64,000 nt of DNA from Primulina eburnea (lineage: Eukaryota; Streptophyta; Magnoliopsida; Lamiales; Gesneriaceae), in NCBI RefSeq assembly GCF_022965805.1, contig NC_133103.1, positions 31,249,635 to 31,313,634 of the forward strand. Direction: 5' to 3'. Below the pieces are notes generated by a model that had not been told where the DNA came from, ran no database searches, and worked only from the letters and a program-made list of their open reading frames with translations. The position numbers were made by a program, and so were the translations under genes. Position 1 is the first letter of the stretch; each line of letters begins with the position of its first letter. This document shows positions 1-64,000 of the stretch, in pieces.

Positions 1-467
1 ATAATTAAATAATTGGATTGGCAAAATCCTCAAATTAAATCAATGAAGGGGCCGAAAATTCTAAGATAATGGAGGGGAAAAATATTTTCTAAAATCTTGT
101 ATTTTAAATCTCTAGTGTTTAATTTACCCAATAAATATATTATGGAATTAAGGATCTGATTATCTAACTTATTTACTATTCTATCTCAACTTAATTAGAT
201 AATCCCATAAACTTTATTTTACACTAAAATCACTTATTATTTAGCTTAAATAAATTCTAGTAATATTTTCCAATTATTAAAATTTATCTCTATGCTCCAA
301 CTCCGGTCCGGCCTCACTGAATTTACTGAAAAGCTGAAAGTTAAACTACTGAATGAAATAAATAATATTAAAGAATTTAAATACCCATGCAAATAAAATA
401 AATTATTTTAATTTAAATGCTAGGAATTATGCATGGCTTATACGTAGTCTAAGTTACGGGCTCTACA
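1..467 (-). mobile_element. Ty3/gypsy (Tekay-like) LTR, partial
   Basis: This stretch is a diverged copy of the end of the LTR at 57084-60544. Shared landmarks are the 'tccggcctcact' block, the 'gcatggcttatacgtagtct' block and a terminal 'ctctaca'. By analogy with that copy, where the polypurine tract and pol lie on the minus strand, this LTR is also on the minus strand. It abuts copia pol sequence at 468 in mid-gene, so it was inserted into that gene. The rest of the element lies left of the window, so solo LTR versus full element and the target duplication cannot be decided. Confidence 0.75.
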
Positions 468-469
468 AC

Positions 470-2022
470 ATGCATGCTGTTTTTATATCTCAGGATGAAC
501 CAAAGAAAATTGAAGAAGCTCTTCTGGATCCTAGTTGGATTGAAACCATGCAAGAAGAGCTGAATCAATTCAAACAAAATGAAGTTTGGTTTCTAGTGTC
601 TAGACCATCTCACCAAGCTGTCATTGGAACTCGGTGGGTATTTAGAAACAAACTCAATGAAGAAGGCACAGTGGTGAGAAATAAAGCAAGATTGGTAGCT
701 CAAGGTTTCAGACAAGAAGAAGGAATAGACTTTTATGAGACCTACGCACCAGTAGCAAGGCTCGAAGCAATCAGAATATTCTTAGCCTTTGTTGCTTTCA
801 AGAATTTCAAAGTATATCAAATGGATGTGAAAAGTGCTTTTCTGAATGGTCTTTTACAAGAAGAAGTCTACGTCGAACAATCTCCAGGTTTTATCGATCA
901 TTTCTCACCTCATCACGTATTTAAATTACACAAAGCATTATATGGTCTAAAACAGGCACCTAGAGCATGGTATGACACTTTATCACAGTTTCTTATCGAT
1001 CATGACTTTACCATTGGAGCAGTAGACAAAACTTTGTTTACATTATTCAAGAATAAGCATATTCTGTTAGTGCAGATCTATGTGGATGATATCATTTTTG
1101 GGCCAACTAACCCCAAATTATGTGCAAAGTTTGGAAAATTGATGCAGGATAAATTCGAAATGAGTATGATGAGAGAATTAACATTCTTCTTAGGATTACA
1201 GATTAAGAAATTGGAGACTGGAATTTTTATAAATCAAGCCAAGTACACCAAGGAGCTTCTGAAAAAGTTCGGGATGGAAGCATGCTCTGCTGCTTCTACT
1301 CCAATGAGCTCATCTATTAAACTTGATAAAGATGAAAGTGGAATTCCAGTAGAGGTAAATCAGTATCGCGGTCTCATTGGTTCATTATTATATCTGACTG
1401 CCAGTAGACCAGATATCATGTTTGCTGTTTGTATTTGTGCTAGATTTCAATCTAACCCCAAACGATCTCATTATATTGCTGCTAAACGTATTTTGAAGTA
1501 CTTAAAAAGAACTCAAAATGTCGGCTTATGGTATCCCAATGATTCATCGTTAAATCTCATGGATATTCAGATGCTGATTATGCAGGTTGCAAACTAGACC
1601 GAAAAAGCACAAGTGGTTTTTGTCAATTTCTTGGTGATAGGCTGATATCCTGGTTTAGCAAGAAGCAGACTTCCATAGCCACATCTACTGCAGAAGCAGA
1701 ATATCTGGCTGCTGGAAGCTGCTGCTCTCAGATATTGTGGCTTCAACAACAGTTAAGAGACTATGGGATTCAAGCCTCCGAATCACCTATGTTTTGTGAC
1801 AATACCAGTGCAATTGCAATCACACAAAATCCAGTACTTCATTCCAGAACGAAGCACATAGACATCAGACATCATTTCATCAGAGATCATGTGCAAAAGA
1901 AGAACATGCGTCTGGAATACGTTTCTACTGATCAACAAACAGCAGATATCTTCACAAAAGCTTTACCAGAAAATACGTTTCCTTATTTTCGTAACTCTCT
2001 TGGTTTGATAGATTTAACTTGA
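470..2022 (+). pseudogene. copia pol 3' part: reverse transcriptase and RNase H
   Basis: The reading frame enters at the integrase-RT linker. The RT carries the LDV-type '[11 protein letters not shown]' motif near residue 117, '[11 protein letters not shown]' and the catalytic 'YVDDIIFG' near residue 204. The RNase H half follows, with 'STAEAEY', 'CDNTSAI', 'RTKHIDIRHHFIRD' and a C-terminal 'DIFTKAL'. The first frame stops at 1597, but homology continues in the next frame to a stop at 2022, so one nucleotide was lost near 1561-1565, at the start of RNase H. The 5' end is cut off by the inserted gypsy LTR. The copia assignment is certain; SIRE lineage is inferred from the downstream env-like ORF. 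Confidence 0.92.
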
Positions 2023-3212
2023 TTATTCTCTGTTATCTTGGTTTATCTTTTATGATTGCTCGGTTATTTATCGTATTTAACTAACAGTAAGTCATTTACA
2101 GAAAAGCAGAAGGGAAGGTAAAGTACGTAAAACTGAAATTTTATTAGAAACCATTTCAGTACATTACACGATGCAGAAATAAAAGCAGTAGATCTACAAA
2201 TGCTCTTTAACCAGAAGCATTACATTTAGCTTTTGTCTTCAGTAATATGAACTCCCTGCAGCTTGTTTGCAAAGTACTTCAACAGGAATAGAGATTCCAA
2301 CAAGCTTAAGGCCTAGAAAGAATCTATCAAGCTTGGGTCTTGTCAGCACTAATGTATTATTAGATGCCTTACAGGGCATCATAGATGATATCAGCATCAT
2401 CAATCAACCAGCACTCTCTAATCGCATTAGCATACTTCTGGAAGAAATCGATGCTACATTTCAATATTAATGGAAGCAACAGATCTGTTTGACTGCAGAT
2501 ATTACAACTCCAGGAGTTTTGTTTCAAGGATCATTTCGTAAAGAATGATATCCCCAAACTTCCTTCTGAACATTTCTTTGGCTCCTGGATCAGACTCTAA
2601 CTCTCTTTTAACTTGAGTTTTCATTGTAGATTATGTTTGTTTAACTTCGTTCAAGTTATGCAGGTATTTATAGAAGAAACAAAGACTCTTGCGACTGTTC
2701 ATTTTCAACGGTTCAGATTGAGAGATTGCCAAGAGTCACTTGTCGCTTTAATGACCACTTATTAGTTGCATTTACCGAGGGGGAACAGTATCTTAATCAG
2801 ACTAAGATTTTGACACCTTTTTCAGAAAACAGATAGAATGTTTGTCTTTTCGATAAAACTACGAGTCTGCTGGTTTTGTCAAAGTGCTCAAATATTTCAA
2901 TACCCTGAAACTTCCAGCAAACGTTATCATAAAACGACAAATCTTCTTCTGATTTTTAGTAACCGTCTGGACAGACCGCCTTTTTCAAATTTTTGAAATC
3001 ATTCGTATCTCTGACAATTTCTGCAAATCTTTTCAAACACTCAACCAAAAACATACTGACACGTGTCTTTATGTTTATTTGACGGCTGTATATATATCTT
3101 AAATTTCACCTTTTCATCTTTACTGTTTCATAACTATTGTTATTCAGCTACTGCTTTCTCTCCTTCATCTCTAACTACTGCAAACTGTATCTGATTCTAT
3201 CTTCATACAGAA
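2023..3212 (+). other. Post-pol spacer of the SIRE element
   Basis: About 1.2 kb between the pol stop and the env-like ORF. No domain is recognisable; a 67-codon open frame at 2267-2470 begins with TTG and matches nothing I know. A purine-rich 'gagggggaac' near 2776 resembles a second polypurine tract. The last 160 bases look like a promoter and are listed separately. Confidence 0.5.
3058..3097 (+). promoter_or_regulatory. Promoter-like G-box plus TATA ahead of the env-like ORF
   Basis: A perfect palindrome 'gacacgtgtc' (3058-3067), containing the G-box core CACGTG, is followed 22 bases later by 'tatatatat' (3089-3097) and then a CT-rich leader (about 3105-3180) up to the ATG at 3213. This has the geometry of a plant RNA polymerase II promoter. 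Function is inferred; TATA-like runs are common in AT-rich DNA. Confidence 0.45.
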
Positions 3213-4460
3213 ATGGCCGGAGCATACCTTCTCAACGCATATCAAGTAAATTTTGCTTCTCTTCTCAACGTCAAGGATAAGAATCTTGTGACAATGTTTC
3301 AAGACATTGAGAAATCAGGACTTAGAAAACTCCTGGAAGCACCAGCGGTGATTTACAAAAATTCTCTCCTGGATTTTTACGCTAAAGCGACAGTACATGA
3401 AGGAAAGATTGTTCATTCTCAAGAAGATGCATCCATCTCCATTGATGCCACACTTTTGGGAGCGACCTTTCTCCTCCCACTCTCAGGTATTTCTGAACTA
3501 TCTGATATATCCAAGATAGATATGTCTATTGCGCTCAGTTCTTTCTCAGCCTCTGGAGAAGAGCTGTCTCCTTCTTGTCACAAGAAATTACTCAAAATGG
3601 AATATCAAATTCTGGCCGATATTGTGGCAAAAGCCATTTTAATCAAAGCCGGCACTTTCGACAAGTTGACTAAGGAGAAAGTTCAGGTGATGACTGCCAT
3701 AACTAAGGGAATCAAAGTGGACTGGAGTCGTTTCCTCTTCAGAATCATGAAAGAGATGGTTGACAGAAAAAGTTCTGGATTCGCTGTTCAAATCAGCGCA
3801 ATGCTCAAGGATGCTGGTTTTGCCTCCACCAGTGATCAAGATCCTGCTTCAGTATCCATGATTGATGCTGAGAACGTACTCGCTTTAAGGCCTAAGCCAA
3901 CCGTTGCTGAGTTTGTCACCTTGAAAAAGGAGATCGGAGAAACTTCTTCTGAGGTTCAAAAACCTCAAAGGAAAATTAAAAGGAAAAGAGTGATCATTTC
4001 GACTGATTCTGACAAAACAGCATCAGAAGAGTCTGCTGCTGCTATTCAACCACCCGTACCACCACCAATCAAGAAGAAAGCTCGCACCGTTCTTAAAATC
4101 AAGAAGACAGCAACACTGTCTGAGATTGAGAAAGTACCTATCAGACAGGTATTTCCTGAAGTGATTCCTTCTGTTCGACCCACTGCTGCTACTTCTGTAC
4201 TAGCTACTGCATCTATTCCAGCACCATCTACTGCTTCTGCTTTCAAGCCGTTGACTGGGATAGTGATTCGAGAACCTACAAGCGGGTCTTCTGCATTCCC
4301 ACCCATTTTGCCTATTTCATCATCAGATAAAGGCAAAGGAAAAATGATCGAAGAACCACCAGTTTTTGGACTCAAAACATCTGTGACAACCGGTGTTGAT
4401 CTTCATTTGGCAGAAATCGATAGCTCTGCAAATGATGACATGAATTTTTTTGATGAGTGA
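3213..4460 (+). CDS. SIRE env-like ORF, N-terminal part
   Basis: A 415-codon frame starts at the first ATG after the promoter-like region. Residues 1-220 look globular. From about 240 the protein is low-complexity: a basic stretch with 'KIKRKR' and 'KKKART', then Pro/Ala/Ser/Thr-rich sequence to the stop. There is no obvious signal peptide or transmembrane helix, so 'env-like' refers only to position, between pol and the 3' LTR. The function of such ORFs in the SIRE lineage is unknown. The stop at 4460 is probably a mutation, because similar-style coding sequence resumes at 4521. Confidence 0.6.
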   Translation: MAGAYLLNAYQVNFASLLNVKDKNLVTMFQDIEKSGLRKLLEAPAVIYKNSLLDFYAKATVHEGKIVHSQEDASISIDATLLGATFLLPLSGISELSDISKIDMSIALSSFSASGEELSPSCHKKLLKMEYQILADIVAKAILIKAGTFDKLTKEKVQVMTAITKGIKVDWSRFLFRIMKEMVDRKSSGFAVQISAMLKDAGFASTSDQDPASVSMIDAENVLALRPKPTVAEFVTLKKEIGETSSEVQKPQRKIKRKRVIISTDSDKTASEESAAAIQPPVPPPIKKKARTVLKIKKTATLSEIEKVPIRQVFPEVIPSVRPTAATSVLATASIPAPSTASAFKPLTGIVIREPTSGSSAFPPILPISSSDKGKGKMIEEPPVFGLKTSVTTGVDLHLAEIDSSANDDMNFFDE

Positions 4461-4520
4461 CACACGGTTCGACTTTTCCACTCTTTTGCTTACTTCAAGA
4501 CAAAAGGAACCTATGCAAAA

Positions 4521-6026
4521 ATGATGAACGCAGAGAAGAAAATTTTTCAGCTTGCAAAAACTGAAAATATCATCGAGGCCTTGCGCAGAAGGAGTTTCAT
4601 CCTCGATCAGCTGAAATTTCAGAAGCTAGAATCGGTTCTGAAAGTTCTGGAATCGAATTTTGATCCTACTGTTCCTACTGCTGTTCAGGATCAAAACGTT
4701 ATTTTGATTCTTTCTGACAAGTTAAAACAGATGCGTGAGCAACTTCTTGCTCAAGAACAGGGCTTTGGCGAGCCTATTGTATATAACGTCGGCCTTGTTC
4801 CAGATTTTCATCAGATTCAGACAGTTGAGGAAAGGACTACAGCCTCACCAAAGGCTTCTGCTCTCAGTACTCTTGCTTCTCCAACTAGGCCCATTCCGTC
4901 ATCTTCTCTGTTATCTGTACATGAAATGGCTTCGGTTGAAGAAGTCATTGAGTCGATTGTTCCAACGGCCTCTACCACTCAGGAAGCAGCACCGGCTACT
5001 TCACTGCCACCTTCTTCTTCTCCGACCCCAGTACAACATATGGCAGAACCAGATGCTACATCTCTCTTGCCGAATTTAGAGAAATTTTATGCTGCTCATC
5101 AAGCAGAAATGAAAATTCTTCTGAATCAGCCTTCTGCACCTTCAACTGCAGAACCATCAGACTCTCCTGCTGTCATTGCACCAACGGAAGAGAACTTGGC
5201 CTCTGCCTTGGCCATTCCCGCTGATGAAATTGCTCTTCCCCTGTTTGCTGCTGAACCCTCTATCTCTACTCTTCCAGAAGAAAGCTCAGCAGACCCTAGT
5301 CCTTCTACTGTTTTGATGGATACTAATCTTGTTTCTACTGCGTTGACTACTCTCGTCTTGATGAGATTAACCAACGCATGATTGCGCGAAACCCCTCCCC
5401 AGAATCAGATGCATTCAACTTGGAATTTCAGATTGAGACTCTGCAACGGGAACTCAACAACGTGTCTGATTTAGTCAAACGAATGTCCTGTGAAAGCCTT
5501 TCAGAATTCACTGGTGCTCAATCGTTCAGAGAACGCATGGGCAAATACATATATAACACGGCGGAAACCATGGACAAGATGTATGCTGAAACCATCGTTT
5601 TCAGACAGGCTATATCGAGAAATCACAGTAACATCATACTTGCTCAAACTGACATACTCAACCGAATCACCGAGCATGATGATCTCTTCCGATCATTTTC
5701 CACTTCCTTGGAACTTATGGATGCCAAGATTGATTCTCAAAATCAATCTCTCACTACACTGAATGATCGCGTCTCTTCTCAATGGATGCCAAGATTGATT
5801 CTCAAAATATCCGTATCTGGAGATGCTAACCAATGGCATTCAGAACATATCTGGCAGAATGAATGATCTCTTGGCCCATGTAGTTGCCGTTGATGCCAAA
5901 ATGGGGGAAGATAGAAGAGATCCAGCAGAAACTAGGCAATCAGAAACTGAAGCTGAACCTTCAGACAGAAGATTTCAAGATCCTCATAATGAAGAAGTCA
6001 TCTACATGTATATTGAAACTGATTGA
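4521..6026 (+). pseudogene. SIRE env-like ORF, C-terminal part, broken
   Basis: Three overlapping open frames (4521-5381, 5378-5866, 5823-6026) read as one decayed C-terminal half of the env-like protein. The first has an alpha-helical start then Ser/Pro/Thr/Ala-rich linker. The second is helical and possibly coiled-coil. The third is acidic with a short tail. The last shift is explained by a 27-bp direct duplication at 5717-5743 and 5782-5808, whose 65-bp period is not a multiple of three. No catalytic motif is visible. Confidence 0.55.
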
Positions 6027-6122
6027 TTATTTACGTTGATACTTTATTAACATTATTCTTTTGCTTAATGATTAACTGCTTTATTTATCGCGTTTCTACT
6101 GTTTAGGTTTTGGCATCAGCAC

Positions 6123-6133
6123 AAAGGGGGAAA
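6123..6133 (+). other. Polypurine tract of the SIRE element
   Basis: 'aaagggggaaa' lies one base before the TG that opens the 3' LTR, the expected place for the second-strand primer. Confidence 0.8.
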
Positions 6134-6134
6134 T

Positions 6135-7139
6135 TGTTAGACATGAATTTTGTTGTGGCGATGTTAACTAAAACCAGCAGACCAGAAAAGCAGACTAACT
6201 TATCAGAAGATACTGGTCTAAGTAAAACTAAAGCAGTAGAAAGGATAGAAATACAGAACCAGTAGAAGATGTTGCCTAATGTTACTACCTTAATTGTTAC
6301 CGTTAAGAGTTCCTATTACTAGTATTAATTGCAGCATTAAATACTATACGGAGTCATTTAATGCACCTTACCCAATTAAGTATAAAACAAGACTGATTGT
6401 TTTATAGCTTTTCTGCAGGAACTTCTTTTGGTAATAAAGCTGATTGTATCAGTTATCTGGAGACATCCTCTGATTATGAACGTTGAACTCAGTCGCTTAT
6501 ATATACATGGAACAAATCCTTATACGAAAACAACTACTTTCACATAACATCAAGGATCAAAGCTATTTTCACTTATCAGAAAAATCTTGAAATTCCTTGA
6601 GTACTTAAAGTTCAACACAAAGAAAAGTAGTACACGCTTCAGAGCTAATATCTGATCTTTTAAAGATCATCTTGTGCTACTGATTTTTACACTCTTCACA
6701 ATCTTTACATCACTTATACTTTATCAGGAAGAGTTTGTATTCTGAAAAGAGTCTTTTCAGAACTTTGTGTATCACATTATTTGTGAGTTGAGTAACTAAG
6801 AGTTTCAGTAAGCTGAGGTGTAAGTCCTTCTGAAGTGGGTGTGTACAAGAGTTGTACTTTAATTTCCAAAGTCTTTTAGTTATACCTTCTGGAAACAGAA
6901 GAAGGGGAGACATAGAAGATTTCATCTTCGAACTTCCATAAACAAATGCTGCCTACTGTTTTTATTGTCTTTCAATTACTTCATAAGATTGTTTCCGCAC
7001 GTTTATTGTAATCTAGGTGAAGGTATACGTACAAGATAAACTAATATCTCTAACAGGATTTTAGTACCTCATCAGAAGAAGAAAGAAAAACGAGTAGAGT
7101 TTATTCACCCCCCTCTAAACTCAACTTCGATTCTCAACA
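6135..7139 (+). repeat. SIRE-like copia 3' LTR
   Basis: It starts 'tgttagacatg' after the polypurine tract and ends '...ttctcaaca', giving the expected TG...CA ends over 1005 bp. The end region 'gtttattcacccccctct' also appears, inverted, in the minus-strand SIRE LTRs at 55384 and 56660, which supports the lineage call. No 5' partner is in the window. Confidence 0.8.
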
Positions 7140-8639
7140 ATTGTGTTCAAATTAGTTAAGTAAACCTTTTTCCACACATTACCCAACTGTTGGCTTATTC
7201 ATAACTTACTAATGAGAATTTCATTGCTAACCCGACTGAATTAATTATAGAATTTTTTGATATTTTTTATTTACCTCCTTCTAAACCAATATCTCAATCT
7301 TAACAAATTATTAATTTTTTAATTAGTCATTTTTTTATCATTAATAAGTATTTTCTATGATGAAAATCAGTACAATTCAATGTTTTATACTGATTTTCAT
7401 CATAGAAAATACTTGTCAATAATACCAATGCTTGTCATATATGTTCAAGTACTCATAAATCATATAATATTATTAGATTTTAAACATTTTGTACTCAAAT
7501 ATCATATATTAATTCTAAATTTTCAATTTGTATAGAATCTCATCTAGGAAAACGTTGGCGGCTCAGGGAGCACAGGAATATATAGTGTATCAAATACAAC
7601 TATTTTGTTGGGGATTTATTGATCATTTATTCTAATTATTATTAGTTTTATGTTTTTATTTATCTTTTATTTAATATCATTTTTATTATTATTAGTTTTA
7701 AGTTAATTAATAATATTATTTTATTAATGATTGTTTTCGTTGTTCGTACTATTATTATTGTTATTATGATTATTGTTTTATTAATATATTTAATATTGAA
7801 TTATTATCAAATTTTATTAATGTTATTTATTAGTAAAAAAAATAAATGATAAATTTTCAAAAGATTTTAGACTTCAAATTTCAAATGTTGCACCACACAA
7901 AAGAATGGAATGAGAATGAAAATATTCATTCAATTACGACCATTTTCATCGGACCAAGCATACCATAATAAGAGCAACATCTCATTGCCCCTGACTCGGA
8001 ACCATTTGGTACTTGAGATTAATAAAATGTTTTGTAGGTTATAAAGACGAATAAAAATATAATATTTTTAAGATTGAATATAAACCATTAAATATATATG
8101 TTCAATCCATATCTAAACTATGAAGGAGAAAAGACAACGATCTAATGACAAATATGTTATATTTTAAAGGCTTAATGAATGAAAATTAAGCGAGAAAATT
8201 AAGGAAAGCACGAAACGACTCAAAATGACTTCACCAGAGGGGGAACTCGCACTACAAGAGATGCCTGGAATTTCTCGGCAGAATAGGGGAATTTTTTCGG
8301 AGCGCACATGTGTCTTTGGTTCTGCCCAAAGGTTGCCCGGGACTTCCAGGAAACAAGGGCAACACAGGGGGCCATTTCAGAGCTCATCTACGCCTATGAC
8401 ATTGCCTATATTTTTTTTAGGCATTGAAGACATCACTAGGGTTCCAGAAATGGCACCCGATTTCGTCGAGTTTTGTTGATATCCTTTCACATCATTGTTG
8501 TCTTTCGATGGTTAAAATTGGTTTTATGGACCAATAGATACTCATGTGATTTAATCAACATGTATTTTTCTTAAAATAAAATTACATAAAAAAGATCAAA
8601 GCACTTGTGAAAAACTTTTCAGACAAAAGTCAAGCATGT
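7140..8639. other. AT-rich unassigned DNA
   Basis: No gene is recognised. 7620-7850 is low-complexity 'attattattagttt' sequence. 8225-8479 is a GC-richer island with an 84-codon open frame that I consider chance. It is followed by 'ctatattttttttagg' and resembles the GC-rich block plus TATA arrangement of the gypsy LTRs here, so it may be an LTR remnant. The left edge of the next LTR could not be placed exactly. Confidence 0.5.
7346..7414. repeat. Perfect 27-bp inverted repeat (hairpin)
   Basis: Arms 7346-7372 and 7388-7414 are exact reverse complements around a 15-base AT-rich loop. It could be a relic of a foldback/MITE element or a small-RNA precursor. No TSD or second copy was seen. Confidence 0.8.
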
Positions 8640-10121
8640 CGCATACATATTGTCTACTTATTCTCATTAATTTTATAAAAAATAAATTTTAGCTTACTAT
8701 TGGGCCCAGCGTGCACACAAGTAATTTATCAAATAATTAGAGCTACCCCATATTTTTATAAACTCACGCCCCTAACCCATTAACCTCACAAGACTCTTAG
8801 AAACCTCTAAACACACGCACCAACAAGCAAGGAAGGCATCGGTTTTTTTGAGGTAATTCAGTCAAGGGTTTTTCGTCGTCGTTCGTCGCATCATCAACAT
8901 GTTTTCGTGTGTTATATATACAAAGACACGCCATAATTCTTCCTTTTCTCATCTATCACACCCTAATATGTATTTGATTATGATTTGTATGAAAACTTGT
9001 TTACCTTTTGATTAAATTTGTTTTTACGCATAACCATGTGAATAAGGTATGATTTTTGCATCAAAACTCATTTTATAGTTACATGAAGGGGCTGCCATGA
9101 CTAAGCATCGTTTATGGAACGTTTTTACACAAGTTTAAGGGTCATAGGATGAACGGTACGTATTGAAGACACATGAAGTAAGAACAAGGTGGAACCATCT
9201 TGTGCGTTTTGATGTCAAAAGGCTCGGTTAAGAAGAGAACCACTGCATGGCTTAGCTTTGGCTTGACCAGGGCTAAGGGCAGGGACGTAGTTGGGTCAGT
9301 AGAGGAGTCCTAGCCATGCTAGGACTCGAGCACAGCAGCTGGGAATGAGTCCTAGCAAGCTAGGACTCTTCCTGAGCCATATCGCGAGGGGCTGTTGTGT
9401 GCAAGGTAACGGGGCTTGGCCATGGTTTTCAGGGCTGGGTTAGGCTAGGTCTCTAGGGTCGTGAGAGGGTTCACGAGGGGCTGGGCTCGAGGGTAAAGGT
9501 CCTAGCAAGTGTTCGAAGAATCCTATTGTGGTAAAGAACTCGCGCAGCTGCTGTATTGTGTAGGTGGCTTTGCTGTGGGCCAGGGCTGGGTTTTAAGGGT
9601 TCAGTAGAGTCCAGGGGAGGTCTAGTCAGGGGTCGGCTCAAGGTGGCTCAGGATCGGCTCGATAAAACCGAAATTTGGCTCGTAGATTTTGGCTTAGGGT
9701 TTGGTCCTTAGGGTTTAAATGGCTAATGGTTTGAACGTGGTTCAACGGGAGTTGAATCATGGCTCACGAGGGTAAATTAAATATAAAAATTCTATGTTTT
9801 AAGTTTTAGAATTTTATAATAAATTTTGAATTAATTCGGGAATCAAACGCTCTACAAATTAATAATTACGAAATAATTAGAAAGCCTAGATTTTAAGCAA
9901 AATAAAAATATGATAAATTTAATTTAAGCTAAAATAATATTTGGGATGGCCTAGAGTCAATGAAAATAAGAAAAAAGTCGAATTCGAAGAATTTTAAGTC
10001 TAGGGGTAAAACAGTCATTTTACACTGTAAAATAGTAAACTTCATGGAAGTGCCCGGAATGCTCTAAAACATGTTAATATGATAATTTTAAATGTTTATG
10101 GAATTTTATGATGAATTTAAC
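8640..10121 (+). mobile_element. Tekay-like gypsy LTR, first segment
   Basis: Left part of an old plus-strand LTR. It has 'atatttttataaactc' (about 8751-8766) as a TATA-like start, then a G-rich transcribed-type region with repeated 'gtcctagc' and 'ctaggactc' words (9308-9370). It is interrupted at 10121 by the element at 10122-18301 and continues at 18302 and 34868. Orientation and family are inferred from similarity to the LTR pieces at 35340-38790. The left boundary is approximate. Confidence 0.6.
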
Positions 10122-12915
10122 TGTGACGAACCGTACCTTTGCTACTTGAAATTTGCGGAAGAATTAAAAATTTTCTTGAATACGAAAATAAAATCAATAC
10201 GGTCGTCACTACATCCTCCATTCACCAATAAAAATTTTGTTAAAAGAAATTCTTGCTCGAAACATCTCGCATCAAAACATAAAATCATAGTATTAATATT
10301 TTCATGCTTAAAATCTTAAAATAACGTGGGCGGTCCTCGGGTCTAGCCTTCTGCTCAGTCCAAGCCTGCGCCTTGGTCGCCACCTCTCGTCTCAACATAA
10401 TCATCGTCACCTGCATCGATCAAGTTTAGTGAGTCTAAAAATTCAACACGTATAAACTGGAATAGCAAGTAATACATAATAAAACCACATGCAATTTTAA
10501 AATAGGACATACATACTTGAAACTTGAACTTGCAAAATGAACTTGAACATACGTACGTACATAATAAGACGTGCCATCAAAATAAACTTTCTTAAACATG
10601 CTTGCATACTTGAGCATACATAACTTCATCATTTTTCATAGAGGATGTTTCAAAGCAAGTGACCCATACATAATAAACGCCTGATCAGACAAACCACAGT
10701 ATTGGGCCGACAGAGACGTATCCACAGCCACATACATGAGATCCCCGTTCATAATTTAACGGGCTGGTTGGTCCCTGTTTATAATTTAACGATTTCCAAC
10801 CACGATCTAACCCGTTCATAATTTAACGGGGTGGAGAGGTCCTCGACCACGTTCACCGACTTCCAAACCCGTTCATAATTTGGTCACAAGACATTTAGCA
10901 TATCTCAAAAACTAAAAAAAAAATGTTTTCATGCACGTCAACATACTTACTCTGCGTTGAGGGATTCGTTTGACTTCGATCGGGGCCGTCGCTTCTGCAC
11001 ATACTAACATGAAACTGCATACATAACTTGCATAGCTTAGACGTATTAATCATACTTACTTACAAGTTCATTCAATTCTTTAGGACGTTCTAAAATTCCC
11101 ATGAATCGACCTTGTAAAACATTGTACTAAACCATACCATGAAACTCCAAAGGATTCAATAAGTTTTCCCAAAAACTAGAGTACACGGACTCCGTGCCCA
11201 GGTCCGGCTCCGGGTCCGTGTAGGTGCGGTGCAATGTGTCGTGAAGAAAAGTAGAGGCACGGACCCCGTGCATAGGTCCAAGTATGGGTCCGTGTAGACA
11301 CTGGAAAAAGGCACTCCGGAAGAATAAAGGCACGGACCCCGTGCTCTGGTCCGTGTGGGGGTCCGTGTCGGCACGCAAAAGTTGCATCCAGAAGAAAACA
11401 AGGGCACGGGCCCCGTGCCAGGGTCCGTGTCCGGGTCCGTGTACCCTCGATAAAAGCAAACCAACGAAAATTCAATACATGTGCTGCTTATCATCCTAGA
11501 CTTGATTGTGCGGACCATGAACCGATACCCTGAGACCCATCCTAGCATTACATAACAATGAACCAAACTTGTATAAACGCCCCAAAGCAACGACGTTCAC
11601 CCTACGACACATACGACGCAAAATATAGCAAATGACATCAATTCGTTTCCTACGACTTCTAATTGATTCGATTGCCTATCGACATGAAATGAAGCCTCAA
11701 AAATACTCCCATCCTCATTATCAATATACCTATACGCAGCAACGATCACCCGTCGATCCCCAACGAAGCCTGGAACATTAAAACTTCAAGAACGCATCAA
11801 CATCATACTTTCCTGAAAACGCAGTTTGAGCAGTCACATGGAAAACACCATAACTCACTCAATTTTTATTTAAATAACTCGAATTTTATATCAAATTGAA
11901 GGTATCAAAAAGTTCTACGTTTTTCACGGTGAAAGTTTTCTCAGAATCCCAACTGAAAAATCGCAGTTTTCAACAGAACAGCAAATTACAAAATTTCAGA
12001 TCTAAAAATATTTCAAAACTGATCTAAACCATTTTCCGCTCAAACGACGAACGTCACACATGAATTTTTACGCATAAAAATAACACAACACATAATAAGA
12101 CAAGATCGATGCAGAAAGAACAGAATATACGTGCCTTTGATGATAAACGTTACCGAAACGACGATACCGAAGCAGGGATGGCGCGAGGAATGATCCGAGA
12201 CGAACGTGGCGCTAAAATCTTTTAAGAAAAGTGGCGAGAATTACTAAAATCTTTGAAGGGAGGGGGCGGCTGCTGAGTTTTCCCTAGAACCCTAGGTTTG
12301 CTCTCCAAAATAATGGGGAATGAAAATGTGTATGTGTGTGGTGTGTGTTAGACGTGTAGGTGTGTGTATAAGTGTGTGTGCGTGAGTTAGGTAGTAATTT
12401 AGGGAATGATTATTGCTTAATTATAAAATTAACAATGCTAATTAAAAGGCTAACTAAATTGCTACTAAAATGTTAGATTAAATGTTGATAAAAATGCTAA
12501 CTCACTAAAAAGAGAATTTTAAAGATACGCAATTGAAAGTCTTTAAAAGTTTTAAATTGACAACATCGCCTAATAATTAAATTAGGCTTTTAAAATGTTA
12601 AAAAAACTAAATAAATCATTTGAAATACCATTTTCTTGACTTTAAATAAAATACCGTATTTTAAAATCGCCTAAATCGTCGCCGGTCTCCTTTCCTCGAT
12701 CCCGCCTCGAATAATCGTCTGAAACATAAAACTCAAGGAAAACGCTTTAACGTGCATCATATAATAATTTAAAATCATGCAAATTCATAAATCATGAATT
12801 AAAACACAAATTAATAAAATAAACATGCATTAAAACCATTTAATAAAATACATGAGGAATTTAATAACTTGCACGCACGTAATTCATGTGGATCTCAAAT
12901 TTTCGGGACGTCACA
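10122..12915 (-). repeat. 3' LTR of the LARD-like element
   Basis: 2794 bp, ends TG...CA. In element orientation it has a TG/AC-rich microsatellite (12327-12390) near a probable transcription start with 'aaccctagg'-type leader sequence (about 12290), and a GC-rich palindrome array further downstream (11183-11450). Confidence 0.93.
11183..11450. repeat. GC-rich palindromic repeat array in LARD LTR
   Basis: Four irregular units begin near 11183, 11252, 11330 and 11404, about 75 bp apart. Each holds 'cacggacyccgtgc' (self-complementary core) followed by one or two 'ggtccgtgt' words. The second LTR copy has the same array at 16583-16840 but lacks one 12-bp subrepeat. Long open frames across the array on both strands are by-products of its GC-rich repetition. 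Confidence 0.85.
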
Positions 12916-15510
12916 ATCTATCCCCCTTAAATTGAATTTCGTCCCCGAAATTCGCTAATCCTCGATAATCCAAAAGTTTAGATTCTTAATTCTAGTATCC
13001 AACCAATCCACATTATCCGCTGCGCTACTCTGATAAAAAAATTATTTAAATCTTAGGCTATCCTCACTTATCTTCAATCCTAATTAAATTGCCTATCAAA
13101 AACTTCGTTCGCGAATCGCAACTTAAAGCGACTTATGGCGACTTACTTTTACTTTACTATGATCTCGACTTCTGACTTTTCTCACTATTCCCAATATTAG
13201 AAATGGAGGTCCAAACTTATCGTATCTTACTTTCCTTATATCATACCCGTAATGTCCATCGACCTATTACATTAGCATTTATGCAGTTCAACTTAAGAGC
13301 TCTTAGCACCAAAGGTTACTGATCAACTTTTATCCTCGGCAATACACTTAAAAGTTAAACCTTATCTTAACCCCATAATAATATTGGCCTACAATCCTTG
13401 AATCGGATCTTTCCTTACGACACCAAACTTACGTAACTTAGCTATTTACAAGTACGTCACAAATATAAAATTGTTGCCAACCTTTAATTTCGAGTAACAA
13501 AATCCATAAAACTCAACATACACAATGTTGATCTTCTACTTAAATAATAAAACCTTTCTAGCATCAATCACATGCTTAAAATATTTTCTTCACGATTACA
13601 ATATAGTTGAGGCCTAAGACACTTGGACCTTCATCATTGGAACGAATGTTCCACTTAGACGTATCCTGAATACTCAATTAATTCTAGTGTATAAACTTAC
13701 TAAGTTTCCTTTGTTAATGATGGACTAACTCTAATATATCAACTCCACTTATAACCCATAGAATTCTAGAATCCCCATATCAAGCTTTTAGATTTCTTAC
13801 TCAATAAAAATCTTAATATTCATTCATTGATAACTTATGTTGAACACCACTAATTCCATTTTGTTTTTATTTCACCCAGAAATTCCGTATGAACAAATAT
13901 CCCATAAATTTGAAATTCAACCTTACGCAACCCAAATAGTTTTGGATAACATAATTCCAACACACATATTCACTTATTCACAAGTTTCTTAATAACTTAC
14001 AAAAATATCTCAAGACAAGATGTCTACCTCAATTCTTACATGTGCATATCGATTAATCTAACCATCAAACATACCCAACTTTCTAGAAAAATTAAATTCT
14101 AGAAAAGGTATAGTCCTAACTGTTAAGATCAGGATTGAAACTTACGACACATCAAAATTAATTTCCCAAAAATTTGCTAATTCAATGTCTAGTCTTATAA
14201 CTTAGCTAACCGATCAACTTTACCTTAAATCGTTATACTCTGAATTCTTAATTTTCCACATCATTAATTCACCTACGTTTAACTTTTCAAGCCTAAGGTT
14301 GATCCATCTAACAATGTCCCTGATTACCATTCTTTTAATCTTATAACCCAAATGTTTCGAGGTTCTAAATATCTTTCGAGCCTATATCATCGAAATTTCG
14401 ATCTTTTCAACCGTTCGATCTCACTTACTGATAACCTAGTCTCCAAATTTCTTACAAATTAAAAATTAATACTTAATTTCCTCGAAAATTATCGAATTTT
14501 TCCTCAATCTCGAAAATTCCACAATTACTCATAAGTCCTCGGAGTTCTCAATTTCATTTTATAGGTTTCCCGTATCATAAGGTTCATAGCCTTAAGTTTA
14601 ATAAACCCAAAATTTAATTTCCATAACCCGTCTTACATTTATATAAATACTTAAAATCCCAAGTGTTCCTCAAAAGCTCGTATTTAATCCTCAAATATTT
14701 CGAAATTTGCAATTTGGCCCTTAAAGTTCTCAAAATTTATATTTTTTGCCCTACAACTCTTCGAAATTTGCATTTTTGTTCCCAGAAATTTTTCGATTTA
14801 ACCCCATTAACCTTAAAATTCTTAAACTCAAAATTAAATCCCAAAATTCGGTAAATTCGAAAATAATCCCTTAGATTTTGTTTTGTACTTAGGTCCTTAA
14901 AATTCGCAATTCGTGCAATTCAATCTTTAATTATAACTAGATAGAACATGCATCCTAAATAAATTATACGTCTTTATACTTCCAAAGATCGTAGTAGTCT
15001 TCGAATCATTAATCCTTACATGAAATCCTCAAAAATTAACTAAACTAGCAACCCCGAACCATCTATAATTTCTTAGAAATCTACATGCCACAAAAGAATT
15101 CATAATTGTCAAGTTTAACTTATGCCCCACAAGTAGAACATCGGTATTACTAACCAGAAAGCAATATGCTCAAATCATTAATAACAATTCGTAACCAATA
15201 GTCGAATTCTCTAGCATGTCCAATACCACAAAACCAGCATGCATGAAAGTCATATAATTTCACATTCATGTCGTAACATGCAATAAAACTTTAAAGATCC
15301 ATTCTCAAATCATAACGACAAGCAAACCTGTACTCTAAAACGTATGCCATGTAAACATACATGTGATAGAAATAAAACATACACATGCTGAAATCATGAC
15401 TTGATGCTTACTACTTAAAAGACTTTAAAACTTTAAAACTTACAGACTTGAGGTGTGACTTCATGAGGTTCTCGTAACTGGCAGTAGGCATAACCCTTTA
15501 CAAGAACGCC
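12916..15510 (-). other. Coding-less interior of the LARD-like element
   Basis: A polypurine tract ('caatttaagggggataga' on the minus strand) sits directly next to the left LTR. The rest is AT-rich with stops in all frames and no gag, protease, RT or integrase motif. 14640-14950 shows a degenerate periodic pattern of 'cgaaatttgcaattt' plus 'gccctt'-like words, roughly every 50 bp. Confidence 0.8.
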
Positions 15511-15522
15511 GCTCTGATACCA
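15511..15522 (-). other. Primer-binding site, initiator-Met tRNA
   Basis: On the minus strand this reads 'tggtatcagagc', the standard plant site complementary to the 3' end of initiator methionine tRNA, two bases from the 5' LTR. It fixes the element's orientation. Confidence 0.93.
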
Positions 15523-15524
15523 AC

Positions 15525-18301
15525 TGTGACGAACCGTACCTTTGCTACTTGAAATTTGCGGAAGAATTAAAAATTTTCTTGAATACGAAAATAAAATCAA
15601 TACGGTCGTCACTACATCCTCCATTCACCAATAAAAAATTTTTAAAAGAAATTCTTGCTCGAAACATCTCGCATCAAAACATAAAATCAGAGTATTAATA
15701 TTTTCATGCTTAAAATCTTAAAATAACGTGGGCGGTCCTCGGGTCTAGCCTTCTGCTCAGTCCAAGCCTGCTCCTTGGTCGCCACCTCTCGTCTCAATAT
15801 AATCATCCTCACCTACATTGATCAAGTCTAGTGAGTCTAAAGACTCAACACGTATAAACTGGAATAGCAAGTAATAAATAATAATACCACATGCAATTTT
15901 AAAATAGGACATACATACTTGAAACTTGAACTTGCAAAATGAACTTGAACATACGTACGTACATAATAAGACGTGCCATCAAAATAAACATTCTTAAATA
16001 TGCTTGCATACTTGAACATACATAACTTCATCCTTTTTCGTAGAGGATGTTTCAAAGCAAGTGACCCATACATAATAAACGCCTGATCAGACAAACCACA
16101 GTACTAGGCTGACAGGGACGTATCACTGCCACATACATGAGATCCCCGTTCATAATTTAACGGCTGGTTGGTCCTCGTTCATAATTTAATGCTTTCCAAC
16201 CACGATCTAACCCGTTCATAATTTAACGGGGTGGAGAGGTCCTCGGCCACGTTCACCGACTTCCAAACCCATTCATAATTTGGTCACAAGACTTTAGCAT
16301 ACCTCAAAAACTAAAAAAAAAATGTTTTCTTGCACGTCAACATACTTACTTGGCATTGAGGGATTCGCTGGACTTTGATCGGGTCCGTCGCTGCTGCACA
16401 TACTAACATGAAACTGCATACTTAACTTGCATAGCTTAGACGTATTAATCATACTTACTTACAAGTTCATTCAATTCCTTAGGACGTTTGAAAATTCCCA
16501 TGAATCGACCTTGTAAAACATTGTACTAAACCATACCATAAAACTCCAAAGGATTCAATAAGTTTTCCCAAAAACTAGAGTACACGGACACCGTGCCCAG
16601 GTTCGGCTTCGGGTCCGTGTAGGTGCGGTGCAATGTGTCGTGAAGAAAAGTAGAGGCACGGACCCCGTGCATAGGTCCAAGTATGGGTCCGTGTAGACAC
16701 TGGAAAAAGGCACTCCGGAAGAACAAAGGCACGGACCCCGTGCTCTGGTCCGTGTGGGGGTCCGTGTCGGCACGCAAAAGTTGCATCCAGAAGAAAACAA
16801 GGGCACGGGCCCCGTGCCAGGGTCCGTGTACCCTCGATAAAAGAAAACCAACGAAAATTCAATACATGTGCTGCTTATCATCCTAGACTTGATTGTGCGA
16901 ACCATGAACCGATACCCTGAGACCCATCCTAGCATTACATAACAATGAACCAAACTTGTATAAACGCCCCAAAGCAACGACGTTCACCCTGCGACACATA
17001 CGACGCAAAATATAACAAACTACATCAATTCGTTTCCTACGACTTCTAATTGATTCGAGTGCCTATCGACATGAATGAAGCCTCAAAAATACCCCCATCC
17101 TCATTATCAATATACCTATACACAGCAACGATCATCCGTCGATCCCCAACGAAGCCTGCAACATTAAAACTTCAAGAACGCATCAACATCATACTTTCCT
17201 GAAAACGCAGTTTGAGCAGTCACATGGAAAACACCATAACTCACTCAATTTTTATTTAAATAACTCGAATTTTATATCAAATTGAAGGTATCAAAAAGTT
17301 CTACGTTTTTCACGGTGAAAGTTTTCTCAGAATCCCGACTGAAAAATCGCAGTTTTCAACAGAACAGCAAATTACGAAATTTCAGATCTAAAAATATTTC
17401 AAAACTGATCCAAACCATTTTCCGCTCAAACGACGAACGTCACACATGAATTTTTACGCATAAAAATAACACAACACATAATAAGACAAGATCGATGCAG
17501 AAAGAACAGAATATACGTGCCTTTGATGATAAACGTTATCGAAACGACGATACCGAAGCGGGGATGGCGCGAGGATTGATCCGCGACGAACGTGGCGCTA
17601 AAATATTTGAAGAAAAGTGGCGAGAATTACTAAAATCTTTGAAGGGAGGGGGCGGCTGCTGAGTTTTCCCTAGAACCCTAGGTTTGCTCTCCAAAATAAC
17701 GGGGAATGAAAATGTGTATGTGTGTGGTGTGTGTTAGACGTGTAGGTGTGTGTATAAGTGTGTGTGCGTGAGTTAGGTAGTAATTTAGGGAATGATTATT
17801 GCTTAATTACAAAATTAACAATGCTAATTAAAAGGCTAACTAAATTGCTACTAAAATGTTAGATTAAATGTTGATAAAAATGCTAACTCACTAAAAAGAG
17901 AATTTTAAAGATACACAATTGAAAGTCTTTAAAAGTTTTAAATTAACAACATCGCCTAATAATTAAATTAGGCTTTTAAAATGTTAAAAAAACTAAATAA
18001 ATCATTTGAAATACCATTTTCTTGACTTTAAATAAAATACCGTATTTTAAAATCGCCTAAATCGTCGCCGGTCTCCTTTCCTCGATCCCGCCTCGAATAA
18101 TCGTCTGAAACATAAAACTCAAGGAAAACGCTTTAACGTGCATCATATAATAATTTAAAATCATGCAAATTCATAAATCATGAATTAAAACACAAATTAA
18201 TAAAATAAACATGCATTAAAACCATTTAATAAAATACATGAGGAATTTAATAACTTGCACGCACGTAATTCATGTGGACCTCAAATTTTCGGGACGTCAC
18301 A
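15525..18301 (-). repeat. 5' LTR of the LARD-like element
   Basis: 2777 bp, near-identical partner of 10122-12915 with small indels and substitutions. The palindrome array lies at 16583-16840 and the TG microsatellite at about 17713-17770. Confidence 0.93.
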
Positions 18302-18755
18302 TTAACGTTAAAAGATATGTCCTTGCTTGGTTTAAAAGGAAAATGATTATTATATGCATGCATTTTATAAAGTTATGAAAATACGAAATGTTGAAGGAAG
18401 TGAAGTATGACTGATACGGTGATACATGATATGATGATACAATAATACGTAAGGCCAAAGTTCAGTTGACAGGTGAGAGTGTCATTGATGTCTCTGCCGC
18501 CCAGTTCTGTGGTTACATGTAGATGGATCCACCGAAATTTAATACGAAAGTCACAATTAACGATCTGAATTCAACGAAAAGGAAAACGTATACGTATATA
18601 ATGAAAATTAATATGTTTATGATGATATGAAAATGTTTATGTTTGTACATGATTATGAAATGTTATTTTAAGTAAGAGTATTTTCACTGGTGCTTGTGAT
18701 TGTATACGTATTATTTGTTATCAAGAATTGGTTTGCTGAGTCTTTAGACTCATTA
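18302..18755 (+). mobile_element. Tekay-like gypsy LTR, second segment
   Basis: This continues the LTR begun at 8640, after the TTAAC duplication. It matches the sister LTR at 38070-38385 ('taaggccaa...tcagt', 'agatggatccaycga', 'gagtctttagactca'). It is interrupted at 18755 by the minus-strand solo LTR and resumes at 34868. Confidence 0.75.
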
Positions 18756-19511
18756 TGTAACGTACCGTATTTGAACTACTTGAAATTTGTGGAAAAATAA
18801 AAATTTTCTTAAATATAAAATAAACTTTCAAATTGTGATCATAAATAAAATGTCCAACCAAAAGTATTTGCAATAAGATAGATCACATATAAAGTTTGCT
18901 AGAAAAAAATACTTGTTTAAACATCATAAACCAAAACGTAAAATCAGAGTAGTTGAAGCATTGCATAAATACTTAAAACATGGGCCGTCCACAGATTTAG
19001 CCTCCCGCTCAGTCCAAGCCAGCTCACTGGTCCTCACCTCTCGTCTCCTCAAATTCATCCTCACCTGCATCGATGAAATCTAGTGAGTCTAAAAACTCAA
19101 CATGCATAAGCTGGAAATAACAAGAAATACGTAATAAAACCACATGCACCTTTAAAATAAGACGTACATACTTGAAACTTGAACGTAATAACATAAAGGT
19201 ACTTGAAACATGAACGTAGTAGCATAAACGTAGACGTGCTATCATCATAAGAATTTTCTTAAACATACTTGCATCATACATACTTGAGCATATATAACAT
19301 CATTTTGCGTAGAGATATGTTTCAAAGCAAGTGAACGATACATAAATACGCCTGATCAGACTAAACCACAGTACTGAGCTTTACAGGGAAAGTCCACTAC
19401 CACATACATGAGATCCCCGTTCATAATTTAATGGGTGGATTGGTCCCTGGTCATACTTTACCGCTTTGCAATACTTATCTAAACATGTTCATACTTTTTC
19501 GGGGTGGAGAG

Positions 19512-21539
19512 TGTTGGATCCCGGTTTTCTACACGCCCAAACGCAGCGGAAGATTTAAAATTTTTATTTTATTTTGACAATCAAAATATGATTTGCTTTG
19601 GACGCTCGTATGATTTTAACAAAAACATACATAGGATTTTAGAATCGTTATACCTTTGGTGAATAAATCATTGGACTCCAACTAATCCGGTATAAACGGA
19701 TTAGCTCTTGATGAATCCCTACGAACTTCCTTCAAGAGACTCCTTTCTTTCCTTCTAATCAGGTCCACGACTGGATGATCTATTCCTCTTCCAATTTGCA
19801 CTAGAAAATATGGAAGAACTTTTGCGTAGGAGAGAAAATAATTGAGAGATTGATCAAGCACCCTTTTTTTTTCCTTTTTGCTTGGCCGAAAATTTTTTTG
19901 GAAGAAAATGTTTGTGATTCTTGTAAATCACAAATTGGGGGTTGGTGGAGGCTAATTTGTTTTTCCTTAAAAACAAGAGACTTAACCTAAAAACCATAAT
20001 TGTGGATTTATGTTGCTTAATTAAATTTAATGGGCTTTATTAATTAAATGGACTAGTCAAACTAATTTAATTAATTATATTAAATTCCATTAAGGACTTT
20101 AATCATTTAATATGTTGGACTTGTACTCCTACAAGCCCATTAAACATATCTCCCATCATATTTAATTTAATATTTAAAAAACTCAACTTTTGAGCTTAAT
20201 AAATTAAATCGATTATAAATTCAACATTTGAATTTATTATTTAAATTATAAATTCAACTCCTTGAATATAAATAACCTCCAAAATTTAATATTTAATAAA
20301 CCCAAAATTTGAGTTTAATATATTAAATTCTCAAATTTTATAAATTCAACTCTTTGAATTTATTCTCTCAAAATTTAATTATCAGAAATTCAACACCTTG
20401 AATTTACTATATAATATAAATCCAACTTCTTGAATTTATTCTCTCAACGGGAACGAACGATCCAGTGCTTGTGTGACCCTCAATGGTTCAAGGATACAGC
20501 TAGTCGTGGGTTCACAACTCTTTGTGATTCAGGATATAATCCTTTATTTGGGCTTACCCTAGTTAGCCCCATTCTTTTCATCAACACCTTGATCAAGAAT
20601 TTCAGAACTCATTTAAGATTGCACCCATCGGATCATGGTAAGAGCGTCTAGTAGCATCGCCCCATGATCCCCTAGGTATCACTGATAGTGCTTGCAAGAA
20701 CCAGTTGATTATGATTAACGTACAGTACGGTCCCTTCATCTCATATATCCCGATCGAATCTGCAACCATTGGTTCATCGAGGGTTGCATATTAATTCGAT
20801 AACTATGTGATAACTATAAATAGTGACATCGCATGTACCATTGGAGAACTCCTTCACGAATGTACATCTCATACTCTGGCCAGAGATTCCACGCACTATA
20901 ATTTCATTAGATCACATAGGATATCCATACCCGTAGGTGAGCGGTGAATCCCCGACTACAATGCACTGGCTCCTATATGTGTCGCAATTGTACCCAACCT
21001 CGCCACCTGATGACTCTCCTGGAGCCAGTAAACGAGTCAAAGCACAGCCCTAGCATATAGAGCCTCAGTGTTGTTCTGGGTCGTAAGGACTAATGGTGTA
21101 CAATCATAACCACAGACTTATCCTCTCGATGAATGATAACCACTTGGAAAGTCCTAGGGAGGGTTGTTCGGTATAATCATCATATGACTACCCATCTGCA
21201 TGTTTGGACATCTCTATGCCCTTACCAAGAAACGCAGTACACAACATCACAGATGCTAGTCTCGAGCTCAAGCGGCCTTTATCCCTGTTTTAGGCGGCTG
21301 AATCGACTAGGAACGAATTTAGAATATGCAGTGTTTGCAAATGAGTTTCAACATCGAATTACGATTCATTTGTATTAAAGCATAATCAAGGACTTTATCT
21401 ATGCTGTATGCATGAGTATACAGATAAAGTATAACAAGACCATAAAAAGTTAAATTATATTAAAATAAAGATTGTTTATTTCACTTGAGTCAATAAATTC
21501 TCTAGCCAACCGTTGGCTTGCAAGGCATCTACTCTAACA
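19512..21539 (-). mobile_element. Ty1/copia solo LTR
   Basis: 2028 bp, 'tgttggatccc...tctaaca', with target duplication GAGAG at 19507-19511 and 32960-32964 (the right copy is displaced by a later insertion). The empty site is visible in the paralogous LTR at 16232-16245. Blocks such as 'cttgtgtg..cctcaatggttca', 'catatatcccgatcga' and 'ggatatccatacccgtaggt' are shared with the LTRs of the full copia element next to it, so it is a related family in the same orientation. The last three bases and the next two were duplicated by that element's insertion. Confidence 0.88.
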
Positions 21540-21541
21540 GA

Positions 21542-23585
21542 TGAAAGCGGACCGGTTACGGTGGCCGGAAGCGCAACGGAAGTTAAAAATTTTCGATTGT
21601 CATGAAGAAAATTCGGCCACCTTGATTGTGTGCAATATTTACAATCAAACACCATAAAACATGCATAGGGTGTTTTAGAAATTTACCTATCAATCTTAAA
21701 GATTGATGTAATGGCTCCAACTTTGTTGTAAACAACAAAGCTCTTCAAGGAAAGAAAAATCTACAAGCTTCCTCCTCCAAAATTAAGCCCACCACTTGCT
21801 AGGTAAATCCTTTCTTGTTTTGCACTAGAAAAACAAGAAGATTTTTCAATGAGAAGATTTTTATTCTCCAACACTTGAAGAACAAAAGAGAGAAAAATTT
21901 GAGAGTATTTATTAAGGAAATTTTCGGCCAAGTCTAAGCAAGAATGAGGAGGGAAAGTTGAGTCTTGGGGTTGCAAAAAGTTAGATACAAAAGTTGCATG
22001 CCATGCAATATTTTATTCAAAAGTAATGCAAACCTCTTCACCTCCGAAGCATGCAAACCCTAGTGGGCTTGTAACCTTTACAAGGCCCATGGACTTTTAA
22101 TTGTCCCAAACAATTTGAGCCCAATTAAACTTTACTTGATTTTACTCAAGCCCACTAGTTAAATAATTATTTCCAATTGGGCTCTACAAGGCCCAATGTT
22201 ATTTAATTAATCCAACACTTGAATTAATTTAATTATTTGGACTCTACTAGGCCCACTAGTGTTTAATTAATTCAACACTTGAATTAATTTAATTTAGTCC
22301 ATAATAATGTTTATGAAAATCACAATTTTCAAATACATTAATCACTTGGCCAAATTTTAATCTAGGAACACTTCCATAAATTAAAATTTATATTTCTCTC
22401 ATAGAAGTCATACTTCTATTTTTCTTTATGCTTATAAACACATTTATAAGCCATTCAACACATTGAACTATTTTACTTCTCATCGGGATTTACAAAGCTA
22501 GTACTTGTGTGGTCCTCAATGGTTCATTGATACGACTAGCCGTGGGTTCACATCTCCATGTGATTCGGACTAAACATGTCCTTATATGAGCATACCCCAA
22601 TTGCTCCATTCTTATTTATCAACCCTTGATAATAAGAACGTCAGAACTCAAGTCTGATATTACCCAACCAATCATGTTAAACGCCTAGCAGCATCGCTTA
22701 CATGATTCCCTAGGTATCAAATGATAGTGCCTGCAAGAACCATTCAATTATGGTTAGCGTACAGTACAGTCCCTTCAACTCATATATCCCGATCGATTCG
22801 ACAACTATTGGTTTATCGAGAGTTGTCAATGAATCGATACTATGTGTCATGTCGTAGTTGCATCGATGGTGTAATCTATGAAACCCCTTTCATAATTACA
22901 ACCATACTCTGATCAGAGATTTCAAACTACACGCACATGAAAACACATAGGATATCCATACCCGTAGGTAAGCGGTGAATCCCCGACTACAATGCATCGA
23001 CTCCTACATGTTTCGCCGTGACACCCAACCTTGCCACCTGATGACCCCATAAGAGTCGGTAAACAAGTCAAAGTGAAACGCTAGCACATAAAGTCTCAAT
23101 GTTGTCCCGGGTCATAAGGACTAATGGTGTACAACCATAAACTAGGATGTTTCCACTCGATAAGTGAGAACCACTTGGAAAGTCCTTTATAGAGGGTTGT
23201 TCAGTGCAGTCTACCAGGAGCACCTATCTGCATGCTCGGACATCACAATGTCCCCTACCAATGAAACATGGTACTCACATCGCAGATACTAGTCTCTAAC
23301 TCGAGCGGCCTATATCCTTCTTAGTGGCGGGTGAATCGACTAGGAACCGTTTAGAATATACAGTATTACAAATATGAGTTTCATGATACTCATCATATGA
23401 GCATCTCATATTCTTTCTACTATTTGTATATTCAAGGACTTTATCTATGCAACTAGCATGGATATACAGATAAAGATGCGCCAATATAATAAATTCAAAT
23501 ATTATTAAAATAAAGATCGTTTATACATAGAGTTTCATCGTGAACACTCGGCCAATACTTGGCTCGACGTGCACCTACTCTAACA
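21542..23585 (-). repeat. 3' LTR of the copia element
   Basis: 2044 bp. In element orientation it opens 'tgttagagtagg' and closes '...ccgctttca'. The purine-rich 'gtgcaagtgagaga' (23586-23599) just outside is the polypurine tract. Confidence 0.92.
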
Positions 23586-23599
23586 ATCTCTCACTTGCA

Positions 23600-23671
23600 C
23601 TAGAGCCAACTACCCATATACTTCAGACCCATTGATTCGCGATGCTTCTCGAATGATGGTCCTGGTAAAGG
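23600..23671 (-). pseudogene. copia RNase H, C-terminal end
   Basis: The last codons of copia pol lie left of the inserted gypsy element. They contain 'PLPGPSFEKH' and a C-terminal 'MGSWL' before a TAG at 23600-23602. They rejoin the frame ending in 'DPLT' at 25737-25760 once the insertion and its CTTAG duplication are disregarded. Confidence 0.8.
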
Positions 23672-24715
23672 CTTAGTGTAGTGACCCGTTCCAGAATCAC
23701 CTACTAATTAAAAACTAAGCATGCAATTAACCTAATTAACAATAATCAGAGATAACAGCGGAAAAGTCAACAAAAAAACCGATAAACTAAACCAACCAGA
23801 TACTCACGTCCTCCTCCTGCTCCTCCTGAGCTGTCCAACCTGAGGCCTGCCCCGAGGGAATGGGGTGTCCAAGAATAAACAAAACCGAGGACGTGAGCGA
23901 TAAGAACGCCCAGTACAAAAGTATGAGTATACAGACCTATATGAAATGCACATGCTATGATCATGATACCGGGGTAGTCAAGAAACAGGAGTCACAAAAG
24001 GATCTCAACAATGCTCAGTCTAGAGGCGCCAAGTGGATAGTGCCGCGCGGTCCAACCTCTGGGTCACTGCATCCACTACAAGACAGACGTGGACCTAAAA
24101 TGTCCCGGACCACCGAAGCCCTCCCGACCCGTCGGCCACTGTGTACTCTCGGTGTCCATGCGTCCACAAGACAGGGCTGAGCGGCCCCAAGATATAGCTT
24201 ATCTCGAAAGAGATACAGCTCAACAGTAAAGGCTATCTCGAAGGAGAATACGGCTCAACATGAAATGCAACGTGCAGTAATAAACGTGACATAATAGCAT
24301 GCATCATATGACATATATCAATGCACCACATAATCATGCAACACATATAAGAATGTATACTCAACCAGGATATCTCGGATAGTACTTTCGTACCTCTATC
24401 ACAGCAATCCTAATCCACTGGAACAACCAGACAACAGGTCTAAACCAAGCCTATTCATCAAGTGAAAACCATCACTAAACTTATCTACCAGACTTAACTA
24501 GATAATCCTGAGATAAATACTGATAAAATTCCAAACCTTCGTCCGTCGCTAGCCCGCTGATGCCGCTAGCTCCCAACTAGAGCACAGCTCTGCTACAAGA
24601 CCAGCAGCTCCCCGCTAGTGCCCAAATCTCGGAACAAGACTAGAACCTGTCAGAAACGACTGAAATGCTATGGAATTCTCTGAATTGGCGAGTCAAAATG
24701 AGGAAATCCGACCAC

Positions 24716-24723
24716 TATTTATA
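24716..24723 (-). promoter_or_regulatory. TATA box of the short gypsy-type element
   Basis: Minus-strand 'ctataaatag' context, about 305 bases into the LTR, directly after the palindrome array. It is a good match to plant TATA boxes. Confidence 0.7.
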
Positions 24724-24728
24724 GGCCA

Positions 24729-24955
24729 TGTTCGGATCGTCCGAACCCTCTTCGGAACGTCCGAACTCTTACGTGTCCATCGGCTCTTGACAGCTCATGA
24801 TCGGATCCTCCGATCATACACTTCGGACCGTCCGAACATGCACGTGTCCAGCTGCTCTTGACACCTCATGATCGGATCCACCGAACTCACTTCGGACCTT
24901 CCGAACTCTTCGGTGCTTCCGAACCATCTTCGGTCCGTCCGATCATGACTCGGTC
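24729..24955. repeat. Array of TTCGGANCGTCCGAA-type palindromes
   Basis: About eight 15-17 bp imperfect palindromes (consensus ttcggancgtccgaa, some variants with gatcgga) lie in about 225 bp. Two copies of a longer unit ('acgtgtcc..ctcttgaca..ctcatgatcggatcc') are included. The array lies just upstream of the TATA box in element orientation. Confidence 0.85.
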
Positions 24956-25027
24956 AAAATTACACATTAAACCTTCTTAATCACCAATAATCCGTTAATT
25001 ACCCAATTTGGAATTCGGGCTACTACA

Positions 25028-25373
25028 TTCTCCCCCCCTTAAAACGATTTCGTCCTCGAAATCAAGGCAAGAGAATGAACAAAACGAAAATAACAACATC
25101 ATTACCCTCAAAATCTAAGGGACAACCCATCACTAGACGCTTAGCTAACACCGAATGACCCATCGGAGTAGAAACAGAAAGAATGACGTCTAGAGAAACA
25201 TGCGGTAACTTATGACGCTTAACAAATCGTCCTGGTCACCCCAACGACCTACACTTCCCTGACTACTCTCATCACCAAAGTGGTCAGCCATTGCTACAAC
25301 ATAGAATGGGGAAACTAGTAAATTGGTCAACGGAAATCCCAAAACAGAATCTATATCCCAAAATCGTATGCAT
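25028..25373 (-). other. Interior of the short gypsy-type element
   Basis: It begins with the polypurine tract ('ttttaaggggggga' on the minus strand) next to the 3' LTR, then about 330 bases with no open frame or known motif, and ends at the primer site. Confidence 0.8.
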
Positions 25374-25385
25374 GCTCTGATACCA
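25374..25385 (-). other. Primer-binding site, initiator-Met tRNA
   Basis: Minus-strand 'tggtatcagagc', four bases from the right repeat. Confidence 0.9.
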
Positions 25386-25389
25386 TAAA

Positions 25390-25736
25390 TGTAGTGACCC
25401 GTTCCAGAATCACCTACTAATTAAAAACTAAGCATGCAATTAACCTAATTAACAATAATCAGAGATAACAGCGGAAAAGTCAACAAAAAAACCGATAAAC
25501 TAAACCAACCAGATACTCACGTCCTCCTCCTGCTCCTCCTGAGCTGTCCAACCTGAGGCCTGCCCCGAGGGAATGGGGTGTCCAAGAATAAACAAAACCG
25601 AGGACGTGAGTATCTGGTTGGTTTAGTTTATCGGTTTTTTTGTTGACTTTTCCGCTGTTATCTCTGATTATTGTTAATTAGGTTAATTGCATGCTTAGTT
25701 TTTAATTAGTAGGTGATTCTGGAACGGGTCACTACA
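25390..25736 (-). repeat. Fold-back 5' LTR: perfect 137-bp inverted repeat
   Basis: 25390-25526 and 25600-25736 are exact reverse complements around a 73-base spacer. 25390-25610 equals the start of the normal LTR. The switch falls exactly after 'gaggacgtgag' (25600-25610), whose complement 'ctcacgtcctc' occurs at 25516-25526 and also in the normal LTR. This is what self-primed fold-back synthesis would give. Confidence 0.95.
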
Positions 25737-25741
25737 CTTAG

Positions 25742-28695
25742 TTAGTGGATCAGCAACATTATCTGCGGAGCCGACTTTGTCAATCGTGACATCTCCTCTT
25801 TCCACGATCTCTCTGAGGATGTGGTACTTTCTCAATACATGTTTGGACTTCTGATGAGACCTTGGCTCCTTCGCCTGAGCTATGGCTCCCTGTTGTCACA
25901 CATCACCGGGATAGGAGCAACTCCATTAGGAATGACGCCCAAGTCTTGGATGAAATTCCTAATCCAAACAGCCTCCTTTGTTGCAGCCGATGCAGCAATA
26001 TATTCTGCCTCAGTGGTGGAATCCGCAGTACTGTCTTGCTTGGAACTCTTCCAAGAGACAGCACCACCATTGAGCATGAATATGAATCCAGAGGTTGACT
26101 TCGAATCATCGATATCGCTTTGGAAGCTAGAGTCGGTATAGCCTTCCAATTTTAGTTCTCCACCCCCATAGACCAAAAACAATTTATTGGTCCTTCTCAA
26201 ATACTTGAGGATGTCTTTCACAGCTTTCCAGTGTGGAAGACCAGGGTTGGATTGATATCTACTCACTACACTTAGTGCAAATGCCACGTCAGGACGTGTA
26301 GATATCATCCCATACATGATAATACCAATAGCCGAAGCATACGGAATTCGTGCATCACCGCTATCTCTGCATCAGTCTTGGGAGACATAGACTTGGATAG
26401 GGACACGTCATGACACATTGGTAGATGTCCTTTCTCGGACTCATCCATCGAGAACCGCTTCACGATGGTATCAATGTATGTGGACTGGGTGAGACCAAGC
26501 AATCTTCTTGATCTATCACTATAGATCTGTATTCCCAATACAAAAGATGCTTCACCCAAGTCCTGCATCGAGAACTTACTTGCTAACCATATCTTAGTTG
26601 ATTGCAACATTCCTACATCATTCCCAATGAGTAGAATGTCATCAACATAAAGAACAAGGAATGTCACAGCACTCCCACTGACCTTCTTATACATACAGGG
26701 TTCCTCAGGATTCTTAGTAAAACCAAACTCTTTGATTGTACTATCGAATCTGAGGTTCCAGCTCCTAGATGACTGCTTAAGACCATAAATAGATCTTTGA
26801 AGTTTGCATACCATATGCTCACTTCCGATAGATGTAAACCCTTCAGGTTGAGACATGTAAATCTCTTCCTTAATATCCCCATTAAGGAAGGCAGTCTTGA
26901 CATCCATCTGCCATATCTCATAGTCATACCATGCAGCTATGGCTAGCAAAATCCTAATGGACTTGAACATTGCAACTGGAGAAAAGGTTTCCTCATAGTC
27001 AACACCTTGTCTTTGAGTATACCCTTTTGCTACCAATCGCGCCTTGAAGGTCAATACCTTCCCATCGCCCCAAGTTTCCTCTTGTAAATCCATTTACACC
27101 CTATGGGAATAGTTGCCTCAGGTGGATCCACAAGATTCCACACTTGGTTCGAATGCATGGAACTCATCTCAGATTCCATTGCTTCAAGCCATTTGGATGA
27201 ATCGGCATCAGATAATGCTTCCTTGAAGGTCTTTGGATCACATCCAAGGTTAGGCTCATCATGGCCCTCTTCAAGAAGCAGACCATACCTCATAGGTGGT
27301 CTCGAGACTCTCTCGGATCTTCTAGGAGCTTGTATCTCCTCACTTAGCTCATTGGGTGTGGGTTCTACAACTGTGGGTGTCTCTCGAACCTCTTCGAGTT
27401 CTATCATCTCGCCTTTTCTATCCAATAGAAATTCCTTTTCCAAAAAGGTTGCATTCCTAGAAACAAACACCTTTTGTTTCTTGGGGATGATAGAAATAAT
27501 ATCCAACCGAATTCCTTGGATATCCCACAAAGTAGCATAAAATGGATCGACTATCCAATTTATCTCCCACTGCCTGCTGCACATAAGCAGGACACCCCCA
27601 TATTCTAAGATAAGAATACTTGGGAGGCTTACCCATCCATATCTCATATGGAGTCTTGTCAACTGCCTTTGTATGGACATTGTTCAACAACAGTGCCGCT
27701 GTTTCAAGCGCATATCCCCAAAAGGATGGCGGCAACTCCGTGAACCCCATCATAGACCGAACCATGTCCATCAAAGTCCGGTTACGACGCTCCGAAACAC
27801 CATTCAACTGCGGTGTAGCGGGCGGAGTCCACTGCGAGAGAATCCCATTCTCCCTAAGATACTATTGGAACTCGGCACTCAAGTACTCACCACCTCGATC
27901 CGATCGAAGTGCCTTGATGCTTCGTCCCAATTGATTCTCTACTTCACTTCTGAATTCTTTGAACCTTTCAAAGGCTTCAGACTTGTATTTCATCAAATAC
28001 ACATACCCATACCTAGAAAAGTCATCGGTAAAGGTGATGAAGTAGGCATGTCCATGCTTAGTGGTGATGCTAAGCGGACCGCACACATCGGTATGGATCA
28101 AATCCAATAACCCTTTGGCTCGCTCCACATGGCCCTTAAAGGGAATTTTGGTCATCTTTCCTTTTAGACAGGATTCACAAGTCGTGAAAGCATTAATATC
28201 GGACATATCAAACATGCCAACTCCCACTAGCTTGTTCATCCTTCTTGAGGAAATATGTCCTAATCGAGCATGCCATAATTGTGCCGAATTAAGAGTATCT
28301 TGTTTGAGCTTATTTGTTGTTGTTATTGCTTGGATATTGTTAACTGGAATATCTTTCAATTTTAAGGTGTAGAGATTGTTTTCAAGTTCTCCGGTACCAA
28401 CTAAACATTCATTCTTGTAAATATTGCAAACAACTTTGCTAAATAAACAAGAAAATCCATCAATATCAAGCATAGGAATGGAAATAATGTTTTTAATCAA
28501 GTCTGGTACGAACAAAACATCTCTCAAAACAAACTTAAAATCATTGTTCAAACATAAATAAACATCTCCCACAGCCTTGGCAGCAACCCTTGCTCCATTG
28601 CCCATCCTCAAGAAGGTCTCACCTTCCCAGAGCTTCCTACTTCTTTCCATCACCTGCAAATCATTACAGAGATGTGAGCCACAGCCGGTATCCAA
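25742..28695 (-). pseudogene. copia pol: protease, integrase, RT, RNase H
   Basis: In minus-strand order: a protease remnant ('DTGCGSHL', 28660-28695), a GAG-pre-integrase zinc domain ('LWHARLGHIS', 'CESCLKGK'), integrase core ('DVCGPL', 'DDFSRYGYVY'), then a stop near 27862. It continues with 'NGVSERRNRTL' (27457-27807), a shift near 27480, the linker, a shift near 27080, RT (26305-27093, 'YGLKQSSRSW', 'YVDDILLIG'), a shift near 26310, RNase H (25880-26317, 'STTEAEYIA') and a shift near 25880. Five or more lesions make it inactive. Confidence 0.9.
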
Positions 28696-28730
28696 TACCC
28701 AAGAAGTAGAGTTAATGGAGATATTTACTT

Positions 28731-29600
28731 CATGTAGAACATACCTTTGCCAGAACCCTTCTGGGCAAGATATTCCCTGCAGTTACGCCTCTAATGTCCA
28801 GGCTTCTTGCAGTGATGACAGATGTAAACTGTCTTCTCAGCCTTGGCTGGCGCGGCTGCTACAACGGGACCCGGAGTTTGCCTCTTCAAGGGCACGCTCT
28901 TCTTGGGACGTTGGAAAGAACGCTTCTTTCCCTTCCCATGTGGATCGTTCTTTGTGCCAGATGAAGAACCCACATAAAGAGCCAGCTTCTCCTTTTTGAC
29001 GGTGGACTCAAAAGTCACAAGCATTTTCACCAACTCTTCAAGGCTTGGCTCAAGCTTGTTCATATTAAAGTTCACGATAAAAGGATTATACGAGCTAAGC
29101 AACGACAGCAGCAACACATCTGTGGTCAACTCCGAAGGCAAAATCAGATCCATGCCAACGAGCTTGTCCACGAGCCCAATCAACTTTAGGCCATGCTCAT
29201 GGACCGAAGCCCCATCTCGCATGCGTAAAGTGATGAGTTCCTTGACTATGGCATGCCTTAGAGGCCGAGTCTGCTCACCAAAGAGCTCCTTGAGGTGCAA
29301 ATGAATGTCAGCAGCATTCTTTGCATCCTCGAATCGCCTCTGCAGCTCATCGTTCATCGAAGCCTGCATATAACACCTAGCCTTCAAGTCATGGTCGCAC
29401 CAATCCTTGTAGGTCTGCAATTCCTCAGGAGTGCAGCTAGTCGGAGCCTCAGCAGGGGGTGACTCAGTCAGTGTATATGCAATTTTCTCCGAGTTCAAGA
29501 CAATCTTTAGATTTCTTAGCCAAGTGATATAGTTAGGTCCGGTTAGAACATGTTTTTCGAGAATAACGGAAAACGAGTTGCGAATTGATGACATTGTCAA
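28731..29600 (-). pseudogene. copia gag, nucleocapsid interrupted by a stop
   Basis: ATG at 29600 opens 269 codons of a UBN2-type gag: 'NYITWLRNLK' near residue 23 and 'LHLKELFGEQTRPLRH' near 105. A basic region (residues 218-245) and the first half of a CCHC knuckle ('CHHCKKPGH') follow. A TAG at 28791-28793 falls in the knuckle; the frame is then open past the last Cys ('NC') toward the protease. Gag assembles the virus-like particle in the cytoplasm. The stop is probably a point mutation. Confidence 0.88.
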
Positions 29601-30899
29601 AGATTTGTACTAAAAAGTAAAACAGTAAATGTTAATGACTATTTTAAAATATTTAATAAGATATAAAGTTTGGACTTTTACTTTATAAATTATCGCTCCC
29701 ACTGTTTTGACATTTTCACTACCCTCTAGTGAAAACGGGAAACACTTTCCTCAGAAGACACGTAAGGTCCAATTAGTAAATTGTGATCCCGAATAATATC
29801 AGCCAATCACAATTCCTAAAAGGTAGTTTCCAATTGCATCGCCATGCAACCCTCTACGTATACTTTTGTCTCACGTTTGATTAGGACCCAATAATATGAC
29901 GTCGTTCATCTTTACGTGTCAAGCCTAACCCATCGATATTGAACCTTAATGGGCGGTCGCCATGAGTTCTCTCAATAATATGAGCCGAAATCATGGGAGT
30001 TCCACGTAGTTCACATCACAATGTCAATGGATGTCACAACTTTCCGGCACCCAGGGCCCCCTCAATAATATGAGCCGAGCCCCGAGTACGGGTAGCGTTC
30101 ATCATGCACCCATTGTCGATTGAAGACAAGGAAATTATAAACAAATTTATAATTCCCCTTTTCGGACTTGATATTAATTTTGAATCTTATTCAAAATGAG
30201 GGTTTTTAATTTTGAAAGGTCTCATCATTAATTTTATTTTAAAAACTCGCCATGTTTGATCGTATGTTTGCCGGATTCATGCAACTTTGTTATTATCATA
30301 ATAATAACGCACATACTCATTATTACCGCCACAATTATAAATTAAATTAACAAAGTATACAAACACCTTTGTCTACTTTCAAATTAATTTATTTATAATC
30401 GAATTTCTTGTAAATTACAATTTACTATAAATAATTAAAGTCCAACTTCAATTATTTATTTTATAAGAAAATATATGCAACAATTGCAAATTTAAACTTA
30501 AGGGCCCAAAACTCATTTTTCACCAAAAATACTTTGGCCCATTTAAATTTCACAAAATATGTTAGCCATCCAATGGCCCAACAACTCAAGGCCCATGACA
30601 CTAAGATTGTCCAAAACATTTTTGTAAACCCTAGTCGTCAACCCCGTCGCCGGAGCTCCGTCGCCGAATTCCGGCAACACCCAAATTTTTTTTTTATTTT
30701 AAAAAGTTTCGGGCAGCCCGAAGGCTGCCCCATTTGCTGCCCGAAATTCTCGGGCAGCCCGAGATTAGCTGCCCGAAATTTTTTTTTTTGTTTCAAAAAA
30801 TTCGGCCTTGATGTATACCATGCAAAAATATTTCTCAAGCGGTTAGAAATCGATCTCAACATAATATTGCGTAAATATTACACAAAAACCGTAACCTTA
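29601..30899 (-). other. 5' leader of the copia element
   Basis: 1.3 kb between primer site and gag ATG, with no conserved ORF. It has two copies of 'ctcaataatatgagccga' (about 29971 and 30064) and a GC-rich block of repeated 'cgggcagc' and 'gctgcccg' words (30708-30780) flanked by homopolymer T/A runs. This block could fold into a strong stem in genomic RNA. Confidence 0.75.
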
Positions 30900-30911
30900 G
30901 CTCGGATACCA
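30900..30911 (-). other. Primer-binding site of the copia element
   Basis: Minus-strand 'tggtatccgagc' is adjacent to the 5' LTR. It is close to the initiator-Met site with one or two differences. Confidence 0.8.
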
Positions 30912-30913
30912 CT

Positions 30914-32956
30914 TGAAAGCGGACCGGTTACGGTGGCCGGAAGCGCAACGGAAGTAAAAAATTTTCGATTTTCATGAAGAAAATTCGGCCACCTTGATTG
31001 TGTGCAATATTTACAATCAAACACCATAAAACATGCATAGGGTGTTTTAGAAATTTACCTATCAATCTTAAAGACTGATGTAATGGCTCCAACTTTGTTG
31101 TAAACAACAAAGCTCTTCCAGGAAAGAAAAATCTACAAGCTTCCTCCTCCAAAATTAAGCCCACCACTTGCTTGGTAAATCCTTTCTTGTTTTGCACTAG
31201 AAAAACAAGAAGATTTTTCAATGAGAAGGTTTTTATTCTCCAACACTTGAAGAACAAAAGAGAGAAAAATTTGAGAGTATTTTTTAAGGAAATTTACGGC
31301 CAAGTCTAAGCAAGAATGAGGAGGGAAAGTTGAGTCTTGGGGTTGCAAAAAGTTAGATACAAAAGTTGCATGCCATGCAATATTTTATTCAAAAGTAATG
31401 CAAACCCCTTCACCTCCCAAGCATGCAAACCCTAGTGGGCTTGTAACCTTTACAAGGCCCATAGACTTTTAATTGTCCCAAACAATTTGAACCCAATTAA
31501 ACTTTACTTGATTTTATTCAAACCCACTAGTTAAATAATTATTTCCAATTGGGCTCTACAAGGCCCAATGTTATTTAATTAATCCAACACTTGAATTAAT
31601 TTAATTATTTGGACTCTACTAGGCCCACTAGTGTTTAATTAATTCAACACTTGAATTAATTTAATTTAGTCCATAATAATGTTTATGAAAATCACAATTT
31701 TCAAATACATTATTCACTTGGCCAAATTTTAATCTAGGAACACTCCATAAATTAAAATTTATATTTCTCTCATAGAAGTCATACTTCTATTTTTTTTTAC
31801 GCTTATAAACACATTTATAAGCCGTTCAACACATTGAACTATTTTACTTCTCATCGGGATTTACAAAGCTAGTACTTGTGTGGCCCTCAATGGTTCATTG
31901 ATACGACTAGCCGTGAGTTCACATCTCCATGTGATTCGGACTAAACATGTCCTTATATGAGCATACCCCAATTGCTCCATTCTTATTTATCAACCCTTGA
32001 TAATAAGAATGTCAGAACTCAAGTCTGATATTACCCAACCAATCATGTTAAACGCCTTGCAGCATCGCTTACATGATTCCCTAGTTATCAAATGATAGTG
32101 CCTGCAAGAACCATTCAATTATGGTTAGCGTACAGTACAGTCCCTTCAACTCATATATCCCGATCGATTCGACAACTATTGGTTTATCGAGAGTTGTCAA
32201 TGAATCGATACTATGTGTCATGTCGTAGTTGCATCGATGGTGTAATCTATGAAACCCCTTTCATAATTACAACCATACTCTGATCAGAGATTTCAAACTA
32301 CACGCACATGAAAACACATAGGATATCCATACCCGTAGGTAAGCGGTGAATCCCCGACTACAATGCATCGACTCCTACATGTTTCGCCGTAACACCCAAC
32401 CTTGCCACCTGATGACCCCATAAGAGTCGGTAAACAAGTCAAAGTGAAACGCTAGCACATAGAGTCTCAATGTTGTCCCGGGTCATAAGGACTAATGGTG
32501 TAAAACCATAAACTAGGACGTTTCCACTCGATAAGTGAGAACCACTTGGAAAGTCCTTTATAGAGGGTTGTTCAGTGCACTCTACCAGGAGCACCTATCT
32601 GCATGCTCGGACATCTCAATGTCCCCTACCAATGAAACATGGTACTCACATCGCAGATACTAGTCTCTAACTCGAGCGGCCTATATCCTTCTTAGTGGCG
32701 GCTGAATCGACTAGGAACCGTTTAGAATATACAGTATTACAAATATGAGTTTCATGATAATCATCATATGAGCATCTCATATTCTTTCTCCTATTTGTAT
32801 ATTCAAGGACTTTATCTATGCAACTAGCATGGGTATACAGATAAAGATGCGTCAATATAATAAATTCAAATATTATTAAAATAAAGATCGTTTATACATA
32901 GAGTTTCATCGTGAACACTCGGCCAACACTTGGCTCGACGTGCACCTACTCTAACA
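30914..32956 (-). repeat. 5' LTR of the copia element
   Basis: 2043 bp, partner of 21542-23585 with scattered substitutions and single-base indels. Confidence 0.92.
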
Positions 32957-32964
32957 ACAGAGAG

Positions 32965-34867
32965 GTCCTCGGCCACGTTCACCGAATTCCAAACCCGTTC
33001 ATAATTTGGTCACAAGACATTTAGCATACCTCAAAAACTTAAAAATATTTTGTTTTCCGCGTCGAACATACTTACTTGGCATTAAGGGATTCGTTGGATC
33101 TCGCTTGGGGACACTGCTGCACATACTAACATGAATTCGAATCCTTATCTTGTATAACTTAGACGTATAGTCATCCTCACACCCAAAAATGACAAAACAT
33201 TCTAAATCTATCGGGACATGACCTCGTTTAGTCATTGTACTAAATCATAATATCAAAACCCAAAACAATCCCTAAAAAAAATTTATTTAAAATTTTTTTT
33301 TAAAAGGGACACGGATCCGTGAAAGGGTCCATGTCGGGGTCTGTTTAGATGCTGGAGACTCGTATTTCGAAGGAAAAATGGACACGGACTCCGTGCCGAG
33401 GTCCGGGAAAGGGTCTGGGTAACCTCTGGACTTGTAAACTCGCGAAAATTCACTAACTTATTAATTCATTCTTCCAATCCAAGCCTAGGGACCATGAACT
33501 AACACCACGAGACTCATCTTATGATGCTATTACATTGATTCAAACCCGTACAAACACCTCAAACGTCCCCAAGCATTGGCAAGCGCTTAAATACAACAAT
33601 AACCCGTAATTCGACATCATTTAGCTTCCTACGACTTCTATTACATCCCAACCCATTCCCGACCCAAACGAACCACCAAATAACACCTAAATACATCCCA
33701 TAAAATATCTAAATAGAGTAGCACAAGCCCGGCGGTGCCCAACGAAGCCTGCAACAATAAAACTTCAAGAACACATCAAGAATACATTTTCAAAAAACGC
33801 AGTTTGAGTAGTCCCACAAAAACGATCATAACATACTCATTTCTTATCAAAATATTTCTAATTTACTTTCAAATCGAAAGTATCAAAATATTCTACATTT
33901 TATATGTTGAACGTTTTTCCTTAAAATCGATCGAAAAACCGCAGTAATTAAAATGACAGCAAATTCGTGTTTTGACATCCAAAAACAGTTTCAAAAGTGA
34001 TCCAACCATATTTGCTCAAACTTCTTCTTAACATACACATGTTTTTCATACAATAAACATAAAAATCATTACTAAGAAAAGATCGATGCAAGAAAGAAAG
34101 AATATACATGCCTTTTGATAATTAACGTTACCAAAACAACTACACCGAAGCAGAAGGATGCGAAAGACGATCCAAGACGAACGTGACACTATTTTTTTCT
34201 AATAAACCAACATGAAATCTCAGAATCTGTAGGGGAAGGGTGATATCGAGGCTGCTGAAAATGAGAACTCAAGAACCCTAATCTCCTTCAAAGGTGAACG
34301 TGTAAGTGTGTGTGAAAAAGTATGTGTGTGCATGTGTTTTAATAAATTAAGAGGTAGAATTTGTTTAATTAATAATTATCAACTAATTAAAATTCTAACA
34401 CACTATTACTATACTAATAACCCCTTATAAAAAATTAAATTAAAAAATTAAAAATGCTAATAAAAATGTTAATTCCCACCAATTAAACAAAGTCCTCTAA
34501 TTTAAAATAAAAATCACCATTTCTAAACTTTTAAAATTTTAAATTCATCTAATACTTAAATTAGGCTTTAAAAATGCTAAATACTTAATAAATCATTTAA
34601 ATGTCTCATTCTTAACTTAAAATAAAATACCACATTTTAAAATTCCCAAAATCGTCGCCGATCTCTTTTCCTCGATCCCCCATCGAATAATCGCCTGAAA
34701 CATGAAACTCAAGAAAACATGTAACGTGCATCACATAAGCATAATTAATTTAAAATAATACATTTGAATAAATCATGCATCGCTAAGAAATCAATTTAAA
34801 CTTAAATAAATGATTTAACAATTAAATAAATGCATGTGTTTTATGTGTACTGATTTTGGGCTCTACA
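32965..34867 (-). repeat. Right segment of the Tekay-like solo LTR
   Basis: It resumes exactly where 19511 left off ('gtcctcggccacgttcaccga') and ends 'ctctaca'. It holds its own GC-rich palindromic block at 33306-33425 ('gacacggatccgtg', 'gacacggactccgtgcc'), in the same relative place as the LARD array. No gene. Confidence 0.85.
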
Positions 34868-35189
34868 AATTAGGTGTGATCGATGCAGGTGAGCATGATG
34901 TTGATGTTGGTGGAGGTCTTGATGGTTGACCTTGCTGGACTGAAGGTGTACATAACCCGAGGACCTGCGCTAGTTTTTCCGCATTTATGATTTAAAGTAT
35001 ATGTTAAAGGTTTTATGACTGCTGTTATGCTTTTGAGTAATTTTTGAGAGCTTGTTAGAATTAGCTTTATTTTGAAATATTGCTAAGTAAGGATTTGCAA
35101 ACGGTTGACGATTTTATGTTTTAAAATATTTCCTTTGGATTTTTAAGTTTAGTTTGTTGCTTTATTTTTAAAATGGTGCAAAGTATTTT

Positions 35190-35224
<35 letters not shown>

Positions 35225-35339
35225 TTATGTATATATATATATATATATATTTTAAGTTCATCCGATTCATGAGAGGAAAAAAATTTTCTAGTGTATTTTA
35301 AGAACTGGCCGTGCATAGAAAGAAGCCGTTGGCGTCACA
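34868..35339 (+). mobile_element. Tekay-like gypsy LTR, third segment
   Basis: It continues from 18755 ('aggtgtgatcgatgcagg') and ends near 35339 with 'ggcgtcaca', a plausible LTR terminus. It contains a (TA)n tract at 35193-35250. Confidence 0.65.
35193..35250. repeat. (TA)n microsatellite
   Basis: Two TA runs separated by 'tttatttatgta'. Confidence 0.95.
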
Positions 35340-37171
35340 ACTGCGTGCATTCGTGAGTTTCTGGCTTCAAGTGTCAGGTTCAGTGCATGGGTTTGCAAGG
35401 GGCCCTTTGCTATGTTCTGGTCAGTCTTTAGGGGTCCTAGGATGATCCTAGTTAGGGTAGTTTAGGGTCTGGTTGGCGAGGGAAAACACTGGAAACATAA
35501 ACCTAGAAAAGAAAATAATTCTCGAGGAGCAAGTCACATTTTTATGGTTTATAGGAGGCTTTGGGCTAGGGTCAGGACTCATGGTTAGGGTTGGTACATC
35601 TCTTAGGGTCCTAGGGAGAGACTAGATGGGGTGGTGCATGGTCCGGGTGGTTAAGGAAGATGGATGGACCAGAAAACGACAGCTGCACAAGAATGGGGCC
35701 CCCGTGAAGACTGGTGCACGGCTTCTGGTGTTTTATGGGCTTGGGTGTTATTGTCGTGCCTTAGGTCCTAGGATGAGTCTTGGTGTGTTGGTCCTTGGGC
35801 TGGTTGGCTGGGTACAAGGCTGGAACCAGAAACATGGAAGTTGCGCTGCAAGGGAGTCATGCATAGGGAGGTTCCATACTTTCGCTTATTTAGTTGTTGG
35901 GCTATGGGTTTGGGCCAGAAAGGGCTCAACCAGGGTCTCATGGGATGTCTAAGGATTAAGTCTAGGGTCTGGATCGGGTCCGGTTCACGTTGTTTTAAGC
36001 GTGGAGTTGTTAGAAGCGCATATGGGTCGCAACGCGTCCTTAGAACAACTTTGGTTCTATGGATCGTAGGTTGTTTTATGTTGGTTAAATCCTGGTTCGG
36101 GAATAGATTAGGCTCTTGGAAAATAGTTTAGAGTGTTGGCTAAGTATAGTTCGAGTCCCGAGTCGTTCAGTAGGTCGTAGGCTATTTTAATTAACTCAGG
36201 ACATGCATGTGTACGTTTGGACTTTTGTGCTAAGTTTATTTATTTAAATTTTAAGGTTATGGCAACAAGTCCAGGGTGTTCTAACTTAGTCCACGATGTT
36301 CGTAAATATGTATCACGTGCAAAATATTTATTTTTGAGCTATGCGATTTGTCTTGTGGGCAAATTATGTTACGGGTTTGGAAGCCAGAGAACATGTCCGA
36401 GGACCTCTCCCACCTCTTCGGAGGATTATATTATGTTAGAGAGCGGACATCCAGTCCAAGGGCTGTGGTGATCCCTAAAGCCCAATACTGTGGTTTAGTT
36501 TGATTAAACTATTTATGTGTATGGGCCACTTGCATTGAACATAACTCTATGCAAAATTAGTTACGTTTATGATTATGCATAACAAGTATAAAAATATGGT
36601 TTATGTTTTTTATGAAATTTTTTATACAAGAAAGTCGCGTTATACATATTTATGCTTATAATATTTTATGTACAAGCTAAGTTTAAATTACATGGATTTT
36701 ATTACGTATATTCGTTATTCACGGTTTACGCATGATGAGTCATTAGACTCACTAGACTTGATCGGTGAATGTTGTTGTAGTTGAGGAAACGGGAGGTGGT
36801 GACCAGTAAGCAGGCTCGGGCCAGTGGCATTGCAAACTCGAGGACCATTCAGTTTTAGTTATATGATTATGCACATTTTTAAACTATTTGCTCTAACTTT
36901 TGATTTTTTAGGATTGGTGATAAGAAAATTTAATTTATAATTTTTTTAGACTATTTTTAAATTAAATTAGTATTTTGTTGGATTTTTGGATTAATTGGAT
37001 GTTGATGGTTTATTTTAAATGATGGAGTTTAATATTAATCTTATTTTAGTATGAGTGGTGACCGTTAATTTTTTATAAGAGCTATATTTTTGATAAATAA
37101 TTTAATAAGAAAATATTAAATTTTTCCGCAAATGTTAAAGTATTGGTATTTTAAGATACGGCTTGTCACAC
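35340..37171 (+). mobile_element. 5'-truncated Tekay-like gypsy LTR
   Basis: A plus-strand LTR piece lacking its start. It contains the G-rich region, 'gactcactagacttgat' (about 36745) and an end 'ttttccgcaaatg...cttgtcaca', the mirror image of the minus-strand LTR starts. Open frames at 35626-36131 have no recognisable domain and are judged non-coding. Confidence 0.65.
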
Positions 37172-38790
37172 ATGTAATCTCATGATTTGGTTATGATTGA
37201 AGGGCTGCCGGATCTTTGACGTTTAAGGATCATGTTACATAAATTTTTCGAAGAACTCTAGTGGGTATATTAGTTTTGGATCGAGGTGGGTAGGGTTGAA
37301 TGTGTGTGCTTTGTTCTAGGGTGGAGTGAACACTAGATCGGGTGAATGGTGAGGGCAGCAGTGCAAGGGACGTGCCATGGATGTCGAGTAGAGTCCACTG
37401 TTAGGTCCGCAAGGAGGGTCCAGAGGTGGGCTAGGAAGGGTTGGTTCGAGCTTGGTGCAAGCTGGTTACGTGTAGATTTGAGTTTTTAGCTAGATATGGT
37501 AACTAAGGTTCGGTCCTCTAGAATGCAGAAGATTTCATCAGCTGGTCGAGGTCTTTTGAGGGTCTGAAATAAGTGGTTTAAGGGCTGTTCACATAGGTTC
37601 GAGTCATGGTTTAAGTTTGGAAAAATTTCGGGTTAATTCGGATAAAAACCGGGACCCCAGTCCAAGTTTTAAAACGAATTATAGAAATTAATGCTTGGGC
37701 TCGAGTTTGCGTCTAGGAAATGGTTATAAATATGTTTTGAGGTGTTTTAAGGAGTTTGGTTGACTTCAGGTCGAAATTTTGAGGTCCAGGGGTCAAATGG
37801 TCAATTAGGTTTTCCACGGGCAAAATGGTCATTTTGCACCCAGGTCGAGTTAGTAGTCCTAGAAACGTCCTGATCACGAATTGACATGTTTTAAATGTAT
37901 ATGTTATCACGAACATGACTTTTTATGGAAATAAGAAAAATACGTTGCATGTTTGGTTTGAAGAAATTTACGTATATGCATGATTCTCATAAGTGATGAA
38001 TACGATGGCATGTTTTTGGAGGAAGGGAGTTGGTTGTGACTAATATGAACACAAACACAAACATGTAAGGCCAAGGCTCAGTGGATGGGTAATACTGTCG
38101 CTGATGTCCTCGTTATCGGGTACCGTGGTTATACATAGATGGATCCATCGACTAGAGCGGATACGAAAGTCACAATTAATGAAGGGAATTCAAATAAAGA
38201 AAACTAACATGTATATGTTGATATGATGGGATATGGACATGTTTATGCTTTGGCATGTTATGTTTATGCTTACATTTTTAAGGCCGTGAAATATATTTTA
38301 ATTACAGTACTTTTCACTATTGCATGTTATGTATATGTACTTGACAATACGGTTCAGGAGTGTTGAGTCTTTAGACTCACTAGGTGTGATTGATGTTGGT
38401 CACCATATTGATATGGAGACTGGAGGTGCCGAAGACTGAGTAGGAAGCGGATAGATGTATGCACGCTAGCCTGAGGACCATATTTTTCCGCACATTATGT
38501 TTATGAGTCAGGAGTAAACATGGATATTTTTATACACTTTCGCTTTTACATGTTGATGGTGTGACAAGGCTTTTCAGGTTTCATATTTGAATTATTTTAA
38601 ACGACAGTCTAGGGTTTGATGATTTGACTTTCTTTATACTGCAGTATTTTTATTAGTAGTTGAATACTGTTATTTTAAAATTGCTGATTGACGGCTTTTA
38701 CTGCATGCATGTGTTTGAATATATTTTCGAAATGAGCTTTAAACAAAAAAATTTCTAGTAGTATTTCGGTAGTAGACATTTCAACACAGA
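37172..38790 (+). mobile_element. Second 5'-truncated Tekay-like gypsy LTR
   Basis: It shares 'gaagggctgcc', 'taaggccaaggctcagt', 'agatggatccatcga' and 'gagtctttagactcactaggtgtgat' with the interrupted LTR of 8640-35339. It starts mid-LTR directly after the previous LTR's end, so a deletion or recombination junction lies at about 37172. The right edge is approximate. Confidence 0.6.
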
Positions 38791-38912
38791 AGCCAATGCA
38801 TTGTATATGGGAATTCAGCGCGCACCTGATGGTGTGGATATATTATGTGATCTGACGAGTTAATAGTGCAAAGAATCTCTAGTCAAAGTAAGATATGAGA
38901 TTTAGGGAAGGT
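38791..38912. other. Unassigned target DNA left of the Athila element
   Basis: With 50148-50239 this forms about 210 bp of sequence interrupted by the Athila insertion. No domain recognised. Confidence 0.5.
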
Positions 38913-40398
38913 TGTTGCGACTTTGATTGTTGCACTCCCAAGAGCAGGTTGTCCACAAGTAATATAATTCGGTGAGTCCGAATATCGTATCCACAGGGAA
39001 GCAAAGGTAATTACAAGTCCACTATAATGTCTTTTTGTTTTTGTTTTTGTTTTTGTTTCTTTTTAATTTTAATTGAATCTTTATTGGGTAAATTTTAATT
39101 GTTCAAATTTTAATTTAAGTAGTTGAGATTAAAGGATCCACTCTTGGCATTTTAATAAAATTAACATTAATGAACAATATTGAAATCCACTTAATAAAAT
39201 GGTTCCAATATATTAAATAATCATATTTATATTATGTTATATATTATTATCTTATAAGTATATAATATATACCAAAACTTATAAATGTGGTCAAGTATTT
39301 ATTGTGCTATATATATATTTGTAAACACTAAATCAAGGTTCCCACTTTAAATGGTTGGTAAAACCAAACTAACATTTAAATGGTACCAAGAAAATATTAT
39401 TATGATATATTTATATATAGTAAATCAAGGAATCCAAGTTAAATGGTTGGTAAAACCAAACTAACATTTAAATGGTTCCAAGAATTTAGTGTAACATATA
39501 GCAACAATAAATCAAAACTCCCACTTATAAGTAGGGTATAAAAATACTTAAAGAAATAAATATAACATAAACAATAAATAATGATTAAATAATATAAAAC
39601 ATAGATTCTTACCTTATAATAACCTTATTATCATGCCAAAAGTTTCACCTTATCATCTCAACTTTAGGAAGTTAGCTATTCATTATTCAAAGTGTAAAAC
39701 TTTGAATATGAAATTAACATGCTAATTATATTTAAATGAAGAAATAAAAGAAAAATATAGAGAGAAATATTATGAACTCAAAGATTTGTTCATAGAATGA
39801 GGGATATCTCAATACATTACAATGCACCCCTATTTATAGCCAAATTTGGGGAGACAACCACAAATAAAATATTATTTTTTACACATAAGTCTTCATTGGT
39901 GTTCCAAGAAATTAATATTATATTACACATCACTTTTGAAAATCTTCTTCTCCGAATTTGCTTCTTCACATAAAATGAAACATGTGGATAATTGAGTTGT
40001 CTAGTTGTGGTATTTTTTTCAGAATATTTGACCAAGTAATTTGAGAGATATGGTCAAAATACTAGAGCATGGTAAAACTGCTACTCCTTTGGTAACTTTA
40101 ATTGTTGCTTAATTTGATCCCACTTGTGAGAGGATTTTTATCTCATGCTTGGCAACAATATTGTAGATCTTATAATCAACTTTCTACAGGTCCAAGAATC
40201 ATCTTAATCCCATTTGCAACGCCAAGGTTATTCTTGTTTTATCAAACCTGTAAAAATAGTAAAAACTTATAATTACACCACAACTTATATTTTATACAAT
40301 TTATTATAAAACATATAATATTTAAACATTTAATAAAACAAAAACTATATATTTATATTATAAAACATTTAATTAATGTACAATTTTTATGTTTATCA
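38913..40398 (-). repeat. Athila 3' LTR
   Basis: Minus-strand reading 'tgataaacat...gtcgcaaca'. The TATA box 'tataaata' is at 39831-39838. It includes four 'tttttg' hexamers (39033-39058) and two near-copies of a 'taaatggttggtaaaaccaaactaacattt' segment (about 39347 and 39441). Confidence 0.95.
39831..39838 (-). promoter_or_regulatory. TATA box of the Athila LTR (3' copy)
   Basis: 'ggctataaatagggg' on the minus strand. The equivalent in the 5' LTR is at 49575-49582 and would drive the genomic RNA. Confidence 0.75.
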
Positions 40399-41601
40399 CA
40401 CCTCCCAACCAGCTTATTGCTAGTCCCTAGCAATTTAAGCGTTAATAGCAATACAAAACATTTTGATTAATTTAAATAGAAATGTAATCAGAACTATCTA
40501 AGTGTTTAAATTAAATTTGAAAACTGTCAAAATTATATCAAGATCATCATAATTATAATTTATGAAATAATTTGAGATGATTAATTCAAAGCTTATTTCA
40601 GGTAGTTAAGTGTACACGGCCTTCAGAAATTCCTAGTAAGAGTCTCAACTCCATATCCTCACAGGTTAATAAATGTTTCTATTTATGGCAACGATTTCTC
40701 TCATGGAGTTGGAATACAGATGAATGCTCAGGAAAATGGTTTACAGAATGCAGACAGACAAACGAGCCAAACTAATCAAAAGATAGAAAATCCATTGAGT
40801 TAAAATCCATTTGTTCTTATTATATATTTTTTTTTCCTGATATTTTTTTTTTTACATCATGGAATCAGACTAAGTTTATGCTTTTTGACCACATATTTAT
40901 TTAATTTGTACAATGTATTTCTCTCTTTCTTTTTTTTTTTCTTTTTTTTTATTCTTATGAGAGAAAAATGGGTCACAGCATATAACTTAAAAATTACATA
41001 GATCTTCAACATCTTTCTTTTTGTATTTTTCTCTTTTTTTTTTCTTTTTTTTTTCAGGAAATATCATTTTTTTTTTCAAAATAAGAACTCAAGATCTAAA
41101 CAATAGATAGTCTCTCTCATGATCAATAAAGGCTCGAAAGCTGTTTTCTCAGTCCTCTCCACTCACTCACAAAATATGTGTGAGTTTAAAATTTTAGGCA
41201 CTCTTATAAGGTATATCTTGGGCCATATACTTTAATACCTGATTTTATCACAATGGTTAATCACTCAAAAAGATTTCATAAATCATATTTTTATATTAAT
41301 CAGAATATTAAAATTGAAATTTCTTTTTCAAATAAAAATTTAAACATTCTTAAATAGATTAATGCATATTCTAATTTAAATCTTTCAAACATGTAATGTA
41401 TAACATTTTTGCAAAAATTACTAAGATACAAACAATAAACATGATTTTATTTTAAAAAAATATTTTTTTTTAATTTTTTAATTTTTTTTTAAATGTTTTT
41501 TATATAAGTTTGTTCTCCCCCCAATCAGAATATGACATTGTCCCTAATGTCAAAATAACTAGTAATAAAGAGTGCATAATGAAAGAGATATCACCTGGAA
41601 T
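40399..41601 (-). other. Athila 3' non-coding region with purine tracts
   Basis: From the LOG gene to the 3' LTR. On the minus strand there are many runs of A with occasional G (40825-41060, 41455-41500), and near the LTR 'ggttgggaggtg' as polypurine tract plus an inverted 'ttgctagggactagcaa'. No coding frame is seen. Confidence 0.8.
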
Positions 41602-41607
41602 TTTATT
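41602..41607 (-). terminator. Candidate polyadenylation signal of the LOG gene
   Basis: 'aataaa' lies 48 bases beyond the LOG stop codon on its strand, far upstream of the 3' LTR. It would allow the LOG transcript to end before the LTR. Confidence 0.5.
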
Positions 41608-41654
41608 GAAGATAACAAACTGAAACAAATGCAAACCAATCCACGACTTTTGAA

Positions 41655-42293
41655 TCAATGATCCAACTTCCTTTTCTTACTGCTTGATTGTGACCAATTG
41701 ATCTTTGTTATCACCGGATCAGGCTTATGAACAAAAGCTTCTAAATCATCAATTAATTGATTGGCAATCGAAGCACAGATGAGCATCCGTCGTGAATTTT
41801 CTGAAATGAAATTCTGTTCCACAGCTTTATCAAGAAATGTCAACAAACTGTCATAATAATTATTGATATTCAACAAGCCCACAGGTTTATTATGGATATT
41901 AAGTTGTGCCCAAGAAACAGTGTGAAAAATTTCTTCTAATGTACCAAAACCACCTGGTAGTGCGATAAAAGCATCAGAATTTTCAATCATTTGAGTGATT
42001 CTTTCATACATAGAAGAAACTTTTAATTCATCACCAATCGTAACACCTGTAATATTTCCTTCAGCTAAAGCTATAGGAATAATACCCCAAACCTGACTAC
42101 CTCCAAGATGAGCAGATGTTGAAACAGATCCCATTAACCCAATATTACCTCCCCCATATACCAAGTGAATTTTTCTCTCAGCCAATATCTTTCCAAGATT
42201 ATTCGCTGCTTCTACAAACACTTCATTTTTTCCAGGACTCGACCCACAAAATACACAAATATTTTTCAATGTTTGTGCAGAGGATCCAGCCAT
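41655..42293 (-). CDS. LOG: LOG-type cytokinin riboside 5'-monophosphate phosphoribohydrolase
   Basis: 212 residues, the normal length of plant LONELY GUY enzymes, which release free active cytokinin from cytokinin riboside monophosphates in one cytosolic step. Visible motifs are 'FCGSSPGK' (15-22), 'VYGGGNIGLMG' (45-55), the catalytic-type Arg98 in 'MYERI', the hallmark 'PGGFGTLEE' (113-121) and 'WAQLNIHNKPVGLLN' (128-142). Family-conserved Arg and Glu are present, so activity is plausible. The tail 'KKRKLDH' could be a nuclear signal. The gene has no introns, unlike plant LOG genes, which suggests capture through an mRNA. It lies inside the Athila element between the zinc-finger gene and the 3' LTR, on the coding strand. 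The family call is near certain; its use by the element is inference. Confidence 0.95.
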   Translation of the reverse strand: MAGSSAQTLKNICVFCGSSPGKNEVFVEAANNLGKILAERKIHLVYGGGNIGLMGSVSTSAHLGGSQVWGIIPIALAEGNITGVTIGDELKVSSMYERITQMIENSDAFIALPGGFGTLEEIFHTVSWAQLNIHNKPVGLLNINNYYDSLLTFLDKAVEQNFISENSRRMLICASIANQLIDDLEAFVHKPDPVITKINWSQSSSKKRKLDH

Positions 42294-42314
42294 GTTTTTA
42301 CTTTCTTTTTTTTT

Positions 42315-42340
42315 CTGCGAAAATAGAGAGAAAGATGAGA
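42315..42340 (-). promoter_or_regulatory. Candidate 3' splice site just upstream of LOG
   Basis: On the minus strand a 26-base pyrimidine-rich stretch ends in 'tattttcgcag' at 42315, leaving a 21-base ATG-free leader to the LOG start at 42293. A second acceptor-like 'ttattctgtttacag' ends at about 42387. These would let a spliced copy of the genomic RNA translate LOG. Confidence 0.5.
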
Positions 42341-42342
42341 GA

Positions 42343-42349
42343 TTTTATA
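42343..42349 (-). promoter_or_regulatory. Candidate TATA box of the LOG gene
   Basis: 'cccctataaaatctctc' on the minus strand is followed by CT-rich sequence and the LOG ATG about 50 bases downstream. It is an alternative to splicing and could be a captured or newly formed promoter. Confidence 0.45.
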
Positions 42350-42502
42350 GGGGTAATATGTTATCATGACAAAACTATGGGTCACAGCTGTAAACAGAAT
42401 AAATAGTAAAAACAATAATGACACACATGCATATAAACAGTAGTGTGATTGTGGCTCACAATTTTCCTCTGGTTTTACGTCCAGAAACGGCTTCAACGCC
42501 TT

Positions 42503-43048
42503 CTATGAGTCGAGGATATGCTTCCCATCCAATTTTCTTATAAATTGGCAAACATGGTCTTTTTTAGTCAGATTTCCAAGACTATGACGCTCATCTTGGA
42601 ATTGTTTCCATAAACGGAGAAGTTCAATATGCACATGTCCACTAGAATGCGTCTCAAGAGTCAATAAGATGTTATCTAAAGACTCCTTACTCAGCCCATT
42701 CTTAATGAAATCAATTTTATCTTCTCTGTTATTGGAAACACATCCCAAAGATCTGCATCGTTTGTCACAAGTCCATCTTGCACACTTATGACAAACCCCT
42801 AAACTTTTTGCCCTTCGTTTTTTCGCACAAGTGCTTTTTCCTAATCCAGGCAAATACCGAATGAGCAATGATTGTGGAACTTCTCCTCCTAATCGGACCT
42901 TAGCTTCAATTACAAGACGAATATCTTCTGGAATTCTTTTTTGCATTAGCAATCTCAATCTTTCACACCTTCTTGCATAAATTTTTCTTAGAACATTTTC
43001 AGAAACAGAGGGAAAATATTTACAAATTTTTGAGAGAATTTCATCCAT
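42503..43048 (-). CDS. Basic zinc-finger protein, carlavirus nucleic-acid-binding-protein-like
   Basis: 181 residues. The core is a basic run 'AKKRRAKSLG' (75-84) followed directly by a Cys motif: C86-x2-C89-x8-C98-x4-C103, with an extra Cys at 94. After it comes 'NNREDKIDFIKNG' (106-118). A basic run, CHxC finger and an x4-spaced second Cys pair are the signature of the cysteine-rich nucleic-acid-binding proteins at the 3' end of carlavirus genomes, which bind nucleic acid, can enter the nucleus and in several viruses suppress RNA silencing. The viral proteins are shorter, with a longer finger loop. Here N- and C-terminal extensions are added, both helical and Leu/Arg-rich. The frame is intact, starts 166 bases after the pol stop and precedes LOG. 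Homology is my reading of motifs, not a search; an unrelated plant zinc finger is the alternative. Confidence 0.6.
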   Translation of the reverse strand: MDEILSKICKYFPSVSENVLRKIYARRCERLRLLMQKRIPEDIRLVIEAKVRLGGEVPQSLLIRYLPGLGKSTCAKKRRAKSLGVCHKCARWTCDKRCRSLGCVSNNREDKIDFIKNGLSKESLDNILLTLETHSSGHVHIELLRLWKQFQDERHSLGNLTKKDHVCQFIRKLDGKHILDS

Positions 43049-43111
43049 TTTGAAAAGAAATGATTTTTTTTTATTTTTGTATCAGCAATTGTGGGAAACT
43101 GATTTAACCGA

Positions 43112-43118
43112 CTATGAG
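43112..43118 (-). promoter_or_regulatory. Candidate 3' splice site upstream of the zinc-finger gene
   Basis: Minus-strand 'ctctcatag' (ending at 43112) follows a T-rich stretch (43140-43190). The first ATG after it is the zinc-finger gene's own start at 43048. Weaker than the LOG acceptor. Confidence 0.35.
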
Positions 43119-43214
43119 AGTCACGGAGTACCGTTATCCGCCATTTAACCGGGAAAATAAAAAGATTAAGGAAACTTAAATAAAAACAAACAAAATTAAA
43201 TGCAACATAAAAAT

Positions 43215-46200
43215 TTAAGGATCAGAAAGGGAAATAAACTCTTCTTGAAAGATTTCATTTTCCAAAAATGGTTTAAGCCTTTGTCCATTCACTTTAAAAA
43301 CATCACCATTTTTAGGATTTTCAATATCCACAGCTCCATAAGGATACACATGCTTTACAACATATGGGCATGTCCATCTTGATCGTAATTTTCCTGGGAA
43401 TATGTGAAGTCGAGAATTATAAAGCAAAACTTTTTTACCAATCTCAAAAGATTTTCTAAGAATTGTTTTATCATGAAATGATTTGATTTTTGCTTTATAA
43501 ATCCTTGAATTCTCATACGCATCATTTCTGAGTTCATCAAGTTCATTAAGTTGCAATTTACGCAATTTGTTGGCATCATCCATGCTTGAATTTAAAGTTT
43601 TGATCGCCCAATAAGCTTTATGTTCCAATTCTACAGGCAAATGACAATGTTTTCCATAAACCAACCTATAGGGAGACATATTCAATGATGTTTTAAAAGC
43701 TGTTCGATATGCCCAAAGTGCATCATTAAGTCGCAGAGACCAATCTTTTCTATTTGAGTTAACAGTTTTTTCCAAAATTTGTTTTATCTCCCTATTAGCT
43801 AATTCAACTTGTCCATTTGTTTGAGGATGATAAGGAGTAGTTACTTTGTGAGTAATACCATATTTTTTCATTAATGAAGCAAATGGTTTATTAACAAAGT
43901 GAGTTCCCCCATCACTTATCATAGCTCGAGGAATTCCGAATCTACTAAAAATATTTTCTTTCAAAAATTTGATGACGATTTTATGATCATTTGTTCGACA
44001 TGGAATTGCCTCTATCCATTTGGAAACATAATCAACTGCAACTAAAATATACAAGTATCCAAACGACGGTAGAAAAGGTCCCATAAAATCAATTCCCCAA
44101 CAGTCAAAGATTTCAATTTCAATGATAGGATTCAAAGGCATCATGTTTCTTTTTGAAATTGCACCCAATTTTTGACAATTTTCACATATCTTGCAGATTT
44201 CGTGGGTGTCTTTAAACAAAGTGGGCCAATAAAATCCACACTGCAAAATTTTTGCAGCCGTTTTCTTTGAAGAAAAATGTCCTCCGCATGCTTCTGAATG
44301 ACAAAATTTAATGACACTACTTACCTCATTGTCGGGTATGCAACGTCGAAAAATTTGATCTGGACAGTACTTGAACAGATACGGATCATCCCAATAAAAG
44401 TTTTTTACCTCATTCAAAAATTTTCTCTTATCTTGGGAACTCCATTGCGGTGGCATTTTTCCTGTCACAAGAAAATTTACTATGTTAGCAAACCAAGGTG
44501 TAGTAGTAACTGAAAATAGATGTTCATCAGGAAAATTATCGTTAATTGGTGTCATTTCAAAAGATGATCCTGTTACTAGTCTCGATAAATGATCGGCTAC
44601 GACATTCTCGGTTCCTTTTTTATCTTTGATCACAATGTCAAATTCTTGGAGTAACAAAATCCATCGTATCAGTCGTGGCTTTGCATCCTGTTTCGTCAAC
44701 AAATATCTAATAGCAGAATGATCAGTAAACACAATAGTCGTTGATCCAATCAAATAAGAACGAAATTTATCTAATGCAAATATTACAGCAAGTAGTTCTT
44801 TTTCAGTTGTGGAGTAATTCATTTGAGCATTGTTTAAAGTTCTACTTGCATAATATATCACATAAGGCTTACCGTTTCTTCTTTGACCCAGTACTGCACC
44901 GACTGCATAATCACTCGCGTCGCACATGATTTCAAATGGTAAAGACCAATCAGGAGGTTGCATGATAGGAGCTGATGTTAAATGTCGAATGATTTTATCA
45001 AAAGCATTTTGACATTCTTGAGTCCACTCAAATGCAGTGTCTTTTGTTAAGAGGTTACAAATGGGTTTAGAGATTAAACTAAAGTCCTTTATAAACCTCC
45101 TATAAAATCCAGCATGTCCCAAAAATGAGCGAATTTCTTTAATGGTTTTTGGAGGGGGTAAATTGGCAATGACATCAACTTTTGCTTTATCAACTTCTAT
45201 TCCATGAGATGACACGACATGTCCCAAAACAATTCCAGAAGTAATCATGTAATGACATTTTTCCCAATTTAAAATAAGACCTTTTTCCTCGCATCTTTTT
45301 AAAACTTTTTCCAAATTTTCAAGACAATTATCAAATGTATTCTCAAAGACAGTTAAATCATCCATGAAAATTTCCAAACAATTTTCAACCATGTCGCAAA
45401 AAATGCTTAGCATACATCTTTGAAATGTTGCTGGGGCATTGCATAATCCAAATGGCATCCTTCTAAATGCAAATGTTCCAAAAGGACATGTGAATGTAGT
45501 TTTATCTTGATCTTCGAGTGCAATGGGAATTTGATAATAGCCTGAATATCCGTCAAGAAAACAGTAGTAGGGATGACCAGCTACTCTTTCTAAAATTTGA
45601 TCCAAAAATGGTAATGGAAAATGATCTTTTCTAGTGATATCATTTAATTTTCTATAGTCAATACACATCCGCCAACTAGATGGGACTCGACTTGTTAACA
45701 ATTCACCTTTTTCATTTTTTATCACTGTGATGCCAGATTTTTTTGGAACTACTTGTGTTGGGCTTACCGACTTACTATCAGAAATAGGGTATATAATCCC
45801 AACATCAAGTAGTTTGAGAACTTCAGTTTTCACAACATCTTTCATGTGTGGATTTAATCTCCTTTGTGGTTGTTGAGATGTTTTTGCATTTTCTTCTAAG
45901 TGAATTTTGTGTATGCAAATTAGTGGATTAATGCCCTTGAGATCTTTTAGTGTCCAACCAATTGCATTTTTATGTCTTTTAAGCATATCAACTAATTTAC
46001 CTTCTTGATCACTTTCCAGTTTGGAAGAAATTACCACTGGATATGTTTCATCTTCTCCAAGAAATGCATACTTCAATTCTTCTGGCAAGGGTTTTAACTC
46101 CAATATTGGTGGTTCGTCTTTGTTCTCATATTTTGCATCAAATTCTTTCTCTGATCCTGTTAACGAGTGATACCTGATAAAATCATCAAGATCAATTTCA

Positions 46201-47513
46201 ATATTTTCTTTAACAGTTTCAATTGAACAAATATCTAATTGATCACGAGTACTCCCTTCTTGAATGTTTTCTTCCACAAGAGTTTCAATAAGATTTTCAT
46301 CTTCACTTTCATCTCCTTTGTCATGTGGTTGCTTACAAAGATTAAAAACATTGAGCTCCAAGGTCATGTTACCAAATGACAACTTCATTATTCCATTCCT
46401 GCAATTTATAAGAGCATTAGAAGTTGCTAAAAATGGACGACCCAAAATTACAGGAATTGCATTACAAGCTTCGATAGGTTGTGTATCTAAAACTATGAAA
46501 TCGACAGGATATACAAAGTTATCAACTTGGACCAACACGTCTTCTACCATACCTCTTGGCACTTTAACAGATCTATCGGCAAGTAAAAGTGTTACCGAAG
46601 TAGGTTTTAAGTCGCCTAGATTGAGTTCTTGATAAACTGAATATGGAAGTAAATTCACACTAGCTCCAAGATCAAGCAAGGCTTTTTTAATCTTTCGTTC
46701 TCCAATAATACATGAAATAGTAGGACAACCAGGGTCTTTGTATTTCAAAGTATTATTATTTTGAATGATTGCACTTACTTGTTCGGCTAAAAATGCTTTC
46801 TTTTTCACATTCAATTTTCTTTTCACAGTGCACAAGTCTTTCAAAAATTTAGCATATGATGGTACCTGTTTTATTGCATCTAATAAAGGAATATTAACTT
46901 TTACTTGTTTAAAAATATCATATATATCAGAAATCAAATTTGATTTTTTTGTATTTTTCAATGCATGAGGGAATGGTGGTGACACTGTCTGTTGAACCTC
47001 CTCTTCGCAAGTTATGGGTTCCACTTCCTTACCCTTTGAAGTTGATTTATCATCATCTTCACAAGGTTCAAGAATGGATTTTTCCACAACCTTACCACTT
47101 CGAAGGGTAATAACAGATTTTACCTGATCCATCGATTGAGTTCTAGAAGTTCCAATTTGTGAATGATGATCCTTGGGATTAGGCAAAGGTTGTGAAGAAA
47201 ATTTACCTTTCTCATGAACATTAAGTGCAGATGCAAATTTAGCAAGAGTATCTTTCAAATCTGTCATGGTTTGAGCAGTTTGAGTATTGATAGACTCTTG
47301 CTTTGCAATGAAAGAATTCAATGTATCTTCCAAATTTCTTTTCGGTGGAGGAACATAAGGTGCATAATTTTGAAAATTTTGTTGATTTTGAAAATGTGGT
47401 TGCGGAAATTGTGCAGCATTATCATTCCTCCAACTAAAATTTGGATGGTTTCGCCAACCTGGATTGTAATTTTGAGAAAATGGTTCAAAATTTGGCCTTT
47501 TGAAATTGTTCAA
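43215..47513 (-). CDS. pol: Athila pol polyprotein: protease, RT, RNase H, integrase
   Basis: An uninterrupted 1432-codon frame. Residues 1-60 are the end of gag with the Athila-type 'NYNPGW' signature. Then come aspartic protease '[12 protein letters not shown]' (279-290), RT with '[11 protein letters not shown]' (653-663) and catalytic 'FMDD' (716-719), and RNase H '[12 protein letters not shown]' (864-875). The integrase has an H1072/H1079/C1110/C1113 zinc site and the D1142, D1201, E1237 triad in 'GIDFMGPF', 'ISDGG' and '[10 protein letters not shown]'. Key catalytic residues are present. The frame begins with TTG only because it is displaced one nucleotide from gag; gag-pol was probably a single ORF. 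It makes and integrates the element's DNA. Confidence 0.95.
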
Positions 47514-48460
47514 AACATTGGCTTGTTCATGGAGACATTCTTAAAAGAGGGCCAAGTGGGACAATCTTTTGTAAAATGATCACTTGTATCACAGATGTGA
47601 CACGCAATTTCTTGAACAGATTTTAATTGACCATTCTTTTTCAATTCAAGTACTTCAACTTTTCTTGCCAAAGAAGTAAATCTAGCTTGAAGATCATGTT
47701 CATCTTTGAGAGTGTACATACCTCCACCAGATGTAGGAGATTGAATCTTGTTTGATTGTTCGATTGTACCTATAGTGTCCCAATTTTGAGCATTTTCAGC
47801 TAATGAATCGAGATACTCAATTGCCTCGTTTGGATCTTTATCTTCAAATGTTCCATTACACATAAATTCAACCATTTGCCTATCTTTAGGTGTTAAGACT
47901 TCATAAAATTGAGAAACAACTCTCCAAATTTCAAAACCATGATGTGGACAAAGATTAAGCAATTCTTTGTATCTATCCCAACACTGATAAAAAGTTTTTC
48001 CTTCTTTTTGAGTGAAAGTGATGATTTGCCTTTTGAAAGAATTTGTTCTATGAGATGGAAAAAACTTTTTCAAAAATTGTTGTTGCAATTCATCCCAAGT
48101 TCGAATGGATCCCGATCTAAGATTTTGTAGCCAAGTTTTAGCTTTATCTTTTAAAGAAAAAGGAAAAAGCTTAAGTCGAATGGTGTTCATGCTACAATTT
48201 AGATCATTATATGTGTTGCACACTTCTTCAAACTCTCGTAAATGCATGTATGGATTTTCAGAATCTAAGCCATGAAAATTGGGTAAAAGTTGGATAATAC
48301 CAGGCTTAAAATTAAAATGAGATGCATCAGGGGGAAAAACTAGACATGAAGGTGCACTAGTACGTGTAGGATTCATGTGATCTCTAAGAGTTCTTCGTCT
48401 ATCATGATCATGTTGAGATTGAATTTCATCTTCATTTTCTTGGATGGGTTCTTCCGCCAT
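47510..48460 (-). pseudogene. gag: Athila gag, with one frameshift near its end
   Basis: The likely start is the ATG at 48460 ('MAEEPIQENEDE'); the frame is open further upstream, but those residues are hydrophobic leader translation. The retrotransposon gag domain ('FPFSLKDKAKTWLQNL', 'FLKKFFPSHRT') is followed by a linker and a CCHC-type knuckle ('CHICDTSDHFTKDC'). The frame ends at 47510, overlapping the pol frame by a few bases. Coding similarity passes from one frame to the other near 47531-47535, consistent with loss of a single nucleotide there. Otherwise gag looks intact, and gag products could also come from related elements. Confidence 0.88.
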
Positions 48461-48635
48461 GTTTTGTAAAAATAAAGGGTTATTTCGAATGAGTCGACCA
48501 CTAAGTGTACGTGACCAAATGCTCATGCAAATGCAAATGCAAAAGAATAAAAACACACAAAAGCAATAAATATTCAAATAAATAAAAATAAACTATAAAC
48601 AAAATTAAATAGACTTGAAATTAAATTATACTTCT

Positions 48636-48650
48636 CCGGCAACGGCGCCA
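48636..48650 (-). other. Primer-binding site, tRNA-Asp type
   Basis: Minus-strand 'tggcgccgttgccgg', the classical Athila primer site complementary to the 3' end of Asp tRNA, six bases from the 5' LTR. Confidence 0.9.
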
Positions 48651-48656
48651 AAAACT

Positions 48657-50142
48657 TGTTGCGACTTTGATTGTTGCACTCCCAAGAGCAGGTTGTCCAC
48701 AAGTAATATAATTCGGTGAGTCCGAATATCGTATCCACAGGGAAGCAAAGGTAATTACAAGTCCACTATAATGTCTTTTTGTTTTTGTTTTTGTTTTTGT
48801 TTCTTTTTAATTTTAATTGAATCTTTAATGGGTAAATTTTAATTGTTCAAATTTTAATTTAAGTAGTTGAGATTAAAGGATCCACTCTTGGCATTTTAAT
48901 AAAATTAACATTAATGAACAATATTGAAATCCACTTAATAAAATGGTTCCAATATATTAAATAATCATATTTATATTATGTTATATATTATTATCTTATA
49001 AGTATATAATATATACCAAAACTTATAAATGTGGTCAAGTATTTATTGTGCTATATATATATTTGTAAACACTAAATCAAGGTTCCCACTTTAAATGGTT
49101 GGTAAAACCAAACTAACATTTAAATGGTACCAAGAAAATATTATTATGATATATTTATATATAGTAAATCAAGGAATCCAAGTTAAATGGTTGGTAAAAC
49201 CAAACTAACATTTAAATGGTTCCAAGAATTTAGTGTAACATATAGAAACAATAAATCAAAACTCCCACTTATAAGTAGGGTATAAAAATACTTAAAGAAA
49301 TAAATATAACATAAACAATAAATAATGATTAAATAATATAAAACATAGATTCTTACCTTATAATAACCTTATTATCATGCCAAGAGTTTCACCTTATCAT
49401 CTCAACTTTAGGAAGTTAGCTATTCATTATTCAAAGTGTAAAACTTTGAATATGAAATTAACATGCTAATTATATTTAAATGAAGAAATAAAAGAAAAAT
49501 ATAGAGAGAAATATTATGAACTCAAAGATTTGTTCATAGAATGAGGGATATCTCAATACATTACAATGCACCCCTATTTATAGCCAAATTTGGGGAGACA
49601 ACCACAAATAAAATATTATTTTTTACACATAAGTCTTCATTGGTGTTCCAAGAAATTAATATTATATTACACATCATTTTTGAAAATCTTCTTCTCCGAA
49701 TTTGCTTCTTCACATAAAATGAAACATGTGGATAATTGAGTTGTCTAGTTGTGGTATTTTTTTCAGAATATTTGACCAAGTAATTTGAGAGATATGGTCA
49801 AAATACTAGAGCATGGTAAAACTGCCACTCCTTTGGTAACTTTAATTGTTGCTTAATTTGATCCCACTTGTGAGAGGATTTTTATCTCATGCTTGGCAAC
49901 AATATTGTAGATCTTATAATCAACTTTCTACAGGTCCAAGAATCATCTTAATCCCATTTGCAACGCCAAGGTTATTCTTGTTTTATCAAACCTGTAAAAA
50001 TAGTAAAAACTTATAATTACACCACAACTTATATTTTATACAATTTATTATAAAACATATAATATTTAAACATTTAATAAAACAAAAATTATATATTTAT
50101 ATTATAAAACATTTAATTAATGTACAATTTTTATGTTTATCA
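48657..50142 (-). repeat. Athila 5' LTR
   Basis: 1486 bp. It differs from the 3' LTR at about six positions counted by eye (for example near 48826, 49246, 49385, 49677, 49827 and 50088). TATA box at 49575-49582. Confidence 0.95.
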
Positions 50143-50147
50143 AAGGT

Positions 50148-50239
50148 GGTTCTCTAGTTGCACATCCGATGCCACTATTATTACGCCAAAATGCATCGCA
50201 TCTTTATTGGATTCATTTGTAACTCTCGATATACCAGTG
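50148..50239. other. Unassigned target DNA right of the Athila element
   Basis: It continues 38791-38912 across the insertion. No feature recognised. Confidence 0.5.
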
Positions 50240-51776
50240 TGTAACATACCGTACTTTTGCTACTTAAAATTTGCGGAAGAATTTAAAAAAAAATTCTTAA
50301 ATAAAAACGTGAGCATTTAAAAAAAAAATTCTTAAATGCCAAAGAATCCATAAAAACGGTCGTCCATTCAACATTCATTCACCAATAAAAATTTGCTGAC
50401 AAAATGCTTGTTCCAAAAATCGTAACCAACACCAAATCAGAGTATTTTAAACATGCATAAAATTCCTAAAAACAACGTGGGCGGTCCTCGGGTTTAGCCT
50501 CCCGCTCAGTCCAAGCCTGCTCCTTGGTCCCCACCACCTGTCTCCTCATAAACATCCTCACCTGCATTGATCAAGTCTAGTGAGTCTAAAGACTCAACAC
50601 GTATAAACTGGAGATAACGAGTACTACGTAATAAAATCCACATACAACTTTAAAATAGAACGTACATATTTAAAACTTGAACTTGCAAGATAAAAATTGA
50701 ACGTACGTACATACATACTTAGACGTGCCATAAACTTTTCTTAAACATACTTGCGTACTTGAACATACTTAAACATACATAGCTTCATCATTTTTTGTAG
50801 AGGATGTTTCAAAGCAAGTGACCCCATAACATATGTCGCCTGAACAGATTAAACCCTACTGGGATGACAGAGACGGATCCCCTACCACATACGTGAGATC
50901 CTTGTTCATGGCTTTAACGGGTGGATGGGGCCTCGTTTCAGGCTTAACTCTTCCCATCCTGATATAAACTCGTTCATGCGTTAACGTGGTTGGGTTGGCC
51001 CGTTCATGATTTAACGCTTTCCAACACCCATACATACGTTGGTCACAAGACAATTACATACCTCCAAAAACTTTAAAATGTTTTCTTGCACGTCAAAAAC
51101 TTACCTGGTGTTAGGGAATTCGTGGAACTGCTTGGGTCAATGCTGCAACTACTAACTTGAAAACTAACTTGTAAAACTAGAGAATATCGAGCTCCCCACG
51201 AGTGCATAAATAGCTTGACATTCTTCACTCGGGACTTGACTCGTTTAATACACTAACGACTCAGAGCCCGCTAAACTCTAGGATGCGTTGAAACTTCCCG
51301 ACGCGATGAACTCACTATTGGAACAAAGAAGGAAGTGCGAACTCCCCTAGAATGGGCTGAGCTGGGGTAATTACCCGCTCGTGCTCCAGTCAGGATTCTA
51401 CATTGACAGGGCGTGGCGCTAGGGCGGTAGCAATACGCCGCGCCGACGTATGTGCTCACGCTTAGCAACTTATCCCCAATTCTTAACGACAGTGAACTAC
51501 GTTGGACCCAGGATATATGGAACTGACTCGATCACTAGACTCCAACGTCTCAAAAACAACCACGCAGTACAGTACACAATACCGAACACGATCTTTGACG
51601 ACAAAACTTAAACGCTATAATCTCCCAATGCCTACGACACTGAAATCGTAACATCCCACATCAAAACAAATACCTTAGCAGCAGCGATCACCGTCGATCT
51701 CCAACGACGCTGCACAATAAATTCGAGACACACTCTACATAATTTCTGACAACGCAGTTGGTAGTCCCACAAAAAT
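50240..51776 (-). mobile_element. Truncated Tekay-like gypsy LTR
   Basis: It opens 'tgtaacataccgtac' like the other minus-strand LTR ends and follows them through 'gggcggtcctcggg', 'gagtctaaagactcaac' and 'acgcagtt..gtagtccc', then stops near 51776 where copia sequence begins. It carries its own GC-rich inverted block at about 51408-51460 ('gggcgtggcgc' and 'gccgcgccgac'). No coding. Confidence 0.75.
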
Positions 51777-52323
51777 AGGGATACCGGTTGAAAAACGCAT
51801 TGAGCTTGATTCTTTTTATGGCCAATGTTACCTCACAATTACTTTCATCTGAGTTCAGCGTTAGTTACTTTTGTATCAGTAATTTCTTAAGGTGACTGAC
51901 ATCTCAGTTCAGTTGACTATTTCAGTTGGCCTGAATATCATTCTTTGCTCTTGATTTCGCTGCTCCTGTTCACATGATTACAACTTTCAGGTTTAGTAGT
52001 TACGATTGATATGATTTTTTCTTCATGATCATCCTCACATATATGAAATCGATCAACTAGCCAACTGAAGTGCCTATCAGTTAGAACAGATCAAAAACAA
52101 CATGTATGACCTTCACATTAGAGTGCTCTTTTAATACTCTATACGCTTTGATACTGAAGAATTCCTAAAATCTTCCCTCTGCGATTAGCTCCAAGCTTTA
52201 AATGATTTTGCCCTGTCAACAATAAAACATCTGAATGATCTTTGAAGAAGGAACCACACTTTTACATCCATGCCATATCTCATAGTGTTTCAAATGATTT
52301 TTATTAATCATCTATCTGTTCTG

Positions 52324-52997
52324 ATAGCAGTGTTTACGCCCCAAAACCTTTGAGAAATACCAGAATCAGCAAGCATCGTTCTAGAAGCTTCTTTAAGCGT
52401 TCGATTTCTCCTCTCATCTACCCATTTTGCTGAGAAGTTCTAGCTGCTGAGAGCTCATTCCTAAATCCAGCATTTTCTTAAAAATTTGAAAGAATTTGAT
52501 TGATGAATCCAGTTCCTCGATAGGATCTGATTCTATCAATTCCAACTGATTTCTCATTTAATATTCTATTGAAAAGCTTGATCAGTTGAGCAGTAGTTTG
52601 GTCTTTTGATTTGAGGAAAATAACCCAAGTAAATCTTGAAAAATCATCGACAACCACCAAGGTGTATTTCATTCCCCCTAAGCTCATGACTGGTATTGGA
52701 CCTAAATAGATCCATATGTAGTAGCTCTAAGCATCGGGAAGAATATTTACTGCCTTTGTTCTTAAAAGAAGATTTAACTTTTTTACCAAACTGACATGCT
52801 GAGCAAATTTTATCTTTGGTAAAATCTATTTTGGGCAAACCAGTGACAAGATCGTGATAACTTAGATATGCAATAGATTTCAAGTTCAGGTGGTTTAATC
52901 TCTTATGCCACAACCAGTTTTTAGAAAATTTTGAAGCCATAAAACATACTAGGTGCATAAGGTTGATGATTCCAACTGACTTTGTAGGTGTTTCCAC
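52324..52997 (-). pseudogene. copia integrase, N-terminal part
   Basis: 52644-52997 encodes the GAG-pre-integrase zinc domain ('LWHKRLNHLNLKSIAYL', 'CSACQFGKK'). 52478-52687, in another frame, encodes the core start ('VVVDDFSRFTWVIFLKSKDQT'). The part below 52478 retains recognisable but stop-ridden integrase sequence. Frameshift near 52680; inactive. Confidence 0.85.
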
Positions 52998-53443
52998 ACC
53001 ATTTGCCAGTTAGTATGACCTCATCAGTTGCATCTTTGACTGAACAAGAATAGTTTGTCTAACTGAACTGAGAATCCATTATCGCATAACTTACTAATGC
53101 TAATCAGATTATACTTAAGATTCTCAACTAATAAAACATCATTAATGATAAATTTACCATGGATAAGCTTATCCCTTACCTACATTTTTACCTTTGGAAT
53201 TATCTCCGAAACTGATGTTTGGACCAGTGAACTTGATCAACTGAGATAGCAAATTTGTATCTCCTGTCATATGTCGTGAGCATCCACTATTCAAGTACCA
53301 GATTGATTCCTTGCTTGTACCTGTTACCTGCAATCACACACAAAATATAACATTGGTACCATTTTCTATTTTTGTCGAAAATTGATTAGTCCTATAGGAA
53401 TCCAGACTTGGATCAGTCTAGCTGACTGTCTAGTTGCCGTATT
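52998..53443 (-). other. Protease region remnant of the SIRE-like element
   Basis: Between the gag remnant and the integrase zinc domain. The reading frame is broken. The expected place for the aspartic protease, with fragments suggestive of 'SGCSRHMTGD' near 53262-53292 on the minus strand. No intact ORF. Confidence 0.55.
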
Positions 53444-55332
53444 TCAGATGGTCTTTCTCGATCTTTGTGTACTCGGTGTGTAGTGTGCAGGTGAGACAAC
53501 ATGTGATTTGGCTCTATTCAACTGATTGTTCGGCCGATATCTTTTCTGAACCGGCTTGTTGTTATAGTAATTGGAGTAGCCATTTGAATAATTCCTGCTG
53601 AATCTTTTTGACGACTGACTGCGTGAGTCAGTTAAAACTTTTGGGCTATAACCAATACCATATCTTTTAGCCTTGTTCGTTCTTTCAGTAGGCTGTTCAA
53701 CCAGTTTACTTGGCTCAATTTGTTCTTGTACCGCAACTGATTTGACAAACTGAATGTATTTCCATTTATCCATATTCAGTTTCGGTTGAGTATCATTGGG
53801 AGACATTTCATCTTGGTTACTGAACCCTAAGCCAGTTTTATCAGTAACTGATTTCTATGAGTTCCGTATATCAGTTAATGCAACAGATGATATGTTCCAA
53901 GCCTGAAAAGCTCAGTTTACTTTGAATTTTCAAGCATCAAATTTTGAATCATTGATTGATTCCTGATTCTTTCAGCGTTGAGCTCAGCAATTTCCCCTTT
54001 AAGATTCAACACATCAACTGATACATCAGTTGTAGTTTTATTGTCTATATAATCGTTTTGCTTTGCCCAAGCCTTTCCAAATGATAAGGCAAGCTTATGA
54101 TACTCACTAACCATGTAATGCAGAGTTGAAATGAGCTCTTCTCTGGTGAAATTAGTTGAGCTAAAGTCAAATACCTGTTGACTGCTTGACTCCAATTCTG
54201 TATCACCAGCCATCAGACATTTCACTTCCTCTTCACTATCACTGGAACTGCACGAGGTCTCTGGCTCTGGCTCTTCGCTGTCAGTTTCAGCCCATTTTGA
54301 TTTGCTCTCTTCAGCTAAGAGCACCTCATGCTTCTTCCTGAAGGACTTCTTATCTTCTTTGGGTCTCCTCTTGTGCTCATAAGACTTCTTCTTTCTTTCA
54401 GTTGAGCTTTGACTGTCCTTCTTGGGTTTGGTACAATCAGCAATGAAGTGACCGGGTTTGCCACAGTTGTAGCAAGCGTTTGATTCCTCCTTGGAATTGC
54501 CTCTCTGATAGTGCTTCTGGAAGTTACCCTGATTTTCCTCATAAATCTTCCGAACTTTTTGATGAACAATGACATGGCATCATTGCTTAGTTGATCAGCA
54601 ACTTTTTCTACTGAACCAGTTGGTTCTGTTCTAACAGCAGTTAAGGCAGTTGTGACTGCTGGAGTAGAGGGTTCTCCTTCTCGAGTTTGCAACTCAAACT
54701 CATATGCCTTCAGATCAGCAAATAGATCATGAAGCTCCACCTCATTCAAATCCTTGGATTCCCTTCATTGCCATGGTCTTTATGTCCCACTCCTTGGGAA
54801 GACCTCTGATTACTTTTAAGGCAACTTCTTTGTTTGTATACACTTTTCCAAGTGCATTTAATTCATTGATGATGCAGCTGGTTCTTTCATCATATTCTTG
54901 CATCGTTTCACCAGCTCTCATTTTGTCAAACTTTTTAACAACAACAGAAAGTTTATTATCTTTGGTTTATTCATTCCCTTGGCAAAGCTGGATCAGCTTT
55001 TCCCAAATCTCTTTGGTTGTCTTACACATCTTGATTTTACTGAACGTTACTTTGCCCAGCGTTTTCTACAGTATGTATTTTGCTACATTGTCCAGATTTG
55101 CTTTTCTTTTGTCCTCAGCAGTCCACTCGTCTCTAAGCTTTTCAATTCTACGAGGTGCCCCGTCTGTGATTGCAACTTCTGTATTAGCTTTCAGAATCTT
55201 CATTGGTCCGTCAGTGATGACGTACCACATATCATCGTCTTGTGTAGCTAAGTAAGCCTGCATCTGATTTTTCCAATCATCAAAGTGCTCTCTGGAAAAC
55301 ATTGGGATCTTGTTGAAGGAAGACCTAATCAA
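53444..55332 (-). pseudogene. SIRE-like copia gag, multiply broken
   Basis: ATG at 55332 starts the gag ('FNKIPMFSREHFDDWKNQM', residues 6-24), ending at 55066. Homology continues in other frames: 54315-54749, a CCHC knuckle at about 54419-54483 ('CYNCGKPGHFIADC') in a further frame, an acidic Ser/Glu-rich region (53917-54324) and a basic Arg/Asn/Tyr-rich segment (53444-53806). At least four lesions. SIRE gag proteins are long, as here. Confidence 0.85.
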
Positions 55333-55369
55333 TAGTTTGAGTAGAAATATTCTTAGACAAGATACAACC

Positions 55370-55381
55370 GCTCTGATACCA
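55370..55381 (-). other. Primer-binding site, initiator-Met tRNA
   Basis: Minus-strand 'tggtatcagagc', two bases from the LTR. Confidence 0.9.
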
Positions 55382-55383
55382 CT

Positions 55384-56393
55384 TGAAAGGATCGGTTACA
55401 AAGGTTATAAATGTTTAGAAGGGGGGGTTGAATAAACACTCACTGATTATGTATTCTTTTCGAATAAAGGTTTCAATTTCATTACAAACTGACACTCAGG
55501 TATCTCATCAGTCGAAAACAATCAGTTTAACTGGAAAATATTTTCGTAAGTAAACTAACTGAAAGATAGAATAACTCAAAGTAACTGAATATGAAAAACA
55601 CGCGATATGTTTCTGGATGTTTGGAGAGTAGAATAACTCCTACGTCGTCCCTTCTATCACGAAGATAGGATATTCACTAAAAGACTTTAATCAAATACAC
55701 ACGTTGTACTGACCCACTTCTGTTTGGACTTAACACTGTCAAACTGAAACTCTTAGTTAACACAACTTTTATAGTATAACACAACTGAATGAATCTTAAA
55801 AAAGATCTCAAAGTGCTAACAAGCTCGTAAGGTAGCTTGATTGCTACTGATAAATCTGATAAGAGTGAGCTTTGATATCTGAATGCGAGTTGTGGTTTTA
55901 GCAGGGTAACATCAAGCTTGAATAGAATAGTAGTTCACGTGTTTTTTTTACAGATGCTCTCTTCACCTATTTATAGGCTTCCCTCTCAATCGGTAATATT
56001 AAATATCATTTGAATCTTTATATCCGTTGATAGCCACGTCGATATCTTCTGACATTCGTACACTGCACTCTCTGAAATGCGGCGTCCCACTACTAGTTGC
56101 AGTCTATTGTACTATTTGTCGGTTGTCGTTCTCAACTGATGAATTGTACAGTTGAGGACCGGCTGAAGGATACTCTGCTGAAAACTGATTTGTTCCAACT
56201 GATCAGTTCCAAACTGATCAGTCAGTTAGGTTTCTGCTTTCAACTGATGACGTGTATAATATTTAGCTAGTATGCATTAATCTTCAGCTAGTGGAAATTG
56301 ATCAGTTAGCTCGTTGCTTCGTTGCTTTTGATCAGTTATACAAATACGTTTCGAAGCTTAGTTTGTCAAATCACTGAAATTAAGATTCCAACA
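55384..56393 (-). repeat. 5' LTR of the SIRE-like copia fragment
   Basis: 1010 bp, minus-strand 'tgttggaatc...cctttca', next to the primer site. The segment 'agaagggggggttgaataaac' matches the neighbouring fragment at 56660. Confidence 0.85.
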
Positions 56394-56659
56394 GTTAGGG
56401 TTATCGTTTGAGGGTGTAAGGTTTTAAATAGAAAATTACATGCATAAATGGGTGCTAGTCAAGTTAAATGAATTGAAAAAGGTTTTGGGCCCACTAAGCA
56501 CCAAAATAAACCCATCAAGCCCCAAAACACTTTCGAAAAATATTTCGTTATGGTACATTTTTGAAAATATTTCCCGAACCCTCAAAAAGTCATCTGAATC
56601 GATAAAATTTGCGTATCAGTTTAAAATAATACCCGGCGAGTAAAAATCTTGATATGATC
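56394..56659. other. Unassigned DNA between two SIRE LTRs
   Basis: AT-rich, with a 67-codon open frame (56440-56643) that shows no recognisable domain. Nothing else seen. Confidence 0.5.
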
Positions 56660-57083
56660 TGTTAAAGGCGGAAAAGTGTTTAGAAGGGGAGGTTGAATAA
56701 ACACTTATAGTTTTCAAAACCTTTTCAACTAATGAGTCAGTTTAGTGATAAACTGATACTCGGGAATCTTGTAAATCAATATCAATCAATTAACAAATAA
56801 AGTGCGGAAACAAACTGACTGATAGATATAATATAAACTGAAATAAAAGGACACAAGATATTATGGATGTTCGGAGATTTCAAATACTCATACGTCATCC
56901 CTTCTATTTCAAGGATAGGATATACACTAAAAACATTTGATCAATAAAAACAGTTGTACAGACCCACATTCAGTTTTGGACTTAACAATGTTAAAATGAA
57001 ACTCTTAGTTACAAACTTGTTTACAATGCTCAATAGAACTGAAGTAATCTAACACTACTGATCTCTTCTAGATCGAGTATTAT
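56660..57083 (-). mobile_element. SIRE-like LTR fragment
   Basis: It begins 'tgttaaaggcgg' and parallels the first 430 bases of the LTR at 55384 ('tgtttagaagggg.ggttgaataaacac', 'cccttctat', 'acagacccac', 'gaaactcttagtta'). It is cut at about 57083 by the gypsy LTR. Confidence 0.75.
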
Positions 57084-60000
57084 TATAAAGGCCCGAAAAT
57101 TCGTGTTTGAAAATTTACGGAAAAAATTAAAATTTTCTCTTTAACTAATTAAAATGCCTCCTTAAATAAATAAACTGATAAAAAGATTCAATGTTTAAAT
57201 ATTCGAAATAGCAGCGGAAGTCATTATGGTTTGCAAAATTACAATAAAAAAAATAATCCAACAAAAGATAAAATGTTTTAGCATAAAAATGGTAAATACT
57301 GAAATGAGATCCTCGGGTTCCACTACTGCTGACCCAAGATGACTCACTGGTCCCCGCCCTCTATCCCGACCTCATCAGTACCTACAACAATCAAGTCTAG
57401 TGAGTCTAAATACTCAGCATGCATACATCGTAAATAACAAGTAAATATAGTAAAATTTCATGCCACAAGAAATTATCATGAGACTGGCATAACGTGTATA
57501 TATCACGACATGAGTAATTATAATACGTGCATAACTGAAATAAAAATCTTAAGTAAAATTTTTGCTCGAGAGAGCCCTGAAATAAAATGGCATATCATAA
57601 TTTTCTGCTGAGATTATGTTCTACGCTAGTGGCCCATGAACTGAACTAAACTGAACCGGTAAGTGACCACCGGGTGATGTAATAATCTTCTGATCAGACT
57701 AATGCCACAGTATACTGGATGATAAAGAACTGAACTGACTGGTAAGTGACCATCGGGTGAAGTAATAATCCCATGATAGTGAAGTGGCCACAAGCAATAT
57801 CGCATAAATCTCAAAAATGAATATTTTATATTTTTGCACGTAATATAATTAAAAAACGTAATTAAATGTCCTGTATTAATTTTACCATATGGGTTGGATC
57901 GTTCACAGGCTCGCTGCGACTTAAACTAACATAAAAATATGCAAATGATTTAACTTGACCAAACATTGTAATTGAATCCAAAAACGAGACAATTACGTCC
58001 AATGACTTAGTGTTAAATCATGACTCCGTGCCAACCGAACCAACACCGAACCATCGTTTAGTCATGATTAAAATACACATAAAATGATGAAATAATGCTC
58101 CTAAAATTACAGTGCTCGAAATTTTGGTGAATGGAGGCCAAAACATGAAACGCTCTTTCGAGAGTCACTTTGTCAAATTGCACCGTAAATTCTCGTACGA
58201 CCTCTAAACTTGACCAATTCACGAACGACCAAAAACATGATGAGGTACTGTCCCGTCTAAGGCCATAGGCTAAAAGCCAACCGAGAACTCGAAACTCACC
58301 TCTGAACCGCAACACCCTTGCTGTCAAAAATTACAGCAGGAGTGTTAGCGTTCTCTTGCGTCTTTCGCGAGGCTAATGGCCATTCGGGCTTGAACCACCG
58401 ACCAGAACCTCTTACCGACATCCTAGGGAATGGTTTGAACCATAGCTAAGAGCCCTAGGCCAGACACAATCCAAACCACACCATGAATCACCCAAACAAT
58501 CCCACCCGAGAGGCACCCTTGCGTGCGTGGGGTGTATTGCTTCCTTTGCTGTCCCGTGTCATTCCAGTGGCAATTTCATTGACCATGACCTGATCTAGAC
58601 ATCAATAGGTATGGTATGAACCGTGGCTATAGGCTAAAAAGCCAACCAATATCTACACCACAGCAAAAAACCGAAATACACATGTAGAAAAAAAAAGAGA
58701 TCGAGGGGCTGTTCTGGTTTTTATTTGAAAACCGATTCCACCATGGACCAAGCCTCAAAAGGTCGACTTGGTATCGTCTTAGACATAACAAGGAGATGTT
58801 CTAACCATGGCTATAGCCCCTAGGGCAGCCAAGATCAGAAACATCACCCTTGGGCAAGAACATGCACATCGAGACACGCAAATGGCATAATGGGGAGTTG
58901 CTATCATTTCTGATTTCCAGCATGCATGGGGGTTGAAATAATGGACCAACATGGTCTTGACACACCCTAGTACGTGTCTAGGTGCAGCCTTGGAAGCCTA
59001 TGGTCGAGCCAACCACCTGAAACCATCAAAAACAAGCAAAACCGTGAGGGCACCAAGGAAGAGTAAAAAATATGCACTATGCATTTCAAAAATATCTTGA
59101 ACAAATTTCGGTTTTGCTTCAAGTTTCATGCACGTATGATGTTTTAAAATAATACTATGTTTTGATTGAGGAGTAAATAAAACATATACATGCCTTGGTT
59201 TGTTTTGAACGAAAAACAAACGACTACGACGACGCGGCGCGGAGGAGACGAAGTATTCTTCTTTTTCTTGTTTCCCTCGATTTTCTCTTTTGTTTTTCCC
59301 CTAGCACCTCACGATTTTTCTTGCTGAAAGGGGATGGAATTTTCGAGAATATGGGGTAGGGAGAATGGCTAGGGGAAAAATGAGGGAAGGTTGCTAGATG
59401 AATGGGAATTAAATGGCAAGATAAATCTTTCTATCCTAGAATTTGTTAGATGGTTTGATATCAAAAGATTTTGAGGGATAATTCTAGGGTGAACTTGGTC
59501 GATCATGGGGTCTAGGAACAAGGGAGAAATATTGCTTAATTAATTATTTGATGGTGATTTAAAAGTGGGGAGAATATCTACCTAGAAAAAGATTTTTGAA
59601 AAATAATAAAGAATGGGTTGTAAATAAAAATTAAATCTTTTAAATTGAAGTGGCCGATTTTTACTAGATAAATGGGGGTGAAATATTGCCAAATTATTAA
59701 TTATTGGGGAATTAAAATTTTGGGAATTATTCTACCATGAAGGGATAAGGAAATATATCAAAGTTTGTGAGTTGTCAACTTATTTAAATCTTGCAAGGGA
59801 GGTGGTCGAATTCTTTGATTAGAATAGGGTGGAATATTGCCTAATTAATAATTATTGAAGATTTAAGGTTGAAGGAATTATCTCCAAGAAATGATTAAGG
59901 AAAGAATCAAGATGGAGAGTTGACAATATATTTTAAATCTCCTAATGGGCTAGCCGATTTTTATCATTTAAAAAGGAGGGAAATTTTGCTAGATAAATAT

Positions 60001-60544
60001 GCTAAAATTATTGCTTAAATATTAATTAGTGGTAAATAAAATCTAGGGATTTATCTATCATGGATTAGGGAAAGATATTAAATAAATGGGTTGACAACTA
60101 TTTTTAAATTAATTAAAGGTGATGGCCGAAAATTTGGATAAAGGAGAGGGAAAATATTTCTTAAATATTGTATTTTAAATCTCTAGTGTTTTACCTACCC
60201 ATTAAATATTTTAATGAATTGGAAATTAATTATGGAATAATATCATCTTGCATGCATGGCTAAATAATCAAATTACTTAAATAATTCCTTAAACATCCCA
60301 TTTACATTAAATTACTTATCATTTGTCTTAAATAAATTTTAGGAATGATTTCTTAATATTAAATTTTATCTCAAACTCCAACTCTAGTCCGGCCTCACTC
60401 AATTAACTGAAAGGGTAACAATTAAACTACAGCAATAAAATAATTAAATTTAAAGAAAATCATTTAAATTCTCATGCAATAAAATCATATTTAAATACTA
60501 GAATTATGCATGGCTTATACGTAGTCTAATTTATGGGTTCTACA
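57084..60544 (-). repeat. Tekay-like gypsy 3' LTR
   Basis: It runs from about 57084 ('tataaaggcccgaaaattcg', perhaps a decayed TG start) to 'gttctaca' at 60544, next to a polypurine tract. About 3.46 kb, long but usual for Tekay. It contains 'tctagtgagtctaaatactcagcat' like the other Tekay-type LTRs. Open frames inside (57626-59219) are not conserved genes. The left edge is approximate. Confidence 0.75.
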
Positions 60545-60562
60545 ACCCTCCCCCCTTAAAAG
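60545..60562 (-). other. Polypurine tract of the Tekay-like element
   Basis: Minus-strand 'ttttaaggggggagggt' directly precedes the 3' LTR. Confidence 0.85.
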
Positions 60563-60579
60563 AAATTTCGTCCTCGAAA

Positions 60580-62863
60580 TTAAAACGTACCGAATAACTC
60601 GAGATAACGGCTCCTTATCTCTGGCTCAGACTCCCACGTAGCTTCCTCCTCTGAATGGTTAAGCCAATTGACTTTCACTCGCTTAACCAGCTTGTTCCGA
60701 AGTTTCTTCTCCTGTCTGTCTAAGATCTGCACTGGTCTCTCTTCATAAGACAGGTTCGGAGTAAGCTGCAAAGGTTCAAAATTCAGGACATGCGAAGGAT
60801 TTGCCATATACTTCCTCAGCATAGAGACGTGGAACACATTGTGTACTCCGGCCAGATTCGGCGGAAGAGCCACACGATAAGCTAGCGTCCCAACTCTGTC
60901 GAGAATCTCAATTGGTCCAATGAATCTCGGACTGAGCTTCACTTTCTTTCCAAATCGCATGACACCCTTCATAGGTCCTACTTTCACAAAGACATGGTCG
61001 CCAACGGCAAACTCTAAATCTTTCCTTCCCTGATCTGCATAACTCTTCCGTCGACTCTGAGCAGTCTCATCCTATCACAGATCTTGACTACTACATCGGC
61101 AGCCTGCTGAATAATCTCCAGGCCCAACTCTTATCTTTCCCCTACTTCATCCCAATGAACAGGAGATCTACACTTACGACCATACAGTGCTTCATACGGT
61201 GCCATACCTATAGACGACTGAAAACTGTTGTTATAGGTGAACTCTACCAAAGGCAAGTTCGACTCCCAACTCCCCGAGAAGTCGATAACACAAGCACGGA
61301 GAAGGTCCTCTAAAATCTGAATAACTCGCTCTGACTGACCATCTGTCTGAGGGTGGAAATCCTGTGCTAAACAACAACTTCATACCCATGGTCGAATGCA
61401 AACTCTTCCAAAACGAGGATGTGAATCTGGGGTCTCTGTCAAACACGATCGAAACTGGGATACCATGAAGTCTGACTATCTCGCGGATGTACAACTCTGG
61501 ATACTGAATCATGGTGAAAGTCGTCTTAATAGGCAAGAAGTGCGCTGATTTGGTAAGATGGTTGACAATCACTCAGATAGCATTTGATCCTCTGACTGAC
61601 TTCGGCAGACCGGTCACGAAGTCCATGGTAACATTCTCCCACTTCCACTCAGGAATAGGAAGAGGCTTGAGCAAGCCTGCTGGTCTCTGATGCTCCGCTT
61701 TCACTATCTGGCAAGTCAGACACTCGGATACGAAACGCCGGATATCCTTCTTCATTCCTGGCCACCAGTACAACAACTGCAGATCTTTGTACATCTTTGT
61801 ACTCCTGGATGGATAGAGTACGGCGACATGTGGGCCTCTGATAGTAATATCTGCTCGGAGAGAATCACTGCTAGGAACCCACATCCTAGTCTCGATATCT
61901 CACTATACCGTCGCTCGCTGTATACAGGACACTGCCCTTGGCCTCATCTCTCTACTTCCACTTTGCCAACTGCTCATCTGCTGACTGACCACTAGGAATA
62001 CGGTCTAGAAGAGAGGACTGAATAGTCGAGGTAGATAGACGGGGAACTCTACCTCGAGGATAAGTCTCTAGACCAAAACTCTACATCTCAGTCTGAATAG
62101 GTCTCGAAACTGTCAAATGAGCCATCACTGCAACTTTTCTGCTCAATGCATCCGCAACTACATTAGCTTTACCCGAGTGGTAGCTAATGTCACAGTCATA
62201 ATCCTTCACAAGCTCCAACCAACGCCTCTGACGCATGTTCAGCTCTATCTGCTTAAAGAAATACTTGAGGCTCTTGTGGTCGGTAAAAATCTTGACACTT
62301 CTCTCCATACAAATAATGCCTCCAGATCTTCAAAGAATATACCACGGCTGCCAACTCTAGATCATGGGTAGGGTAGTTCTTCTCATGGGTTTTCAGCTGA
62401 CGAGAAGCATATGCTATCACCTTCCCATGATGCATCAACACTGCACCTAAACCGAGCTTTGAAGCATCGGTATACAGAACAAACTCACCGAGCCCTGACG
62501 GCATGGCCAAAACTGGTGCTGACGTAAGAGCTTGCTTCAAAGTATCAAAGCTCTTCTGACATTCATCGCTCTACACAAATTTCACATTCTTCTTGGTCAA
62601 TGATGTGAGTGGAACGACAATAGAGGAGAATCCCTTAATGAACTTCCGATAATATCCTGATAGCCCAAGAAAACTGCGGATCTCTGATGCATTCTGCGGC
62701 ACAACCCAATCTCTGACTGCTGCGACCTTCGCTGGGTCTACCTCAATACCGCTGCTAGGAACAATATGGTCCTAAGAATGCCACCTAACCAGAATTCGTA
62801 CTTACTGAACTTTGCGAATAACTTATGCTTCTGCAAGGTCTGCAACACTGTGGTCAGATGTCT
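60580..62863 (-). pseudogene. Tekay-like gypsy pol: RT end, RNase H, integrase, chromodomain
   Basis: Read on the minus strand: an RT C-terminal remnant (about 62600-62863) and RNase H (62253-62540 '[13 protein letters not shown]', '[13 protein letters not shown]'; 62081-62308 'KSLKYFF', '[11 protein letters not shown]'). Integrase follows: a zinc domain with 'CLTCQIVKAEHQRPAGLL' and 'MDFVTGLP' (61573-61884), and a core piece (61231-61572). Last is a C-terminal chromodomain-type tail (60580-60987, 'KVNWLNHSEEEATWE'). Chromodomains guide Tekay/Del elements to heterochromatin. At least five frame breaks; dead. The RT is cut at 62863 by an inserted LTR. Confidence 0.9.
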
Positions 62864-64000
62864 TGTAATAGCCGAGCCTAGTGTACTGGTACGGTTTAAG
62901 ATTTCGTATGTTTATTGACTACTTGGTCAAGTTTAAGTATAGTTTGGATGTTAAGAGTTTCGATTTATGATTTTAGTATGGTTGGGTTTAGATGATGTGT
63001 AGTGCTATTGTAGCGGCGTTACGATTAAATTCATGATAAATTGTATATTGATCAAATAAGGTGAGGCCTCTTCCATTAGAAGATAAGACATAAGCCTATA
63101 ACTTTCTTGTTTTGGGTTTTGTTCAAATCATTGAGGAAGATAAGCCAAAAGAGCCCCGAAGTGTGTCGTGCGTTTCGTCGTTCCTCCAGTGACACATGTT
63201 GGGAGATTTAGCATAACGTTTTAATCCAACCTCCAAATGTTCCTGAAATTTGGAGAGATTAAAGAAACGACATAGGGCTACAACTTTCTAGTTTACCACC
63301 TTTTTCTAATTCAGAAGGGAAAGAGCGTTTCTGAAGCGATCTTTAACGTGGCAGTGCGCAGAGCGGCGCCCTAGCGGTAATTTATGACCGCCCGAGTGCC
63401 ACTACTTCTGGAACGTTGGGTTTTGGGCAGAAACGTCCACGCTAGTGCGGTAATTTTCGACCGCCCGAGCGCCGAAGCGCAGTGAAAAAACGTGTTTTCG
63501 GATTTTAAGTGTTTAAATGCAAGTGTAGACTCTTATTTCCTCATTTATACTCCTCTTTCGCGATTCTTCAGCTCCAAGAAGACCTAGGGTTCTCATTTAC
63601 TTATTTCCTTACTTTGATTCAAGCATCTTGTTGGAGTTTTGAAGTGTGAGCAAGGTTCTTTTGGAGTTTAAGGAGCTAAGGTAAGTGGGTTTCCTCCTTA
63701 TTCATGAGTTATTGGAGATGGTGGAGTTAGGGGATGATAGTTGTGTTAGATGTTTTGGGTTAAATGATCATCTTATGTTATTTTTGGGTTAATGATGGTG
63801 CAATACATGGTTTATTGTTGTAGGAATTCAACCACGAGATTTATTCAAGGGTTCTATTGGTTGTAAGTGGAATTTCATTCCTTGTGCTCACATGATAATA
63901 TATGTATGGTATTTCAATGGTTTTAATGTGCTATTCCCTTCACTTGATTCATGTTATGTATTGTTACAATTTGTTGTATATTATGGAGGCATTTTTATGT
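62864..64000 (+). mobile_element. Gypsy LTR inserted in pol, runs off the window
   Basis: It opens 'tgtaatagccgagcc' in mid-RT. It contains two GC-rich near-palindromic units 'gcggtaattt.tgaccgcccgag.gcc' (about 63374 and 63449), then a TATA-like 'catttatactcc' (about 63541) and a leader-like 'gacctagggttctc'. This order matches a plus-strand LTR promoter. The right end and any internal domain are outside the window. Confidence 0.7.

Follow-up and report, generated by a model that had tools for sequence, protein, structure and literature searches.

A recurring pair of virus-like zinc-finger and LOG-family genes in a likely Athila retrotransposon of Primulina eburnea

To our knowledge, most of the extra genes that plant retrotransposons carry lack a known use. 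A LOG-like extra ORF in Ty3/gypsy (Athila-like) elements was reportedly described by Steinbauerova et al. in Genetica. A LOG-type (YgdH) domain is placed in Ty3/gypsy LTR retrotransposons of Citrus and Populus in the consulted sections of PMC9289625, which also describe Ty3/gypsy elements of orchids that carry an m6A demethylase, the latter in two Phalaenopsis species only. On the viral side, the cysteine-rich proteins of carla-, allexi- and mandariviruses combine an NLS with a zinc finger; according to the available part of PMC12172455, several are silencing suppressors and one is a transcription factor. Here, we analyzed a stretch of 64,000 nucleotides of Primulina eburnea DNA (the window), in which one Ty3/gypsy element carries both a LOG-family gene (retro-LOG) and a zinc-finger gene of the viral NABP kind (NABP). 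Our main reading, to which we assign a probability of roughly 0.6, is that this is a high-copy, likely Athila element whose recurring NABP and LOG act jointly as a nuclear accessory module.

Structure and candidate expression signals of the element

The element spans 11.2 kb on the minus strand and is flanked by a 5-bp target-site duplication (TSD), with LTRs that are 99.6% identical (1,487-bp LTR–LTR match, 6 mismatches; Table 1). The LTR ends were placed at TG...CA, after which the AAGGT repeat abuts both sides. The Pfam domains of pol follow the gypsy order with the integrase last (RVT_1 at 602–765, E 4.8e-29; RT_RNaseH at 855–958, E 1.1e-36; rve at 1138–1230, E 1.7e-16), the protease matches being weak. 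The presumed primer-binding site is, we assume, complementary to tRNA-Asp, and a tRNA-Asp primer-binding site is typical of Athila. On the basis of the gag/pol order, the LTRs, the TSD and the presumed primer-binding site, together with the general character of the lineage, the element is likely an Athila. Among the four ORFs of the window element, no Pfam match to Athila ORF-1 (pfam03078) was obtained; since this extra ORF is optional, being present in 16% of Athila elements according to the part of PMC6317226 consulted, its absence is no bar to Athila membership. An Rfam search of the element gave no match.

The element is young, but the gag-pol of the window copy is broken, its gag and pol ORFs being out of frame with each other. 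Intact copies exist: gag-pol is open in three fetched copies (1,581, 1,666 and 1,790 aa, the first two cut at piece ends). The original prediction of a young Athila element is supported, with the lineage name at the level of likely and gag-pol broken here, and so is a host in the Lamiales. The site normally occupied by an env-like ORF was also predicted to hold two genes on the coding strand, and both are indeed sense-oriented between pol and the 3′ LTR.

Candidate signals for expression of the two genes were found in the spacer ahead of LOG and in the LTR. The two spacer AGs rank as the top 2 of the 544 AGs of the element by a home-made splice-site score, and an acceptor pattern precedes LOG at 33 of 39 LOG starts in the fetched loci. 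The donor-like GT of the 5′ LTR is present in all five LTR pieces examined, and the TATA-like box is accompanied by seven further TATA-like matches within the LTR. Judged from these signals, the NABP/LOG pair is likely expressed via splicing from the LTR donor. A transcript would start from the LTR TATA box, and the donor would be joined to the acceptors before LOG, perhaps also before NABP, a predicted pattern that resembles retroviral env and accessory mRNAs.

Table 1. Coordinates of the element and its features in the window
Feature	Position	Strand	Basis or remark
Target-site duplication AAGGT, left copy	38908..38912	.	matches right copy exactly
3′ LTR	38913..40398	-	direct match to 48656-50142; ends fixed by TSD
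Presumed polypurine tract, purine-rich GGTTGGGAGGTG	40399..40410	-	abuts 3′ LTR
retro-LOG, 212 aa, intronless	41655..42293	-	ATG to stop; PF03641 E 5e-36
NABP–LOG spacer	42294..42502	-	two best acceptor-like AGs, ends at 42315 and 42388
NABP, Viral_NABP/Carla_C4 kind, 181 aa	42503..43048	-	ATG to stop; Pfam
pol–NABP spacer	43049..43214	-	alignable with related element on L001
pol ORF: protease, RT, RNase H, integrase	43215..47513	-	Pfam
gag ORF, 355 aa	47510..48577	-	PF03732
Presumed primer-binding site TGGCGCCGTTGCCGG	48636..48650	-	6 nt inside 5′ LTR
5′ LTR	48657..50142	-	LTR–LTR direct match
Donor-like GT in 5′ LTR, AAG/GTAAGA, LTR position 786	49355..49356	-	splice-site scan
TATA-like box GGCTATAAATAG in 5′ LTR, LTR position 560	49576..49582	-	sequence scan
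Target-site duplication AAGGT, right copy	50143..50147	.	read from element flanks

Features of the retro-LOG and NABP proteins

The window retro-LOG shares 45–52% identity (median 49%) with 120 host LOGs and keeps the catalytic R98 and E121 as well as the PGGxGTxxE motif. At the pocket positions of His97, Lys100 and Glu125 (CgLOG numbering), it has Tyr96, Ile99 and His124. The Lys is lost in 115 and the Glu in 114 of 120 relatives, which are the top matches by sequence and mostly without individual placement in an element, whereas all 120 host LOGs have both residues. In a 62-row tree, for which the window and 117 relatives were thinned to 39 rows and in which bootstrap convergence was incomplete, the retro-LOGs form one clade (support 100/100) and the Lys/Glu pair was lost once. 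The clade spans rosids and asterids; the tree was built without three rearranged Xanthoceras proteins (P0122, P0123 and P0156). The deepest retro-LOG relatives, in Xanthoceras, retain the Lys/Glu pocket.

According to the consulted sections of PMC4979012, this Lys and Glu line the adenine/prenyl pocket of LOG, and changing AMP-contact residues, among which Lys100 is named, to alanine almost wholly abolishes LOG activity, Ser19 excepted. As the pair is replaced here and in nearly all relatives, cytokinin activation cannot be assumed. The identity to host LOGs, the retained motif and catalytic Arg/Glu, and the pocket of the Xanthoceras relatives would suit an ordinary cytokinin-activating enzyme, by which the element raises active cytokinin and keeps the host cell dividing; given the joint, single loss of the pocket pair, seen in none of the host LOGs, and the alanine results, we consider this reading doubtful. 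The original prediction, in which a complete LOG enzyme raises the level of active cytokinin, is therefore weakened: the window protein is a member of the LOG family with its catalytic Arg/Glu and PGGxGTxxE in place, but with Ile99 and His124 in the pocket it is not grouped with the proven cytokinin-activating LOGs.

For NABP, a relative of carlavirus zinc-finger proteins had been proposed, and the window protein passes the cut-off of PF05515 (Viral_NABP; E 1.4e-5, 25.6 bits against 23), with a match to PF01623 (Carla_C4; E 3e-3) under the cut-off. A basic stretch (aa 76–81) is followed by Cys 86, 89, 94 and 98, a putative zinc finger. Relatives are present in other eudicots; among 120 aligned, 119 have the basic stretch and 104 the four Cys, and PF05515 is found in 103 and PF01623 (at E 0.001) in 100. 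AlphaFold models of NABP were poor (pLDDT 55 with 23 sequences, 64 with 120), and Foldseek with the latter model returned nothing at E 0.001 or better; its two best matches are named plant-virus RNA silencing suppressors, but at E 0.72.

A scan of genome contigs yielded one locus, a plant-like retroelement within a bacterial MAG (L001), and a single blastn alignment (73.8%) runs between it and the window from pol through NABP to ∼70 nt beyond the NABP stop. Viral contigs contained no relative when scanned with either the NABP alignment or pol. In the L001 element, NABP is present and no LOG occurs in the following ∼980 nt; the NABP–LOG module is therefore not obligatory. An NABP without LOG, the nucleic-acid binding in the family name, and the conserved basic stretch and four Cys could also mean that NABP serves the element by chaperoning or packaging RNA, in effect as an extra nucleocapsid, rather than acting on the host. 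We think this unlikely, since a zinc knuckle is already matched in gag, albeit under the Pfam cut-off, and related viral proteins that combine an NLS with a zinc finger are silencing suppressors or transcription factors in the part of PMC12172455 consulted.

An EAR-like LxLxL lies within 22 residues of the C-terminus in 98 of 120 retro-LOG relatives and in 0 of 120 host LOGs, preceded in most of the listed relatives by a basic, nuclear-signal-like stretch. The window protein ends in KKRKLDH, a basic tail lacking LxLxL, and its clade is likewise without this end. Such a tail, combined with loss of the pocket pair, might point to a non-enzymatic nuclear scaffold that recruits co-repressors. This is distinctly improbable: catalytic and phosphate-binding residues, for which an inactive scaffold would have no use, are retained in 108 of 120 relatives, and the window protein keeps them even though its clade lacks the LxLxL end.

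Recurrence of the gene pair and signs of selection

A first look at the same genome gave 1,042 candidates for PF03641, 1,425 for NABP and 1,383 for the P0128 query, and the best 150 candidates of each search were scored. Among these best-scoring candidates, chosen by score, 149/150 and 146/150 were stop-free in two of the searches. NABP, or a piece of it, lies upstream of LOG in 18 of 20 LOG-found loci, and LOG lies downstream of NABP in 29 of 30 NABP-found loci, which include the window (L010) and three cassettes of one element (L011, L015 and L018). A second subfamily has the order pol–NABP–LOG in all three fetched copies; in each of them the NABP frame is interrupted along the matched stretch, and one carries a LOG identical to P0128. 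The pair is thus clearly not confined to a single copy or to decayed one-off insertions. Because the order recurs in the genome and each gene has relatives in other eudicots, a chance origin of the pair is excluded.

Further candidate explanations were rejected. A one-off insertion was ruled out by the many genomic copies, and chance pairing of LOG with NABP by the locus counts. Nor is the LOG a normal gene of the host that adjoins the element, as it lies inside the LTRs, is intronless and occurs in the same order elsewhere.

The comparison of dN/dS between copies, suggested with the original prediction, gave an NG86 ratio of 0.21 for LOG between subfamilies (dN 0.249, dS 1.203); for NABP against L001, the ratio was 0.27 (dN 0.208, dS 0.759). 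Among NABP variants, silent and replacement changes numbered 9/54 for singletons and 10/8 for shared variants (p 0.0008). The corresponding LOG counts were 23/72 and 19/28, a borderline difference (p 0.053; p 0.09 without C>T/G>A). This test covered ungapped full-length copies only (45 LOG and 40 NABP, the window among them; 12 LOG and 2 NABP variants skipped), with one LOG copy counted twice (L015 and L018 overlap) and tandem cassettes that are non-independent. Pooled ratios were near neutral over LOG-found loci (LOG 0.69, NABP 0.80; stops in 3/16 LOG and 5/10 NABP), 0.27 for LOG and 0.11 for NABP over NABP-found loci, and 0.43 and 0.23, respectively, over stop-free copies. As the pooled ratios vary with the gene that picked the loci, we place weight on the shared-versus-singleton variants and the cross-subfamily dN/dS. 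By these sequence measures, both NABP and LOG show signs of purifying selection. That the two genes are chance-caught, decaying passengers, as stops in a number of copies, neutral-looking singletons and the broken NABP frames of the second subfamily might suggest, is highly improbable in view of the skew of shared NABP variants to silent changes, the two low NG86 ratios, and a single LOG clade that includes both rosid and asterid members and retains the catalytic residues in 108 of 120 relatives.

A proposed nuclear module and its known counterparts

As part of a nuclear accessory module, NABP would be imported into the nucleus, where it would bind nucleic acid and either dampen silencing or alter host transcription, by analogy with the related viral proteins. 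The protection from silencing and the altered state of the host cell that were originally suggested are likewise predictions. The retro-LOG would still hydrolyze a nucleoside monophosphate, with an altered base preference, and its EAR-bearing relatives may also dock a TOPLESS-type co-repressor. Together, the pair would likely help the element to spread from within the nucleus. With respect to the docking step, the window LOG has the basic tail and no EAR-like end.

We put forward a more specific version tentatively: a widespread lineage of plant retrotransposons would encode a nuclear effector kit composed of a virus-shared zinc finger and a LOG whose pocket has been swapped to another N6-modified adenine nucleotide and which, in most lineages, has its own nuclear signal and a TOPLESS-docking motif. 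If this were true, the element would act inside the host nucleus on nucleotide metabolism as well as on repression, like pathogen effectors.

Here, two extra genes recur as a pair, show signs of purifying selection and have relatives in many eudicots. In the retro-LOG, the alteration of an enzyme pocket can be located on a tree and is joined by a tail absent from the host LOGs examined, and the chemistry and partners of this protein are therefore directly testable. NABP, in turn, ties a pathogenicity family of RNA viruses to a resident element. Database genes called 'LOG3-like' should be treated with caution, as they may be retrotransposon genes.

With the viral cysteine-rich proteins, as described in the consulted part of PMC12172455, NABP shares the basic/NLS motif, the Cys zinc finger, PF05515 and PF01623; it differs in being encoded by a retrotransposon after pol and has ∼180 aa, the likeness considered here being one of motif and Pfam family. 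Host LONELY GUY enzymes (At2g37210, At5g11950, CgLOG) have PF03641, PGGxGTxxE and the catalytic Arg and Glu in common with the retro-LOG, whereas the latter is without the Lys100/Glu125 pair, is intronless and lies inside an LTR element, and most of its relatives have the basic and LxLxL tail. The EAR-motif effectors HaRxL21 and Jsi1, which bind TOPLESS in the partial accounts consulted, are likewise non-host proteins with an EAR-type motif and an expected nuclear location; the retro-LOG, however, is encoded by a resident retrotransposon, and its TOPLESS binding is a prediction.

The YgdH/LOG elements of Citrus and Populus are, like ours, plant Ty3/gypsy elements carrying a LOG-type domain. 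The main text of PMC9289625 does not mention NABP, and its consulted sections do not describe the pocket loss, the basic/EAR-like tail, the single clade or selection. The original observation is thus only partly new: LOG domains in such elements were already known, whereas we found no published account of NABP or of the NABP–LOG pair. The single retro-LOG clade, the near-general loss of its pocket pair with the catalytic Arg/Glu retained, and the basic and EAR-like tail of most members are also new here. Finally, the orchid m6A-demethylase elements are also plant retrotransposons that acquired an enzyme for N6-modified adenine, but the enzyme is a different one, and the element described here carries a module of two genes, each of which has relatives across eudicots.

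The window element and other repeats

The LTRs of the window element differ at 6 sites in a 1,487-bp match (∼0.4% divergence), which at the plant substitution rates in common use puts its age at no more than a few hundred thousand years. A primer-binding site sequence of the Athila kind, presumably complementary to tRNA-Asp, lies downstream of the 5′ LTR, and we call the element Athila-type on the basis of its layout. Because its gag and pol are in different frames, whereas three fetched copies have an open frame (1,581, 1,666 and 1,790 aa) across the gag–pol junction, the window copy is probably not autonomous, with intact relatives existing elsewhere.

Two further direct repeats are present in the window. 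The second direct repeat encloses a copia-type gag and reverse transcriptase; no ORF of at least 120 aa was listed between the copies of the 2.8-kb repeat. Separately, a 415-aa ORF (3213–4460), ∼1.6 kb beyond a copia reverse transcriptase ORF (470–1597), has a weak Transposase_32 match below the cut-off and is possibly another extra retrotransposon ORF.

Coordinates of the annotated features (window positions unless a locus is named)
Feature	Position	Strand	Basis or remark
LTR element	38913-50142	minus	LTR match; AAGGT flanks on both sides
gag	47510-48577	minus	ORF/Pfam
pol	43215-47513	minus	ORF/Pfam
NABP (zinc-finger gene)	42503-43048	minus	ORF/Pfam
LOG	41655-42293	minus	ORF/Pfam
Second direct repeat	21542-23586 and 30914-32957		98.2% identical; likely LTR pair
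Direct repeat, 2.8 kb	10119-12915 and 15522-18301		96.8% identical; probably LTR pair
Tandem NABP-LOG cassettes	L040 4231-9846 and L041 557-1950		C15 ∼11.054-11.062 Mb

Recurrence of the NABP–LOG pair

The two genes, which the original prediction had described in this one element, recur together in other copies and are not a one-off. NABP was present in all eight delivered LOG loci, and LOG in 29 of the 30 NABP loci; among these are the window itself (L010) and three cassettes (L011, L015, L018) belonging to a single element. L029 is the exception; a LOG listed ∼9.3 kb further downstream on its strand would fit a nested insertion. With 12 more LOG places included, 18 of 20 had a complete or partial NABP upstream of LOG, and 34 of the 36 pairs measured have 212–219 nt between the genes. 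A C7 copy retains the whole order LTR–gag–pol–NABP–LOG–3′ region–LTR, its LTRs differing at 1 site over a 1,572-bp alignment; a C12 copy runs from LTR–gag–pol–NABP–LOG through most of the 3′ region, the fetched stretch containing no 3′ LTR, and a C3 copy fetched at length has LTR–gag–pol–NABP. One C15 element carries four tandem NABP–LOG cassettes of ∼2.1 kb each between pol and LTR.

Globally, first-look searches of the 812-Mb Primulina eburnea (Gesneriaceae, Lamiales) assembly, where the window occupies C3:31249635–31313634, gave 1,042 candidates for PF03641, 1,425 for NABP and 1,383 for P0128, a LOG-like protein of the same species, though only the best 150 per query were scored and these totals are not copy numbers. 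Stop-free frames (LOG, 149/150; NABP, 146/150) describe the least decayed places, since the scored set is the best-scoring one. A second subfamily accounted for 80 of the 150 scored P0128 matches. In its three fetched copies (L060–L062), pol, NABP and LOG follow in the same order, LOG is 66% and NABP 37–57% identical to the window genes, and none of the three has an uninterrupted NABP frame. This subfamily is also recent: 11 listed copies reach the top score and are 100% identical to P0128. As P0128 is named LOG3-like by NCBI, such matches indicate that genes entered in databases as 'LOG' can belong to retrotransposons.

Outside this genome, 363 candidates yielded 314 NABP relatives at E 0.01, the named sources among the best 120 listed being Xanthoceras, Populus, Rhamnella, Acer and Orobanche. 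The best 120 LOG matches came, where named, from Xanthoceras, Primulina, Diplodiscus, Reevesia (30 of them), Populus, Paulownia, Parasponia and Rehmannia. Two of the 240 listed proteins were fused to sequence like the window pol: P0095 (Rhamnella) has an integrase end followed by NABP, and P0122 (Xanthoceras) has LOG with a stretch resembling the pre-protease part of pol. Two NABP/LOG match pairs on equally sized contigs (8,723 and 4,511 bp) weakly suggest that the pair is adjacent there too; chance size agreement was also seen among short contigs (905 and 1,161 bp).

In L001, NABP comes after an integrase resembling that of the window, and the ∼980 nt beyond it contain no LOG; LOG is therefore optional, and NABP may be the older passenger. 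L001 (contig DAIEQH010000041.1) belongs to the assembly of a Candidatus Nomurabacteria MAG; its DNA resembles that of a plant retrotransposon and looks like contamination of the bacterial assembly. A GGCGGATAACGGTACTCCGTGACTC block is common to L001 and the non-coding spacer before NABP (window 43049–43214). Furthermore, a G-run (TTGGGGGG) at window 41512–41528 precedes the presumed polypurine tract by ∼1.1 kb; it has a similar counterpart after NABP in L001 (2600–2610), and may be a second plus-strand priming site.

A YgdH (LOG-type) domain has been described in Ty3/gypsy elements of Citrus and Populus in a paper that also cites an earlier report of such a domain in Ty3/gypsy elements (PMC9289625). 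Our literature search, outside subscription papers and supplements, found no description of NABP in such elements, of NABP paired with LOG, or of the altered pocket and tail reported below. The earlier LOG-domain report reportedly deals with Athila elements and LOGL4. Within that search, what appears new beyond the published LOG domain is NABP in such elements, the pairing and the pocket and tail changes.

Protein features and selection

The solved structures nearest to the window LOG are At2g37210 (E 3e-62) and At5g11950. We compared its 120 best matches (relatives) with the 120 best matches of an At2g37210 fragment (hosts). Rank alone decided membership of both sets; LOG1/LOG3-like proteins dominate the second, and the first consists mostly of proteins not individually traced to elements. 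The window LOG is 54–96% identical to relatives (median 60) and 45–52% to hosts (median 49), and in a 62-row tree a branch supported at 100/100 sets the relatives apart. Of the 120 relatives, 114 retain the catalytic Arg (R98 in the window), 115 the catalytic Glu (E121) and 108 all five catalytic/phosphate residues, vs 120/120 hosts.

In CgLOG, Lys100 helps adenine binding, and the prenyl site is seemingly formed by Met96, His97, Lys100, Glu125 and Trp129, with Glu125 and Trp129 contributed by the other subunit, as stated in PMC4979012. The pocket Lys is kept in only 5 and the pocket Glu in 6 of the 120 relatives, whereas each is present in every host. The five relatives with both are from Xanthoceras and basal in the clade; elsewhere the two were lost together, mostly to Met/Leu/Ile and Gln/His, for which one change on the tree suffices. 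The last 22 residues contain LxLxL in 98/120 relatives vs 0/120 hosts, and a basic NLS-like stretch in 106/120 vs 1/120; the window's clade of four is without the LxLxL end and retains KKRK. With the pocket pair lost and the tail changed, the window LOG is, judged by sequence, a remodelled LOG-family protein. A complete LOG raising active cytokinin had been proposed, and the catalytic Arg and Glu agree with this, but Ile99 and His124 replace the pocket pair.

Among 120 aligned NABP members, 103 matched PF05515 and 100 PF01623 at E 0.001; 104 had all four Cys (86, 89, 94, 98) and 119 a basic stretch. The predicted structure was of poor quality, and no Foldseek match was significant (E 0.72 and worse); the list began with proteins named RNA silencing suppressor, from Fig latent virus 1 and Grapevine Kizil Sapak virus. 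PMC12172455 describes an NLS together with a zinc finger in related viral proteins, silencing suppression by several of them, and p12 of chrysanthemum virus B acting as a transcription factor that induces hyperplasia.

Between the subfamilies, LOG gave dN 0.249 and dS 1.203 (NG86) or 0.233 and 0.923 (LWL85). NABP against L001 gave dN and dS of 0.208 and 0.759 (NG86), 0.187 and 0.441 (LWL85), and 0.183 and 3.157 (YN00), a ratio between 0.06 and 0.42 by method; the integrase part gave dN 0.181 and dS 1.637. Within the copies of this genome, singleton variants look neutral and shared ones lean silent (silent/replacement: NABP, singleton 9/54 vs shared 10/8, p 0.0008; LOG, 23/72 vs 19/28, p 0.053, or 0.09 without C>T and G>A). 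Taken together, the dN/dS values and the shared-variant skew point to purifying selection on both genes, the stronger evidence being among copies for NABP and between subfamilies for LOG.

Predicted expression

Eight TATA-like matches lie in the LTR, among them the box at position 560; a splice-donor candidate (AAG|GTAAGA) at position 786 is present in all five LTR pieces. Of 544 AGs in the element, the top two by a simple home-made score are both in the NABP–LOG gap, and the acceptor pattern occurs upstream of LOG at 33 of 39 LOG starts. The LTR donor would, as predicted from these signals, be spliced to the acceptor before LOG. Retroviruses express env and accessory genes by donor-to-acceptor splicing, and the predicted arrangement of the window element resembles theirs.
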